Source of the DNA: a virus
Virus record (IMG/VR): IMGVR_UViG_3300031524_000048
Location: 1-32,886 of that record
Direction: 5' to 3' (one strand)
DNA: 32,886 nucleotides
The notes under the pieces were generated by a model. That model was not told where the DNA came from, did not search any database, and saw only the letters and a program-made list of their open reading frames with translations. A program made the translations under genes and the position numbers. Positions 1-32,886 of this stretch are shown here, piece after piece. Each line of letters starts with the position of its first letter. Positions within the stretch are counted from its first letter, which is position 1.

Positions 1-1
1 A

Positions 2-391
2 GGGAAGGGCTGCGCCGGCGGACAGGCCGATGGGAAGATGCTGGAGAAGCTCAAGCTGCTGGCCTTTCGCGCGGGGCTGAACTGCGGCCGCTGCGCGACG
101 ACGCATCGCAGGAAGGCAGTGACGTGCGCGACGGCGCCGGTGTGCGGCGAGTTCGGGCTGCACAAATTCAGGCACACGTACGCGACGACATTGCTGCGCG
201 ACGGCGTGGACATCGTGAGCCTGCAAAAGCTGCTGGGCCACGCCGACATTGAGAGCACCATGAAGTATCTGCGCGCGCTCGCGCCCGAGGACCTGCTGAA
301 GAAGATCAATCGGACGTCTCTGGCGAAGAGGTTTGTGGAAGGGGCAAAGCGACATCCTCGCCCTGGAGCAGGCGGTGCGCGGTCACGGTGA
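2..391 (+). CDS. Tyrosine recombinase, C-terminal part (cut by window edge)
   Basis: This is the catalytic end of a phage-integrase-family recombinase, which would cut and rejoin DNA at attachment or resolution sites. The reading frame is open to the window edge; the first ATG is at 38, but the true start lies outside. Visible catalytic elements are HKFRHTYAT (the H-x-x-R box), LLGHADIESTMKYL with the second His, and the Tyr nucleophile in MKYL. Before them is a Cys-rich insertion, CGRC followed by two more Cys (as in TCATAPVC), which looks like a small zinc-binding loop; I associate this style with acidobacterial integrases (recollection, not searched). The end overlaps the convergent gene at 306-1082 by 86 bp. 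Whether it belongs to the phage or to a neighbour cannot be decided here. Confidence 0.85.
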   Translation, partial: GKGCAGGQADGKMLEKLKLLAFRAGLNCGRCATTHRRKAVTCATAPVCGEFGLHKFRHTYATTLLRDGVDIVSLQKLLGHADIESTMKYLRALAPEDLLKKINRTSLAKRFVEGAKRHPRPGAGGARSR

Positions 392-1082
392 CCTCGTCGA
401 GCCCGCGGCCCGTCGACGCGCAGAACGCCTCCAGCCGCGCATAGATGGCGGCCTCGACCTTTTGCAGCCGTCGCGCGCGCGAACGGTCGCCGCAAGCCGA
501 GGCCATCGCCATCGCGTCCGCGATGCGGCAGAGCTTGCGGTGCTGGCGCAGGTAAGTGAGGTCCTCATCCTCCGTTTGCTGTAGCGCCGTGCGCTGCACC
601 GGCGCCGGCGGGTCGCAGAAGCGGCGCTCGAAGTCCGCTTCCGCGGCGGCGTGCGCGAGCAGCAGCATCTTGGCCCAGAAATCATCGAGCGTGGTGTAGT
701 CCATCTCCAGCTTGCCGCGTTTGAGCCAGATCAGATGAGTCTTGAGGGACTGGAGCTCCACGCGCGCGCCGTCCCTGGGGACGAAGACTCGCAGCTTGCG
801 GCGCGAGGGCCGCGGTGGGTCTTTGCGGAGCTGCTGCAGGTGGGCAGAAAGGTCCTCCGCATCCATGGCGGAGTTGAGCCAGGCGAGCAGATGCTCGCGC
901 TCCACGACCGCGGCGTTGCCCTGCGCGGTGCGCGGCATCAGCTGCACGAGCTTCTTCATCGTCTCGCGGCCTACGTGGAAGAGGCTGGCCAGGTCGCCGG
1001 CGCTGTAGGGAGTGCGCGCCGACTCGCTTACCTGCCGGTGCATCTCGGGAAGCCGTCGCTGCCAGGTGCGTGGTCTGGGCAT
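306..1082 (-). CDS. Unassigned protein with N-terminal helix-turn-helix-like segment
   Basis: A 258-residue protein with no family that I recognise. Residues about 26-50 (YSAGDLASLFHVGRETMKKL) read like a helix-turn-helix, followed by a mixed helical body rich in Arg and Glu. Codon use matches its neighbours and the frame is long, so it is probably real. No clear Shine-Dalgarno precedes the ATG at 1082. A perfect 24-bp palindrome lies 61 bp upstream of the start and may be its operator. Its 3' end overlaps the recombinase fragment on the other strand by 86 bp, so the two genes converge. A DNA-binding role is inference only. Confidence 0.6.
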   Translation of the reverse strand: MPRPRTWQRRLPEMHRQVSESARTPYSAGDLASLFHVGRETMKKLVQLMPRTAQGNAAVVEREHLLAWLNSAMDAEDLSAHLQQLRKDPPRPSRRKLRVFVPRDGARVELQSLKTHLIWLKRGKLEMDYTTLDDFWAKMLLLAHAAAEADFERRFCDPPAPVQRTALQQTEDEDLTYLRQHRKLCRIADAMAMASACGDRSRARRLQKVEAAIYARLEAFCASTGRGLDEVTVTAHRLLQGEDVALPLPQTSSPETSD

Positions 1083-1142
1083 GGGAAAAGGACCCCAAGT
1101 GGTGGTTGCTGTGGACGTTGCCGGACGGCGAAAGGGAGGGGG

Positions 1143-1166
1143 ATAAATACCCGATCGGGTATTTAT
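1143..1166. promoter_or_regulatory. Perfect 24-bp palindrome, likely operator or recombination site
   Basis: The half-site ATAAATACCCGA is followed directly by its exact reverse complement, with no spacer. It lies 61 bp upstream of the start of the gene at 306-1082 in an otherwise gene-free stretch. Size and symmetry fit a dimeric repressor site; a recombinase core site is the alternative. Confidence 0.6.
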
Positions 1167-1190
1167 CGTTTTCGGCGGCGCGAGCGGCGA

Positions 1191-1211
1191 CTGTTAATTA
1201 TTGGGTAACAG
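1191..1211. repeat. Small inverted repeat in the 1083-1345 intergenic region
   Basis: CTGTTA and TAACAG arms of 6 bp are separated by 9 AT-rich bases. It lies 25 bp from the 24-bp palindrome, in the 263-bp gene-free region where an attachment site might be expected. No function is assigned. Confidence 0.35.
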
Positions 1212-1246
1212 TTCCCATAACGCTAATTATCGGTCGTTGAATTTCG

Positions 1247-1276
1247 ACCCTCTGGAGGCGGCTTTGGAGGGTTTTT
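1247..1276 (+). terminator. Possible weak rho-independent terminator
   Basis: ACCCTC and GAGGGT arms of 6 bp enclose a 14-base loop and run into TTTTTC. The stem is short and the loop long. It points rightward toward the 3' end of the minus-strand gene at 1346-1639. Confidence 0.3.
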
Positions 1277-1345
1277 CAAGATGGCCCGAATCGGCTCAAA
1301 ATCGACTCCGGAGCGTGTAACTCGACGTGCGACAGATGCTTCAAG

Positions 1346-1639
1346 CTAACGATGAAGTTCGCGCGGGCGACCCCTCTCTTGGATGATGGTCAGATCGGCG
1401 GCGCACTGGTCCCTACTTCGCGCGCAGGACGCTGTGGATGCGGAGCAGGAGGCATCCAGGATCTTCTGGCGTGCCTGCACGTTTTGCAGCAAGGCTCTGG
1501 TGCCGGCTATCTGGCGCCGCTGCCAGTGCAGGACATATTGCGTAAATACAACGGAATCGAGCACAACAAATGCCAATAGGAAGAAGATTAACCGCGAGAC
1601 CAGGATCGGCTTCCGCAACCAGTTCCACGCACGACTCAT
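1346..1639 (-). CDS. Small membrane-anchored protein
   Basis: A 97-residue protein with a basic N-terminus and one strong transmembrane segment at about residues 12-37 (ILVSRLIFFLLAFVVL onward), then a polar helical tail with three Cys. The start is well supported: AAGGAG lies 6 bases before the ATG at 1639. The topology, a single N-terminal anchor with an outward helical tail, resembles an inner-membrane spanin (Rz), and the neighbour upstream is a lipoprotein. The order is reversed compared with usual Rz/Rz1 pairs, so a lysogenic-conversion membrane protein is as likely. I do not recognise the family. Confidence 0.6.
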   Translation of the reverse strand: MSRAWNWLRKPILVSRLIFFLLAFVVLDSVVFTQYVLHWQRRQIAGTRALLQNVQARQKILDASCSASTASCARSRDQCAADLTIIQERGRPRELHR

Positions 1640-1677
1640 AGGGACTCCTTCAACGAATGGCTGACGCGACGCTGGGG

Positions 1678-1992
1678 CTACTTGGTAGGGCAGACGCTTT
1701 CAGCCCACGCGGCGCCTTCAGCTTTAGTCTTGAAGATGCGGGTGTCGGTGTGTGTCGATACCCTCTCACCGCTGCCGCTGGGATCGGGGCCTGAGCCGGT
1801 TGGATGATCAACCTCCCATTCATTGCCTCCGCCATAAAGATTCGCGCACAAGCCGTGGAACGTAGTGGGGTGGCGTTCGCGCCAATAGGTGTACTCGCCG
1901 CCATCGACCTCAACACGGTAATAGGCCGCTCGCGCGCACCCCATCAGGGACAGAAGCAAAACTCCGAGCATTAATTTACTAATGTGACTCAC
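1678..1992 (-). CDS. Predicted lipoprotein
   Basis: The start GTG at 1992 overlaps the stop of the recombinase gene (GTGA) and is preceded by GGAGGG, so translation is probably coupled. Residues 8-19 form a signal sequence ending in a lipobox-like SLMGC, predicting an acylated Cys19 and attachment to a membrane on the periplasmic side. The mature part, about 85 residues, contains two more Cys and Gly/Ser-rich loops. The family is unknown. Lysogen-expressed lipoproteins next to integrases often act in superinfection exclusion or conversion; an outer-membrane spanin is another option. Both are inference. Confidence 0.65.
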   Translation of the reverse strand: MSHISKLMLGVLLLSLMGCARAAYYRVEVDGGEYTYWRERHPTTFHGLCANLYGGGNEWEVDHPTGSGPDPSGSGERVSTHTDTRIFKTKAEGAAWAESVCPTK

Positions 1993-2954
1993 GCGGCCCT
2001 CCGTGATCTGCCGCGCCTCGGCTTGCCGGCCGGCGATGTCAGGGTCCAGCTCCGCGGGTGAAACTTGCGATGAGTCTCCTGGAGGTGTCTGATCGCGACG
2101 TGGGTGTAGAGCTGCGTCGTCGAGATGTCCGCATGCCCCAGGATGGTCTGCACGCTGCGCAGGTCGGCGCCGCCTTCGACCATATGCGTAGCGCAGCTGT
2201 GGCGGATGCGGTGCGGCCCCTCGCCGGTCTGCGCGCGCACTAGCTGGTAGACCCAGCGGCGCGTCAGTGCCCTGCCCCGCGCGCTGAGGAAGACGGCGCG
2301 CTGGAGATCCCCACGGCCGCCGCGTACGAACTGCGATCGCCCGCGGTCCAGGTATTCGGTGAGCGCGTCGACGGCGCGGCGGCCGAGCGGAACGATGCGC
2401 TCCTTGTCGCCCTTGCCGCGGACCTGGGCGCGGCCCTCGTCGAGCTGGAGATCTTCGACACGCAGGCCACAGAGCTCGGAGACGCGCAGGCCGGCGGCGT
2501 ACAGCAGCTCGAGCATGGCGGCGTCGCGCAGCGCGAACTTCGCCGCGCCGGCGCGGTCATCGCAGGCGACGGCCGAGGCCTGCAGGTTGTCGAGGATTTC
2601 GGAGATCTGCGCGGCGGCAGTGGCGTGCGGCAGCGTGATCGACGACGTCGGCTGCTCGACCAGCAGCGTGGGATCGTGGGCGATGCGCTTGTCTTTCAGC
2701 AGCCAGAGGTAGAAGCCGCGCAGCGCGCTGAGCTTGCGCGAGACCGACCGCGAGACCACGCCGTTGCCGCGCAGCTCGCCCAGGAACGCGGAGACTGCCT
2801 CGCGCGAGGCGTTGGCCAGCACCGCGCCATGCTTCGATGCGAACTCGGAGAACTGTTCCAGGTCGGTGCGATAGGCGGCGACGGAGTTCGGCCGCAGCCC
2901 GCGCTCGATGGTGAGGTGCGCGGAGTACTCGCGGAGGAGATCCATGTCGCTCAC
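1989..2954 (-). CDS. XerC/XerD-like tyrosine recombinase
   Basis: A complete 321-residue site-specific recombinase, close to the usual length of Xer proteins. The N-terminal SAM-like core-binding domain spans about residues 5-95. The catalytic domain shows the full set: Arg157 (AAGLRVSEL), Lys181 (RGKGDKER), His248 and Arg251 (HRIRH), His274 (ILGHADIS) and the nucleophile Tyr283 (TTQLYTHV). A basic tail follows (RRGRSRRAA). The GTG start at 2954 has GGAGGC at a good distance and overlaps the stop of the upstream gene (GTGA). It lies downstream of an excisionase-like gene, so it may integrate and excise the phage; its close likeness to XerC/D also fits dimer resolution of a circular element. 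Confidence 0.92.
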   Translation of the reverse strand: MSDMDLLREYSAHLTIERGLRPNSVAAYRTDLEQFSEFASKHGAVLANASREAVSAFLGELRGNGVVSRSVSRKLSALRGFYLWLLKDKRIAHDPTLLVEQPTSSITLPHATAAAQISEILDNLQASAVACDDRAGAAKFALRDAAMLELLYAAGLRVSELCGLRVEDLQLDEGRAQVRGKGDKERIVPLGRRAVDALTEYLDRGRSQFVRGGRGDLQRAVFLSARGRALTRRWVYQLVRAQTGEGPHRIRHSCATHMVEGGADLRSVQTILGHADISTTQLYTHVAIRHLQETHRKFHPRSWTLTSPAGKPRRGRSRRAA

Positions 2955-3190
2955 GCCAGCGCCTCCGCGATCGCCTCGGTGCTGGACTTGAAGGTCAACG
3001 AGATCGCCGATTCAAACGCCAGGTCGGTGGCCACCTGGAGGCCGCGCTTCATTCGCGCGATCGCATCTTCGCGGCTGTCGCACTTAATAATCTGCCGCTC
3101 GCGTTGCTTCCCCTTCAGGGTCGAGCTCAGGGTGACCACCCAAACGCCGTCCGGCCCTTCTTCCGCCTTTATGTGGATCTTTGCGTCCAT
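2951..3190 (-). CDS. Small unassigned protein of the recombination operon
   Basis: A 79-residue protein. The ATG at 3190 is chosen because AGGAGC lies 7 bases before it; the open frame runs further upstream but the added residues are low-complexity and out of character. The first half looks like a beta-sheet (KIHIKAEEGPDGVWVVTLSS, then RQIIKC) and the second like a helix with Glu, Arg and Lys. Its end overlaps the recombinase start by four bases (GTGA), so it is translated with it. Function is not recognised. Confidence 0.6.
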   Translation of the reverse strand: MDAKIHIKAEEGPDGVWVVTLSSTLKGKQRERQIIKCDSREDAIARMKRGLQVATDLAFESAISLTFKSSTEAIAEALA

Positions 3191-3218
3191 GGTTGAGCTC
3201 CTGTTCGGCGCCCGGCGT

Positions 3219-3545
3219 TCACCTCGCCTTGGCGACCTTTTTGAGAATGGGGTTGTGGTGGCAAAGCCAGTAGTCGATGGTGGCGGGGTCAAAGCAGATC
3301 TTCTCACTGCCCGGGATGATGAGCCGCGGAATCTTCTCCGCATGAACCATGCGGTAGATGACATCATCGGAGTGACCGAGCACGTCGGCCAACTCGGGGA
3401 CAGACATTGGGCGACGGAAGGCGCGCAGCCGGTCGACGATGCTGAGTGGGGCACCACCGCTGGCTTGGCGCATCATCTCCGCTGTGTCGCCCGGCTTCGC
3501 GCGAGGCTCGCGAGGGCGTGGACGCGTCATGGAAGCGGCGGCCAT
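3219..3545 (-). CDS. Excisionase-like helix-turn-helix protein
   Basis: A 108-residue protein whose C-terminal 60 residues match the MerR/excisionase type of DNA-binding fold: MSVPELADVLGHSDDVIYRM, then a charged turn (IPRLIIPGSEKICFDPATIDYWL). In this family the fold bends DNA at attachment sites and steers the recombinase toward excision. AGGGAG lies 8 bases before the ATG at 3545, and this start overlaps the upstream stop as TGATG, so the two are coupled. The first 40 residues are Arg/Pro-rich and probably disordered. Position just upstream of the recombinase supports a recombination-directionality role; a plain transcription factor is the alternative. Confidence 0.7.
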   Translation of the reverse strand: MAAASMTRPRPREPRAKPGDTAEMMRQASGGAPLSIVDRLRAFRRPMSVPELADVLGHSDDVIYRMVHAEKIPRLIIPGSEKICFDPATIDYWLCHHNPILKKVAKAR

Positions 3546-3787
3546 CAGTTGGGGCTCCCTGTGGCGTGGCGCCAGTCATCGACGCCGGCGCGGCCGTTCG
3601 GCTTCTTGTAGGGCAGCTCGCCGCGCGCGATACGCTGCTCGATCAGGTGCTGGATCTCGCGCATGTAGATGGTGACCTCATCCTCGGGCGCCACGATCTT
3701 GGCGATGACGGCAGTGCGCGCCACGCTCAACGCCTTGTGGTGGTCGTACATCCCGGCGAGGTAGAGATCGATTTCATCGAGCGGCAT
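3545..3787 (-). CDS. Small unassigned protein, first gene of the minus-strand recombination operon
   Basis: An 80-residue mostly helical, acidic-then-basic protein. The ATG at 3787 is preceded by AGGAGGT at 7 bases, the best ribosome site nearby, so the longer upstream frame is rejected. Its stop overlaps the start of the excisionase-like gene. It diverges from the toxin gene at 3862, and the 74-bp gap must hold promoters for both. No family is recognised. Confidence 0.6.
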   Translation of the reverse strand: MPLDEIDLYLAGMYDHHKALSVARTAVIAKIVAPEDEVTIYMREIQHLIEQRIARGELPYKKPNGRAGVDDWRHATGSPN

Positions 3788-3813
3788 CAGCGGACCTCCT
3801 GCGCGAAAATAAA

Positions 3814-3861
3814 GTGTCCAGAATAGTTGACAGCTACACAGGTGTCCCGTATAGTGGACAC
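3814..3861 (+). promoter_or_regulatory. Promoter and operator of the HigB/HigA-type module
   Basis: A near-ideal promoter, TTGACA (3827-3832), 17 bases, TATAGT (3850-3855), points at the toxin gene. The predicted transcript start falls on the A of the toxin ATG at 3862, with no ribosome site, so the mRNA is probably leaderless. Operator half-sites: GTGTCCA at 3814-3820, GTGTCC at 3842-3847, and the inverted TGGACAC at 3855-3861. The last two form GTGTCC-N8-GGACAC centred on the -10 box, as expected for autoregulation by an HTH antitoxin. Confidence 0.8.
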
Positions 3862-4158
3862 ATGGTTGAGTTGGTCGCAAGCGCCGAGTTTACGAAGTGG
3901 ACCGGCAAGTTGCGTGACCTGGAAGCGAAGAAGCGGATAGCCGCCCGTCTTGGTCGGGTTGCGGCGGGAAACTTCGGCGATGTGAAGCCGGTCGGTTCCG
4001 GCATCTCTGAGCTGCGCATCCCCTACGGCCCCGGCTATCGCGTGTACCTGATGCAGCGCGGAGCGGAGATTGTGATTCTGCTGTGCGGCGGCGATAAATC
4101 GACCCAACAGAAAGACATCGAACGGGCGAAGGAAATCGCCCTCGATTTCAAGGAGTGA
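3862..4158 (+). CDS. higB: RelE/ParE-superfamily toxin of a HigB/HigA-type pair
   Basis: A 98-residue protein matching the addiction-module killer family (HI1419-like). Typical features are EFTKWTGKLRDLEAKKRIAA near the start, GNFGDVKPVGSGISELRIPY in the middle, then GPGYRVYL and ILLCGGDKSTQQKDIERA. Family members are RNA-cleaving toxins acting on translated mRNA. The ATG at 3862 is chosen over the longer frame because homologous proteins start there and the promoter predicts transcription from that base. The antitoxin follows after 3 bases. The toxin-first order is the usual one for this subfamily. In a phage it would stabilise the element or guard against other phages. Confidence 0.88.
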   Translation: MVELVASAEFTKWTGKLRDLEAKKRIAARLGRVAAGNFGDVKPVGSGISELRIPYGPGYRVYLMQRGAEIVILLCGGDKSTQQKDIERAKEIALDFKE

Positions 4159-4161
4159 CCT

Positions 4162-4512
4162 ATGCCAACCAAAAAGAAGAAGATGACCTTTCGCCGCTTC
4201 GATGTGGCTGAGATGCTCGACAGCCCGGAGATGATCGCTGGTTTTCTCAGCGTCTCCATTGAAGAGGCACAGGGCGACCAGGCCCTGATCCTGAACGTGC
4301 TGAACACCGCGGCGCGAGCCCAGAACAGAAACATGACGCAGCTCGCCAAAGATAGCGGGATGACGCGGAGCGGACTTTATGCGGCGCTCGCCGGCGAACG
4401 GAACCCGAGCTTTGGAACGGTGCTTCGATTGCTCGGAGCGATGGACATGACTGTGACCGTGACGCCGGCAAAACGAGGCAACGTTCGCAAGCGCGTCGCC
4501 GTCGCGGCCTGA
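4162..4512 (+). CDS. higA: HTH antitoxin of the HigB/HigA-type pair
   Basis: A 116-residue antidote protein of the HI1420-like family. The N-terminal half (FDVAEMLDSPEMIAGFLSVS) is the conserved family lead-in. The C-terminal half is an XRE-type helix-turn-helix, MTQLAKDSGMTRSGLYAALA followed by NPSFGTVLRLLGAM. AAGGAG overlaps the end of the toxin gene, and the ATG is 3 bases after its stop. It should neutralise the toxin and, with it, repress the promoter at 3827-3855 through the GTGTCC half-sites. The stop codon TGA is the first three bases of a palindromic octamer array. Confidence 0.88.
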   Translation: MPTKKKKMTFRRFDVAEMLDSPEMIAGFLSVSIEEAQGDQALILNVLNTAARAQNRNMTQLAKDSGMTRSGLYAALAGERNPSFGTVLRLLGAMDMTVTVTPAKRGNVRKRVAVAA

Positions 4513-4545
4513 GCGCCTGGGTGCCTGGGTGCCCAGGCACCCGGC
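4510..4545. repeat. Octamer palindromic array, copy 1
   Basis: The array begins with the TGA stop of the antitoxin gene and runs in 8-bp units: GAGCGCCT, GGGTGCCT, GGGTGCCC, then the reverse complement AGGCACCC. Arms of 11 bp (4519-4529 and 4532-4542) flank a 2-base centre. It could fold in RNA and protect or end the upstream transcript. Confidence 0.85.
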
Positions 4546-4590
4546 CGCGTGAATCCCACCGGACATGACGAAGGCGCCGCAACGTGTACG

Positions 4591-5331
4591 ATGGCGCGCA
4601 TGAGAAATATCTGGGCCCTGGTCGTCATCCTTGCGGCTACGTCCGCGTCTGCTCAAACTGCGACCGTACCCGACGAAGCCGCGCGCACCATCACTGAGTG
4701 CGGCGCTCCCGTCAGCGACCAGCTCGTGCCCGATGTCGGCATGATTGGCCATCGCAACCGGACCCTGACCTACAGGAACTTCACCGCCGTCTATGAGCAG
4801 CGTTCCGGGCCGTGGTTTCTGGTGCGGGGAAGTTATAAGGGACGGCCAAAGGCCACGCGCGAGGACTTCATCATCGAAGTGCCGTGCATCGGCAACGCGA
4901 TGACGACCGCGCCGGCTGCTGGTACCGGGCTGACATCCACGCCTGCGCCGACACCCAGCAGTGGCGACGGGAGCGGCGCCGCGCTTTTGCTGGCAGTCAT
5001 CCTGGGCTTCTACTTCCTGCCGTGCATCGTGGCTGCCTACCGTAAGGTCCACTCCTCTGCCGGCATCGGCTTGGTCAACCTGCTGCTGGGCTGGACGCTG
5101 ATCGGCTGGGTCGTTGCCCTCGTCTGGGCATGCAGCGCCGAGACCGAGGCGCAGGTCAAAGCCCACGTCGTGGATTACGACCAGATGGCGGCCGCGATGC
5201 TTCGCGCACAGCAGCATGCCGCAACCGTGGTCGCTGCCCCGCTGCCCACACAAAGTCGGGTGATCTCCGGACCTGGACCGATGCTTGATGCTGGGCGCGC
5301 TGTGGGCAGCCTGTTCCACCGCAAGAGCTGA
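4591..5331 (+). CDS. Superinfection immunity protein (T4 Imm-like membrane domain)
   Basis: A 246-residue exported membrane protein. A signal peptide (MRNIWALVVILAATSASAQ) is followed by a soluble domain with two Cys pairs, a Pro/Thr-rich linker near residue 130, then a two-helix membrane domain: LLLAVILGFYFLPCIVAAYR and NLLLGWTLIGWVVALVWAC. The motifs LP-x-I and N-LLGWTLIGW-ALVWA are the hallmark of the Imm superinfection-immunity family (T4 Imm), which blocks DNA injection by related phages. T4 Imm is only this small domain; the periplasmic extension is unusual. The start could also be the ATG at 4600. The gene follows the toxin-antitoxin pair and ends in an octamer array, typical of an independently expressed lysogenic-conversion gene. 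Confidence 0.8.
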   Translation: MARMRNIWALVVILAATSASAQTATVPDEAARTITECGAPVSDQLVPDVGMIGHRNRTLTYRNFTAVYEQRSGPWFLVRGSYKGRPKATREDFIIEVPCIGNAMTTAPAAGTGLTSTPAPTPSSGDGSGAALLLAVILGFYFLPCIVAAYRKVHSSAGIGLVNLLLGWTLIGWVVALVWACSAETEAQVKAHVVDYDQMAAAMLRAQQHAATVVAAPLPTQSRVISGPGPMLDAGRAVGSLFHRKS

Positions 5332-5390
5332 ACGCCTGAGCGCCTGAGCGCCCGGGTGCCTGGGTGCCTGGGTGCCCAGGCACCCAGACG
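5329..5390. repeat. Octamer palindromic array, copy 2 (longest perfect arms)
   Basis: It starts with the TGA of the immunity gene. Units GAACGCCT, GAGCGCCT, GAGCGCCC, GGGTGCCT, GGGTGCCT and GGGTGCCC then flip to AGGCACCC. Perfect arms of 13 bp at 5360-5372 and 5375-5387. It fills the gap between two convergent genes, so it is well placed as a bidirectional terminator-like structure. Confidence 0.88.
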
Positions 5391-5405
5391 CGCTGTGATT
5401 CGCCC

Positions 5406-5666
5406 TCACGCTGCGAGCTCTTCCTGCCGGCGCACCCTCCCCACCGGCTTTATGAGTGCGACGTGATAGTCCTCAGGAAATAGAATCTGGTCGCGCGTGA
5501 CGGCATTGCCGAAGTACTTGGCAATTTTGTTTGCGACGGCCGGACTAGCCTTGGTCTCCCGGATCTCAATGCGGCGATAGTGACTCGGCGTTATGTCGAG
5601 CGCTATGGCCACTTGCCGCGAGGTCAGTTTCAAACTCTCGCGATGAGCTCTCAGTGGCGTAATCAT
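5406..5666 (-). CDS. XRE-family regulator, likely switch repressor
   Basis: An 86-residue helix-turn-helix protein: LRAHRESLKLTSRQVAIAL followed by DITPSHYRRIEIRETKASPA, then a short tail. The start is the ATG at 5666 because AAGGAGG lies 8 bases before it; the upstream ATG at 5684 is part of that ribosome-site region. It is transcribed leftward from a strong promoter with a palindromic operator in the spacer, and a near-identical promoter-operator is found in front of the replication operon. That makes this protein the best candidate for a CI-like repressor acting on both; the divergent neighbour at 5765 could play the Cro-like part, or the roles could be swapped. Confidence 0.82.
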   Translation of the reverse strand: MITPLRAHRESLKLTSRQVAIALDITPSHYRRIEIRETKASPAVANKIAKYFGNAVTRDQILFPEDYHVALIKPVGRVRRQEELAA

Positions 5667-5686
5667 ATGAACATCCTCCTTCATGG

Positions 5687-5715
5687 TTTATCGCACCATC
5701 ATAATGGTGTGTCAA
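5687..5715 (-). promoter_or_regulatory. Repressor promoter with operator in the spacer
   Basis: On the minus strand TTGACA (5715-5710), 17 bases, GATAAA (5692-5687). The spacer holds the inverted repeat CACCAT-N4-ATGGTG (5694-5709), so a bound dimer would sit exactly between -35 and -10. The same layout recurs at 6652-6680. Confidence 0.75.
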
Positions 5716-5764
5716 GCCCTAAAACTCCGTGGCTTATTAGACCATTTATGCGTCAAAATTGAGC

Positions 5765-6100
5765 ATGGATATCGTTGGAGCCAACATTCGCAGCCTAAGA
5801 CGTGCGAGGGGCTATCTACAAAAAGAGCTGGCCGACCTTGCCAAAATGGACCCCAGCAACCTCTCCAAATTGGAGCGCGGCGATTACACATGGACGAGAG
5901 ACAACCTGGAGCGCATCGCGAAAGCGCTCGGCGTTCCGGTGGCCTCCTTTTTCGAGGTCCAACCGAAGACGCCAGCCTCCGGCGCCTTGTCGCCGGGCTC
6001 GCCCCCCTCGTCGAAGCGTGATCCATTGCCCCTGCTGATCAATATGGACTCCAAGCTGGATCTCATTCTCAACAGCATTAAATGCGGGGCGGCGCAGTGA
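5765..6100 (+). CDS. XRE-family regulator divergent from the switch repressor
   Basis: A 111-residue protein with a classic HTH-XRE domain at about residues 5-65: VGANIRSLRRARGYLQKELA, DLAKMDPSNLSKLERGDYTW, ERIAKALGVPVASFF. A Pro/Ser linker leads to a short helix (MDSKLDLILNSI) that could mediate oligomerisation. The ATG at 5765 has no clear ribosome site; a TTG six bases earlier is possible. The 98-bp divergent region between the two regulators is the presumed lysis-lysogeny switch. The gene ends in a GTGA overlap with the next gene, so the two are co-expressed. Confidence 0.85.
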   Translation: MDIVGANIRSLRRARGYLQKELADLAKMDPSNLSKLERGDYTWTRDNLERIAKALGVPVASFFEVQPKTPASGALSPGSPPSSKRDPLPLLINMDSKLDLILNSIKCGAAQ

Positions 6101-6603
6101 GCGACCCACGGATGAGTGTCGCGATCACGGGCTTGACCCAGGCAGACCGTGGGCTGCTCGGCGAAATGATCAACGGCGTGAGCAACGCGAAGTATGTAGC
6201 CAATCCTCGCGTGCCGTCCCATTACATCGTCGCGAACGATCCGCTCTCATCGAAGGTGCTTCGATTTGAGGGGGGAGGCTCTCTCGTCATCACCGAAGAC
6301 GAACTGCTCGAATACATCCACGCAGGCACGTTCCCGGCTCACGATCTGGCGCGCCCGCTTTCCCCGAACCGGCTCAAAGTGACCTGGGCGGAGTTCTACC
6401 GGCCGCCGAGGGCGTGCCAACTCGAATATCACAACGTCGATGGGGATCTATACACTGGCCTCGTGCATGTCGTGCGGCGCGGCACCGGCAACAATGGCCA
6501 CGAATATATCGGGGCTTATGAGGGTGCGACCTTCAAAACCTACCGTACAGACCGCATCCTAACTGCTAGCTACCTGAGCGACGCAGTTCCAGAAAAACCG
6601 TAG
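6097..6603 (+). CDS. Unassigned protein with WYL-like C-terminal domain
   Basis: A 168-residue protein. The GTG at 6097 overlaps the previous stop (GTGA), a coupling style seen repeatedly here; ATG at 6112 is the alternative. Residues about 100-155 (CQLEYHNVDGDLYTGLVHVV, then HEYIGAYEGATFKTYRTDRI) have the pattern of a WYL domain: a beta-rich core ending in F-x-x-x-R-x-D-R-I. The same ending, FKTLRSDRI, is present in the SWIM protein at 12626-13243. WYL domains bind nucleic acid or ligands and often control defence and stress genes. Its place beside the switch suggests an accessory regulator. The assignment rests on pattern reading only. Confidence 0.6.
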   Translation: MSDPRMSVAITGLTQADRGLLGEMINGVSNAKYVANPRVPSHYIVANDPLSSKVLRFEGGGSLVITEDELLEYIHAGTFPAHDLARPLSPNRLKVTWAEFYRPPRACQLEYHNVDGDLYTGLVHVVRRGTGNNGHEYIGAYEGATFKTYRTDRILTASYLSDAVPEKP

Positions 6604-6651
6604 AAACCCGATGAAAGGCCCACCCTTGACTACCCCACCCTAGGGAATGGC

Positions 6652-6680
6652 TTGACACACCACGCTGAAGGTGTAATAAA
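6652..6680 (+). promoter_or_regulatory. Early promoter with repressor-type operator
   Basis: TTGACA (6652-6657), 17 bases, AATAAA (6675-6680). The spacer reads CACC-N8-GGTG (6658-6673 region), matching the operator of the repressor promoter. With flanks, 28 of 34 bases agree with the minus-strand copy, including CTTGACACACCA and ATAAACCAT. It drives the replication genes from 6707 on. Confidence 0.78.
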
Positions 6681-6706
6681 CCATCTAGCTCATCAGTGGG
6701 CAGCCT

Positions 6707-7048
6707 GTGAACCCCATGCCCGACGCCGCTCCCCAACTCGCGCTGCTCCGTGACCGCCTCACGTGGCTCCGGCTTTGCCACGCTGAGCCGGCTGCGTGTA
6801 TGAACTGCCTGCACACCATTGCGGAGTTCCTGGCCGGAGAGATGGACCATGACCTGCAAACCGCGCTCAACAAGTCCACCGAGAGCTACCAGGCAGAGCT
6901 GGGAGCCAACCGCTGCACGCTGGAGCAGGCGCGCGTTCTGCGCTTCCTGACCTGCTCGGCGTGCATCGCGCCTACGGCAGAAAATTATTTCGTCGCCGAC
7001 GACGACCCAATGAACATAGCAAAGCACGTAGACCGGAGTAGAGCTTGA
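6707..7048 (+). CDS. Small Cys-rich protein, first gene of the early operon
   Basis: A 113-residue protein with CHAEPAACMNC near residue 25-35 and CSAC near residue 87, which may form a zinc site. The rest is helical. The start is GTG at 6707, or ATG at 6716; neither has a strong ribosome site. It lies 26 bases beyond the -10 of the early promoter and overlaps the replication gene (TTGA). No family is recognised; first-gene position in the early operon suggests a replication accessory or regulator. Confidence 0.65.
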   Translation: MNPMPDAAPQLALLRDRLTWLRLCHAEPAACMNCLHTIAEFLAGEMDHDLQTALNKSTESYQAELGANRCTLEQARVLRFLTCSACIAPTAENYFVADDDPMNIAKHVDRSRA

Positions 7049-8586
7049 GTGTATCGATCATGGGCGCGGTGATGGACCGTGGGCCGGCTAAAGGTTCAAT
7101 GAGATCTCTTCTGCTGGCGATCGCCAACAGCGCCGACGACTTCGGGTTCGCCTGCCCCGGCATCGAGCTGCTGGCCAAGTCCTGCTGCTGGGACGAGCGC
7201 ACCGTCATCCGCAACAGCGGACGCCTGGAGGCCGAGGGCTGGATGCGCGTGGAGCGTAAGGTCCTGGGCGGCCGCGGGAATGTGTACTTCATCGACATTC
7301 AGAAGCTCGGGGTCATCCCGACCTCAACGGCGCGGCACAGCCCCATGTGGGCGGACATGCAGCGGCTGATGCGCGCGCTGAACACAGGTGACAAACTGTA
7401 CCAAAGAGGCGGCCGCCTGAAGTTCGAAAAACCCGCCGATGGTGCGGGTGAAGTGGTCACCGGCGACCTCTTCGGCGACGAAAACACAGGTGACATTTTG
7501 TCACCTGAGTTTGGGCGCGCTGAGCCCCAAAATGGGGGCACAATCGACCGGATTGCCGCCATTGCCTCAGTTACGGGCGATTTAGGGGCTGAAACCGCCT
7601 CAGAAGATGGAAACTCAGGTGACAAAATGTCACCTGACAACCCACACCAGTGTCACCTGACAGGTGACATTTTAAGCTCGCCCTTTAAGTACTTAACCGT
7701 TACTGAACCGTTACACAACCGTAAGACCCCCCAACCCCCCGCAAGCGGGGGGAGCGGGTTGGAACTTTCCGACCAGGTCTCGGCTCAAGGCGTCGAGCTG
7801 GTGCTGCCCCACCCCGACGCTCAACCCGGCGACGCCGACTTCGCGCTGAACGTGGGGCTGGCGTCGCGCTGGGTGCTGCGGCGGTGCGGGATCTCGAACT
7901 CGCGGATGGAAAAGCACGTCACCGCGGCGCTGACCCTGCGCATGAAGTCCACCGGCGAGGACCTGCCGGCCGTCGCCCAACTCGCCGCCGCGAACAACGC
8001 GGCCTACACCGCTGCCTTCGCTGCCGGCGATATGCGCTTTGGGCCGTGGAGCGTCCCTGCGTTCTTCGGCCAGGGGCACTGGACCAGCAGCGCGACGTGG
8101 CCGTGGGTCGACGCAGCGCGGCGATCGCCTTCCGTTGCGCGATACGATGACAGCCCCGAAGCCGAGGCGTTCCGCGCCGCGGCTGAAGCCGCCGCGAATG
8201 AACGGCGTGCCGCGTGGACCGAGAGCAACGCCGACCAGATCGCTGCGCTCGACGTGCCGGAGGAGGCGAAGGCCGCACTCTCCACCGTGGTCACATCGCT
8301 GCGCGCCGTTGCCGGCAGCCTGCGCGATGGCGAGGCGCTCGACGTCGCAGATCAGCGGCTGTGTGAGCTCGAGGCCGCGATGCTCGATGCGCTGGTGGCG
8401 CATGTGCCGGCAGCGAAGGCCGCGAACGATGAGATCGACGCCAGGGCGTCGCAGCTCCCGCTGAACCTCACCCGCGCGCAGTTCGCCGCGCAACTCGTCC
8501 CGATGCGGCGCAAGAAGATCTGCGACGCCGTCGACGCGCCCTACCTGTCGCTGTTCCACATGCCGGACTTTTCTTCGACCGCCTGA
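7045..8586 (+). CDS. Replication initiation protein with internal origin
   Basis: A 513-residue protein. The N-terminal 100 residues form a winged helix-turn-helix of the phage replisome-organiser kind: MRSLLLAIANSADDFGFACP, GIELLAKSCCWDERTVIRNS, LEAEGWMRVERK. A low-complexity centre (residues about 110-250) coincides with a cluster of iterons and AT-rich repeats in the DNA. The C-terminal part is helical and Ala-rich. As with lambda O, the protein probably binds sites inside its own gene and recruits the helicase. The start is TTG at 7045, coupled to the previous stop and preceded by GGAG, or ATG at 7060. It is followed by an octamer array and the HerA-like gene. Confidence 0.75.
   Translation: MSVSIMGAVMDRGPAKGSMRSLLLAIANSADDFGFACPGIELLAKSCCWDERTVIRNSGRLEAEGWMRVERKVLGGRGNVYFIDIQKLGVIPTSTARHSPMWADMQRLMRALNTGDKLYQRGGRLKFEKPADGAGEVVTGDLFGDENTGDILSPEFGRAEPQNGGTIDRIAAIASVTGDLGAETASEDGNSGDKMSPDNPHQCHLTGDILSSPFKYLTVTEPLHNRKTPQPPASGGSGLELSDQVSAQGVELVLPHPDAQPGDADFALNVGLASRWVLRRCGISNSRMEKHVTAALTLRMKSTGEDLPAVAQLAAANNAAYTAAFAAGDMRFGPWSVPAFFGQGHWTSSATWPWVDAARRSPSVARYDDSPEAEAFRAAAEAAANERRAAWTESNADQIAALDVPEEAKAALSTVVTSLRAVAGSLRDGEALDVADQRLCELEAAMLDALVAHVPAAKAANDEIDARASQLPLNLTRAQFAAQLVPMRRKKICDAVDAPYLSLFHMPDFSSTA
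7385..7669. other. Candidate replication origin: seven 9-bp iterons
   Basis: The 9-mer CAGGTGACA or its complement occurs seven times in 285 bp: forward at 7385, 7487, 7616 and 7661, reverse at 7499, 7628 and 7651. They pair into CAGGTGACA-N3-TGTCACCTG palindromes at 7487-7507 and 7616-7636, and a head-to-head pair at 7651-7669. They lie inside the initiator gene, next to AT-rich repeats, as in lambda. Confidence 0.85.
7670..7752. other. Candidate origin unwinding region and hairpin
   Basis: Directly after the iterons come TTTTAAG, the perfect palindrome TTAAGTACTTAA (7685-7696), and three 11-bp spaced repeats, AACCGTTAC at 7695 and 7706 and AACCGTAAG at 7717. Then follows a perfect hairpin, CCCCCCGC (7735-7742) and GCGGGGGG (7745-7752). 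AT-rich repeats fit an unwinding element; the hairpin could load a primase or helicase. Confidence 0.6.
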
Positions 8587-8625
8587 GCGCCTGAGCGCCT
8601 GGGCACCCAGGCACCCAGGCACCCA
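8584..8625. repeat. Octamer palindromic array, copy 3
   Basis: It starts with the TGA of the replication gene: GAGCGCCT, GAGCGCCT, GGGCACCC, AGGCACCC, AGGCACCC. The inverted core GCCTGGG-CA-CCCAGGC spans 8597-8612. It separates the initiator from the ATPase gene. Confidence 0.85.
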
Positions 8626-8654
8626 TTCCCTGTATCGATCGCTGGAGGCAAGAC

Positions 8655-10439
8655 GTGGAAAAACTGACCATCGGCACCACCGGAAGTCATCGCAAGCCGT
8701 TCACTCTGCCTCTGAGTCTCGTGACGTACACGCAGGCCATCCTCGCGCGCAAGCGTTCCGGCAAGAGCTACACCGGTTCCGTAGAGGCCGAGGAGATGCT
8801 CAAGGCCAAGCAGCAGATCGCGGTGATCGATCCGACCTCGGCGTGGTGGGGACTGCGCTCCAGCGCCGACGGCAGGTCGGCCGGCTTCGACATCATCGTC
8901 TTCGGCGGGGACCACGCCGACGCGCCGCTGGACTACCGCGCGGGCAAGGCGATGGCTACCGCGCTAGTCGAGCATGGCTTCTCCGCCATCTTCGACATCG
9001 GCAACTTCCACACCGAGGAGCAGGTGCAGTTCGTCATGGACCTGTGCAGCGAGCTGCTCCGCATCAACCGCAACGCCATGCACCTGTTCATGGACGAGGC
9101 CGACACCTTCGCTCCCCAGCGCGGCAGCAAGCTCCAGATCAAATGCCTGGGTGCCGTCAGTCGTCTGGTGAAGCAGGGCGGCATCAAGGGCGTGGGCTTC
9201 ACGATGATAAGCCAGCGTTCCGCATCGCTCAGTTGGGACGTGCTGAGCCAGGTGGACATCCTCACCGTGCTGCGCATGAGCGCGCCCCACGATCTCCGGC
9301 CGGTGCAGAACTGGCTCCAGAGCGAGACGACGAAAGAGTTCGCCGCCCAGGTCTACGCCGAGCAGCCATCGCTGCCGGTGGGCGTGGCGTTCGTTGCCTC
9401 AGCGCCGCTCGGCATCGCGCAGCGCGTGGAGATACGCAAGCGCGAGACGTTCAACTCCGGAGCTACTCCGAAGCCGGGAGAGCGGGCCATCGTCCCGAAG
9501 ATCCTCGCGCAGATCGACATTGCGAAGCTGGGCCAGAAGATCGCAGACAGCGTGAAGCGCGCGCGCGAAGAGTCGCCGGAGTTCCTCAAGCAGCGCATCG
9601 CAGCACTCGAAAAAGAAGTCGCCAAAGGAGGCAAGCCCAGCATGGAGCTCCAAAAGCACATCAAGGACCTGGAGGAGAAGGCCGCGCTCTACGACCAGGC
9701 GAAGGTTGATCTAGAAGCCGCGCAGCAGCAGGCCGAGAGCGTGAAAGCTAAACTGACCTCGGTCGGCAACATTCTAGGTTCGATGAAGGAGCTGTGCGAT
9801 CGCGGCCTCGCTGCGCTCGCGACCGAGGGTGTGGTCAAGCCGGTCCCGTCAAAGCAGCCACCGACCAGGTATCTCGCTACGCCCATTGCCCCGATCGTCC
9901 AGCCCGTCCATGCGGCACCTGTCCCGCGCCGCGCGCCATCCGCGCCACCGCCCGTCGACGGCGAGCTAAAGCTCCGCGGCAAGAGCATGGCGATGCTTGC
10001 GGCCTGCGTCGGCATGTATCCGGCTGGGCTGACCCCAGCACAGGTCGCCATGCAGGCCGGCATGAAGCGCAGCAGTGGGACGTTTGACGACTACAAATCT
10101 CTCCTCAAGAGATCTGGCTGCGTCCAGTTCGTCGACGGGCTCTGGTATGCGACCGAGGAAGGTCTGCGTCGCCTCGACACTACGGCGCCCTCTCCCCCCA
10201 CTACCACAGAGGAGGCTCTCGCGCTCTGGATGCCGAAGCTGCGCGGCAAGTCAAAGGTGCTGCTAGAGGTTTTGGTCGCCCAGCGTGGACAACCTCTCGT
10301 CTACGAGAAACTCGCCGAACTGGCGGGCATGCAACGCAGCGGAACCTTTGACGACTACCTCAGCCTCCTGCGCTCCGCTGGCCTCATCACTACCGGCGCC
10401 GGCACGGCGCGCGCCAACGCGGAGGTTTTGTTTCTATGA
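8655..10439 (+). CDS. HerA/FtsK-type P-loop ATPase with two C-terminal winged-helix repeats
   Basis: A 594-residue ATPase. Walker A is ARKRSGKS (residues 31-38), Walker B is HLFMDEAD (143-150), followed by a sensor-like ISQR (185-188) and a VDILTVLRMSAPHDL stretch, all typical of HerA hexameric DNA translocases. A coiled coil lies at about 315-385 and a Pro-rich linker at 395-435. Two homologous winged-helix-like units follow, about 436-506 and 526-594, sharing LRGKS and RSxGTFDDYxSLL. The GTG start at 8655 has GGAGG 8 bases upstream. Located between initiator and ParA, it may act as replicative helicase, as a pump in segregation, or in DNA processing. Confidence 0.82.
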   Translation: MEKLTIGTTGSHRKPFTLPLSLVTYTQAILARKRSGKSYTGSVEAEEMLKAKQQIAVIDPTSAWWGLRSSADGRSAGFDIIVFGGDHADAPLDYRAGKAMATALVEHGFSAIFDIGNFHTEEQVQFVMDLCSELLRINRNAMHLFMDEADTFAPQRGSKLQIKCLGAVSRLVKQGGIKGVGFTMISQRSASLSWDVLSQVDILTVLRMSAPHDLRPVQNWLQSETTKEFAAQVYAEQPSLPVGVAFVASAPLGIAQRVEIRKRETFNSGATPKPGERAIVPKILAQIDIAKLGQKIADSVKRAREESPEFLKQRIAALEKEVAKGGKPSMELQKHIKDLEEKAALYDQAKVDLEAAQQQAESVKAKLTSVGNILGSMKELCDRGLAALATEGVVKPVPSKQPPTRYLATPIAPIVQPVHAAPVPRRAPSAPPPVDGELKLRGKSMAMLAACVGMYPAGLTPAQVAMQAGMKRSSGTFDDYKSLLKRSGCVQFVDGLWYATEEGLRRLDTTAPSPPTTTEEALALWMPKLRGKSKVLLEVLVAQRGQPLVYEKLAELAGMQRSGTFDDYLSLLRSAGLITTGAGTARANAEVLFL

Positions 10440-10469
10440 GCGTGGGTGCCTGGGCACCCAGGCACCCGC
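10437..10469. repeat. Octamer palindromic array, copy 4
   Basis: It begins with the TGA of the HerA-like gene. GGGTGCCTGGG (10444-10454) and CCCAGGCACCC (10457-10467) form 11-bp arms around CA. It lies in the 75-bp gap before ParA, whose own ribosome site is downstream of it. Confidence 0.85.
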
Positions 10470-10514
10470 AGTTCCTTTTTCCCGAGCATCAACCCCGAGC
10501 ACTTAGGAGCCAAC

Positions 10515-11135
10515 ATGATCCTGACCGTAGCGAGTTACAAAGGCGGCGTGGGCAAGACCACCACCGCGGTCCACGCGGCCGCCTTCCTCAATCAACTCTC
10601 GAAAAACAAGCCGGCGTTGCTGCTGGATGGCGACTCCACGCGCAACGCCACGGCCTGGGCGCAGCGCGCGAAAGCCGGCGCGTTCCCTCTGCGCGTCGAG
10701 CCGATCGATATGGCTGCGAAGCTGGCGCGCGAGTATCCGCACATCGTGATCGACACCGGGCAGCGGCCGAGCGCCGCCGATCTCGAAGCCGCGGCCGAGG
10801 GTTGCGACCTGCTGGTGATTCCCGCCGTGCCATCCGCTCTCGACACTGACGGGCTGGGGCAGACGGTGCGTGCGTTGCAGCAGCTCAAGATCGACAACTA
10901 CAAAGTGCTGCTTACGCGCGTGGCTCCGGACGCAGCGCGCCAGGCAGCGGACCTCCGCGAGCTGCTGCGCTCGATCGGCGCACCGGTATTCAAAGCAGAG
11001 ATCCCACGGCTCAAGGCCTTCGAGAAGGCCGCGGGCGAAGGGCTGATCGTGGACGCCGTCGACGACCGCCAGGCTGAGCGCGCGTGGGCTGCCTACGAAG
11101 CCGCCGGGCACGAACTCAAGGCAGGTGCGCGATGA
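10515..11135 (+). CDS. parA: ParA-type partition ATPase
   Basis: A 206-residue protein of the small ParA class. The deviant Walker A is KGGVGKTT (residues 9-16) with the signature Lys9. LLLDGDSTRNATAW (35-48) is the switch region and HIVID (76-80) the second Walker motif. There is no N-terminal HTH domain, so transcription control is left to a partner. AGGAG lies 7 bases before the ATG at 10515. Such ATPases coat the nucleoid and move plasmid DNA bound by a centromere protein; the ribbon-helix-helix protein two genes on is the natural partner. The stop overlaps the next start (ATGA). Confidence 0.9.
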   Translation: MILTVASYKGGVGKTTTAVHAAAFLNQLSKNKPALLLDGDSTRNATAWAQRAKAGAFPLRVEPIDMAAKLAREYPHIVIDTGQRPSAADLEAAAEGCDLLVIPAVPSALDTDGLGQTVRALQQLKIDNYKVLLTRVAPDAARQAADLRELLRSIGAPVFKAEIPRLKAFEKAAGEGLIVDAVDDRQAERAWAAYEAAGHELKAGAR

Positions 11136-11353
11136 GGAGACTCTTCGTGGTCGAGTATCGCGACTCAAAGCTCCTGACCTGGAGTGCAGTGAAGGGCTTC
11201 CTGACTTCAGAGGCGGCCGACGCTTATCAGCGCACGGTCGCCGCTGGTCTGCCGGCGCGCGTGGTGCCCTATGCGCCCGAGGAGATGCTCAAGGTCGCGA
11301 CGAAGAACGATGTGATGAAGCTATCGGCAGCGAAGGCGGGGGTGCGTCCATGA
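11132..11353 (+). CDS. Small unassigned protein between ParA and its presumed partner
   Basis: A 73-residue protein that overlaps the genes on both sides by ATGA, so the three are translated together. It looks like an alpha/beta fold: RRLFVVEYRDSKLLTWSAVK, then a helix (TSEAADAYQRTVAAG), then a strand and a second helix. No family is recognised. Its location inside a partition operon suggests an accessory role. Confidence 0.65.
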   Translation: MRRLFVVEYRDSKLLTWSAVKGFLTSEAADAYQRTVAAGLPARVVPYAPEEMLKVATKNDVMKLSAAKAGVRP

Positions 11354-11637
11354 ATCTGGCAAAAGCGTTCGAAGGAATGAAGGCGGTGAAGACTGTGGGT
11401 ACTCAGGCGTCGGGCACCCGGGCACCTGGGCGCTCAGGCACCCAGGCGCTCAAGCGCCCAGCCGCTGGTCTTCCCTTGCAGGGGACGGCGAAGCGATCGC
11501 ACCCGGACTTCGCGCCGGTGAAGGTCTACCTGCGCAAGGAGACGCGCCGCGCGGCCGAGCGTAAGTGGGTGGACGCCAACGGCGGCGACTTCTCCGACCT
11601 GGTCGAGATGTTGTTGCAGAAGTATGTGGGTGCCTGA
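11350..11637 (+). CDS. Ribbon-helix-helix protein, likely centromere-binding partner of ParA
   Basis: A 95-residue protein. Residues 56-93 (PVKVYLRKETRRAAERKWVD, then GDFSDLVEMLLQKYV) follow the ribbon-helix-helix pattern: one beta-strand, a helix, a turn and a second helix. Such proteins bind direct repeats as dimers of dimers and serve as ParB in type Ib partition. The N-terminal part would contact ParA; residues about 16-38 are encoded by an in-frame octamer array (GTQASGTRAPGRSGTQALKR), giving an Arg/Gly/Ala linker. The ATG at 11350 overlaps the previous stop. A second array carries its stop codon. The centromere site is not identified. Confidence 0.7.
   Translation: MNLAKAFEGMKAVKTVGTQASGTRAPGRSGTQALKRPAAGLPLQGTAKRSHPDFAPVKVYLRKETRRAAERKWVDANGGDFSDLVEMLLQKYVGA
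11398..11463 (+). repeat. Octamer array translated in frame, copy 5
   Basis: About eight units of the AGGCACCC, AGGCGCTC and GGGCACCC type lie in one orientation inside the ribbon-helix-helix gene. Since 8 bp times 3 is 24 bp, the frame cycles every 8 residues and stays free of stops, giving G-T-Q-A-L/S type repeats. It is the only copy fully inside a gene. Confidence 0.85.
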
Positions 11638-11661
11638 GCGCCCGGGAGCCTGGGCACCCAG
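11627..11661. repeat. Octamer palindromic array, copy 6
   Basis: It contains the last codons and TGA stop of the ribbon-helix-helix gene. From that TGA (11635) 27 bases are identical to copy 7, including GAGCGCCCGGGAGCC. GGGTGCC (11628-11634) can pair with GGCACCC (11653-11659). Confidence 0.8.
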
Positions 11662-11681
11662 AGGTTAGGAATGGAGGATCC

Positions 11682-11990
11682 ATGAGCGAAGAAAGCAGAA
11701 CGAGGTATCACGCCGCGGGCCACGCGATTCAATCGGGTGTGGCTTATGAGATGACCCAGGGCGACGCTGCCGCTGGGACCAGCCCAAAGAGTCTCCGCAC
11801 CGGCGTCAATCTGTCGAAGTGTGACCAAGCCGCGCTGGTGAGGCTGCTGATGGCGAAGGGCGTGTTCACTCTGGACGAGTATGAGCAGGAGCTCGCGGAC
11901 GAGGCCGAGCGTGAAGTGCAGCGTTATGAGGACCGCGCGAACGCCCGTATGGAAGCGACGGGCAGTCCGTCCAAGATCACTTTTGGCTGA
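11682..11990 (+). CDS. Small unassigned early protein
   Basis: A 102-residue protein, start ATG at 11682 with GGAGG five bases before. The second half is helical and acidic: LSKCDQAALVRLLMAKGVFT, then LDEYEQELADEAEREVQRYE. The LMAKGVFT-DEYEQEL pattern resembles a short winged-helix or helical hairpin found in small phage proteins of unknown role. Arrays of octamer repeats stand on both sides, so it may be an independently acquired cassette. Confidence 0.65.
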   Translation: MSEESRTRYHAAGHAIQSGVAYEMTQGDAAAGTSPKSLRTGVNLSKCDQAALVRLLMAKGVFTLDEYEQELADEAEREVQRYEDRANARMEATGSPSKITFG

Positions 11991-12020
11991 GCGCCCGGGA
12001 GCCTGGGCACCCAGGCACCC
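11988..12020. repeat. Octamer palindromic array, copy 7
   Basis: It starts with the TGA of the preceding gene and shares 27 identical bases with copy 6, then adds AGGCACCC. The next gene's ribosome site, AAAGGAG, follows at once. Confidence 0.85.
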
Positions 12021-12033
12021 AAAGGAGAGAGCG

Positions 12034-12210
12034 ATGGCCGAGCGCTTCACGAAGGGGACGGTCGAGGCGAGTGTGTGGTGTGCCAAGTGCGGGAAGGCCA
12101 CGCTGCACCGCATCGATAACGGACTCCGCGGGGCATGCCTGGTCTGCCTGAAGAAGCTGGAAGATCTGCCGGCGGTGCCCCCGGCCGCGGTGCAGGAGAA
12201 TCTGTTTTGA
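12034..12210 (+). CDS. Zinc-ribbon protein of 58 residues
   Basis: Two CxxC knuckles are visible, CAKC (16-19) and CLVC (35-38), with 15 residues between, as in a treble-clef or ribbon zinc site. AAAGGAG precedes the ATG at 12034. The remainder is a short acidic-Pro tail. It is likely a small nucleic-acid or protein adaptor; the exact target is unknown. The KH-protein gene follows after 14 bases. Confidence 0.7.
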   Translation: MAERFTKGTVEASVWCAKCGKATLHRIDNGLRGACLVCLKKLEDLPAVPPAAVQENLF

Positions 12211-12224
12211 AAAGGAGCCACACG

Positions 12225-12515
12225 ATGACCGATGAAGAGAAGTGCAGGAGCATGGAGATGTTAGCGAGGACGATGGTGACAGCCGTGGTGAATACGCCGG
12301 ACGCGGTGAATGTCGCGGGATCGATGTGTGGGGACCAGGGGATCTTGCTGACCATCGTCACGGCGCCGGGCGATGTGGGCCAGATGATCGGTAAACAGGG
12401 CAGAATGGCTCGGTCCATCCGCACGGTGCTCGGCGCGGCCTGCGGCCGGGAAGGCCTTCACCTCGAGCTGAACCTCGTCGAGTCGGATCGTGACAGGGAA
12501 GGGCTCCGGCGATGA
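12225..12515 (+). CDS. KH-domain RNA-binding protein, KhpA-like
   Basis: A 96-residue single-KH protein. The RNA-binding loop is GKQG (56-59) in the context GQMIGKQGRMARSIRTVLGA, nearly the consensus of bacterial KhpA. It is preceded by ILLTIVTAPGD and followed by LHLELNLVE, the beta strands of the fold. Known KhpA proteins bind many RNAs and act in cell-length control and small-RNA traffic. AAAAGGAG lies well before the ATG at 12225. Carriage by a phage is uncommon; it could bind phage or host mRNAs, for example to steer translation of leaderless transcripts, which is speculation. The stop overlaps the next start (ATGA). Confidence 0.82.
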   Translation: MTDEEKCRSMEMLARTMVTAVVNTPDAVNVAGSMCGDQGILLTIVTAPGDVGQMIGKQGRMARSIRTVLGAACGREGLHLELNLVESDRDREGLRR

Positions 12516-12679
12516 GCGACGTCGGTGATGCCGAGTTGGACAAACTAGCCTTCCTGCGCGCGCGGGCCTGGGCGGCACAGAGGCCGTTCGTGCCCTACGA
12601 CTCGATGTTCCCGCCGGTGATGCCTCTAAGTGAGATTGTCGATGTGGATGCGCGTGGTGTCGCGGAGGAAGATCAGTAG
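12512..12679 (+). CDS. Very small protein coupled to the KH gene
   Basis: A 55-residue frame starting at the ATG that overlaps the KH stop (ATGA) and ending with TAG at 12677-12679. Its sequence begins MSDVGDAELDKLAFLRARAW and contains a Pro-rich middle (PFVPYDSMFPPVMPL). The overlap style matches other genes of the operon. The last 54 bases overlap the minus-strand gene, so the two transcripts converge. No function is known. Confidence 0.5.
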   Translation: MSDVGDAELDKLAFLRARAWAAQRPFVPYDSMFPPVMPLSEIVDVDARGVAEEDQ

Positions 12680-13243
12680 CTCCTGCGACCAGCCTTCAGC
12701 GCTTTTAGGCAGGTAGGTGAGGATGGCCTTCGCCATGTGAGGGCACACGAAACCCAGCTGCCCACTCTCATAGCCAAAGCCGCTGCGGATGCGCTTCTCA
12801 GGACAGGTGCAGGTGTATTTGTTCAGATCGACCGTCCACGTCTTGTTACTCACCGCTGTCGTCGGCATCTTGAAAACCGCGTTGGGCAGCGGGAATCCTG
12901 GTAGTTGCGTCGAGTAAGTCGGCTGCGGCCGGATGCTGGGTTCGTGGCCCTGGGTGAGCTGCTCGACGACACTGACGATGCGGTCCGATCGCAGCGTCTT
13001 GAAGATGCCGGCGTGCATCACGCCGAAGTAAATCTTGTGACTGAACTCGCCGATCTTTAGTAGCTCGACCGTGCGGTCACTCATCACGTTGTCGCCATCA
13101 CGATAGACGATCCGATACCGCTCGCGTGGCTCGACGATGCGCTTCCAGACGATGTTCTCGCTGAGCGAAAGTGGAGCACCTGCAGCTTTGCGCGGCGCCG
13201 GCCGCTTGCGACGCCAGTCGGGACGGGAAGGGAAGTTCGCCAT
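12626..13243 (-). CDS. SWIM zinc-finger protein with a WYL-like domain
   Basis: A 205-residue protein. Residues about 40-92 (RERYRIVYRDGDNVMSDRTV, then IYFGVMHAGIFKTLRSDRI) have the WYL-like pattern also seen at 6097-6603. Residues 138-175 form a SWIM finger, C145-x-C147 and C167-x-H169, in YTCTCPEKR and GFVCPHMAKAIL. SWIM fingers bind DNA or proteins and occur in recombination and transposition factors. The combination with a WYL-like domain is one I do not know. The ATG at 13243 is chosen from a weak GAGGC upstream; ATGs at 13273 and 13306 extend the frame. It lies antisense between early and late genes. Confidence 0.65.
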   Translation of the reverse strand: MANFPSRPDWRRKRPAPRKAAGAPLSLSENIVWKRIVEPRERYRIVYRDGDNVMSDRTVELLKIGEFSHKIYFGVMHAGIFKTLRSDRIVSVVEQLTQGHEPSIRPQPTYSTQLPGFPLPNAVFKMPTTAVSNKTWTVDLNKYTCTCPEKRIRSGFGYESGQLGFVCPHMAKAILTYLPKSAEGWSQELLIFLRDTTRIHIDNLT

Positions 13244-13324
13244 CGATGTCTGCCTCGGCGGGAATCGTGGCATCGGAGCGTCGATTTGAGCAAAAACCGC
13301 GCACATAAGGACTAGAGTCGAGAT

Positions 13325-13540
13325 ATGAGCGCCCCCCTCAGATCGACAGGGGTTGCGCCAGCGCAACGAACAGGTTTGCCGCGACGCCGAGTCCTGATGA
13401 ACTTCCGGTTACGCCCAGAACAGAAGCAGCAACTGATTGAGCAGGCGCGTTTGCGCAACGACGGACGCCCTGAATCGATGACGCAGGTGGTCGAGCGGCT
13501 CATCATCGCCGGAAGTGGCCAGCCGAAACTCTTCACGTAA
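13325..13540 (+). CDS. Small ribbon-helix-helix-like protein
   Basis: A 71-residue basic protein. Residues 23-65 (VLMNFRLRPEQKQQLIEQAR, then SMTQVVERLIIAG) resemble a ribbon-helix-helix: strand with alternating hydrophobics, helix, turn, helix. The N-terminus is Arg/Pro-rich. The ATG at 13325 has no close ribosome site. It diverges from the SWIM gene. A DNA-binding regulator at the early-late border is plausible, but not shown. Confidence 0.55.
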   Translation: MSAPLRSTGVAPAQRTGLPRRRVLMNFRLRPEQKQQLIEQARLRNDGRPESMTQVVERLIIAGSGQPKLFT

Positions 13541-13570
13541 CAAAGTAGCTTTACACGGCACGTTCTGCGG

Positions 13571-13589
13571 CATTCTGAGTGTCAGAATG
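13571..13589. promoter_or_regulatory. Perfect inverted repeat before the 13597 gene
   Basis: CATTCTGA and TCAGAATG, perfect 8-bp arms with a 3-base GTG centre, end 7 bases before the ATG at 13597. It may be an operator or an RNA hairpin that covers the ribosome site GGAG at 13589-13592. Confidence 0.5.
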
Positions 13590-13596
13590 GAGTTCG

Positions 13597-14142
13597 ATGT
13601 CGGGCCCAAGCGTTCAACTCACCGCAAGCAAGACCAACCGCAGCCTCGTCGCGTCTGCGCCGGCACGCCGGCGTGTGATGCCAGATTCACAGCTCTTATT
13701 CTGGCGTCGATTGATAGATAGTGCAGTTGCTGATGCCTGTCAGACGGTGTGTGGCTTGCCCTCCGATGCCGCGATCCTTGCTCGCTGGTGGATTGAAGAC
13801 TGTAGACCAGACCAGCGCCAGCGCACCGAGTGGGAGCGGTCATTCGAGTGCGCGTGTGGCTGGCTCAAGATGGACGCTGACACTGAACGCATCCGTCTGC
13901 TAATCGTGATCGATGCAGCGCTGGAGCAGTCGATGCGTGAGTTCTCACGCGCGACCGTCACCCTTCGGCGTGCGGCTGTGCTTTCGTGCGCTGGTGTGCC
14001 CATCGCAATCGCAGGACAGTACGAGATGCCTTTAGTCAGCGCCAAAGACTACGAGCACGTCGCCGGCATCGAGCACGGCGATCCGCCGCGCTGGGCACAC
14101 AAGCAAGCAGGCTTTGACATGATGACGGCTGCCAACCGATAA
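13597..14142 (+). CDS. Unassigned protein upstream of the packaging genes
   Basis: A 181-residue protein. GGAG four bases before selects the ATG at 13597; a GTG at 13579 is possible. The middle is helical with Trp and Cys residues (LARWWIEDCRPDQRQRTEWE, then SFECACGWLKMDADTERIRL). A C-terminal part has HVAGIEHGDPPRW. The position, last gene before the terminase, is where lambdoid phages keep the late-gene regulator Q or a similar factor, so a late activator is a guess from context only. No family is recognised. Confidence 0.6.
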   Translation: MSGPSVQLTASKTNRSLVASAPARRRVMPDSQLLFWRRLIDSAVADACQTVCGLPSDAAILARWWIEDCRPDQRQRTEWERSFECACGWLKMDADTERIRLLIVIDAALEQSMREFSRATVTLRRAAVLSCAGVPIAIAGQYEMPLVSAKDYEHVAGIEHGDPPRWAHKQAGFDMMTAANR

Positions 14143-14292
14143 CCATCACGCCTGCCAGCGCTCGACCTGGGCGAAGGAGGGGCTCAGCGTCCGGGGAGTG
14201 TCCATAGGTACTCTCTGGACTTTCCGCCGCGCGGGTAACGCGCCACCGCTCGGCGCGCCTATATAAAGCCCAAAAAGGGCATTTCCGTTTCC
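14143..14292. other. Intergenic region before Nu1; possible packaging (cos) region
   Basis: 150 bases without a gene directly upstream of the small terminase gene, where lambda has cos. It contains GTCCA-N11-TGGAC (14200-14220), the palindrome GGCGCGCC (14252-14259), TATATAAA, and a short hairpin GCCC-AAAAA-GGGC (14268-14280). None of these proves a cohesive end. The position is the main reason for the suggestion. Confidence 0.35.
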
Positions 14293-15051
14293 ATGAGGGT
14301 TTCGCAGGTGGCTAAGTCGGGTAAGCACGAGGCGATGGACGCGGAGACGGTGGCCGATCTTCTCGGCGTCTCGACGCGGCAGCTCAATAACTATATCAAT
14401 CATAAGGGTTTACCGTCGTCTGGCTCCGGCCGGTCGCGGAGCTTCGTGTGGTGCGACGTGCTGGAGTGGTTCGTCGGCTACCGGATCGCGCTCGAGCATG
14501 GTGACGGAAATGGCGGAAGTGACGACGGCGATCTTGACGGTGAGAGTTCCGACAGCGGCCGCGGTGGCAAGGAAGACATCCGCGCGGCGAACCTGCGCAA
14601 GACCCGCGCCGAGGCCAACCTGAAGGAGCTGCAACTCGGCCGGCTGCGGGGCCAGGTAATCTCGATCCCGGACGCAAAGACGCGGCTGGACCGGATGATG
14701 GGCAACCTCCGCGCGAAGCTGCTGAGCCTGGCGCCGAAGCTGGCCAGCCGCATCGAGGGCGAGAAGACGCGGACCACGCGCGAGGCCGTCATCAAGGAGG
14801 AGCTCGAGAACCTCTGCCGCGAGATCTCCACTGGCGCCGTCGTCGACCTGCCGGTGGACCAGGCGGAGGGTGCCGGCGACGTCGTCGACGAGCTGGCAGC
14901 GTCCGCGGCCGGCCCGATCTACCCACACGTGCTGGGCTATCTCCTCACCATCGCCACCCAGCCGGAGGCGTTGCGGGAGGCCAACGCGCTGGTGCGCGCT
15001 GCGCGCGATCTGCGTGACCAGGTCAAGGGGTACTTCCGTGCTCGCGTCTAG
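14293..15051 (+). CDS. Terminase small subunit, Nu1-like
   Basis: A 252-residue DNA-packaging protein. Residues about 15-60 are the winged-helix DNA-binding domain (DAETVADLLGVSTRQLNNYI, then a wing and FVWCDVLEWFVGY). An acidic Gly/Asp linker follows, then a long helical part beginning IRAANLRKTRAEANLKELQL. That order matches lambda Nu1 (181 residues) with a longer tail. The protein recognises cos or pac DNA and holds it for the large subunit. It overlaps the large-subunit gene by 14 bases. No good ribosome site is visible at the ATG. Confidence 0.88.
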   Translation: MRVSQVAKSGKHEAMDAETVADLLGVSTRQLNNYINHKGLPSSGSGRSRSFVWCDVLEWFVGYRIALEHGDGNGGSDDGDLDGESSDSGRGGKEDIRAANLRKTRAEANLKELQLGRLRGQVISIPDAKTRLDRMMGNLRAKLLSLAPKLASRIEGEKTRTTREAVIKEELENLCREISTGAVVDLPVDQAEGAGDVVDELAASAAGPIYPHVLGYLLTIATQPEALREANALVRAARDLRDQVKGYFRARV

Positions 15052-17026
15052 CCGCGAGGGCCTCGCAGCGTTTGACCAGGCGCTCTTCGATAGCTGCGCG
15101 CTGGTGCGGCCGCCGGAGCGGCTGGACCTCGCCGAGTGGTGCGACAAGTACGCAATGCTCTCGCCGGAAGGGTCCGCGCGCCCCGGCAAATTCCACATCT
15201 CCGACGCGGAGTACCAGCGCGAGCCTATGCAGGTCCTCAGCCCCGGCACGCCATTTCAGGAAGTCGTGCTGTGCTGGGCGTCGCAGGTCGGCAAGACGCA
15301 GATCGTGCTGTACCTGGCCGGCTATCACATCGAGCACGACCCCGCGCCCATCCTCTTCGTCGAGCCCTCCGAGGATCTCTGCAAGGTCATCTCCAACGAC
15401 CGTATCGATCCGATGATCCGCGACACGCCCCGGCTCCGGGACATCTTCGCCGCCATGAAGGGCAGAAAGGACACGATGCACAAGCCCTTCCCTGGCGGCC
15501 AGCTAGATTTCGCCTGGGCCAGCTCGCCGGCGCAGATGGCCTCTCGGCCGAAGCGCGTCCTCATCACCGACGAGGAAGGCCGCTACGAGGCGGCCGCCAA
15601 CAAGGAAGGCGACCCGGTCGACCAGGGCAAGAAGCGTCTCGCGACATTCCCCAACCGCAAGCACGCGCGCGTGTCATCGCCGGCGCTGCGGAGGACCTGC
15701 CGCATCACCAAAGCGCTCGGCGACTCAGACCAGCGCTACTTCTACGTCGCCTGCCCGCAATGTGGTCACCAGCAGACCCTGCGCTGGGAGCAGGTGAAGT
15801 GGCCCGTCGATCATCCGGAGGACGCCTACTATGTCTGCGAGCAGAACGGCTGCGAGATCACCGAGGCCGACAAGTACGCCATGATCCGCAACGGCAAGTG
15901 GATCGCGCACAACCCCGGTGCGCGAACGGCCGGCTTCCATCTCAACGCGTTGTACTCGACCATCGGCTACACCTGGGGCGAGATCGCGGCCGAGTTCGTG
16001 AAGTGCCAGGGCATCCCTGACAAGCTGCAGGTCTTCACCAACACGGTGCTTGCGCTGCCCTGGGATGAGCAGGCCGAGGGCGCGGACCTGAACGAGTTGC
16101 AGAAGCGCGTCGAGGAGTATGACGCGCCGGCGCCGGCGTGGGTCGTCGCGGTGACCTGTGGAGCAGACGTGCAGCCGGACCGCATCGAGGCGACCAGGTG
16201 GGGCTGGGGACTGGATGAGGTCTCGGGCGTGATCGAGCACCGCGTCTTCTACGGAGCTACGTCTGACGGCCGCAAGGGCGCGTGGCTGGAGTTCGATGCC
16301 TGGCGCCGGATGCGCGTCGAGCATGAGAGCGGCCTCGATCTGCCCACCGCATGCACGTTCGTCGACTCCGGAGACGGCAACCGCACCCAGGCGGTGTATG
16401 ACTATTGCCGCTGGCGCGAAGGCCAGGGCGTCTTCGCATGCAAGGGCAGCTCGTTGACCGCGGCGCCGCTGGTGAATGAGGCTAAGCGCGTCGGCCGGCA
16501 GCGCGTTCTGCTGGTGATGGTCGGCGCGTCGACGGCGAAGGATGTGATCTTCGCGCGGCTCAAGATCGCTGATAGCACCGCGCCGGGCTACATCCACTTC
16601 CCGGCGGACCCCGACGCGGGCTGCGGCCGCGAGTTTTTTGAGCATCTCACCGCAGAGGCCTTGGTTACAAGGCAAACTAAAGGTGGGGAGACATCCAAAT
16701 GGGAACCGATCAGAAAGCGCAACGAGTCACTGGACTGCGCGGTCTACGCCTATGCAGCCCGGCTGTTCATCCGAGTGAAGCTGCAACACCTGGCGCGGCA
16801 GATGGCGGCGCGAGCCGCGGCGCTCAAGCCGGAGATAGTCCAGGCGAAGCGCGAAGCCTTCGTGCGGCGGCAGATGGCCGCGGCCGGGCTGCTGTCCTCA
16901 CCATCACCGGCTTCCTCGGCGGCATCACCCTCGCGGCCTGAGCGGGCACCGCAGCCCACGTCGAAAAAGCGGAAGAAAGTCGTGCGTCGCCCTGGTTTTG
17001 GCTGGATTCACGGAAATTCCCGCTGA
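15038..17026 (+). CDS. Terminase large subunit, lambda GpA family
   Basis: A 662-residue packaging motor, near the length of lambda gpA (641). The ATPase has a Walker-A-like ASQVGKT (81-87) and a Walker B VLITDEEGRY (174-183). A zinc ribbon follows, C239-P-Q-C242 with C267 and C272. The nuclease part has acidic residues in CGADVQPDRIEATRWGWG and FVDSGDGN. The GTG at 15038 is chosen because AAGGGG lies 7 bases before and the longer frame only reads through Nu1 sequence. It cuts concatemeric DNA and pumps it into the prohead through the portal. Confidence 0.93.
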   Translation: MLASSREGLAAFDQALFDSCALVRPPERLDLAEWCDKYAMLSPEGSARPGKFHISDAEYQREPMQVLSPGTPFQEVVLCWASQVGKTQIVLYLAGYHIEHDPAPILFVEPSEDLCKVISNDRIDPMIRDTPRLRDIFAAMKGRKDTMHKPFPGGQLDFAWASSPAQMASRPKRVLITDEEGRYEAAANKEGDPVDQGKKRLATFPNRKHARVSSPALRRTCRITKALGDSDQRYFYVACPQCGHQQTLRWEQVKWPVDHPEDAYYVCEQNGCEITEADKYAMIRNGKWIAHNPGARTAGFHLNALYSTIGYTWGEIAAEFVKCQGIPDKLQVFTNTVLALPWDEQAEGADLNELQKRVEEYDAPAPAWVVAVTCGADVQPDRIEATRWGWGLDEVSGVIEHRVFYGATSDGRKGAWLEFDAWRRMRVEHESGLDLPTACTFVDSGDGNRTQAVYDYCRWREGQGVFACKGSSLTAAPLVNEAKRVGRQRVLLVMVGASTAKDVIFARLKIADSTAPGYIHFPADPDAGCGREFFEHLTAEALVTRQTKGGETSKWEPIRKRNESLDCAVYAYAARLFIRVKLQHLARQMAARAAALKPEIVQAKREAFVRRQMAAAGLLSSPSPASSAASPSRPERAPQPTSKKRKKVVRRPGFGWIHGNSR

Positions 17027-17027
17027 T

Positions 17028-17057
17028 TTGACCGAATTTCAACCGACCCCCTAGAAC
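17028..17057 (+). promoter_or_regulatory. Candidate leaderless promoter before the 17064 gene
   Basis: TTGACC (17028-17033), 18 bases, TAGAAC (17052-17057); GTG follows 7 bases after the -10. No ribosome site precedes that GTG. The same layout recurs before four other plus-strand structural genes and one minus-strand gene. Confidence 0.45.
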
Positions 17058-17063
17058 CATGCG

Positions 17064-17657
17064 GTGAGCTCCCCCGCGATCCCGGTCCTGCCGCCGCTCA
17101 GCCTGCCGCCGCGGCTCCGCGCCGGCGACGCGCTGAACTGGTCGGTGCAGACGCAGCTCGCCGTCGGCTACAGCGTCTTCTTCGTTCTGACGGCCGTCAT
17201 CGGCACCACCCCCACACGTATCACGCTGCCCACCGTAGCCGTCGACGCCAATGGCGTGGCCGCCTTCGCGCTGGCCAGCACTGACACCGTGAACTATGCG
17301 CCCGGCCGCTACCAGTGGATCGCCTTCTCGGTGGACCCCAGCAGCAACCGCGACGAGCTCGCCCAGGGCGTGATCTACATCCAACCCAACCCCACGGCCA
17401 GCACCATCCCCGACCCGCGCAGCATGAACGTGCAGATCCTCGGGCAGATCACCGCGCTCATCGCAGGCAAGGCGCTGGACGATGTGGCGATGTACAAGAT
17501 CGGCACACGTGAGCTCACGAAGATTCCCATCGACGAGCTGCTGCGCTGGCAGGCGAAGTATGAGGCGCGCGTGCGCCGCGAACGCATCCGCCGCGGCGAG
17601 TACGTGCCCCCCAACACCATCGGCATCACCTTCGGCGGCCGGGGGCAGATGCGATGA
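17064..17657 (+). CDS. Structural protein in the gpW position
   Basis: A 197-residue protein between terminase and portal, where lambda has the head-tail joining protein W. The first 110 residues are beta-rich (RLRAGDALNWSVQTQLAVGY, then YQWIAFSVDPSSNRDELAQG), like an immunoglobulin-type phage domain. The last 75 residues are helical and basic (LIAGKALDDVAMYKIGTREL, then LLRWQAKYEARVRRERIRRG) and resemble gpW in length and pattern. A joining or head-completion role is inferred from order. The start is GTG without a ribosome site. It overlaps the next gene (ATGA). Confidence 0.6.
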   Translation: MSSPAIPVLPPLSLPPRLRAGDALNWSVQTQLAVGYSVFFVLTAVIGTTPTRITLPTVAVDANGVAAFALASTDTVNYAPGRYQWIAFSVDPSSNRDELAQGVIYIQPNPTASTIPDPRSMNVQILGQITALIAGKALDDVAMYKIGTRELTKIPIDELLRWQAKYEARVRRERIRRGEYVPPNTIGITFGGRGQMR

Positions 17658-18010
17658 CATTTCTCAAAGACGTGTTGCCCTACGTGGCCGCTTACCTCGC
17701 GGCGTCCTGTCTGCTAGATGCCGCTAAGGCCCTGGTGCGCTGGGATCGGCGGCGCGCCCACTGGTGGATGTCGTTCCTTCAGACGCTGGAGGAAAATATC
17801 CCGGTGGCGAAGGGCAGTCACCATGTCCTGCGGTTCGCACAATACGGCAGCGATGAGGTCGGCTGGGATGATCGGCTCTGCCTCGAGATCTCGCTCCCGT
17901 CTGGGATAGAGCGCTTCTTTGTCGACGATCAAGATCTGCGGGGCAGTGCAGAGGCTGCGGCCGCGCGGATGACAACGTACATCATTCGGTCGCTTGCGGG
18001 GACACTCTGA
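17654..18010 (+). CDS. Small unassigned membrane-anchor-like protein
   Basis: A 118-residue protein starting with a hydrophobic stretch (LPYVAAYLAASCLLDAAKAL) that could be a membrane helix or a buried helix. The remainder is soluble and includes GSHHVLRFAQYGSDEVGWDD and a strand-rich end. It overlaps both neighbours (ATGA at the start, TGATG at the end), so it is expressed with the portal. No family is recognised. Confidence 0.6.
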   Translation: MTFLKDVLPYVAAYLAASCLLDAAKALVRWDRRRAHWWMSFLQTLEENIPVAKGSHHVLRFAQYGSDEVGWDDRLCLEISLPSGIERFFVDDQDLRGSAEAAAARMTTYIIRSLAGTL

Positions 18011-19668
18011 TGCCACTCCTCGACCTCAACGGCGCCAAGCCCCTCGAAGGCTACAAGTCTGCTCGCACTTCCAGACACGCCCGCCGCACGCTGGAGAACA
18101 TCCCCGGCTTGATCCCCGGCAGCGGCGCCGGCGGCTTTGCGGCCGCGAAGATCAACCGGCTCACGATGGACTTCATCGCGCGGTCGCGCTCGGCCGACCA
18201 GGACCTCTTCGGCGACAACATCCGGCTGCGTGCCCGCGCCCGCGATCTGGCCGTCAACAATCCGTTCGCGCGCAAGTTCCTGGCGATGTGCGTGCAGAAC
18301 GTCGTCGGGCCCCACGGCGTGCTGATGCAGGCCAAGATTACCGGCAAGAACGGCAAGGTCACCGCTGAAACCAAGGTCATCAACGAGAAGATTGAGTCCG
18401 CCTTCCGCGACTGGTGCGAGACCGGGAGCTGCACCGCCGACGGCAAGTTCAGCTGGGTCGAGTACCAGCAGATGGCGATCAAAAACGTCGCGCGCGAGGG
18501 CGAGAACCTGGTGAAGTTCGTCTACTGCCGCGGCTTCAACCCCGTCGGCTTCGCGCTGCAACCGCTGGACAACGACCAGCTCGATGACACGATGATGATC
18601 GGCAACATCGACGGCAGCTCGATCCGCATGGGCGTGGAGGTGGACAAGTACCGCAAGCCGCTCGCGTACCACCTGTGGAACGGCCATCCGCAGGACATCG
18701 TCGCCAGCGACCGCCGGCGCATGCGCGTGCCGGCGACGGAGATCGTCCACACCGCCGTGTGGGAGCGGCCGGGGCAGACGCGCGGCTACACCTGGTTCGC
18801 GGCCGCGATCCTGGCGTTGAACCAGTACGCCGGCTGGGATGAGGCCACGCTGGTCGCTGCGCGCGCGTCGGCGGCGAAGTTCCTGGTCATCGAAAACGAG
18901 TTCGAAGACGGCTACACCGGCGAGGATGAGGACGAGGCCGGCGACTCCGTCAACACCGACGGCACGCAGATGATGACCGCCGACGCCGGCGAGGCGCTGA
19001 ACCTCGACCCCGGCGCGAAGGCCAACTTCATCGACCCGCGCTTCCCGATGAACTCGCACAAGGAGTTCTCGCAGACCTGCCTGCGGTCGATCGCCACCGC
19101 GCTGCTGGTGAGCTATCCGTCGCTGGCTAACGACCTTGAGGGCGTGAACTTCAGCTCCATCCGCGCCGGCCTGCTCGACGAGCGCGATTCGTGGCGCGTG
19201 ATCCAGCACTGGTTCATCACGCATCTGCACAAGCCGGTCTTCGCGGCGTGGCTGCGCATGGCGCTGCTCACGACGCTCGCGGATCTCGAGCTCACGCCGC
19301 AGCAGTGCAAGCAGATTACGTGGCGCGCGCGCGGCTGGGACTGGGTCGATCCGCAGAAGGACGCGAACGCGACGATTTTGAAGTTGAGCAACGGCCTGAC
19401 CACCTACTCCGAGGCGTTGGCGGAGCGCGGCCTGGACTTCGAAGAGACCATGGACCAGCGCGCCTCCGAGCAGAAGTATGTCGAGGACTTGCAGAAGCGC
19501 TTCACTCTCAGGAACCCGGTTACGCTGGGCACCGATCTCGCCGGCGACCAGGGCGGCAAGGGCGTCGCCGCCGGCGCTGAGGAAGACGTCACCGCTGAGG
19601 GCGGCGTCAAACCCGGCGGCTCGGGCGGTGCAGCGGCCGCGAAGCCGGAGAAGAAAGGAAAGCCATAA
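18010..19668 (+). CDS. Portal protein, lambda gpB family
   Basis: A 552-residue protein, close to lambda gpB (533). The N-terminal stretch includes RARARDLAVNNPFARKFLAM and GPHGVLMQAKI, typical of this family. The core has NVAREGENLVKFVYCRGFNP, the crown PATEIVHTAVWERPGQTRGY, and GVNFSSIRAGLLDERDSWRV near residue 380. It forms the dodecameric gate of the head through which the terminase loads DNA and to which the tail binds. The C-terminus is Gly/Ala/Lys-rich. The overlap with the previous stop indicates coupling. Confidence 0.93.
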   Translation: MPLLDLNGAKPLEGYKSARTSRHARRTLENIPGLIPGSGAGGFAAAKINRLTMDFIARSRSADQDLFGDNIRLRARARDLAVNNPFARKFLAMCVQNVVGPHGVLMQAKITGKNGKVTAETKVINEKIESAFRDWCETGSCTADGKFSWVEYQQMAIKNVAREGENLVKFVYCRGFNPVGFALQPLDNDQLDDTMMIGNIDGSSIRMGVEVDKYRKPLAYHLWNGHPQDIVASDRRRMRVPATEIVHTAVWERPGQTRGYTWFAAAILALNQYAGWDEATLVAARASAAKFLVIENEFEDGYTGEDEDEAGDSVNTDGTQMMTADAGEALNLDPGAKANFIDPRFPMNSHKEFSQTCLRSIATALLVSYPSLANDLEGVNFSSIRAGLLDERDSWRVIQHWFITHLHKPVFAAWLRMALLTTLADLELTPQQCKQITWRARGWDWVDPQKDANATILKLSNGLTTYSEALAERGLDFEETMDQRASEQKYVEDLQKRFTLRNPVTLGTDLAGDQGGKGVAAGAEEDVTAEGGVKPGGSGGAAAAKPEKKGKP

Positions 19669-19670
19669 CA

Positions 19671-19892
19671 ATGGCATTCCTTCGCCGCACACACACGCTG
19701 GAGTTCAGTCCCTCCGATCTTGGGCGGCTCGCCTATGCGGCCTACTGCAAGAGCACCGGTGGCGTGTCGCTCGTCTCCGGCGCCCATCTGCCATCGTTCG
19801 AAGGGCTGTCGGAACCGACCCGGGTGGCCTGGAATGAGGCCGCCGTGACCATAGCCCTCCGTGTGATCGACAAGGTCAACGCGAAGCTATGA
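19671..19892 (+). CDS. Small phage protein, first of a tandem paralogous pair
   Basis: A 73-residue protein with the pattern LGRLAYAAYCKSTGGVSLVS, then LPSFEGLSEPTRVAWNEAA. The next gene codes for the same pattern, so these are tandem duplicates. Similar short LA-x-x-AY...LP-x-W...W-x-x-AA proteins are common in phage head modules with unknown role. It lies 2 bases after the portal gene and overlaps its copy by ATGA. Confidence 0.7.
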   Translation: MAFLRRTHTLEFSPSDLGRLAYAAYCKSTGGVSLVSGAHLPSFEGLSEPTRVAWNEAAVTIALRVIDKVNAKL

Positions 19893-20125
19893 AGCTGATG
19901 GAGCTGGGGCAGCTCGCGTATGACGGCTATCGCCGGACCACTGGCGGCGTGTCGTTGGTCTCAGGCGCGCCGCTCCCGCTGTGGGAGGAGCTGGCCTGGC
20001 ATATTCAGGCAGCGTGGGCCGTCGCCGCGGGCGATGTTGCCTGCCACATTATGGGCGACACCACCGCGAAGCTCTCGAAACTGTCCGAAAAACTCCCAAA
20101 TCCACCGGACGCGCCCGGAATTTGA
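19889..20125 (+). CDS. Small phage protein, second of the tandem pair
   Basis: A 78-residue paralogue of the preceding gene: LGQLAYDGYRRTTGGVSLVS and LPLWEELAWHIQAAWAVAA align without gaps. It has a longer C-terminal tail (KLSKLSEKLPNPPDAPGI). It overlaps the first copy by four bases. After its stop lies a candidate promoter for the capsid gene. Confidence 0.7.
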   Translation: MKLMELGQLAYDGYRRTTGGVSLVSGAPLPLWEELAWHIQAAWAVAAGDVACHIMGDTTAKLSKLSEKLPNPPDAPGI

Positions 20126-20151
20126 CAGGATTTCGCCGTTGGCTCGATAAA
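20122..20151 (+). promoter_or_regulatory. Candidate promoter of the protease-capsid gene
   Basis: TTGACA (20122-20127), 18 bases, GATAAA (20146-20151), with the ATG 10 bases past the -10. The preceding 7 bases extend a shared ATTTGAC-x-G-x-ATTTC motif, 13 of 15 identical to 17026-17040. No ribosome site precedes the ATG. Confidence 0.6.
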
Positions 20152-20160
20152 CCGAGCGCG

Positions 20161-22323
20161 ATGTCCAAGCAGCAGCCCCTGACAAACCGGTACTCCGGCG
20201 TCTTGAAGACGCTCTCCGCCGCCGAGGCCAAGAACCTCGACGAGCGCGGCATCCCGAAGAAGCTTGGGCGCCAGGCGCGCAAGGCCACCATCTCCGGCTA
20301 CGACAAGGACACCCACACCGTCACCATGGCGGTGAGCTCGTCGACGCCGGTCGAGCGCTTCTACGGCATCGAGACCCTCTCGCACGAGAAGGGCGCGATC
20401 CGCACCGGCCGGTTGAAGAACGGCATAGCTCTGCTCTTCAACCACGACATGGACCAGCACCTCGGCCGGTCACAGAGCTTCGAGCTTGGCGATCCGCTGC
20501 ACGTCACATCGCGCTTCGGCCCCAGCCCTCTGGCAGTCGAAAAGGAAGCCGACGTCGCCAGCGGCATCCTCGTCGATGTCTCGATCGGCTACCTGGTACA
20601 CGAGTGGGCGATCACGGAGAACAAGGACGGCAGCCGCGACTATCTGGCCGTCGACTGGGAGCTGCTCGAAGTTTCACTGGTCACCGTGCCGGCAGATCCC
20701 ACCGTCGGCGTCGGCCGCTCCTCCGAGGAGGTCGCCGTCAAGGTGCGCAGCTTTACCAAGGCTGATGACGCGGAACGCGCGGCCGAGACCGATGACGACG
20801 GCGGCGAAGGCGACGACGACGAAGACGATGCCGCCACCGGCAGCGACGCCGAGCGCGCCGCAACCCCCACGACTTTAGAAACACCCGCACCACCCACCCC
20901 AGCAACACCACAAAGGACCCACACCATGGCAGAAGCGACCGTTGACCTCGCAGCACAGAATGAGGCGCGCACCGCGCGGCTCCGCACGCTGCACACTACG
21001 TACCCCAAGCTCTTCTCGGAGCGCCAGCTCAACGACGCGATTGCGCTCGACATCCCTGCGCAGCGCGTGCAGGAGTCGATCTTCGATGGCATCGTCCGCG
21101 CCGCCGAAGCCACCGACGTCCCGACCATTGGCGACGACACCTTTGGCCGCATGAGCACGAAGGAGATCCGGAACTACTCCATCGCAGCGGCGTATCGCGC
21201 GGCCGTCAACCTTACCAACCCCGGCACGTTCCGCGGCAAGGAAGAGGGCGGCTTCGAGCGCGAGGTGTCCGAGTCTCTCCTCAAGGAAGCCGAGGCCAAC
21301 GGTGTACGCACCCTGGGCGCGGGCGTTGTCATCCCCAGCGTATCGAACAAGCGTCTGTGGCAGGCACAGCTTGAGCGCGCCGTCACCTCCGGCGGTAACG
21401 CTGGAACGGCGTCGAACTTCACCGTCGTCAACCCCGATCCGATCGAGCTGCTCCGCACGCAGACCGGGTGCCTTGCACTCGGCGCACGTATGCTCAGCGG
21501 CCTCCATGGAGCGATGCAGATGACGCGCCAGAACGCGGCAGCCAGCAGCTCATGGCTCGCTGAAAGCGGGTCGGTGAGCGAGTCGGATCCTGGCTTCGAT
21601 TTCTTTGTGATGAAGCCGAACCGTCTCAGCATCGCCAACGCCTACACCCGCGACTTCCTCGCGCAGTCGGACTTTGCGATCGAAGCGCTCCTCGCCGATG
21701 ACCGCCGCGAGGTCCTCGGCATCTCACTCGACACCGCAGGCATCGCTGGCTCCGGCACCGCGCCGGTTCCCAAAGGCCTGTTCAACTACACCGGCCTCGG
21801 TGCCGTGCTGGCGGGCTCCACGCGCAGCGCGACGACCGGCGCAGTCACCGCAGGCCTGGGCGGCGTACCGCTCAGCTTCGTGGACATCGCTCACATGGAA
21901 TCCGCGCTCGGCACCGGAAACGCTGGCCAGCTCGGTACCCCCGCATGGCTGACCACCTTCGGCATCCGTGGCGCTCTGCTCAGCACCCCGAAGATCCCCG
22001 GCACCGCGACCGACTTCATCTGGCCTGACTCCCCGCTCAACTCCCTCGGGCTACAGGCTGGTCCGCGCGGCTACCAGGCCAAGTGCATCACCAACTCGGC
22101 GCTGACTGGCTTCACTGCCAACAGCGTCGCCGGTTGCCATGCTGCGATTCTCGGGATCTGGAACCAGATGCTCATCGGCGACTGGGGACTCTCCGAGGTG
22201 ATTGTCGATCCGTACACCGGCGCAGCGAACGCCACGATCAACATCACCGAGCATGCCTTCTACGACATCAACTTCCGCCACATCGCTGCCTTCATCGCCT
22301 GCACCTCGGCGGTCCCCAGCTAG
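20161..22323 (+). CDS. Fused prohead protease and HK97-type major capsid protein
   Basis: A 720-residue polyprotein. Residues 1-190 are the maturation protease: His95 in LLFNHDMDQHLGRS, Ser141 in GILVDVSIGYLV and a Glu in ELLEVSLVTVPADP, the HK97 (U35) catalytic arrangement. Residues 190-255 are an Asp/Glu and then Thr/Pro-rich linker. From Met256 (MAEATVDLAAQNEARTARLR) follows a delta/scaffold-like helix region, then the HK97 fold (TGCLALGARMLSGLHGAMQM, AESGSVSESDPGFDFFVMKP, and the P-domain). A ribosome site AAAGGA lies 8 bases before Met256, so a separate capsid chain may be made. The protein cleaves itself and forms the shell. Confidence 0.9.
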   Translation: MSKQQPLTNRYSGVLKTLSAAEAKNLDERGIPKKLGRQARKATISGYDKDTHTVTMAVSSSTPVERFYGIETLSHEKGAIRTGRLKNGIALLFNHDMDQHLGRSQSFELGDPLHVTSRFGPSPLAVEKEADVASGILVDVSIGYLVHEWAITENKDGSRDYLAVDWELLEVSLVTVPADPTVGVGRSSEEVAVKVRSFTKADDAERAAETDDDGGEGDDDEDDAATGSDAERAATPTTLETPAPPTPATPQRTHTMAEATVDLAAQNEARTARLRTLHTTYPKLFSERQLNDAIALDIPAQRVQESIFDGIVRAAEATDVPTIGDDTFGRMSTKEIRNYSIAAAYRAAVNLTNPGTFRGKEEGGFEREVSESLLKEAEANGVRTLGAGVVIPSVSNKRLWQAQLERAVTSGGNAGTASNFTVVNPDPIELLRTQTGCLALGARMLSGLHGAMQMTRQNAAASSSWLAESGSVSESDPGFDFFVMKPNRLSIANAYTRDFLAQSDFAIEALLADDRREVLGISLDTAGIAGSGTAPVPKGLFNYTGLGAVLAGSTRSATTGAVTAGLGGVPLSFVDIAHMESALGTGNAGQLGTPAWLTTFGIRGALLSTPKIPGTATDFIWPDSPLNSLGLQAGPRGYQAKCITNSALTGFTANSVAGCHAAILGIWNQMLIGDWGLSEVIVDPYTGAANATINITEHAFYDINFRHIAAFIACTSAVPS
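20912..20928 (+). promoter_or_regulatory. Internal ribosome site and start in the capsid gene
   Basis: AAAGGA at 20912-20917 and ATG at 20926, spaced 8 bases, in frame with the long gene. Initiation here would give a 465-residue capsid precursor without the protease. Confidence 0.55.
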
Positions 22324-22341
22324 ACCGACACACCCCTGAGA

Positions 22342-22368
22342 GGGGACGGCGCCAACCAGCCCGTCCCC
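22342..22368. other. GC-rich hairpin between capsid and decoration-like genes
   Basis: GGGGACGG and CCGTCCCC, perfect 8-bp arms with an 11-base loop, stand in the 86-bp gap after the capsid stop. There is no T-run, so it may stabilise the capsid mRNA end or reduce read-through. Confidence 0.5.
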
Positions 22369-22409
22369 GCAGACTTTCGCAACACCCCAATTCAGACAGG
22401 AGTTCCACC

Positions 22410-22730
22410 ATGTCCAAGCTCATCACCCTCGCAGCGACGGCCTCTGCCTTCGCCACGCGCTACCCGCACCCCGGCATGGCCGACCTGCAGGCCGCAGCCG
22501 GCAAAGACACCGTCGACGTCCAGGCATCCGCCTTCCGTGGCTTCACCACCGGCGACAAGCTGGTGTGCGTCAAGGCCGAGACGCTCTTCTACGTTTCGGG
22601 ACAGGAGCAGCCCGTATCCATCGGCGACGTTGTCGAGGTCACCGAGGCCGAGTCGCGCTACCTCAAGATGACGAACAAAGCCTTGCTGGCCACACCCGCA
22701 GAGATCGCGGCCGCGCAGAAGGCCGCCTAG
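22410..22730 (+). CDS. Small protein after the capsid gene, possibly decoration or stabilisation
   Basis: A 106-residue protein with a good ribosome site (ACAGGAG, 8 bases before ATG). It reads MSKLITLAATASAFATRYPH, then a beta-rich middle (FRGFTTGDKLVCVKAETLFY, VSIGDVVEVTEAESRYLKMT). Lambda has the shell-stabilising gpD just before the capsid gene; a small beta protein right after it here could serve the same end. That is inference from place and size. Confidence 0.6.
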   Translation: MSKLITLAATASAFATRYPHPGMADLQAAAGKDTVDVQASAFRGFTTGDKLVCVKAETLFYVSGQEQPVSIGDVVEVTEAESRYLKMTNKALLATPAEIAAAQKAA

Positions 22731-22733
22731 CCG

Positions 22734-23060
22734 ATGGCCTTCGGCGACCGCGATCTGCGCGCCTTTTGCAGGACGGTTGGCAGCGTGGCCGTGGCGTTCA
22801 ACAGCGTCTCGACCTACTCCGACGACGGAACGCCCGTCATGGGGTTGCTCGACCAGCCGATGCAGATCAAGCTCGCCGGCGAAGGCGGTGCAGGAGTCGC
22901 CGCTGAGCTGCCCGAGTTGCGGTTGCCGTACAACGCTTTTTCGCCCATGCCGACTGCCGGTGCAGCCATCACCGTCGGCGGCGTGGGTTACACCGTCACC
23001 GCACCCACAGCCGAGGACGATGGCGCGTTCCTCTGTTATTGCCTGAAGGCCACGTCATGA
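22734..23060 (+). CDS. Head-tail joining protein, FII-like
   Basis: A 108-residue beta-rich protein in the position of lambda gpFII. The C-terminal pattern VGGVGYTVTAPTAEDDGAFL followed by a short strand is common in head-tail attachment proteins. It would seal the filled head and provide the tail docking site. It begins 3 bases after the previous stop and overlaps the next gene by ATGA. Confidence 0.65.
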   Translation: MAFGDRDLRAFCRTVGSVAVAFNSVSTYSDDGTPVMGLLDQPMQIKLAGEGGAGVAAELPELRLPYNAFSPMPTAGAAITVGGVGYTVTAPTAEDDGAFLCYCLKATS

Positions 23061-23488
23061 GCGTCTCGATCCAGTCGCAGGTCATCGCCGCCATCGTCGC
23101 GCTGCTCAACGCGGTGGGCGGACCCCGGGCCTACCGCACGCGCATCACGACCTTCGGCACCAACGAGCTGCCGGCGTACAACGTGCTCCCGGCCGAGGAC
23201 GATACCGAGTATGAGACCACCGACGGCACAGAGCATCGCTTCCGCTTCACGGTGCGCAACACCGCGCAGGCCGTCGATGAGGTGGATGTCGCAGTGGACG
23301 CGCTGTACGTCGCGGGGCACAAGGCGATTCTTGCCGACCCCACGCTCGGCGGCCTGGTCCACATCTGCCGCGAGCGCGGATCGAAGTGGGAGTTTGAAGA
23401 CGCCGAGCACGACATGTGCGCGCTCGCCGTCACCTACGAGGTTGAGTTCAGCACGTCGCGGAGTGATCCGAGCGTGAAGTTGTTCTAG
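23057..23488 (+). CDS. Tail terminator/completion protein
   Basis: A 143-residue protein starting at the ATG that overlaps the previous stop. Features: a leading helix (SIQSQVIAAIVALLNAVGGP), beta strands with NELPAYNVLPAEDDTEYETT, a helix with VDEVDVAVDALYVAGHKAIL and the final strand CALAVTYEVEFSTSRSDPS. Order, size and alpha/beta pattern fit the lambda gpU/gpZ class that caps the tail tube and sets its end. The longer upstream frame adds no conserved residues and is rejected. Confidence 0.65.
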   Translation: MSVSIQSQVIAAIVALLNAVGGPRAYRTRITTFGTNELPAYNVLPAEDDTEYETTDGTEHRFRFTVRNTAQAVDEVDVAVDALYVAGHKAILADPTLGGLVHICRERGSKWEFEDAEHDMCALAVTYEVEFSTSRSDPSVKLF

Positions 23489-23508
23489 TTCGAAAAGGAG
23501 ATCCACCG

Positions 23509-24453
23509 ATGAAGACTCTCGACTTCAACCTGGCCGCCGCGATCGCGCGGCGCAACGCGTCCACCATTCACCTCGCAGCCAGCGCCGCGACAGAGGACAA
23601 CGAGCCCCTGCGCGAGGTCACCGGCGAAGAGATCGTCGCGGCGATTCAAGCAGCCGGCGGCCATATCGAGCGCATCGTGCGCGACGACGACGGCCTGATC
23701 TCCGAGCTGATTGGCCACGTTCCGCCCATCGAGCTCGCCGACTATGACCCCGCCGAGATGTCTGAGGTGCTGGAGTCGCTGCATGCCACCGGCGTCACGC
23801 CGACGAAGCTCACCGGCGACCTGGCGCAGGCCAGCGTCGGCAGCTCGATCGCGTTCACCGGCAGCACCACCACCGGCTCAGCGGTGATCACCAGCCCCAG
23901 TTCGATGACAGGCCTCGCGGTCGGCCAGCCGGTCTCCGGCACCGGCATCCCGGCGAACGCGACCCTCTCGCTGCTCAGCCCGCTCACCATCAGCGCCAAC
24001 GCCACAGCCACCGGCTCCGGCGTCGCGCTCATCGCCGACGCCGAGGTGCAGGTCCTCGGCCTGAGCGAGTGGACCATCGACTGGAAGCGCAAGACCGTGG
24101 ACACCACCACCACCGACAGCGCGACCTACGAGTCCGCGCTCCCCTCGACGGCGAGCTGGACCGTCAAGTCGAAGCACATGTTCATCGACGGCGACAGCTC
24201 GCAGGCGACGAACATCCTGGCCGCGTTGCAGACGCCCACCGGCGCGCTGATGTGGAACTTCTTCCCCACCATCGCCACCGGCCGCGCCGGCTTCCAGGGT
24301 CAGGCCTTCATCGACGGCATCACGCTCGCCGCCGGCGTGGGCAAGGTCGTTGGTCTGGATGTCTCGCTCAAGGGCACCGGGCCGCTCACGCAGCTCGCGC
24401 AGACCGCACCGGTGATTTCCACAACCACCACTGGACTCCAGGCAGAGGAGTAG
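23509..24453 (+). CDS. Major tail tube protein with an inserted module
   Basis: A 314-residue protein with a strong ribosome site (AAAAGGAG). The C-terminal half (VQVLGLSEWTIDWKRKTVDT, then SWTVKSKHMFIDGDSSQATN and GRAGFQGQAFIDGITLAAGV) is typical of gpV-like tube proteins that stack as hexamers. Residues about 117-172 hold a separate module, SSMTGLAVGQPVSGTGIPAN and LTISANATATGSG, that is also found inside the gpL-like protein at 30481. The first 105 residues are helical and not usual for tube proteins. Followed by a strong terminator hairpin. Confidence 0.8.
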   Translation: MKTLDFNLAAAIARRNASTIHLAASAATEDNEPLREVTGEEIVAAIQAAGGHIERIVRDDDGLISELIGHVPPIELADYDPAEMSEVLESLHATGVTPTKLTGDLAQASVGSSIAFTGSTTTGSAVITSPSSMTGLAVGQPVSGTGIPANATLSLLSPLTISANATATGSGVALIADAEVQVLGLSEWTIDWKRKTVDTTTTDSATYESALPSTASWTVKSKHMFIDGDSSQATNILAALQTPTGALMWNFFPTIATGRAGFQGQAFIDGITLAAGVGKVVGLDVSLKGTGPLTQLAQTAPVISTTTTGLQAEE

Positions 24454-24486
24454 GTACTGTAACTCCATCGAGGCGCGAGCCTCTCA

Positions 24487-24518
24487 GCACAGCGGCCTCC
24501 TTCGGGAGGCCGTTGTGC
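24487..24518. terminator. Strong bidirectional terminator hairpin
   Basis: A 14-bp stem with one G-U pair and a TTCG tetraloop: arms 24487-24500 and 24505-24518, core CGGCCTCC and GGAGGCCG. It stands between the plus-strand tube gene and the minus-strand HicB gene. No T-run follows, but position and stability fit a bidirectional terminator. Confidence 0.7.
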
Positions 24519-24534
24519 GTCCATGGCCGCGGTG

Positions 24535-24948
24535 CTAGGCGACCTGCAACTCGATGTTCTTGCCCAGCGCCTTCATCGCTTCGTCGATCGAATCGATCTT
24601 GGTCACGATATGCGGGTCCAGCAGGCGCGTCATCTCCTGGCGGGGCAGGTTCAATCGCCTCGCCAGCTCGGACGGACGCACCTGCTGGGTCAGCAGTTCG
24701 TTGTGCAGCAGGACCTTCGCCGCCAGGCTTACCGGGATATTGATCGAAGGCCTGCCCCGGCGAACCTTCGACGGCAGAGGCACGGGCAGCTTGTTCTCAA
24801 AGTAGTGATCCAGCATCGTCTCCAGCGCATCGGCGGCTTGAAGCAGAGCGTCTTCCTCGTCGTCGCCAAAGGTGTTCACGCCGGGGACATCGTCGACGGC
24901 AACGACCAGCTTTCCGTCGCTGGGCGTCAGGGTGATGGGGTAGCGCAT
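24535..24948 (-). CDS. hicB: HicB-type antitoxin
   Basis: A 137-residue antitoxin. The N-terminal RNase-H-like HicB domain shows VAVDDVPGVNTFGDDEEDAL and ADALETMLDHYFENKLPVPL. The C-terminal half has a DNA-binding helix-turn-helix (VRPSELARRLNLPRQEMTRL). TAGGAGC, sharing the hicA stop, lies 7 bases before the ATG at 24948. It blocks HicA and, through its HTH, represses the operon. The pair lies antisense between tail genes, an arrangement of a moron. Confidence 0.9.
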   Translation of the reverse strand: MRYPITLTPSDGKLVVAVDDVPGVNTFGDDEEDALLQAADALETMLDHYFENKLPVPLPSKVRRGRPSINIPVSLAAKVLLHNELLTQQVRPSELARRLNLPRQEMTRLLDPHIVTKIDSIDEAMKALGKNIELQVA

Positions 24949-24957
24949 AGTTAGCTC

Positions 24958-25140
24958 CTATTTGAGACCGAGGTCTCTCTTGATGGCGTTTACGGTGCCC
25001 GTGGGGATTTCCTTGCTCGGGTGGTTGGGGAACGTGGTCACTTTGCCGTTCAGGTAAGCCCGCTGGTGGGAGCCCTTTCCTTGTGTGCTGAAGGTGACTC
25101 CCTGTTTCTTTAGCCAGCGCTTCAGCTCTGAACTCGTCAT
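24958..25140 (-). CDS. hicA: HicA-type mRNA interferase toxin
   Basis: A 60-residue toxin of usual HicA length. It has the dsRNA-binding-like fold with the conserved sequence SELKRWLKKQGVTFSTQGKG followed by the catalytic His24 (GSHQRAY), then the NHPSKEIPTGTVNAIKRDLG end. HicA cleaves mRNA without ribosome help. The ATG at 25140 is the predicted transcript start, and no ribosome site precedes it. HicB follows after 9 bases. Confidence 0.9.
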   Translation of the reverse strand: MTSSELKRWLKKQGVTFSTQGKGSHQRAYLNGKVTTFPNHPSKEIPTGTVNAIKRDLGLK

Positions 25141-25146
25141 AAAGAT

Positions 25147-25175
25147 AATGTAATAGATTTCTATTACAATGTCAA
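25147..25175 (-). promoter_or_regulatory. hicAB promoter and operator
   Basis: On the minus strand TTGACA (25175-25170), 17 bases, TACATT (25152-25147). The perfect inverted repeat GTAATAG-N4-CTATTAC (25150-25167) lies in the spacer and touches the -10, fitting HicB repression. The predicted start is the A of the hicA ATG, so the transcript is leaderless. The stretch is AT-rich compared with its surroundings. Confidence 0.75.
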
Positions 25176-25238
25176 GTAGTTTGTAAAAGATTTCTCTAAC
25201 ATTTCTGAGGCTCCATCGCGCTCGCTGAGCGGGCGTCT

Positions 25239-25268
25239 TTGACATGAATCGCCGTCCTGCCGCAGATT
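25239..25268 (+). promoter_or_regulatory. Candidate leaderless promoter before the G-like gene
   Basis: TTGACA (25239-25244), 18 bases, CAGATT (25263-25268), ATG 8 bases after the -10. The ATG at 25276 has no ribosome site. The promoter would restart tail transcription after the inverted HicAB module. Confidence 0.45.
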
Positions 25269-25275
25269 CGGCTGC

Positions 25276-25788
25276 ATGACGGACCTCCTTTTGCAGCGCG
25301 GCGCCCAGCCCATCGACCTCGATAAACCGCGAGTTCTTTTCTTCGACCTCGCCGCCACTTTCACCCTGGTGCAGAAGTACGGGCTCAACTACCTGCGCGC
25401 GATCTACCGGCTGGAGGGCACAGCCCTGGTGCTCGCCGATCCTGACGCGCTGGTCGACGTGATCCACATCGGCGTGCAGGCGGAGTGCCGTCAGCGCGGC
25501 GAGGAGATGACCCTGGACGAGGTCCGCGCCGCGATCGGGCCGTGGAACATCCGCGAGATCGCCGGCGCGCTGGTCAAGTCGCTGATGGGGGCGGCTGCGA
25601 TGCCGCAGCGGCCGGGAAAATCCGCCGCGCTCCCGCTGTCGGCGAGCGCGAGCGCAGCCGAAGAGACAGCCGAGGCCGATTCTGCCGCGCCGGCGAAGAG
25701 GAAGACACCGCCGGAGCCCGGAGCTACGCGGGCTTCGACTTCGATGAAGCGCTCCGCTTCGCCCTCGCGACGCTCCACTGGTCGGTAG
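25276..25788 (+). CDS. Tail assembly chaperone, G-like
   Basis: A 170-residue protein preceding the tape measure, where lambda has gene G. The N-terminal part is compact (DKPRVLFFDLAATFTLVQKY, YLRAIYRLEGTALVLADPDA, MTLDEVRAAIGPWNIREIAG), and the tail is Ala/Ser-rich and disordered. A GGGAAAA slippery heptamer at 25614-25620 permits a shift into the overlapping T frame. Both products would coat the tape measure and attract tube subunits during assembly. Confidence 0.8.
   Translation: MTDLLLQRGAQPIDLDKPRVLFFDLAATFTLVQKYGLNYLRAIYRLEGTALVLADPDALVDVIHIGVQAECRQRGEEMTLDEVRAAIGPWNIREIAGALVKSLMGAAAMPQRPGKSAALPLSASASAAEETAEADSAAPAKRKTPPEPGATRASTSMKRSASPSRRSTGR
25614..25650 (+). promoter_or_regulatory. 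Programmed -1 frameshift site with downstream hairpin
   Basis: GGGAAAA is read as G-GGA-AAA in the G frame, the X-XXY-YYZ form. After a 5-base spacer comes a stem CGCGCTC (25626-25632) and GAGCGCG (25644-25650) with an inner CCG-CGG pairing, a likely stimulator. The shift joins codon AAA of G to the frame that ends at 26057. Confidence 0.78.
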
Positions 25789-26057
25789 AACAGTTCTGGA
25801 CCAGCACCCCGCGCGAGTTCAACCTGGCTCGCCAGGGGCACTTTGACGCGCAGGAATCCCACAGCCGCGAGACCGCCGGCTGGATGGCGCTGCTGCTCTC
25901 CGCGCAGACCGGCCAGCCTGTCACCGCAGCCATGCTGCTGGGCGAAGAAGCCGAAGAGCTCGCCGACCGCACTGCCGAGGCGGAGGCCTCGGTGGAGAAG
26001 CTCTTGAAAAAGATGGACGAGGCGGGGCTCAGGAAGCCCTCGAAGGAGCGTCCCTAA
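25620..26057 (+). CDS. T part of the GT frameshift fusion
   Basis: After the -1 shift the frame continues 145 residues, giving a fusion of about 260 residues with the first 115 of G. The conserved T-like domain is YAGFDFDEALRFALATLHWS, then VEQFWTSTPREFNLARQGHF, followed by an acidic helix. The W-S-V-E-Q-F-W-T-S-T-P-R-E-F pattern is seen in other second tail-chaperone domains. No good start codon exists for separate expression. It ends immediately before the tape measure ATG. Confidence 0.78.
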   Translation: MRRAPAVGERERSRRDSRGRFCRAGEEEDTAGARSYAGFDFDEALRFALATLHWSVEQFWTSTPREFNLARQGHFDAQESHSRETAGWMALLLSAQTGQPVTAAMLLGEEAEELADRTAEAEASVEKLLKKMDEAGLRKPSKERP

Positions 26058-28703
26058 ATGGCTGGTAGAGGGATAGTTATCCGTATTGAAGGCGACGGCG
26101 CCAGCGCGAAGGCGGCGCTGGAGATGGTGCGCGAGCAGCTCGCACAGACCGGCGAGCAGGGCTCTCGCACCGCCGACATGATGAGCGAGTCGATGGAGCG
26201 GATCAAGCACTCGCTCGAATATGTCGGCATCTACATGGGCATCCGCGAGGCGATCGACGGCCTCAAGGAGATGGTCGGCGGCTCGGTCGAGCTGGGCGTG
26301 GAGCTGGGGCATCTACACCAGCAGACCGGCATCAGCACGGAGAACCTCTCGGTGCTGAAGTACATGGCCGACTCCACCGGCGTGAGCTTCGACGCGCTGA
26401 CCAGGGGCGCGAAAAAATTCAGCACGGAGATCCGCAACACCGACGAGGGATCGAAGCCGGCCGTCCAGGCGTTCGCGCGGATCGGCATCTCGCAGGAAAC
26501 CGTCCGCAAGACCGGCGGCGACATGTACGCGATGCTCGGCCTGGTCGCGGACCGCTTCCAGAAGCTGCCCGACGGGCCGCTGAAGGCCGCTTCCGCCGTC
26601 GATCTCTTCGGCAAGGGCGGACTGGCGCTGATCCCGATCCTCAATCAAGGGCGCGCCGGCATCGAGGGCTTCAGGTCGGAGGCTGAATCGCTGGGCCTGG
26701 TACTCGACGAGCAGGGCATCGCGAAGATGGAAGCCCTCCATGCCGCGACGATCAAGGTGGAGGGAGCGCTGCGCGGCGCAGGCCTGGGCATCACCGAGGG
26801 GCTGGAGCCCGCGCTGCTGGAGCTGGAGCAGGCCATCGCCAGCGTGACCGGCTCAGGCGACGGCTTTGTCACCATGGGCCAGCACATGGGCAACATCCTG
26901 CTCGGCGTCGCGAACGCGGCCGCCTATCTTGTGAAGTTCCTGCGCCAGGCTAAAGACGAGTGGGTCGCGCTGGGGCAGCTCGGCACCGCCGACGCCAGCA
27001 AGCTCGACTCGATGCTGGGGATCGGATCCGCCTCGCGCAGCCAATACCGCGCGGACAACACCAACGCCCTCGCGGGAGAGAAGGCGGCTCTACAGGACAT
27101 CAAGGACGCCGAGGCTGACTACCAGACCTTCGCCAACAAACTCGCCATGGGGCTCGACGGCGGCGACCAGGGCGTCATCACGCTGGCCAACGGCAACAAG
27201 GCCATGAAGCGGCCGAAGCCTGGCGGCACCGGCACCGACGACTTCGATCAGCAGCACCAGGGCGGCAAAGGCAAGTCCACAGATGGCGTCGCTCGCGCGG
27301 CCGAGGCCTACGCTGCCGAGCAGGCCAAGGCAGCCGCCGATGCGCGCAAGGCCTTCGACCAGGAGGAGCTGGCGGAGCTGGAGTCGCACCACAAGCAACT
27401 GCTGATGTCCGACCAGGAGTTCTACGCGGAGAAGCTCAAGCTCCAGCTCGACGAGCTCGACACGGAGCACGACGGGCTGAACTCAAAGTACAACGACCTC
27501 GCAGCCCTCCAGGGGAAACAGCACGGCGACAAGACGCTGAAGCGTGACAGCACCGGTACGTCGGCCGAAGAGTACAACACGCAGCGCGAGATGCTGGCCG
27601 TCGGCGCGCAGCTCACGGAGAACGAGGCCAAGCGCAACGAGCTGAAGGCTGCTTACAACGCGCAGGTCACTTCCGGCGCCGCGGCGGCCGAGCTGGCCAA
27701 CCTGCGCGCTGCGGCGGAGCTGGAGAAGGAACGCGGGCACGGCACGGCCGCGCAGATTGCGCTGCTACAGCGTGAGCATGAACTTGAAGCGCAGAAGGTC
27801 ACGCGCGAAGGTGGATCCGCCGCGGCCGCGCAGCAGATCCGCGACGCCGGCGAGCTGGCCGCGAAGAAGTTGCAGATCACCGACATCAATCGCCAGATCG
27901 AGCAGAGCGAGGAAGCCAACCGCGCGGCCGTGCAGCGGCTGAACGATGCCGCCGCCAAAGACCCGCGGCTGAAGAAGGAGTCCACCGCCGAGATCAACGC
28001 GCTCAACAGGGCCGAGGCCCAGCAGTTGCAGCAGCTCGTCGCGGCCTACGACGCGCTGGCGAAGGTGCTCGGCGGCGAGTACCTCGCGAAGTCGAAGGAG
28101 CTGCACGCGCAGCTCGATGAGATGAACACGCCCAGCAACAAGGGCAGCGCCAAGATCGGCGAGGACGTCGCCCAGGGCGTGGAGTCCATGGCCGAGCGCA
28201 TGGCCCGCGCCAGCGAGAGCGGCAAGGACAGCTTCCACAAGATGGCGCAGGGCATCGAGGAGGACATCACGCAGCTCGCTATCAAGCTCGCGTTCCAGAA
28301 GTTCCTCACGCCGCTGCTGACCGGGCTCTTCAACGGCGGCGCCGGCGGCGGTGTGCCGCAGGTGCCGGACAGTATGTTCGCCAGCATGGACCTGCCGGGC
28401 TTCGCCTCGGGTGGCGATCCCACCGGGCCCAGCATCGTCGGCGAGCAGGGGCCGGAGCTCTTCATGCCCAAGGGCCCGGGGACCATCGTACCCAGCTCAC
28501 TGACCACACAGCTCGCGAAGAGCGGCGGCGGCGGCGCGCCCAACATCACGCAGAACATCATCAATCAGAGCTCGCAGCCGGTGACGGCACAGCCGCCCCA
28601 GGTGAACTACGACGAGGAAGGCCGATCGTGGATCTCGCACACGGTCCTCACCGACCTGGCGCAGGGCGGCCCGATCTCACAGGCCTTCCGGCAGTCAAGC
28701 TAG
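26058..28703 (+). CDS. Tail tape measure protein
   Basis: An 881-residue protein, near lambda gpH (853), that sets tail length. The N-terminal region has DGASAKAALEMVREQLAQTG and a globular part with ISTENLSVLKYMADSTGVSF. Residues about 395-680 are coiled coil (Ala, Glu, Lys and Gln-rich). The C-terminal region has the usual ending LPGFASGGDPTGPSIVGEQG, PELFMPKGPGTIVPSS and NIINQSSQPVTAQPP. The ATG follows the GT stop at once and has GGAG about 10 bases before. It will be coated by G and GT until tube subunits replace them. Confidence 0.92.
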   Translation: MAGRGIVIRIEGDGASAKAALEMVREQLAQTGEQGSRTADMMSESMERIKHSLEYVGIYMGIREAIDGLKEMVGGSVELGVELGHLHQQTGISTENLSVLKYMADSTGVSFDALTRGAKKFSTEIRNTDEGSKPAVQAFARIGISQETVRKTGGDMYAMLGLVADRFQKLPDGPLKAASAVDLFGKGGLALIPILNQGRAGIEGFRSEAESLGLVLDEQGIAKMEALHAATIKVEGALRGAGLGITEGLEPALLELEQAIASVTGSGDGFVTMGQHMGNILLGVANAAAYLVKFLRQAKDEWVALGQLGTADASKLDSMLGIGSASRSQYRADNTNALAGEKAALQDIKDAEADYQTFANKLAMGLDGGDQGVITLANGNKAMKRPKPGGTGTDDFDQQHQGGKGKSTDGVARAAEAYAAEQAKAAADARKAFDQEELAELESHHKQLLMSDQEFYAEKLKLQLDELDTEHDGLNSKYNDLAALQGKQHGDKTLKRDSTGTSAEEYNTQREMLAVGAQLTENEAKRNELKAAYNAQVTSGAAAAELANLRAAAELEKERGHGTAAQIALLQREHELEAQKVTREGGSAAAAQQIRDAGELAAKKLQITDINRQIEQSEEANRAAVQRLNDAAAKDPRLKKESTAEINALNRAEAQQLQQLVAAYDALAKVLGGEYLAKSKELHAQLDEMNTPSNKGSAKIGEDVAQGVESMAERMARASESGKDSFHKMAQGIEEDITQLAIKLAFQKFLTPLLTGLFNGGAGGGVPQVPDSMFASMDLPGFASGGDPTGPSIVGEQGPELFMPKGPGTIVPSSLTTQLAKSGGGGAPNITQNIINQSSQPVTAQPPQVNYDEEGRSWISHTVLTDLAQGGPISQAFRQSS

Positions 28704-28704
28704 A

Positions 28705-28718
28705 CGGGCATTTGCCCG
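28705..28718. other. Short perfect hairpin after the tape measure gene
   Basis: CGGGCA-TT-TGCCCG begins 2 bases after the tape measure stop. It overlaps the -35 element TTGCCC of the next candidate promoter. It may be a weak terminator or simply part of that promoter. Confidence 0.4.
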
Positions 28719-28741
28719 AAAGCCTCGCGGTAGCGCATACA
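28712..28741 (+). promoter_or_regulatory. Candidate leaderless promoter before the 28751 gene
   Basis: TTGCCC (28712-28717), 18 bases, CATACA (28736-28741), ATG 10 bases after. It shares TTTGCCCGAAA with the promoter before 30109. Confidence 0.4.
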
Positions 28742-28750
28742 CAACGGGCC

Positions 28751-29293
28751 ATGACGACGCTCAGACTCCATCCCAACCGTGTCCCCTTTGAGGGCGTACT
28801 CACGCGGCTCGACCAACCCAGCGACAAGTCCCCCCGCGGCGCGCTGGGGCACCCTGTCATCCTCACCTCGGCGGCCGCGCAGGACGCGCTGCCGACTCTG
28901 GTCGGCATGGCCGTCAACTTCAGCGAGACCTTTGACGACCACGACGTGCGGCAGAAGTGCGGCGTGATCACCGCCGCGGCCATCGTGGGCGATGAGCTGC
29001 GCGTGCAGGGGCACCTGTTCTGCCACGACTTCCCGGAGGTCGCCGAGGAGATGAAGAAGCCGAACGCTAATATGGGCATGAGCTACGACATGGTCAACGC
29101 CCGCGTGCAGGATCTGCGCGCGCCGGTGTGGCTGCTGATCAGCGTGACCTTCACCGGCGCGGCGATGCTGAAGCAGTCCAAGGCCGCCTACAAGTCCACC
29201 AGCTTCAGAATCGCAGCGGTCGGCGAGCGCTTCACCGGCAAGCTGTCGTTGCTGGGCAGCGTGCGGCTGGTGAAGGCTAAGCTCAAAACGTAA
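28751..29293 (+). CDS. Protease-like protein in the tail region
   Basis: A 180-residue protein whose order of motifs resembles phage prohead proteases: a His in NFSETFDDHDVRQKCGVITA, then strands (GDELRVQGHLFCHDFPEVAE) and a Ser in NANMGMSYDMVNARV. In the prohead protease of this phage the equivalents are FNHD and DVSIGY. Homologues are usually next to the capsid; one beside the minor tail genes is unusual. It could process the tape measure or a tail-tip protein, or be an inactive relative. The ATG at 28751 has no ribosome site. Assignment is by pattern only. Confidence 0.55.
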   Translation: MTTLRLHPNRVPFEGVLTRLDQPSDKSPRGALGHPVILTSAAAQDALPTLVGMAVNFSETFDDHDVRQKCGVITAAAIVGDELRVQGHLFCHDFPEVAEEMKKPNANMGMSYDMVNARVQDLRAPVWLLISVTFTGAAMLKQSKAAYKSTSFRIAAVGERFTGKLSLLGSVRLVKAKLKT

Positions 29294-30053
29294 CCCGCAT
29301 CCCGCTCTTGAGCGCGTTGTTCACCAGCACCTCGGCGGCGGCGCGGGTGAAGTTCTTCTCCTGGTCGGCGGCGACGGCCGCGGCGACCAGGTCCTCCATC
29401 GGAAAGCGCGGCTTGATGTGCGCGTGCCGGACCAGCACGTACCAGGGCTCGGCGTCCTGGCTGCCGCCGTGGTAGCCGATGCCGCCGTGGCGCACGAAGA
29501 TGCACAGCGTCCCCGCCTGGGTCTGCTGGATGAACGCGACGAACTCGCCGTTGACCAGCCGCTTACGCATGGCTTTCGTGTCTCCGCGACGCGGCCGGTC
29601 GCCACGCGCGGCGAAGCTGCCGGAGTACTTCACGCCGATCTCCACGCCCGGCGGCAGCAGGTTCTTCGGCCGCAGCGCGTCAGGCAGCACGCCCGGCGCC
29701 ACGTTGCGCAGATACCTCGTCGGGATTGCCAGGAAGGTGTGGCCGGCCAGCGGAACCTTCTCCCCGCCCGTGTCCTGGCGGGGCAGGTAGTCTGGGGCTC
29801 CAGTTTTCCAGTTGCTGGTGTCCGTGTAGACCTCAGAGAACTGGGTCTCTTTCTTCGCCGGCGTGATCTTCGTCATGCGCACGGTCCAGTCATTGCGCAG
29901 CTTGAAGACGCCCTTCTCCCCCGCGCGGGCAGCGGTCTGCCCGCTCTGGGCCTGCATGGTGAGGAAGCGCGCGATCGTAAACGGCAGGTCGTCGCCCAGC
30001 ATCTTCTCGATGCCGCCGGGCACGTCGCCGAGATCGCACTTGAGGGTGATCAC
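29283..30053 (-). CDS. gpZ-like minor tail protein on the opposite strand
   Basis: A 256-residue basic protein antisense to the tail operon. The order LPFTIARFLTMQAQSGQTAA, LRNDWTVRMTKITPAKKETQ, YLPRQDTGGEKVPLAGHTFL, LLPPGVEIGVKY and the ending FIQQTQAGTLCIFVRHGG, then RHAHIKPRFPMEDLVAAAVA resembles the lambda gpZ/tail-completion class. The start is uncertain: GTG at 30053 has a promoter-like TTGCCG-N18-GAGACT placing transcription at it; TTG at 30089 would add 12 residues. The 3' end overlaps the 28751 gene by 11 bases. A structural gene facing the wrong way is unexpected, so it may be a lysogen-expressed gene. Confidence 0.55.
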   Translation of the reverse strand: MITLKCDLGDVPGGIEKMLGDDLPFTIARFLTMQAQSGQTAARAGEKGVFKLRNDWTVRMTKITPAKKETQFSEVYTDTSNWKTGAPDYLPRQDTGGEKVPLAGHTFLAIPTRYLRNVAPGVLPDALRPKNLLPPGVEIGVKYSGSFAARGDRPRRGDTKAMRKRLVNGEFVAFIQQTQAGTLCIFVRHGGIGYHGGSQDAEPWYVLVRHAHIKPRFPMEDLVAAAVAADQEKNFTRAAAEVLVNNALKSGMRVTF

Positions 30054-30059
30054 GCGCTG

Positions 30060-30089
30060 AGTCTCGCGGCTTTTGCCCGAAACCGGCAA
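30060..30089 (-). promoter_or_regulatory. Candidate leaderless promoter of the minus-strand gpZ-like gene
   Basis: TTGCCG (30089-30084), 18 bases, GAGACT (30065-30060), then GTG 7 bases after the -10. It overlaps the plus-strand promoter at 30073-30102 in divergent arrangement. Confidence 0.35.
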
Positions 30090-30102
30090 CTTACGCCATA
30101 AC
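30073..30102 (+). promoter_or_regulatory. Candidate leaderless promoter of the gpM-like gene
   Basis: TTGCCC (30073-30078), 18 bases, CATAAC (30097-30102), GTG 7 bases after. No ribosome site precedes the GTG. The element would drive the tail-tip genes M, L, K and J. Confidence 0.45.
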
Positions 30103-30108
30103 CTTGCG

Positions 30109-30480
30109 GTGAGCTACCCACCCTTCCCCGAGTTGAGCCGCAAGCCTGCGCTGAAGCAGCGCCGGTCGACGCTCGATCCCACCCTCCGCGACAACATGGA
30201 GAACGGGATGGAGAGCACCCGCGCCCGTTACACGCGGCAGCGGCGGCAGTTTGCGGTCTCGGTGGACGCGCTCACCCCCTGGGACGTCAACGCGCTGGAG
30301 ATCTTCGTCGTCAACGTCGCGGTCTACGGCGCGGAGATCTTCCTCTTTCCCGACGTGCGCGACCCTAAAAATCCAGCTTGGTACACGGTGCGCTTCTCCA
30401 CGCTGCCGGCCTATGCGGATGCGGGCAGCGTGAACGGCGAGTTCCGCCAGAACTGCACCTTCGAACTGCGGGAGGTGTAG
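30109..30480 (+). CDS. Minor tail protein, gpM-like
   Basis: A 123-residue beta-rich protein. The gpM-like pattern is RRSTLDPTLRDNMENGMEST, RYTRQRRQFAVSVDALTPWD and EFRQNCTFELREV, with the order and size of lambda gpM (109). It is part of the tail-tip complex between tape measure and L. GTG at 30109 is chosen because the preceding residues are not conserved in type and the candidate promoter begins transcription there. The next gene starts right after its stop. Confidence 0.75.
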   Translation: MSYPPFPELSRKPALKQRRSTLDPTLRDNMENGMESTRARYTRQRRQFAVSVDALTPWDVNALEIFVVNVAVYGAEIFLFPDVRDPKNPAWYTVRFSTLPAYADAGSVNGEFRQNCTFELREV

Positions 30481-31359
30481 GTGAGCACCACGCGGCCCAT
30501 GTTCAGCCTGCTCTCGGTGGTCGCCAACCAGGAGCGCCACAAGCTCGCCAGCGGCGAGCCCTGGCTGCTGCTGCTGGACCTGGTCTATCCCGGCGCCGCC
30601 AACCCCGGCGCGACGCAGCAGCACGTCCGCCTGGTGCGCAACCTGGACCCCGTGACCTTTGACGCCGGCGACGGCAACGGCCCGCAGCTCTACACGCCCT
30701 TCAACTTCGAGCTCGGCGATGTGACGTCGACGACGCAGGGCAGCTATCCGGAGTCCTCCATCAAGGTCTCGAACGTGATGCGCGTGTTGCAGACCACCAT
30801 TGAGGCCTACGGTGGCGTCGTCGGCGCGAACCTGAACCTCTATGTGGTGAACGCCGCCAACCCCGCCGGCGAGCCCGAGCTGGCGCTGGCCTTCACCGTC
30901 CTGCAAACCACCTGCGACGTGAAGCTGGTGACCTTCAAGCTGGGAGCGTGCAGCCCGCTGCGGCGGCTCTTCCCGCTGTTCATGTACCGGCCAAACTACT
31001 GCATCTGGCAGTACAAGGGCCTCCAGTGCGGCTACGTGGACCCTGCGCCCTTCAGCGCGACGCTGGCCTCGGGTTCGCCGCTGTTCACTCCCGCGAGCGT
31101 CACCGGGCTAGCAGTAGGCATGCCGCTGGCCGCGGCCGGCATCCCTGCCAACACCACGATCCTCTCCATCACCGGCGGCGTGGTGACGATGTCCGCGAAC
31201 GCAACGGCCTCGGGCAGCAAGACGATCACCATCGCCTTCACCACCTGCGCGCACACCATCGACGGCTCAACCGGCTGCCAGGCGCACGCGAACCTGCTGC
31301 GCTTCGGCGGCTTCCCGGGCATCGACTCCAACGGCGCGGCCGCGGCAGGTGTCGCATGA
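30481..31359 (+). CDS. Minor tail protein, gpL-like iron-sulfur protein
   Basis: A 292-residue protein. The C-terminal domain has the gpL cysteines C174 (RPNYCIWQYKG), C183 (LQCGYV), C256 (TTCAHTIDG) and C266 (STGCQAHANLLRFGGFPGI); in lambda four Cys bind a 4Fe-4S cluster. Between the second and third Cys an extra module of about 60 residues is inserted (SVTGLAVGMPLAAAGIPANT, VVTMSANATASGSK), the same module as in the tail tube. GGAGG precedes the GTG at 30481. It is a part of the tail-tip hub that contacts J. Confidence 0.82.
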   Translation: MSTTRPMFSLLSVVANQERHKLASGEPWLLLLDLVYPGAANPGATQQHVRLVRNLDPVTFDAGDGNGPQLYTPFNFELGDVTSTTQGSYPESSIKVSNVMRVLQTTIEAYGGVVGANLNLYVVNAANPAGEPELALAFTVLQTTCDVKLVTFKLGACSPLRRLFPLFMYRPNYCIWQYKGLQCGYVDPAPFSATLASGSPLFTPASVTGLAVGMPLAAAGIPANTTILSITGGVVTMSANATASGSKTITIAFTTCAHTIDGSTGCQAHANLLRFGGFPGIDSNGAAAAGVA

Positions 31360-31811
31360 GCCAGCAAATTTCCGAAAAAACACAATCTCGTCGTCTTTCT
31401 GCCCGTCTCTACTCCGACCTCATCGGCAAGCCCTACCGCGACGCGGGTCGCGGCCCCGAGGCCTTCGACTGCCTCGGCCTGGCGATCGAGATGCAGCGCC
31501 GCCAGGGCAGAAAAGTCCCGGACTTCGCTTCAACCATCGAGGAGTTCCACCAGCACTATCAGCCGGGCGCGGAAGGGCATCCAGGCATCCTGGGCCCCGC
31601 GCGCGAGATCCCGACGGCGGTACCAGGCTGCGCGGTGCTGCTGCGCATGATGGGCGGCGAGCTACATCTGGGCACGATGCTCGACGCCTGGACCATGCTG
31701 CACACTCAGCGGGGCATCGGCGCGGCCTGCACGGAAAGCCTCTTACGGCCAGTGTGGCAGCGGCGCGTCATCGGGTACTACGTGCCCGAGGAACTGGCGG
31801 CGCCATGGTAA
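31356..31811 (+). CDS. NlpC/P60-family tail peptidase, gpK-like
   Basis: A 151-residue protein. The catalytic Cys39 lies in RGPEAFDCLGLAIEMQRRQG and the His104 in GGELHLGTMLDAWTMLH, the NlpC/P60 pair. Lambda gpK has an added N-terminal JAB domain, absent here. It probably opens peptidoglycan at injection or trims tail-tip proteins. The ATG at 31356 overlaps the previous stop, and its own end overlaps the J-like gene. Confidence 0.8.
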   Translation: MSQQISEKTQSRRLSARLYSDLIGKPYRDAGRGPEAFDCLGLAIEMQRRQGRKVPDFASTIEEFHQHYQPGAEGHPGILGPAREIPTAVPGCAVLLRMMGGELHLGTMLDAWTMLHTQRGIGAACTESLLRPVWQRRVIGYYVPEELAAPW

Positions 31812-32886
31812 CCATCATCCGCGTCACCAATCCGCTCCAGCCCAGCGAAGGCACCGAGCGCCGCACGCTCGACGGCTGGCAGCACACGCTCGACGAGCTG
31901 ATGCGCGACGACTGGGAGCTGCGCTTCGCGCCGGCACCGAAGGAAGGCTACGAGACCTGGGCGCGGAACGTCACCGTCTCGCTCAACGGCCACGTCTGGG
32001 GCCGCTCGATGTGGACCGAGATTACGCCTCCGGAGTGCAGCACCATCGTCATCGTGCCGGGCGTTGCCGGCGGCAGCCTGCTGCGCACGCTGGCGTCGAT
32101 CGCCATCATGGCCGCGGCTGTGGTCACCACGGTGCTCACCGCGGGCGCCGGCGTGGCCCTCTTCGGCCTGACCGTCGCGATGACCTCCGCGTTGCTGGGC
32201 GGCGCAGTCAGCATCGCGGGCAGCCTGATCCTCTCCGCGTTCGGCTCATCGCAGCCCAGCAACAAGGGAACCTCGGCCAGCTACGATCCTGACGGTCCGC
32301 GATCGCTGGCGCAGTCGGGCGTCGTCATCCCCAAAGGCAATGGCACCTTCCGCTGGGGCGGCAATATCATCTCCAGCTTCACGGACCTCGCCGGCAGCGA
32401 CCAGTACATCAACGTGCTGGTGTGCTTCGGCTTTGGGCCGGCGCGCGCGCTCTCTTCTATCCAGATCAACGGCAAGGACATTTCGAGCTACCAGAATGTG
32501 CAGTACTACGTCCGGCTCGGCACCAACTCCCAGACCGAGATCTCGAACTTCAACCGCATCGTCAACGGCTATCCGCAGGACACGCAGTGTCTCGCCGGCG
32601 TGCCGGTGGTGGTACCCGGAACCGGCGACCTGACCCAGGCGTTGCAGGTGGACATCCAGTTCCCGGACGGCATCTTCGTCAACACCAATGACGGCAACAT
32701 CATCCCCGCGGTGATCACCTACCTGGTCGAGTACTCGCTGCATGGCTCGGGCGTTTGGCTGCCGGTGCTCCAGCCGCGCACCACGGCCAGCATCTACGAC
32801 TATCATCTCGACGGCTCGGCTTACCTGCCCTACGCGTGGGGCGCGGTGGCCACCGACCTGCCGCCCAGCTCCGGTGTGGTCTACGC
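31805..32886 (+). CDS. Tail-tip protein, gpI-J-like, cut by the window edge
   Basis: The ATG at 31805 lies within the end of the K gene, and the frame is open to the last base, 360 codons so far. It starts MVTIIRVTNPLQPSEGTERR. A hydrophobic Gly/Ala-rich region at about residues 95-145 (TLASIAIMAAAVVTTVLTAG) resembles lambda gpI, and the following SYDPDGPRSLAQSGVVIPKG, then GTFRWGGNIISSFTDLAGSD, resembles the N-terminus of tail-tip host-specificity proteins. So I- and J-type parts appear fused. It would form the central tail fibre and receptor contact. The C-terminal receptor part is outside the window. Confidence 0.8.
   Translation, partial: MVTIIRVTNPLQPSEGTERRTLDGWQHTLDELMRDDWELRFAPAPKEGYETWARNVTVSLNGHVWGRSMWTEITPPECSTIVIVPGVAGGSLLRTLASIAIMAAAVVTTVLTAGAGVALFGLTVAMTSALLGGAVSIAGSLILSAFGSSQPSNKGTSASYDPDGPRSLAQSGVVIPKGNGTFRWGGNIISSFTDLAGSDQYINVLVCFGFGPARALSSIQINGKDISSYQNVQYYVRLGTNSQTEISNFNRIVNGYPQDTQCLAGVPVVVPGTGDLTQALQVDIQFPDGIFVNTNDGNIIPAVITYLVEYSLHGSGVWLPVLQPRTTASIYDYHLDGSAYLPYAWGAVATDLPPSSGVVY

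Follow-up and report, generated by a model that had tools for sequence, protein, structure and literature searches.

The viral DNA analysed here (IMG/VR record IMGVR_UViG_3300031524_000048, positions 1 to 32,886; 32,886 nucleotides, hereafter the window) is likely to be part of the genome of a temperate phage with an Acidobacteriaceae host, belonging to a group that functions like phage-plasmids and whose lysogen would be a low-copy circle. Phage P1, in which phage structural genes are combined with partition and addiction functions, is maintained as a circle. Members of the group are probably maintained in the host as plasmids and not within the chromosome, because they carry a plasmid-type DNA-sorting module and because their complete relatives are circular without recognised bacterial DNA. 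In the literature searched, whose coverage leaves out many journals, we found no description of a phage-plasmid in Acidobacteriota, in agreement with an earlier sequence-only reading of this DNA. Acidobacteriota abound in soil, and little is known of their phages; a recurrent phage-plasmid group, if real, would extend this lifestyle to them, and two or more types of phage would have a partition module in common with plasmids.

A partition cassette shared by phages and plasmids

On the plus strand at 10515–11135, the window encodes a short ParA partition ATPase (PF01656, 8.9e-17; phrog_164, 8.4e-31), as had been proposed from the letters. The 206-aa protein has no N-terminal HTH and is thus type Ib-like; plasmid ParAs align with it from residue 1, and a profile search matched ParF (4dzz). 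Plasmid-annotated relatives, for which the earlier reading had suggested a search, were numerous: ParA matched 2130 of 72,556 plasmid records (E limit, 1e-5), versus 1 of 50,697 phage records (E limit, 1e-10), the best plasmid match being pACIX904 of Granulicella tundricola (58%). A plasmid-homologous partition system, one of the features by which phage-plasmids are recognised, is present. Downstream of parA, beyond an ORF of 73 aa (11132–11353, plus strand), lies the gene for a putative ribbon-helix-helix (RHH)-type ParB-like partner (11350–11637, plus strand). No Pfam family matched this protein, and its assignment, which is in line with the earlier reading, draws on its gene position, which is that of plasmid ParA partners, on alignment of its C-terminus with two such partners and on a fold model. 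For its last 50 residues, AlphaFold2 gave a model (pLDDT 81; a full-length model with pLDDT 58 was discarded) that consists of an extended segment and a pair of helices. A Foldseek search with this model returned nothing significant, and the best four rows of a second fold comparison were DinJ, ORF56, Arc and FitA, all of which we take to be RHH proteins, with Z values of 3.5–4.7, all below 5.

Two scans of viral contigs gave ten further contigs besides G001, a near-identical sister record of the window; together with the window they represent eight distinct phages, among the matches listed. At least 80 loci were found in the ParA scan: six with identities of at least 50% (G001 and G655–G659) were followed up, L142 (33%), where ParA was the sole match to the window, was looked at briefly, and the remaining 73, all at 40% or less, were left out of the group analysis. 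G659, which shares ParA only (53%) and has no octamer array (see below), was also left out of the group, as was L240 (a 21.6-kb contig among the 12 loci of the second scan) out of the count. The RHH gene is present in all eight distinct phages and ParA in all seven in which that stretch is covered; the cassette has been kept in phages whose DNA has diverged. It occurs with at least two types of head genes, since the TerL type of the window is also found in G656, G658 and G663, and a phrog_9 TerL in G655.

Among 250 Acidobacteriaceae genomes, ParA had 10 matches in 6 genomes, nine of them on contigs of 13–86 kb; the ends of three of these contigs overlap exactly over 95 bp, and one is an 8.9-kb unit assembled twice. 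The ParA-bearing genome contigs and stretches that were fetched contained no match to the structural genes of the window, and no cultured or binned genome carrying a member of the group was seen. ParA of the same type is carried by G. tundricola pACIX904 and pACIX905, and on pACIX905 relatives of ParA, the RHH gene, the window gene g306 and the tyrosine recombinase of G655 lie within 3 kb; Acidisarcina polymorpha pACPOL2 and pACPOL4 also have g306 relatives. Unlike the phages, pACIX904 and pACIX905 have annotated RepA genes near ParA, and pACIX905 has T4SS genes. The closest relatives of ParA, of the window Xer (scan of all phyla) and of the G655 recombinase support an acidobacterial host, as first suggested.

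Octamer box arrays at the cassette

Arrays of 8-bp RRGYRCYY boxes are located at the ParA–RHH cassette of the group. A box search of the window gave four contiguous boxes at 4511–4542, six at 5338–5385, five at 8585–8624, three at 10444–10467 (48 bp before parA) and six at 11412–11459 (within the RHH gene), as well as two arrays in which three of four boxes are exact, one across the RHH stop codon (11628–11659) and one at 11989–12020. In six of the seven phages whose contigs cover that stretch an array lies 12–83 bp 5′ of parA (it is absent in G663), and five of seven have an array inside the RHH coding sequence (it is absent in G656). Arrays were found neither in the controls (18 sequences; mean after shuffling, 0.00) nor in the tested stretches of pACIX904, pACIX905 and pACPOL4, nor, by the strict criterion, in G668, a second contig that belongs to the same phage as G657. 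A host-wide repeat was considered and rejected: the strict 24-bp form occurred in 0 of 150 Acidobacteriaceae genomes (exact matches only).

The arrays look like the centromere or operator sites of the partition cassette. ParA and the RHH ParB-like protein, loaded on the arrays at parA and the RHH gene, would separate sister copies of the circle. Passages of PMC9499535 on the delta-omega-parS system of pSM19035 describe short repeats that adjoin one another, at several sites, over the promoters of partition and copy-control genes. That system, as portrayed in those passages, resembles the present one in its ParA, its RHH ParB and its multiple sites of contiguous repeats, but its heptads are WATCACW, whereas the candidate sites of the window group are 8-bp boxes, and the window group has one array within the RHH gene. 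By analogy with omega of pSM19035, the RHH protein may also act as a repressor, through the additional arrays that lie between early genes. A broader proposal, which we offer tentatively and hold to be somewhat doubtful, is that an RHH-ParB subfamily plasmid cassette that is new, with its own multi-site centromere of 8-bp boxes, was acquired by phages with different capsids and serves both as segregation machine and as global repressor coupling partition to early genes, which gave rise to an Acidobacteriota phage-plasmid group. The box arrays provide a precise centromere prediction that is open to test.

Separately from the question of lifestyle, the arrays might be slippage-prone intergenic repeats, or hairpins acting at the RNA level at gene ends, with no role as partition sites. 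We regard this as rather unlikely, although six of the seven window arrays start no more than 9 bp from a gene end, several arrays are inverted repeats, and GGGTGCCT-type tandem repeats occur in three other, unrelated viral contigs, which matched neither ParA nor RHH nor HerA over the stretch examined. Hairpins and slippage fit less well with the G656 array before parA, which consists of direct repeats only, with the arrays inside RHH coding sequences, and with the recurrence of boxes at par positions in phages that differ in box sequence.

Circular relatives and tyrosine recombinases

Four of the eight distinct phages are circular without a recognised host junction, and such a junction was recognised in none of the eight (some ORFs are unannotated). 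G655 has an exact 127-bp end repeat and G658 a 126-bp end overlap; at identities of at least 99.67%, G667 bridges both ends of G656 and G668 bridges both ends of G657, so that in these two cases the circle is closed by a contig of the same phage that was cut at another place. The window and G001 are both linear fragments without end repeats. The proposal of an extrachromosomal phage-plasmid, and the check on circularity that went with it, thus found their support in the relatives and in the plasmid-type partition genes, but not in the ends of the window itself.

Circular contigs could also come from packaged or from lytic or replicating DNA of ordinary integrating phages. If the group consisted of such phages, the recombinases would be integrases and the par cassette a plasmid-derived passenger or an aid to a carrier state. 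Phage-plasmids are described, in the portion of PMC12977533 consulted, as typically without integrases; tyrosine recombinases, by contrast, are present in the group and match phage integrase families, and the window Xer lies close to an excisionase-like gene, at the very place where the window and G001 differ. In addition, structural relatives of the window are found on 4–5 Mb contigs (G301, 4.3 Mb; G497, 5.4 Mb; G563) and on a 128-kb contig (G606). In the integrated or bin-borne Acidobacteriaceae elements G301, G497 and G606, TerS, TerL, portal, capsid and J are syntenic with those of the window and mostly 25–50% identical, but in the regions fetched from the chromosomal relatives and G606, ParA, RHH, HerA and the initiator were all without a match. 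Together with the retention of the cassette in eight distinct phages and the lack of a recognised host junction, this makes ordinary integration improbable, and we favour maintenance as a circle.

The recombinases themselves are of more than one kind. At 2–391 (plus strand), the left edge of the record cuts a tyrosine recombinase, of which the C-terminal part remains (PF00589, 4.4e-12). Gene g306 (306–1082, minus strand), for which no Pfam or PHROG match was obtained, has counterparts in five of the seven other phages (by tblastn in G656, G658 and G663, by ORF reading in G655 and G657, and in G655 also through shared plasmid relatives) and on Acidobacteriaceae plasmids. A 26-bp perfect palindrome 5′ of g306 (1142–1167) is a possible recombination site or operator. 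Relatives of g306 lie mostly on plasmid-size contigs, close to ParA-like genes and recombinases, which would suit a prophage within, or recombined with, an Acidobacteriaceae plasmid to which the left-end genes belong. This is very unlikely, because in G655 and G658 g306, a recombinase and the structural genes share a single circle of 36–39 kb, which has no space for a separate plasmid backbone. Under the favoured reading as a phage circle, the recurring candidate for a resolvase is the tyrosine recombinase adjoining g306 and not the window Xer; the recombinase at g306 would resolve multimers or permit optional integration, and that of G655 has plasmid-borne relatives among the plasmid records searched.

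The enzyme to which dimer resolution had first been ascribed is a XerD-type tyrosine recombinase at 1989–2954 on the minus strand (PF00589, 3.1e-40). It exceeds the cut-off of the general tyrosine-recombinase model (296.9 against 279) but not that of the XerD model (296.3 against 329.6). Its best genome matches are XerD-type genes of Acidobacteriota (55–61% identical, tblastn), which had an adjoining second Xer in 20 of 20 loci examined; no second Xer was seen downstream in the window, and the window Xer thus lacks both the equivalog-level score and the tandem partner of chromosomal XerD. No match to it was found in the viral contigs scanned or in any relative of the group. It is probably a captured gene of chromosomal type, and it may be an integrase, since it was found in no relative, has its best genome matches in XerD-type genes and overlaps at its start a small ORF without family match (2951–3190, minus strand) beside an excisionase-like gene (3219–3545, minus strand; TIGR01764, 1.2e-5, below cut-off). 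Its proposed role as dimer resolvase is not supported. Within the excisionase-like gene, at 3492, the window and G001 part, which raised the suspicion of a host flank at the left end. An excisionase-like start is, however, encoded on both sides (read by eye) and g306 lies inside circular relatives, which makes a host flank unlikely; the left end is probably phage.

Replication, maintenance and late genes

The initiator gene at 7045–8586 (plus strand) is of the phage O-like type, judged by an N-terminal match to the PHROG family 'replication initiation O-like' (4.7e-12). Within it, CAGGTGACA occurs seven times in both orientations (7385–7669), against a 9-mer maximum of 3 in 200 shuffles of the gene, which bears out the iterons noted earlier. 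Iteron-like repeats exceed shuffles in four of six initiator genes (window, G657, G658 and G663) and were not found above shuffle level in those of G655 and G656. Replication would be fired by the O-like initiator at iterons in its own gene. A plasmid-homologous initiator is presented as a usual phage-plasmid feature in the relevant part of PMC10879196, and is not part of the definition given in the corresponding part of PMC12977533. In a tblastn search of 72,556 plasmid records the window initiator had no match, and that of G656 matched 15, with its N-terminal HTH only among the matches listed. The likeness to P1 that had been drawn is functional: no P1-type RepA, ParB or Cre was named by family scans. 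The group shares with P1 and SSU5 phage-plasmids the joining of structural genes to partition and addiction functions on a circle, and differs in its short ParA with RHH-type partner, its O-like initiator with internal iterons, its recombinases and its acidobacterial host.

The HerA-like ATPase (8655–10439, plus strand) matched NF040819 weakly (2.2e-8, far below cut-off), and its place in the core set could not be maintained: tblastn found it in the window and G001 and in none of the relatives of the group, and 3 of 396 Acidobacteriota genomes matched; around the best of these matches (a 136.7-kb contig) no phage structural genes were recognised by eye. The addiction module, in contrast, was confirmed as a RelE/HigB-type toxin (3814–4158) and an HTH antitoxin (4162–4512), both on the plus strand and above cut-off (TIGR02683, 129 bits; TIGR02684, 72 bits); the pair would kill daughter cells that lose the circle. 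It is followed by a gene for a superinfection immunity protein (4549–5331, plus strand; PF14373, 4.9e-16; phrog_1039), an HTH regulator matched in G655, G656, G657, G658 and G663 (5406–5684, minus strand; PF01381) and a Cro/CI-type HTH regulator (5759–6100, plus strand; PF01381, 3.9e-12).

Structural and packaging genes, by which the phage side of a phage-plasmid is recognised, are present in the window and its relatives. In the window, the late region (14293–32884, plus strand) comprises TerS, TerL (14870–17026), portal, a protease-capsid protein, tail genes and a truncated J. The structural region had been called complete; the window record ends inside J, but the region continues in G001, where J extends further and the lysis end is also present (genes named by eye).

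Maintenance genes shared within the phage group

The window, a virus record of 32,886 bases in which no end repeats were found, cuts a tyrosine recombinase at its left edge and tail gene J at its right edge. The features from which the sequence-only reading had proposed a phage-plasmid were present: initiator iterons, ParA (10515–11135), its ribbon-helix-helix (RHH) partner (11350–11637), a HerA-like ATPase, a toxin–antitoxin pair and a Xer-type recombinase (1989–2954, minus strand). The initiator is O-like and carries seven CAGGTGACA iterons, compared with a maximum of three across 200 shuffles; the HerA match is weak. A 73-aa ORF lies between parA and the RHH gene, and the window also encodes a superinfection immunity protein. 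The early region contains a KhpA/B-type KH-domain protein (12135–12515), with a relative in G664, and the capsid ORF (19981–22323) encodes a fused protein, with matches to major head protein families as well as to head protease families.

Viral contigs were scanned with a ParA alignment (at least 600 stretches and at least 207 relatives, of which the best 80 were kept) and with an RHH alignment (12 loci). A ParA scan identified a single near-identical record, G001; beyond it, ten contigs from the two alignment scans were fetched whole and counted (G655–G658 and G663–G668). When near-identical contigs were merged into one phage, eight distinct phages were obtained: window/G001, G655, G656/G666/G667, G657/G668, G658, G663, G664 and G665, the last of which begins within the cassette, so that the RHH gene alone is visible. 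The initiator gene directly precedes parA in the window, G655, G656, G657, G658 and G663, and no initiator match was found in the 943 bases preceding parA in G664. The TerL type of the window was also found in G656, G658 and G663, while G655 has a different TerL family and shares DNA with G657. Neither a HerA match nor the Xer gene was found among the relatives of the window phage in the group. The core set of the group is not the one proposed from the sequence alone: it comprises the initiator, ParA, the RHH protein and arrays of octamer boxes, with the gene at 306–1082 of the window (minus strand; g306) in most members, and HerA and XerD are additions in the phage of the window.

Octamer arrays at the partition genes

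Allowing up to two mismatches on both strands, the 24-bp repeat form gave 43 matches in the window against 0.02 expected, all within 4511–12020, and exact RRGYRCYY chains formed seven arrays. By our gene list, 192 of the 256 array bases are intergenic, as against 7% of the surrounding stretch. Boxes lie 12–83 bp upstream of parA in six of the seven phages with that stretch, in 8-bp steps in the window, G655, G656, G658 and G664 and in 9-bp steps in G657; they are absent there in G663. Under a three-mismatch criterion (chance rate, 0.0013 per 150 bp), boxes cover the RHH stop in six of seven phages (exception, G657) and occur within the RHH gene in five of seven (exceptions, G656 and G657). Box forms at 9-bp spacing were seen by eye at both places in G657, and G665 has one array within its RHH gene. 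No arrays were detected in the controls (nine plasmid contigs or stretches, four prophage regions and five annotated plasmid loci). Because the box sequences vary among the phages while their kind and place are constant, a protein-binding function is argued for, and we regard the arrays as putative protein-binding sites. Their layout resembles that of the pSM19035 parS sites, which comprise six sites, each of 7–10 contiguous heptads and lying over promoters, with full activity depending on at least four contiguous repeats (PMC9499535). Some arrays of the phage group have just three exact boxes. As a separate observation, G657 carries 1.5 kb downstream of its par genes that the near-identical G668 lacks.

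Plasmid relatives of ParA, the RHH protein and g306

At E 1e-5, ParA matched 2130 of 72,556 plasmid records, the top match being Granulicella tundricola pACIX904 (58%); at the different threshold of E 1e-10, it matched one of 50,697 phage records. The set of 250 Acidobacteriaceae genomes yielded ten matches, from six genomes; the contigs concerned measure 32, 17 (two matches), 66, 15, 375, 27, 36, 13 and 86 kb, and three of them have exact 95-bp end overlaps. The 17.4-kb contig G483:C3 arose by double assembly of an 8,909-bp unit, and is probably a small circular plasmid carrying a window-type ParA; the remaining short contigs, from draft genomes, may be fragments. Structural genes of the window had no match on the ParA-bearing contigs, three of which were covered in part. 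The RHH alignment gave seven matches in 6 of 240 Acidobacteriaceae genomes, mostly on the same contigs.

For g306, ten matches were found in 6 of 250 Acidobacteriaceae genomes, on eight contigs of 9–336 kb that include Acidisarcina plasmids; one, G206:C5, looks chromosomal. Six of the eight have a ParA-like gene no more than 2 kb from g306, and seven have a tyrosine recombinase no more than 3 kb away; some of these genes were identified by eye. In G655, G657 and G658, g306 and a tyrosine recombinase are divergent neighbors, and the G655 recombinase matched 8 of the 72,556 plasmid records searched (40–47%; Acidisarcina, Granulicella, Paludibaculum and Deinococcus). On plasmid pACIX905, a 3-kb span contains ParA together with an RHH-like gene, a relative of g306 and a G655-type recombinase. 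A perfect 26-bp palindrome, GATAAATACCCGATCGGGTATTTATC, lies upstream of g306 in the window (1142–1167), and a 22-bp palindrome separates g306 from the recombinase in G658; by the same criterion, none was found between the two genes in G655.

Circular maps and possible chromosomal integration

The two ends of G655 repeat each other exactly over 127 bp, and bases 1–126 of G658 are repeated at 39218–39343. G667 aligns with the right end of G656 (27220–32387), continues for 4.8 kb and then aligns with its left end (1–14995); G668 likewise joins both ends of G657, except for a 1.5-kb difference. These end repeats and end-joining contigs give circular maps for four of the eight phages; circularity here speaks to the form of the DNA and not to the lysogenic state. 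Among the ORFs listed for G655 and G658, most of them without individual annotation, no chromosomal gene was recognized. The J-to-lysis half of G658 lies on the strand opposite the head genes, an arrangement not seen in G656 and G663.

Alternatively, the phages of the group may integrate into the chromosome. A related TerL (1e-80) was found in 4 of 299 Acidobacteriaceae genomes, on contigs of 4–5 Mb in three (G301, G497 and G563) and 128 kb in the fourth (G606), and the regions fetched from these genomes had no match to ParA, the RHH protein, HerA or the initiator. The Xer gene of the window matched 93 of 396 Acidobacteriota genomes at 1e-60, and its three top relatives in a scan of genomes from all phyla are from Acidobacteria (50–54%). 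A second Xer gene adjoins the relative at all 20 Acidobacteriota loci examined, and the window Xer has no such partner; its most plausible interpretation is a captured gene of chromosomal type that would serve as integrase or resolvase. On balance, we consider the phage-plasmid to be the best reading for the group, and a probable one. The group works like a phage-plasmid, with the window itself as a candidate member.

The sister record G001 (37,867 bp) is 99.98% identical across 3492–32886 of the window and adds 8.3 kb at the right end, reaching endolysin-like and spanin-like ORFs (named by eye). To the left of 3492, inside an excisionase-like gene, the two diverge abruptly. Since the start of the excisionase-like protein, read by eye, is encoded on both versions, this difference looks like a module exchange rather than a chromosome junction, and the break suggests a recent swap of an integration-type module.

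Follow-up and report, generated by a model that had tools for sequence, protein, structure and literature searches.

In lambda, operators lie over the early promoters, and the cI gene stands between them. Lambda has six operators in all, and the immB region of N15 and phiKO2 has five, three between the repressor gene and cro and two between the repressor gene and the replication gene (PMC4997575). The N15/phiKO2 repressor lacks the Ser/Lys residues for self-cleavage and regulates its own gene as well as cro and replication, and phiKO2 Cro binds only the operator adjoining the repressor gene (PMC4997575). FsoR, the 231-aa CI protein of Fels-1, has been investigated in tagged form as the repressor of that prophage and was reported to be cleaved on induction (PMC3121763).

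The DNA analysed here, all 32,886 nt of the virus record IMGVR_UViG_3300031524_000048 (hereafter the window), carries two similar promoter modules and a divergent pair of short XRE genes. We consider it probable that these modules serve as the early promoter pair of a lysis-lysogeny switch of the lambda/N15 type, in which a CI-like repressor acts on five 17-bp operators. As a design, this switch is a further case of the known CI-Cro plan of lambda and N15, and the closest known plan is best read as immB of N15/phiKO2. The 3 + 2 arrangement of operators described for immB is also found in the window, with an O-like gene downstream of the replication promoter. However, the operators in N15/phiKO2 are 16 bp long, with T-A-N10-T-A, and those of the window 17 bp, with ATGG...CCAT; immB also has a putative antiterminator gene, q (PMC4997575), whereas in the window the cro-like gene is followed by the xis/int side. 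No N15/phiKO2 record was among the three and nine phage records matched by the 86-aa and 111-aa XRE proteins, respectively (E 1e-5). The five-site plan with other operators, in phages not matched to N15/phiKO2, suggests a recurring solution.

Lambda is resembled in the 17-bp operators over the early promoters and in the cI-like gene between them. However, the second early promoter has three operators in lambda and two here, and the lambda repressor has a C-terminal self-cleavage domain, which the 111-aa CI-like protein of the window is without. Relative to lambda, the immunity block is inverted with respect to the int and replication arms. The nearest annotated relatives of both XRE proteins are those of Fels-1, which are likewise adjacent and divergent, but the gene facing the replication genes is cro in Fels-1 and cI-like here; the Fels-1 intergenic region was inspected by eye. 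The repressors also differ in size, with 231 aa for FsoR, cleaved on induction (PMC3121763), and 111 aa for the CI-like protein. By description, a further likeness is to Gifsy GfoR/GtgR, small repressors that are not expected to self-cleave and have homologues of about 150 aa.

Promoter modules and the divergent XRE genes

The modules and the two XRE genes are placed as follows.

5406..5666 (-), cro-like XRE gene, 86 aa, Pfam HTH_3 2.8e-08
5681-5675, ribosome site of the cro-like gene, AAGGAGG, 8 nt ahead of the ATG
5687..5715 (-), promoter of the cro-like gene: TTGACA (5715-5710), 17 nt, TGn, GATAAA (5692-5687)
5754..5759 (+), possible -10 of the cI-like gene, CAAAAT, 5 nt ahead of the ATG, predicted from the sequence
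5765..6100 (+), cI-like XRE gene, 111 aa, Pfam HTH_3 3.7e-12
6652..6680 (+), early replication promoter: TTGACA, 17 nt, TGn, AATAAA

The first-pass annotation had reported that the two promoters agree in 28 of 34 bases, and this number was reproduced for the 34-mers running from CTTGACA to ACCAT (5716-5683 on the minus strand, 6651-6684 on the plus strand). When the 34-mers are begun at TTGACA itself, which starts at 5715 in the minus-strand module and at 6652 in the plus-strand module, 27/34 bases are identical, and for the 29-mers from -35 through -10 the count is 23/29. Against the minus-strand 34-mer, the top match reached by 300 dinucleotide-shuffled copies of the window was 23/34 (mean 19.5), and thus the module pair exceeds chance. 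The inverted repeat CACC-N8-GGTG, which had been placed between -35 and -10, indeed heads the 17-nt spacer in both modules, and both have an extended -10 (TG one base ahead of the -10). This repeat alone occurs six times in the window and is not special, so that it is the whole module that matters. A simple promoter scan of 3000-12600 listed neither module because it demands T at position 6 of the -10. As for the cI-like gene, its transcript is perhaps leaderless, since CAAAAT stands 5 nt before the ATG at 5765 and no clear ribosome site is present. An Rfam search gave 0 matches, and blastn of 5000-12000 against the phage collection gave no match.

Both XRE proteins are rare. When IMG/VR was searched with the two proteins singly and with alignments, the hits were one near-identical phage (IMGVR_UViG_3300031788_000051, 99.96% over 12,592 bases) and two independent ones, IMGVR_UViG_3300044515_000031 (G002) and IMGVR_UViG_3300037231_000294 (G003). 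Identity to the counterparts in G002 and G003 is 63 and 64% for the 86-aa protein and 59 and 54% for the 111-aa protein. In both phages the modules are found at equivalent places, on the cro-like gene and past the cI-like gene, facing outward, and they agree within each phage at 26/34 and 31/34 bases. A scan with the degenerate pattern (up to three mismatches) gave exactly two matches in each of the four records searched (G000-G003) and none for the reversed control. An exact pattern built from the six promoters of the three phages was found in only three of 2.9 million IMG/VR contigs, in two copies each, in a scan that may omit the window's own record, and these contigs are the same three that encode both XRE proteins. 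A looser pattern gave seven contigs, the three known ones and four with one match each. The latter were taken as chance matches because, in the stretches examined, they have no five-site cluster and neither XRE protein. Against plasmids the 86-aa protein had no match, and a search of genome contigs returned one relative, a weak one (40% over 53 residues) from a Bacillota MAG. The group is small and known here from metagenome contigs only, with three types in IMG/VR; neither it nor its operator was found in literature searches, which dealt with phage switches in general and not with these contigs.

The roles of the two proteins were judged by similarity. In the phage collection (E 1e-5), the 86-aa protein matched three records, Fels-1, Flotzy and Eeyore. 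The Fels-1 match is the annotated cro analog, and that in Flotzy and Eeyore is a frame, itself unannotated, divergent from the annotated CI-like repressor. The 111-aa protein matched nine phage records at the same threshold, the matched place being annotated as regulator, repressor or HTH protein in eight and unannotated in one; the named matches are Fels-1 (repressor), ENT47670 (two, regulator and CI-like repressor), ST64B (two), 118970_sal3 (two) and As1, and one match is annotated 'Sb38', with regulatory protein in its record note. In an all-against-all comparison, three Cro-position proteins gave 43-48 bits with the 86-aa protein, whose two CI matches reached 17.7 bits; for the 111-aa protein, the scores were 47-56 bits with four CI proteins and 28-40 bits with three Cro-position proteins. 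For Fels-1 the 86-aa protein gave 47.8 bits with the 'cro analog' and 17.7 bits with CI, the likeness of both window proteins to Fels-1 proteins lying mainly in the HTH domain.

The 111-aa XRE protein therefore groups, by sequence similarity, with CI-type repressors, and the lysogenic repressor is probably not the 86-residue protein. The cI-like and cro-like HTH genes are divergent in all three phages; this pair is kept, and the repressor of the first-pass annotation is most likely the Cro-like member. Of the regulon proposed there, the two early promoters are supported, which point outward and serve an XRE gene and the replication genes, respectively, but not the role of the 86-residue protein, Cro-like by similarity, as the repressor. 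Control of its own gene together with the replication promoter could be exerted by a Cro or by a CI protein alike. No peptidase or C-terminal self-cleavage domain was found in the 111-aa protein, its domain matches being confined to the HTH part. Among solved structures it is nearest to the restriction-modification controller C.BclI (4.7e-08), which indicates an HTH only. An AlphaFold model of the CI-like protein from three sequences was poor (mean pLDDT 46.2) and was left out of the conclusions.

Five predicted 17-bp operator sites

To profile the symmetry of the modules, all six promoters from the three phages were aligned at TTGACA, and complementary pairs were counted around every centre. 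Two dyad peaks, at +3.0 and +24.0, have 35/48 pairs each, a number reached by 0/500 joint column shuffles. The third, at +13.5, has 31/48 pairs (reached by 7/500) and corresponds to CACC-N8-GGTG. It is the weakest of the three, whose centres are 10.5 bp apart, and as the operator unit CACC-N8-GGTG is thus out-scored by two tandem 17-bp operators per promoter. The outer dyads are 17-bp palindromes, ATGG-N9-CCAT (about ATGGYKTRNYAMRCCAT), one over the -35 and one over the -10, and the centres of the paired 17-mers are 21 bp apart in 6/6 promoters. Because these operators overlap the promoter hexamers, some of the symmetry at +3 and +24 belongs to the promoter consensus, and the -35 hexamer itself is partly symmetric. 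A fifth 17-mer, overlooked in the first-pass annotation, precedes the cI-like gene (5729-5745 in the window) and occupies the equivalent place in all three phages. Three like sites thus lie between the cro-like and cI-like genes in the window, G002 and G003, and at the second early promoter only two operators were found in each phage.

Each phage was scanned with a symmetric 17-bp model built on the ten sites in the remaining two, and the predicted operators in the window are listed below with their leave-one-phage-out scores.

5683..5699, predicted operator over the -10 of the cro-like promoter, 22.7
5704..5720, predicted operator over the -35 of the cro-like promoter, 21.1
5729..5745, predicted operator before the cI-like gene, at its -35 place, 17.9
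6647..6663, predicted operator over the -35 of the replication promoter, 20.7
6668..6684, predicted operator over the -10 of the replication promoter, 25.4

The next site in the window scores 8.1, and on 100 shuffles the best score averaged 11.6 with a maximum of 17.1. In G002 the five sites score 20.7-25.5, followed by one stray site at 14.8, and in G003 16.6-23.3, followed by 10.4. The operator over the cro-like -35 has a poor left half in all three phages (AGGG, AGGG, AACG). The fifth site overlaps no good promoter, but it is the weakest in the window (17.9 against the shuffle maximum of 17.1). It was compared with the promoter operators in both directions, over the whole window (32,870 positions) and over one piece each of G002 and G003 holding the fifth operator. 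With a model from the promoter operators of the other phages only, the fifth operator ranks 5th in the window and 4th in both G002 and G003. Conversely, a model from the fifth operators of the other phages only ranks the four promoter operators of the window 1-4 of 32,870; in the G002 piece all four are within the top five, and in the G003 piece three are the top three and one -35 operator is 8th. The modules, the five sites and their conservation are shown, together with the similarity-based assignment of the two proteins. The three phages are related, and their sites are not fully independent.

The proposed switch and other readings

From this layout we infer binding, dimers, cooperativity and the direction of the switch. 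The CI-like XRE protein (5765-6100) would be the lysogenic repressor, a dimer of which would bind the 17-bp palindrome (about ATGGYKTRNYAMRCCAT) at its five copies, two on the cro-like promoter, one before the cI-like gene and two on the replication promoter. With the tandem pairs filled, perhaps cooperatively, at centres 21 bp or two helical turns apart, RNA polymerase would be blocked at both promoters. This blockade would silence the Cro-like protein and the operon of the O-like, HerA and ParA proteins, and probably the xis/int side too. The Cro-like protein (86 aa), expressed from the leftward promoter, would read some or all of the five operators, and on the single site 5729-5745 it would turn off the cI-like gene and lead to lytic commitment. 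The fifth operator would let the CI-like protein, the Cro-like protein or both turn down the cI-like gene. Induction would probably go through an antirepressor or another signal, since no self-cleavage domain is recognisable in the CI-like protein. The Cro-like part of this model may be wrong because phiKO2 Cro binds only one operator (PMC4997575), and the 86-aa protein may bind only 5729-5745 and neither module. Taken as a whole, the model describes a compact, fully predicted switch of two short HTH proteins, five operators and three promoters.

In the first-pass annotation, the 86-aa XRE protein was the main repressor and acted through CACC-N8-GGTG on its own gene and on replication. Phage repressors can be autorepressed, the gene of this protein is driven by one of the modules, and the central dyad is conserved, with CC and GG in 6/6 promoters. 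However, the protein groups with Cro-position proteins and not with CI, the central dyad scores under both flanking dyads, and the fifth site has the flanking geometry. Moreover, a repressor made solely from a promoter designed like that of the replication genes would be expected to give no clear bistability, and we regard this reading as quite unlikely. The central dyad may instead serve the second protein, the CI-like one reading the flanking 17-mers at five sites and the Cro-like one CACCAT-N4-ATGGTG at the two promoters only. That the three dyads are exactly 10.5 bp apart and all composed of CCAT/ATGG half-sites, and that the fifth operator is without a central-type partner, would agree with such a division, but two such 17-mers at 21 bp spacing produce the central dyad automatically, and the division is unlikely. 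If it were true, the repressors would compete for shared half-sites (four per promoter) in registers one helical turn apart, and they would not extend equally to the promoter of the repressor gene. The interleaved dyads provide a clear test of whether CI and Cro use one operator or two registers.

It is very improbable that the modules are merely similar strong promoters without operator function, or copies made by gene conversion. A near-consensus -35 and an extended -10 do explain a large part of the common bases, but the spacer and the flanking half-sites are kept in three phages where, by eye, most of the downstream flank is not. In addition, the same motif is present at the fifth operator, a site without promoter hexamers, and in the stretches examined the four unrelated single-match contigs have neither the proteins nor the cluster of five sites. 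The CI-like repressor on five 17-bp operators remains the preferred reading.

Genes around the switch

The genes on both sides of the immunity block are as follows.

1989..2954 (-), tyrosine recombinase (integrase), on the same strand as the cro-like gene, PHROG integrase 7.7e-46
3219..3545 (-), excisionase-like HTH_17 protein, TIGR01764 1.2e-05 and HTH_17 2.2e-05, both below cut-off
6082..6603 (+), ORF of 173 aa, function not assigned, between the cI-like gene and the replication promoter
6707..7048 (+), first gene of the early operon, 113 aa, no assigned function
7045..8586 (+), replication initiation protein, O-like, phrog_391 6.5e-10
8655..10439 (+), HerA-like ATPase, 36% to the annotated 'hera helicase' of MW202482
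10446..11135 (+), ParA-like protein, phrog_164 1.1e-30

In G002 the cro strand likewise has a recombinase downstream (52% identity), and in G003 a weak match (28%, 2.6e-5) points to one. Neither relative has space for the 173-aa ORF, which weakly matches a 246-aa protein of the window (12626-13366; 25% over 64 aa, 4e-05 in a single comparison), itself with a weak SWIM zinc-finger match. The early operon holds the HerA-like ATPase and the ParA-like protein (8655-11135), and the latter raises the question of an N15-style plasmid-like prophage state.

The phage that is 99.95-99.96% identical over the shared stretch departs from the window at 3492, within the excisionase-like ORF. Judged by eye, the replacing sequence (L002 6175-6342) apparently encodes a different HTH_17-type protein, and an exchange of the xis/int cassette is suggested. 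The region separating the cro-like gene from the xis/int genes carries, on the opposite strand (3814-5331, +), a RelE/ParE-type toxin with its antidote (HI1419/HI1420 type) as well as a protein of 260 aa that has a superinfection-immunity domain, and a promoter-like TTGACA-17-TATAGT stands ahead of these genes at 3827. The left 12 kb also contains a GC-rich repeat family of 8-bp units (about CTGAGCGC / CTGGGTGC), mostly intergenic and partly inverted, at 4493-4558, 5328-5401, 8567-8640, 11402-11467, 11979-12036 and other places; the copy at 10442-10469 resembles a terminator.

Follow-up and report, generated by a model that had tools for sequence, protein, structure and literature searches.

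Differences in origin specificity among lambdoid initiators have long been known; iterons of plasmids are usually found outside the rep gene. In passages of two published accounts, the lambda origin is described as four iterons of 18 bp adjoining an AT-rich sequence of 38 bp (PMC3349717), and as four inverted repeats that bind O dimers and are followed by about 40 bp of A+T (PMC5043065); a passage of the latter also states that plasmid iterons bind a monomeric initiator.

Here, we analyzed a 32,886-base virus record, IMG/VR IMGVR_UViG_3300031524_000048 (the whole stretch is referred to as the window), in which the original prediction had placed an iteron origin within a replication initiator gene. 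We consider it highly probable (about 0.86) that a temperate tailed phage carries here, within the gene for its initiator, a theta-type origin of the lambda O kind. In the titles and abstracts of open PMC articles, a body of literature with most subscription journals outside it, we found no description of phage initiator genes with GGTGACA iterons or of co-variation between an initiator helix and its repeats.

Genomic Context of the Initiator Gene

Judged by its sequence, the source is a temperate tailed phage, and the window encodes a tyrosine integrase, a lambda-type gpA terminase, a lambda-family portal, a head protease/major head protein, a tape measure, and minor tail proteins. A single 780-aa ORF (19981–22323) matches both prohead protease (S78) and HK97-type capsid, i.e., a protease-capsid fusion, and the early region includes a gene with a KhpA/KhpB-type KH RNA-binding domain (12135–12515; Pfam E 5.7e-14). 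The next gene after the initiator (8655–10439) encodes a 594-aa HerA/FtsK-like ATPase (PHROG 2666, E 7.7e-13; NCBIfam HerA, E 2.2e-8, far under the cut-off) and is separate from the gpA-type terminase gene at 14870–17026. No helicase loader (P, DnaC, DnaI) or DnaB was recognized among the window proteins scanned.

A separate repeat, the octamer GGGTGCCT together with its inverse, forms short arrays at six places of the early region (Table 1), and with up to two mismatches GCGCCTGGGTGCC has 23 matches in the window vs. 3.7 expected. The arrays flank a ParA-type gene (10446–11135) and the 3′ end of the initiator gene, and are possibly partition sites or operators. One of them lies inside the 5′ coding part of the small gene after ParA (11350–11637), whose product has a basic N-terminus and, by eye, the look of a ribbon-helix-helix protein; it had no Pfam match and is a candidate ParB-like partner.

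Table 1. Positions of the initiator, iteron, and octamer features in the window.
Feature	Position	Strand	Remarks
O-like replication initiator gene, 513 aa, TTG start	7045..8586	+	PHROG 391, PHROG 1032 profiles
Winged-helix (WH) DNA-binding domain, residues 1–90	7045..7314	+	AlphaFold2 pLDDT mostly 93–98
Recognition helix, residues 51–64	7195..7236	+	AlphaFold2 model helix
Iteron half-site 1, single, CAGGTGACA	7385..7393	+	Exact match
Coding region of the disordered linker, residues 116–254, carrying the iterons	7390..7806	+	pLDDT <50
Palindromic pair 1, convergent (7487+, 7499−)	7487..7507	.	Core GGTGACA-N3-TGTCACC at 7489–7505
Palindromic pair 2, convergent (7616+, 7628−)	7616..7636	.	Spacing as in pair 1: GGTGACA-N3-TGTCACC
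Divergent pair 3 (7651−, 7661+)	7651..7669	.	TGTCACCTGACAGGTGACA = TGTCACCTG-A-CAGGTGACA
AT-rich patch, presumed unwinding element	7670..7719	.	Adjoins last half-site
Helical C-terminal part, about residues 255–505	7807..8559	+	Model helices, moderate confidence
Octamer arrays	4513–4548, 5328–5391, 8587–8622, 10438–10465, 11413–11449, 11991–12018

Domain Organization of the Initiator

The first 90 of the 513 residues matched the PHROG 391 profile ("replication initiation O-like", E 4.7e-12). PHROG 1032 matched as well (E 1.1e-9), and Pfam HTH_36 scored 24.2 bits (E 3e-5), just below its cut-off of 25. Since the PHROG 391 alignment ends at residue 90, the middle and the C-terminus are unmatched and may hold a diverged domain; for the C-terminal part, there was no PHROG match and no credible Pfam match. 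The TTG start is supported by relatives, in which MSxxxM begins at the same place. An identical initiator gene is present in a 37,867-base IMG/VR contig; close relatives in viral contigs were restricted to the source contig and locus L006 (53% identity across the first 101 residues), and full-length tblastn against phages returned no match.

AlphaFold2 modeling with 33 sequences predicted a confident winged helix, a disordered linker, and a helical C-terminal part (Table 1). Compared with solved structures, the WH model gave a best Z of 10.6 (69 residues, rmsd 1.6) with RbkR bound to DNA. Its structural matches comprise many winged-helix proteins, which for a predicted model shows the fold and not the function. 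No initiator ranked above the general winged-helix matches, and the structure 4pql ("N-terminal domain of DNA binding protein"), which we take to be a plasmid RepA domain, reached a Z of only 8.2. Foldseek found no match for the WH domain at E up to 0.001, and a sequence search of solved structures with the initiator yielded only weak, unspecific matches.

Positions 1, 2, and 6 of such recognition helices commonly contact bases. In the modeled helix, positions 2 and 6 are occupied by R52 (7198–7200) and R56 (7210–7212), which correspond to positions 53 and 57 of the family alignment used below.

Iteron Array Within the Initiator Gene

An exact search recovered the seven copies of the 9-mer CAGGTGACA that had been predicted in both orientations within 285 bp (7385–7669), four on the plus strand and three on the minus strand, starting at 7385+, 7487+, 7499−, 7616+, 7628−, 7651−, and 7661+. 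No further copy, exact or with one mismatch, was present in the remaining window. The chance expectation (a mean of 6.43) counts matches with up to one mismatch, and all seven observed copies are exact. When synonymous codons were reshuffled with the protein kept the same (2000 shuffles), CAGGTGACA occurred at most four times vs. the seven observed, and GGTGACA, in synonymous shuffles of the initiator gene (n = 2000), reached a maximum of six vs. seven. The three palindromic pairs of the prediction are indeed present, two convergent and one divergent, with the 7385 copy left unpaired; the copies are irregularly spaced, less regularly than in relatives. The base preceding GGTGACA is A in the window and usually G in relatives.

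The repeats occupy codons 114–209, so that nearly all fall within the segment predicted by AlphaFold2 to be unstructured, in agreement with the proposal that the iterons sit in a loosely constrained protein center. The linker would tolerate DNA sites because the protein is disordered there. Directly beyond the array, AT content at 7670–7709 rises to 60% vs. 34.7% gene-wide, and the most AT-rich 40-mers of the initiator gene begin at 7665–7687. The check by GC-skew minimum that accompanied the prediction was of no help: the cumulative skew has its minimum at 32,872 and its maximum at 16,888, and it is uninformative as evidence for an origin because the ends of this linear contig are arbitrary.

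Relatives Identified Through the Repeat

Viral contigs were searched for GGTGACA-N3-TGTCACC without the use of the protein, which gave at least 120 stretches and, with L006 added, 121 loci. Among the viral loci listed, the palindrome lay inside an O-like WH ORF in 55 of 121, vs. 1 of 119 new loci listed for a scrambled palindrome of equal composition (the 120th control stretch, a locus already in the set, was left out); the WH profile behind the figure of 55 was trained on that same locus set. With a profile built from the window and L006 alone, the counts were 40 of 121 listed loci, those two included, vs. 0 of 119. In genome contigs, O-like genes accounted for only 2 of the 119 loci listed for a related 18-mer palindrome, so the pattern there is mostly background. 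A search of the E. coli genome with the gene of locus L052 gave no match.

After removal of identical copies and of genes with fewer than two half-sites, 55 non-redundant genes remained, two of them from Vibrio phages, with 277 half-sites in total, most of which lie a dozen to several dozen residues past the WH domain. Neighboring pairs with the 10-bp spacing of the palindrome numbered 60, partly by selection, and direct copies at 21–22 bp accounted for 48 of the 222 neighboring pairs. Of the plus-strand copies, 117 were in codon phase 0, 61 in phase 2, and none in phase 1, in which GGTGACA would yield an in-frame TGA stop. As far as these genes tell, the same DNA is kept across relatives while the encoded peptide changes. 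In 54 genes, AT content past the last copy exceeded the gene mean by 9.6 points at 0–20 bp and by 17.2 points at 20–40 bp, returning to the mean by 40 bp. The recognition helices of the GGTGACA genes were nearly uniform at the two positions introduced above, with R57 in 55/55 and R53 in 54/55; HTH_36 proteins with R53 and R57 and without GGTGACA also occur (L092, L114, L119, and L212).

Co-variation of the Recognition Helix with the Repeat

Two further samples of 80 loci each were drawn by protein. Sample A2 was drawn with two peptide patterns, one of them overlapping the recognition helix; the genes of 400 nt or longer (75 of 80 loci, five shorter ones dropped) formed 54 clusters. In sample A4, the patterns lie outside the recognition helix, and 79 loci (L044, already in the set, was left out) likewise formed 54 clusters. 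Internal repeats exceeded those of synonymous shuffles (p up to 0.05) in 28/54 clusters of A2 and 52/54 of A4, and the AT peak past the array was present in both samples, neither of which was chosen by repeat.

At least three GTGACA copies were found in 10/10 A2 clusters with R53 and R57, vs. 0/44 others. For both samples together, R53,Y57 went with GTGCAA (30/30 clusters), R53,N57 with GTGCAG (6/6), and R53,R57 with GTGACA (14/16, the remaining two having GTGTCA); the 23 S53,R57 clusters divided into GTGTCA (17), GTGTAG (4), and other motifs (2). The other classes of residues 53/57 were small and mixed, and in 10 of 108 clusters no GTGNNN motif was present three times; the iteron labels presuppose a GTG start and thereby favor motifs of the GTGNNN type. 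By normalized mutual information with the repeat, column 57 ranked first of the 74–75 WH columns in each sample and kept this rank after identical helices were collapsed; position 53 ranked 4 and 10 in the two samples. Such co-variation points indirectly to a reading of the repeats by the WH domain, and it suggests that two initiator residues, 53 and 57, largely set the DNA letters that are read.

Reach of the Proposed Specificity Code

We lean, by a narrow margin, towards a readable code in the WH initiators of tailed phages, in which a (G)GGTG core is followed by two or three bases set by residues 53/57. The corresponding table, held with the same slight preference, would read GTGACA for R,R; GTGCAA for R,Y; mostly GTGCAG for R,N/D; and mostly GTGTCA for S,R. 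The WH alignment is short and the WH tree poorly supported: on supported branches only, there were three independent pairs, two to three concordant and none opposite (not significant), and with every branch of the best tree included there were nine pairs, seven to eight concordant and none opposite (sign p 0.008–0.016).

In a prospective test, the rule was fixed first, and 18 named phages were then retrieved, four of which had no prediction; at the level of 5-mers, 7 of the 14 predictions proved correct. R,R predicted GTGAC correctly in 2 of 4 named phages (Fisher p 0.039 vs. other phages) and R,non-R predicted GTGCA in 5 of 7, one of them a tie (Fisher p 0.0025 vs. other phages). The S-class predictions (GTGGGG, GTGGC) failed in 3 of 3 and were rejected. 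Three phages seen before the rule was fixed also fit the code, namely, Bordetella PHB09 (R,Y; GGGTGCA ×7), Mesorhizobium P1 (R,R; GGTGACA ×5), and Curtobacterium Root (R,R; GTGACG ×9). The nine GTGACG copies of Root (L366), an actinobacterial phage, lie in gene 1501–2133, and GTGAC may thus be a shared core with a variable sixth base. On these comparisons, the code appears good within near families and holds only partly beyond them.

Origin Model and Alternative Explanations

In the proposed origin, the N-terminal winged helix would bind GGTGACA half-sites. On GGTGACA-N3-TGTCACC, where one half-site starts 10 bp (about one helical turn) from the other, it presumably acts as a dimer, and it would also bind the further half-sites. 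The bound array would then open the AT-rich patch directly 3′ of it, and the C-terminal part may recruit the host helicase, directly or via a loader. The repeats, their location, conservation in relatives, spacing, the AT patch, and the helix-repeat co-variation are all shown at the level of sequence.

The sites might instead be operators through which the WH protein only autoregulates its own gene or a neighboring promoter, with the origin elsewhere. The fold is common to MarR-type repressors, and binding alone would leave an identical sequence picture, but the sites lie 340–625 bp into the coding region and not at its 5′ end, a sharply placed AT-rich patch follows the array in 54 relatives, and in several named relatives the initiator gene adjoins a gene for a lambda-P-like loader, a DnaB-type helicase, or a DnaI loader, which fits an initiator role. 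We therefore regard operators as unlikely. Even less probable is the binding of some other phage or host protein, e.g., a partition or transcription factor, with the initiator match being coincidental: the phage does have a ParA-type gene, but the repeat co-varies with residues in the recognition helix of the cis-encoded protein, and the octamer arrays suit the partition genes better.

Selection on the protein, i.e., on a repeated GD-x-x-SP peptide, would explain why all four plus copies in the window share one frame and encode GD(K/I), and why two minus copies encode SP. However, the 7651 minus copy is in a codon phase different from that of the other two minus copies and encodes CHL, the segment is predicted to be disordered, synonymous shuffles fail to reach the observed count, and 61 of 178 plus copies in relatives are read in another phase, which gives a different peptide. 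Because relatives conserve the DNA in either of two codon phases, a protein-level repeat as the cause was ruled out, and we give this explanation the least weight of all.

The origin reading is thus preferred, and the proposal that the array pins down both origin and initiator is supported by the O-like profile match, the recurring half-site in O-like genes, the AT-rich neighbor, and the helix-repeat co-variation, which probably place both elements of an uncultivated phage. The lambda arrangement, an origin contained in the gene for its own initiator, is seen again, with iterons of the GGTGACA type, among phages from several groups of bacteria. Beyond that arrangement, the added interest is the specificity code. 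Since the binding site lies within the gene of its binder, phage genome collections contain many matched protein-site pairs, and the origin choice of O-type initiators becomes a residue-to-iteron table open to direct binding comparison. Site and protein, being in the same gene, are co-inherited, so the origin type may often be readable from the protein; if the code is true, origins could be located in unannotated phages from the initiator protein.

Comparison with Known Systems

The iteron plasmids (Rep_3/RepA type) resemble the window in having arrays of initiator-specific repeats and an AT-rich region, and no Rep_3 match was found in the window with Pfam or PHROG profiles. The HTH_36-type initiators of tailed phages in PHROG 391, 1032, 8540, and 270 match the window's N-terminal WH domain at E 4.7e-12 to 6e-5, with PHROG 678 matching only at E 0.38. 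Internal repeats and an AT patch are a group property of these five families and are common to the window, whereas the window's C-terminus matches none of them, and the close whole-length relatives of the window initiator come down to L006 alone. Vibrio phages D279 and 1.205.O and Mesorhizobium phage vB_MseS-P1 carry four to five GGTGACA copies in the annotated initiator gene just past the WH domain, although the two Vibrio phages differ in having only direct copies, 21–30 bp apart, without a palindromic pair.

As in the window, the iterons of lambda lie in the initiator gene (gene O) between the N-terminal DNA-binding domain and the C-terminal part; its sites are inverted repeats, and an AT-rich stretch of ~40 bp (77.5% AT vs. 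51.9%) stands beside the last iteron. The annotated lambda iterons are spaced 20–24 bp apart, and direct copies in the relatives of the window 21–22 bp. Lambda differs in its top repeat, ATCCCTC vs. the GGTGACA half-sites, and the window differs in its irregular spacing and in that no P-type loader was recognized. The family WH profile did not match lambda O at E up to 10, the window initiator had no match to PHROG 277 (the lambda O protein family), and the C-terminus of lambda O matches the C-terminal part of PHROG 391, while that of the window matches neither. As its WH domain is not detectably that of lambda O, the window initiator is taken to work in a lambda-O-like manner and is not filed under the lambda O family. 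Taken together, the comparison supports a putative lambda-type origin with a different iteron and a different WH class.

Follow-up and report, generated by a model that had tools for sequence, protein, structure and literature searches.

Recurrent start-codon-proximal copies of a putative late promoter class in the virion gene region of a lambda-like phage

Introduction

How is a late region expressed when several of its genes, scattered along the structural block, have no ribosome site and open directly behind a pair of promoter-like boxes? Lambda has a single late promoter, PR', with Q antitermination. The question is raised by IMGVR_UViG_3300031524_000048, a virus record of 32,886 bp that was analysed over its full length (the window; G000 in comparisons). 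The virus looks like a lambda-like temperate soil phage, in that its left part holds an integrase end, a XerD-type recombinase, toxin-antitoxin genes, repressors and replication genes, and the terminase, portal, fused protease-capsid, tail and J genes occupy 14.3-32.9 kb. An initial annotation had proposed that leaderless promoters, each made of TTG(A/C)C(A/C), 18 bases and a -10-like hexamer close to a start codon, are dispersed through this structural region.

The major capsid protein (MCP) of the window is 79% identical to that of L004, 75% to G001/L005, 67% to L008, 58% to G002/L009, 56% to G003/L012, 54% to L010, 53% to L169 and 50% to L011, and up to eight other phage contigs (capsid protein 50-79% identical) carry the sites described here at the corresponding genes. 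A near-identical longer contig, G004, begins at window position 3325 and runs ~8.3 kb beyond the right end. An element common to more distant capsid relatives (~29% identical) was rejected after examination. No consistent host emerged from tblastn against plasmids with the HerA-like, HicB, HTH, capsid, XerD and 13594 proteins, and scans of genome contigs gave no match.

Results

All five plus-strand sites lie where they had been placed, with 18 bases between the boxes in each, and none of the five genes has a ribosome site; their start codons stand 6-9 bases past an A-rich -10-like box. The motif as first written is present at all five but is one conserved T short, the element really containing TTTG(A/C)C. 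The first of these genes encodes a head-tail joining protein (17064-17657, plus strand; phrog_5774, E=7e-22) and follows a putative promoter at 17027-17057 (TTTGACC-N18-TAGAAC-N6-GTG17064; matrix score 24.1). The fused protease-major capsid protein gene (20161-22323, plus; phrog_617, E=1e-84) follows the site at 20121-20151 (TTTGACA-N18-GATAAA-N9-ATG20161; 26.6), and the genes distal to it, encoding a small protein without family match (22410-22730, plus) and the major tail protein (23509-24453, plus; phrog_1407, E=1e-7), carry the ribosome sites AGGAG and AAAGGAG, respectively, and no promoter of their own.

The site at 25238-25268 (TTTGACA-N18-CAGATT-N7-ATG25276) scores 15.0, the lowest of the window, and its orthologues in G001, L008, G002 and G003 read TTTGAC-N18-TANANN. 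It precedes a gene in the tail-assembly-chaperone position (25276-25788, plus), named from position only and without family match, which is followed in the same predicted unit by the tape-measure gene (26058-28703, plus; tape-measure phrogs) with the ribosome site AAGGAG. A further site at 28711-28741 (TTTGCCC-N18-CATACA-N9-ATG28751; 17.2), conserved in G001, L008, G002 and G003, precedes a 180-aa gene without family match (o180; 28751-29293, plus). The last site within the window, at 30072-30102 (TTTGCCC-N18-CATAAC-N6-GTG30109; 22.3), is conserved in G001 and G003 and precedes a tail/virion structural gene (o123; 30109-30480, plus; phrog_384, E=2.5e-6), behind which a minor tail protein gene (30481-31359, plus; phrog_18, E=2e-15) has the ribosome site GGAGGTG and no promoter. 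The five start codons are well founded, since alignments of the orthologous proteins open at these codons or only a few residues away.

A weight matrix built from the other phages, with the window virus left out, gave six matches in the window at a cut-off of at least 15, at 14113, 17027, 20121, 25238, 28711 and 30072. Five of these are the reported sites, and 200 dinucleotide shuffles of the window yielded a mean of 0.155 matches at this cut-off. The early region and the minus strand were both free of class sites. When matrices were built with one phage left out at a time, the known sites were among the top matches in G000-G003, and the strong extra matches likewise lay in the late region.

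The sixth match, which is absent from the initial list of sites, belongs to the same class (14113-14143, plus; TTTGAC..GATAAC; score 21.0) and heads the terminase genes, ~145-150 nt before terS and without an adjoining start codon. It stands in the same place in G001 and G002, where, as in the window, it overlaps, abuts or follows the end of the upstream gene, so that coding constraint is not its explanation. Two more sites lie past the right end of the window in G004. That at window coordinate 36048, beyond J, is of the leaderless type, and that at 39919 has a leader and the ribosome site GGGGAGGG. There are thus about eight copies per virus, six of them at start codons, and the first and last have leaders. 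Because of these two copies the class is to be described as late promoters and not as a start-codon-defined element.

In the window virus and its relatives taken together, the MCP site is found in nine of nine phages. The site at the head-joining gene stands directly before it in four phages and before an inserted gene in two, the chaperone-position site is found in five, that of o180 in five and that of o123 in three, a fourth phage having an o123 site whose -35 has decayed. At o123 of G002 a weaker -35 (TTGCGC) is accompanied by a -10 that is improved (TATAAC), which is what a promoter would be predicted to show. Counted over seven other phages, with the MCP start of G002 corrected by hand, the motif precedes 21 of 24 orthologues of the five genes and one of 46 neighbouring late genes. 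Since the neighbours mostly have ribosome sites, these counts agree with the initial claim that such genes lack the motif and speak against TTG-N18 patterns being equally common before them. Two of the three misses are cases in which an inserted small gene carries the promoter, and the third is the decayed -35. A DNA pattern derived from the MCP site had 7 matches in 2.9 million viral contigs: six are MCP gene starts of the same clade, one of them in a ninth phage outside the set used to build the pattern, and one is a repeat without an adjoining gene start.

The class consensus is (A/T)TTTG(A/C)C-N3-WW, 18 bp between the boxes and a -10 of [TGC]A.AAC. Of 34 sites, 32 have a spacer of 18 bp and two a spacer of 19 bp. 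Between orthologues the -35 is 96% identical, the -10 79% and the spacer sequence 42%. Over 38 sites, information is limited to WTTTGMC-N3-WW and the -10, and there is none upstream of position -2 relative to TTTG. All 34 -10 boxes have A at position 2 and two have T at position 6.

The minus-strand site reported at 30053 could not be retained in the class, as it scores below 12 and has a poor -10 (GAGACT; GATCAT in G003). Its TTGCCG is the second arm of a palindrome, TTGCC-N7-GGCAA (30073-30089), that overlaps the plus-strand -35 and is kept in G001 and G003 and absent from G002. The minor tail protein gene concerned (29283-30053, minus; phrog_1924, E=6e-18) is convergent with the gene at 28751 and divergent from that at 30109, an orientation shared by G001, G002 and G003.

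Leaderless genes have a TA-like (-10) signal, its first base at about -12 and +1 being the start codon, with the consensus TANNNT (Zheng 2011, PMC3160421). In the phages analysed here, genes directly behind the putative promoter lack an SD, the sole match being at the L004 MCP, where it overlaps the -10 by chance, and an SD is present at most other late genes, so that head genes without and distal genes with an SD are found as in that description. The -10-like box also lies at a corresponding distance from the start: among the 34 sites the interval is exactly 6 nt in 17, 5 nt in four and 7 nt in two (23 at 5-7 nt), and 9 nt in ten and 10 nt in one (11 at 9-10 nt). The TANNNT consensus itself is not followed, A2 being invariant and T6 nearly absent. 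From these distances the predicted +1 falls on the start codon or up to ~3 bases before it; the 9 bases that separate -10 and ATG at the capsid gene leave room for a leader of 1-3 nt.

The clearest evidence for leaderlessness comes from two gene insertions. In G000, L004, G001 and G002 the head-joining gene, directly behind the promoter, lacks an SD. L008 and G003 have a gene of 57 and 46 aa, respectively, between the two; this inserted gene, now next to the promoter, is without an SD, and the head-joining gene behind it has AAGGAG. Such a swap is what leaderless heads of separate transcription units predict. In G003 an additional gene, of 139 aa, stands ahead of the capsid gene and has a separate copy of the MCP promoter to itself.

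A sigma-70 promoter has TTGACA, 16-18 bp and TATAAT with A2 and T6. The late class comes near this consensus in its -35 and has the A2, but nearly lacks T6, and a strict sigma-70 scan listed none of the six sites. Two canonical toxin-antitoxin promoters of the window, at 3827-3864 (TTGACA-N17-TATAGT-N6-ATG3862) and, on the minus strand, at 25175-25138 (TTGACA-N17-TACATT-N6-ATG25140), differ from the late class in their 17-bp spacers and in a -10 ending in T, and resemble it in having start codons 6 nt after the -10. The late class may therefore depend on a particular sigma factor or on an activator encoded by the phage. Plasmids of five bacterial groups (Acidobacteriota, Gemmatirosa, Sphingomonas, Paraburkholderia and Mycobacterium; 1.3 Mb in total) showed no enrichment of the class, those of Acidobacteriota (580 kb) giving two matches against seven in the reversed control.

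Directly upstream of the terminase-gene promoter lies a conserved protein gene (13594-14142, plus; 39-62% identical in G001, G002 and G003), a candidate late regulator by position only. The protein had no Pfam, PHROG or fold match (fold search with a model of pLDDT 68). No Q homologue was identified, and none of the window proteins that were searched resembled Ogr.

Discussion

The late region of this virus is probably a chain of transcription units, each expressed from one copy of a late promoter class that mostly stands at a start codon and yields a leaderless head gene. The region would then not be one operon but a succession of units, each with its own promoter copy. At six of the about eight copies the -10 ends 5-9 bases before the start codon, so near that RNA polymerase is predicted to initiate on the start codon itself or no more than ~3 bases from it. 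The head gene would be translated from a leaderless or nearly leaderless mRNA and the distal genes through ribosome sites or coupling, and the transcripts from the terminase-gene copy and the last copy would have leaders. Both the promoter nature of the motif and initiation at the start codon are inferred from sequence, and the timing would be set by a phage late regulator or a particular sigma factor. Conservation of boxes and spacing, the absent ribosome sites and the insertions in L008 and G003 make dispersed leaderless promoters the best-supported reading of the initial proposal, although its minus-strand member and its definition by the start codon have to be given up.

The same sites could be imagined as operators resembling mycobacteriophage stoperators, with a repressor or elongation blocker bound to TTTGAC and real transcription coming from the terminase-gene promoter alone. 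TGTCAAG, which occurs in some cluster A stoperators, is the complement of CTTGACA, and the sites are in one orientation, near gene starts and in compact intergenic gaps. A bound block would, however, not account for the conservation of a second box at a fixed 18 bp and of a fixed start-codon distance when the spacer is not conserved, and it leaves the loss of ribosome sites and the SD swap unexplained. Stoperators are single-block asymmetric sites bound by repressor genome-wide, whereas these are two-box sites confined to the late region, with none at early genes, and we consider operators improbable. Repeated, mostly one-way motifs just upstream of phage gene starts are also known from cluster K mycobacteriophages, namely the Start-Associated Sequences (SAS; PMC3203893), and the tight link between the present motif and start codons of genes without ribosome sites would fit a signal guiding ribosomes to SD-less starts. 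High-scoring copies nevertheless stand apart from any start codon, one ~145 nt ahead of the terminase genes and another near the right end ahead of a gene with an SD, and the bipartite 18-bp form is promoter-like, whereas SAS is a single 13-bp block (GGGATAGGAGCCC); a translation signal therefore seems very improbable indeed.

Somewhat less improbable, though still unlikely, is that these are ordinary sigma-70 promoters of a host whose leaderless-rich grammar the phage has copied, with nothing phage-specific about them. Acidobacteria (9.7-19.4%), Actinobacteria and Deinococcus-Thermus are rich in leaderless genes (PMC3160421), and the start codons 6 nt after the -10 at the toxin-antitoxin genes point the same way. 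Those promoters, however, have a different spacer and -10, the late class is missing from the early region, and it showed no enrichment in the plasmids of the five groups tested. A more specific version of the promoter-chain reading can be put forward only tentatively, and we think it rather doubtful: the class would be phage-specific and need more than the main sigma factor of the host to be read, RNA polymerase would be redirected to it by a phage regulator, for which the 13594-14142 protein is a possible candidate, and the virion genes would be made mostly from leaderless mRNAs. A change of promoter recognition would in that case also change the mode of translation.

The promoter chain has partial counterparts. 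PhiYS40 is a lytic Thermus phage with a different genome plan. Most of its middle and late mRNAs have no leader (PMC3594737), as is predicted from sequence for late mRNAs here, but the present virus is a lambda-like temperate phage in which an 18-bp class is limited to the late genes. P2, whose four late promoters PP, PO, PV and PF are activated by Ogr (PMC3931495), is alike in being a temperate phage with virion genes split into operons by several copies of one late-promoter class; its promoters, however, carry TGT-N12-ACA for Ogr, whereas nothing of the kind is found upstream of the -35 here, and in the present phage start codons abut the -10. Cluster O mycobacteriophages such as Corndog have predicted leaderless SigA promoters with +1 at the start codon, two divergent ones near the left end and one that is leftward, and one of the predicted promoters serves a reversed gene of the structural operon (PMC4351075), compared with about eight late-region copies heading successive units here, conserved in up to nine diverged phages. 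Leaderless late mRNAs and multiple late promoters are thus each known separately, and the initial suggestion of a distinct way of running a late region has to be narrowed by these precedents; it may stand in so far as the literature searched contained no report of a lambda-like phage whose late genes are split into about eight units by a single 18-bp promoter class lying mostly at start codons.

The protein encoded at 13594-14142 occupies the position of Q in lambda. In both phages a late-class promoter precedes the terminase genes and follows directly on a conserved gene at the place of Q, and the difference lies in the further promoter copies inside the structural region here. If the promoter-chain reading is true, lambda-like virion genes need not rely on one long antiterminated transcript, and structural modules with their own promoter can be inserted, duplicated or re-ordered, as in L008 and G003. 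The phages would also offer a compact natural set of leaderless genes, including that of the major capsid protein, of which much must be made. Relatives would then allow a gene in its leaderless form to be compared with the same gene led by an SD.

The idea that a terminator precedes every promoter was rejected, strong ones being present at some sites only. In favour of separate units, strong terminator-like hairpins run into the chaperone-gene promoter in G002 and G003. Most other sites have no upstream terminator, and read-through from upstream promoters is therefore likely to contribute as well.

Other features of the phage genome

The sequence GCGGGTAACGCGCCACCG, located 5′ of the first terminase gene terS, is the same in four diverged phages, namely in the window (14231-14248) and in the related contigs G001 (13043), G002 (reverse complement, 30236) and G003 (40669), and it is a likely cos site.

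Immediately ahead of the late region lies a conserved minus-strand gene (12626-13366) with 59-67% identity in three relatives. No family match was found for its protein, which carries a cysteine/histidine pattern resembling a SWIM zinc finger. The window also encodes a KhpA/KhpB-type KH RNA-binding protein (12225-12515; PF13083, E=3e-14), and G003 has such a gene with 42% identity. Intergenic, partly palindromic repeats made up of GGGTGCC/GGCACCC units occur in the early region (4510-4550, 5340-5395, 8585-8625, 10440-10470, 11400-11450, 11625-11660 and 11995-12020), most of them directly preceded by stop codons; no enrichment was seen in the three relatives checked (G001, G002 and G003).

Among the virion genes, a minus-strand HicAB-like pair (24535-25140) is inserted between the tail tube gene and the gene in the chaperone position. 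With the layout TTGACA-N17-TACATT-N6-ATG, hicA would itself be leaderless. Two adjacent small genes (19671-20125) are paralogues with 48% identity. Within the tail genes, one minor tail gene (29283-30053) runs against its neighbours on the other strand, and G001, G002 and G003 keep this orientation.
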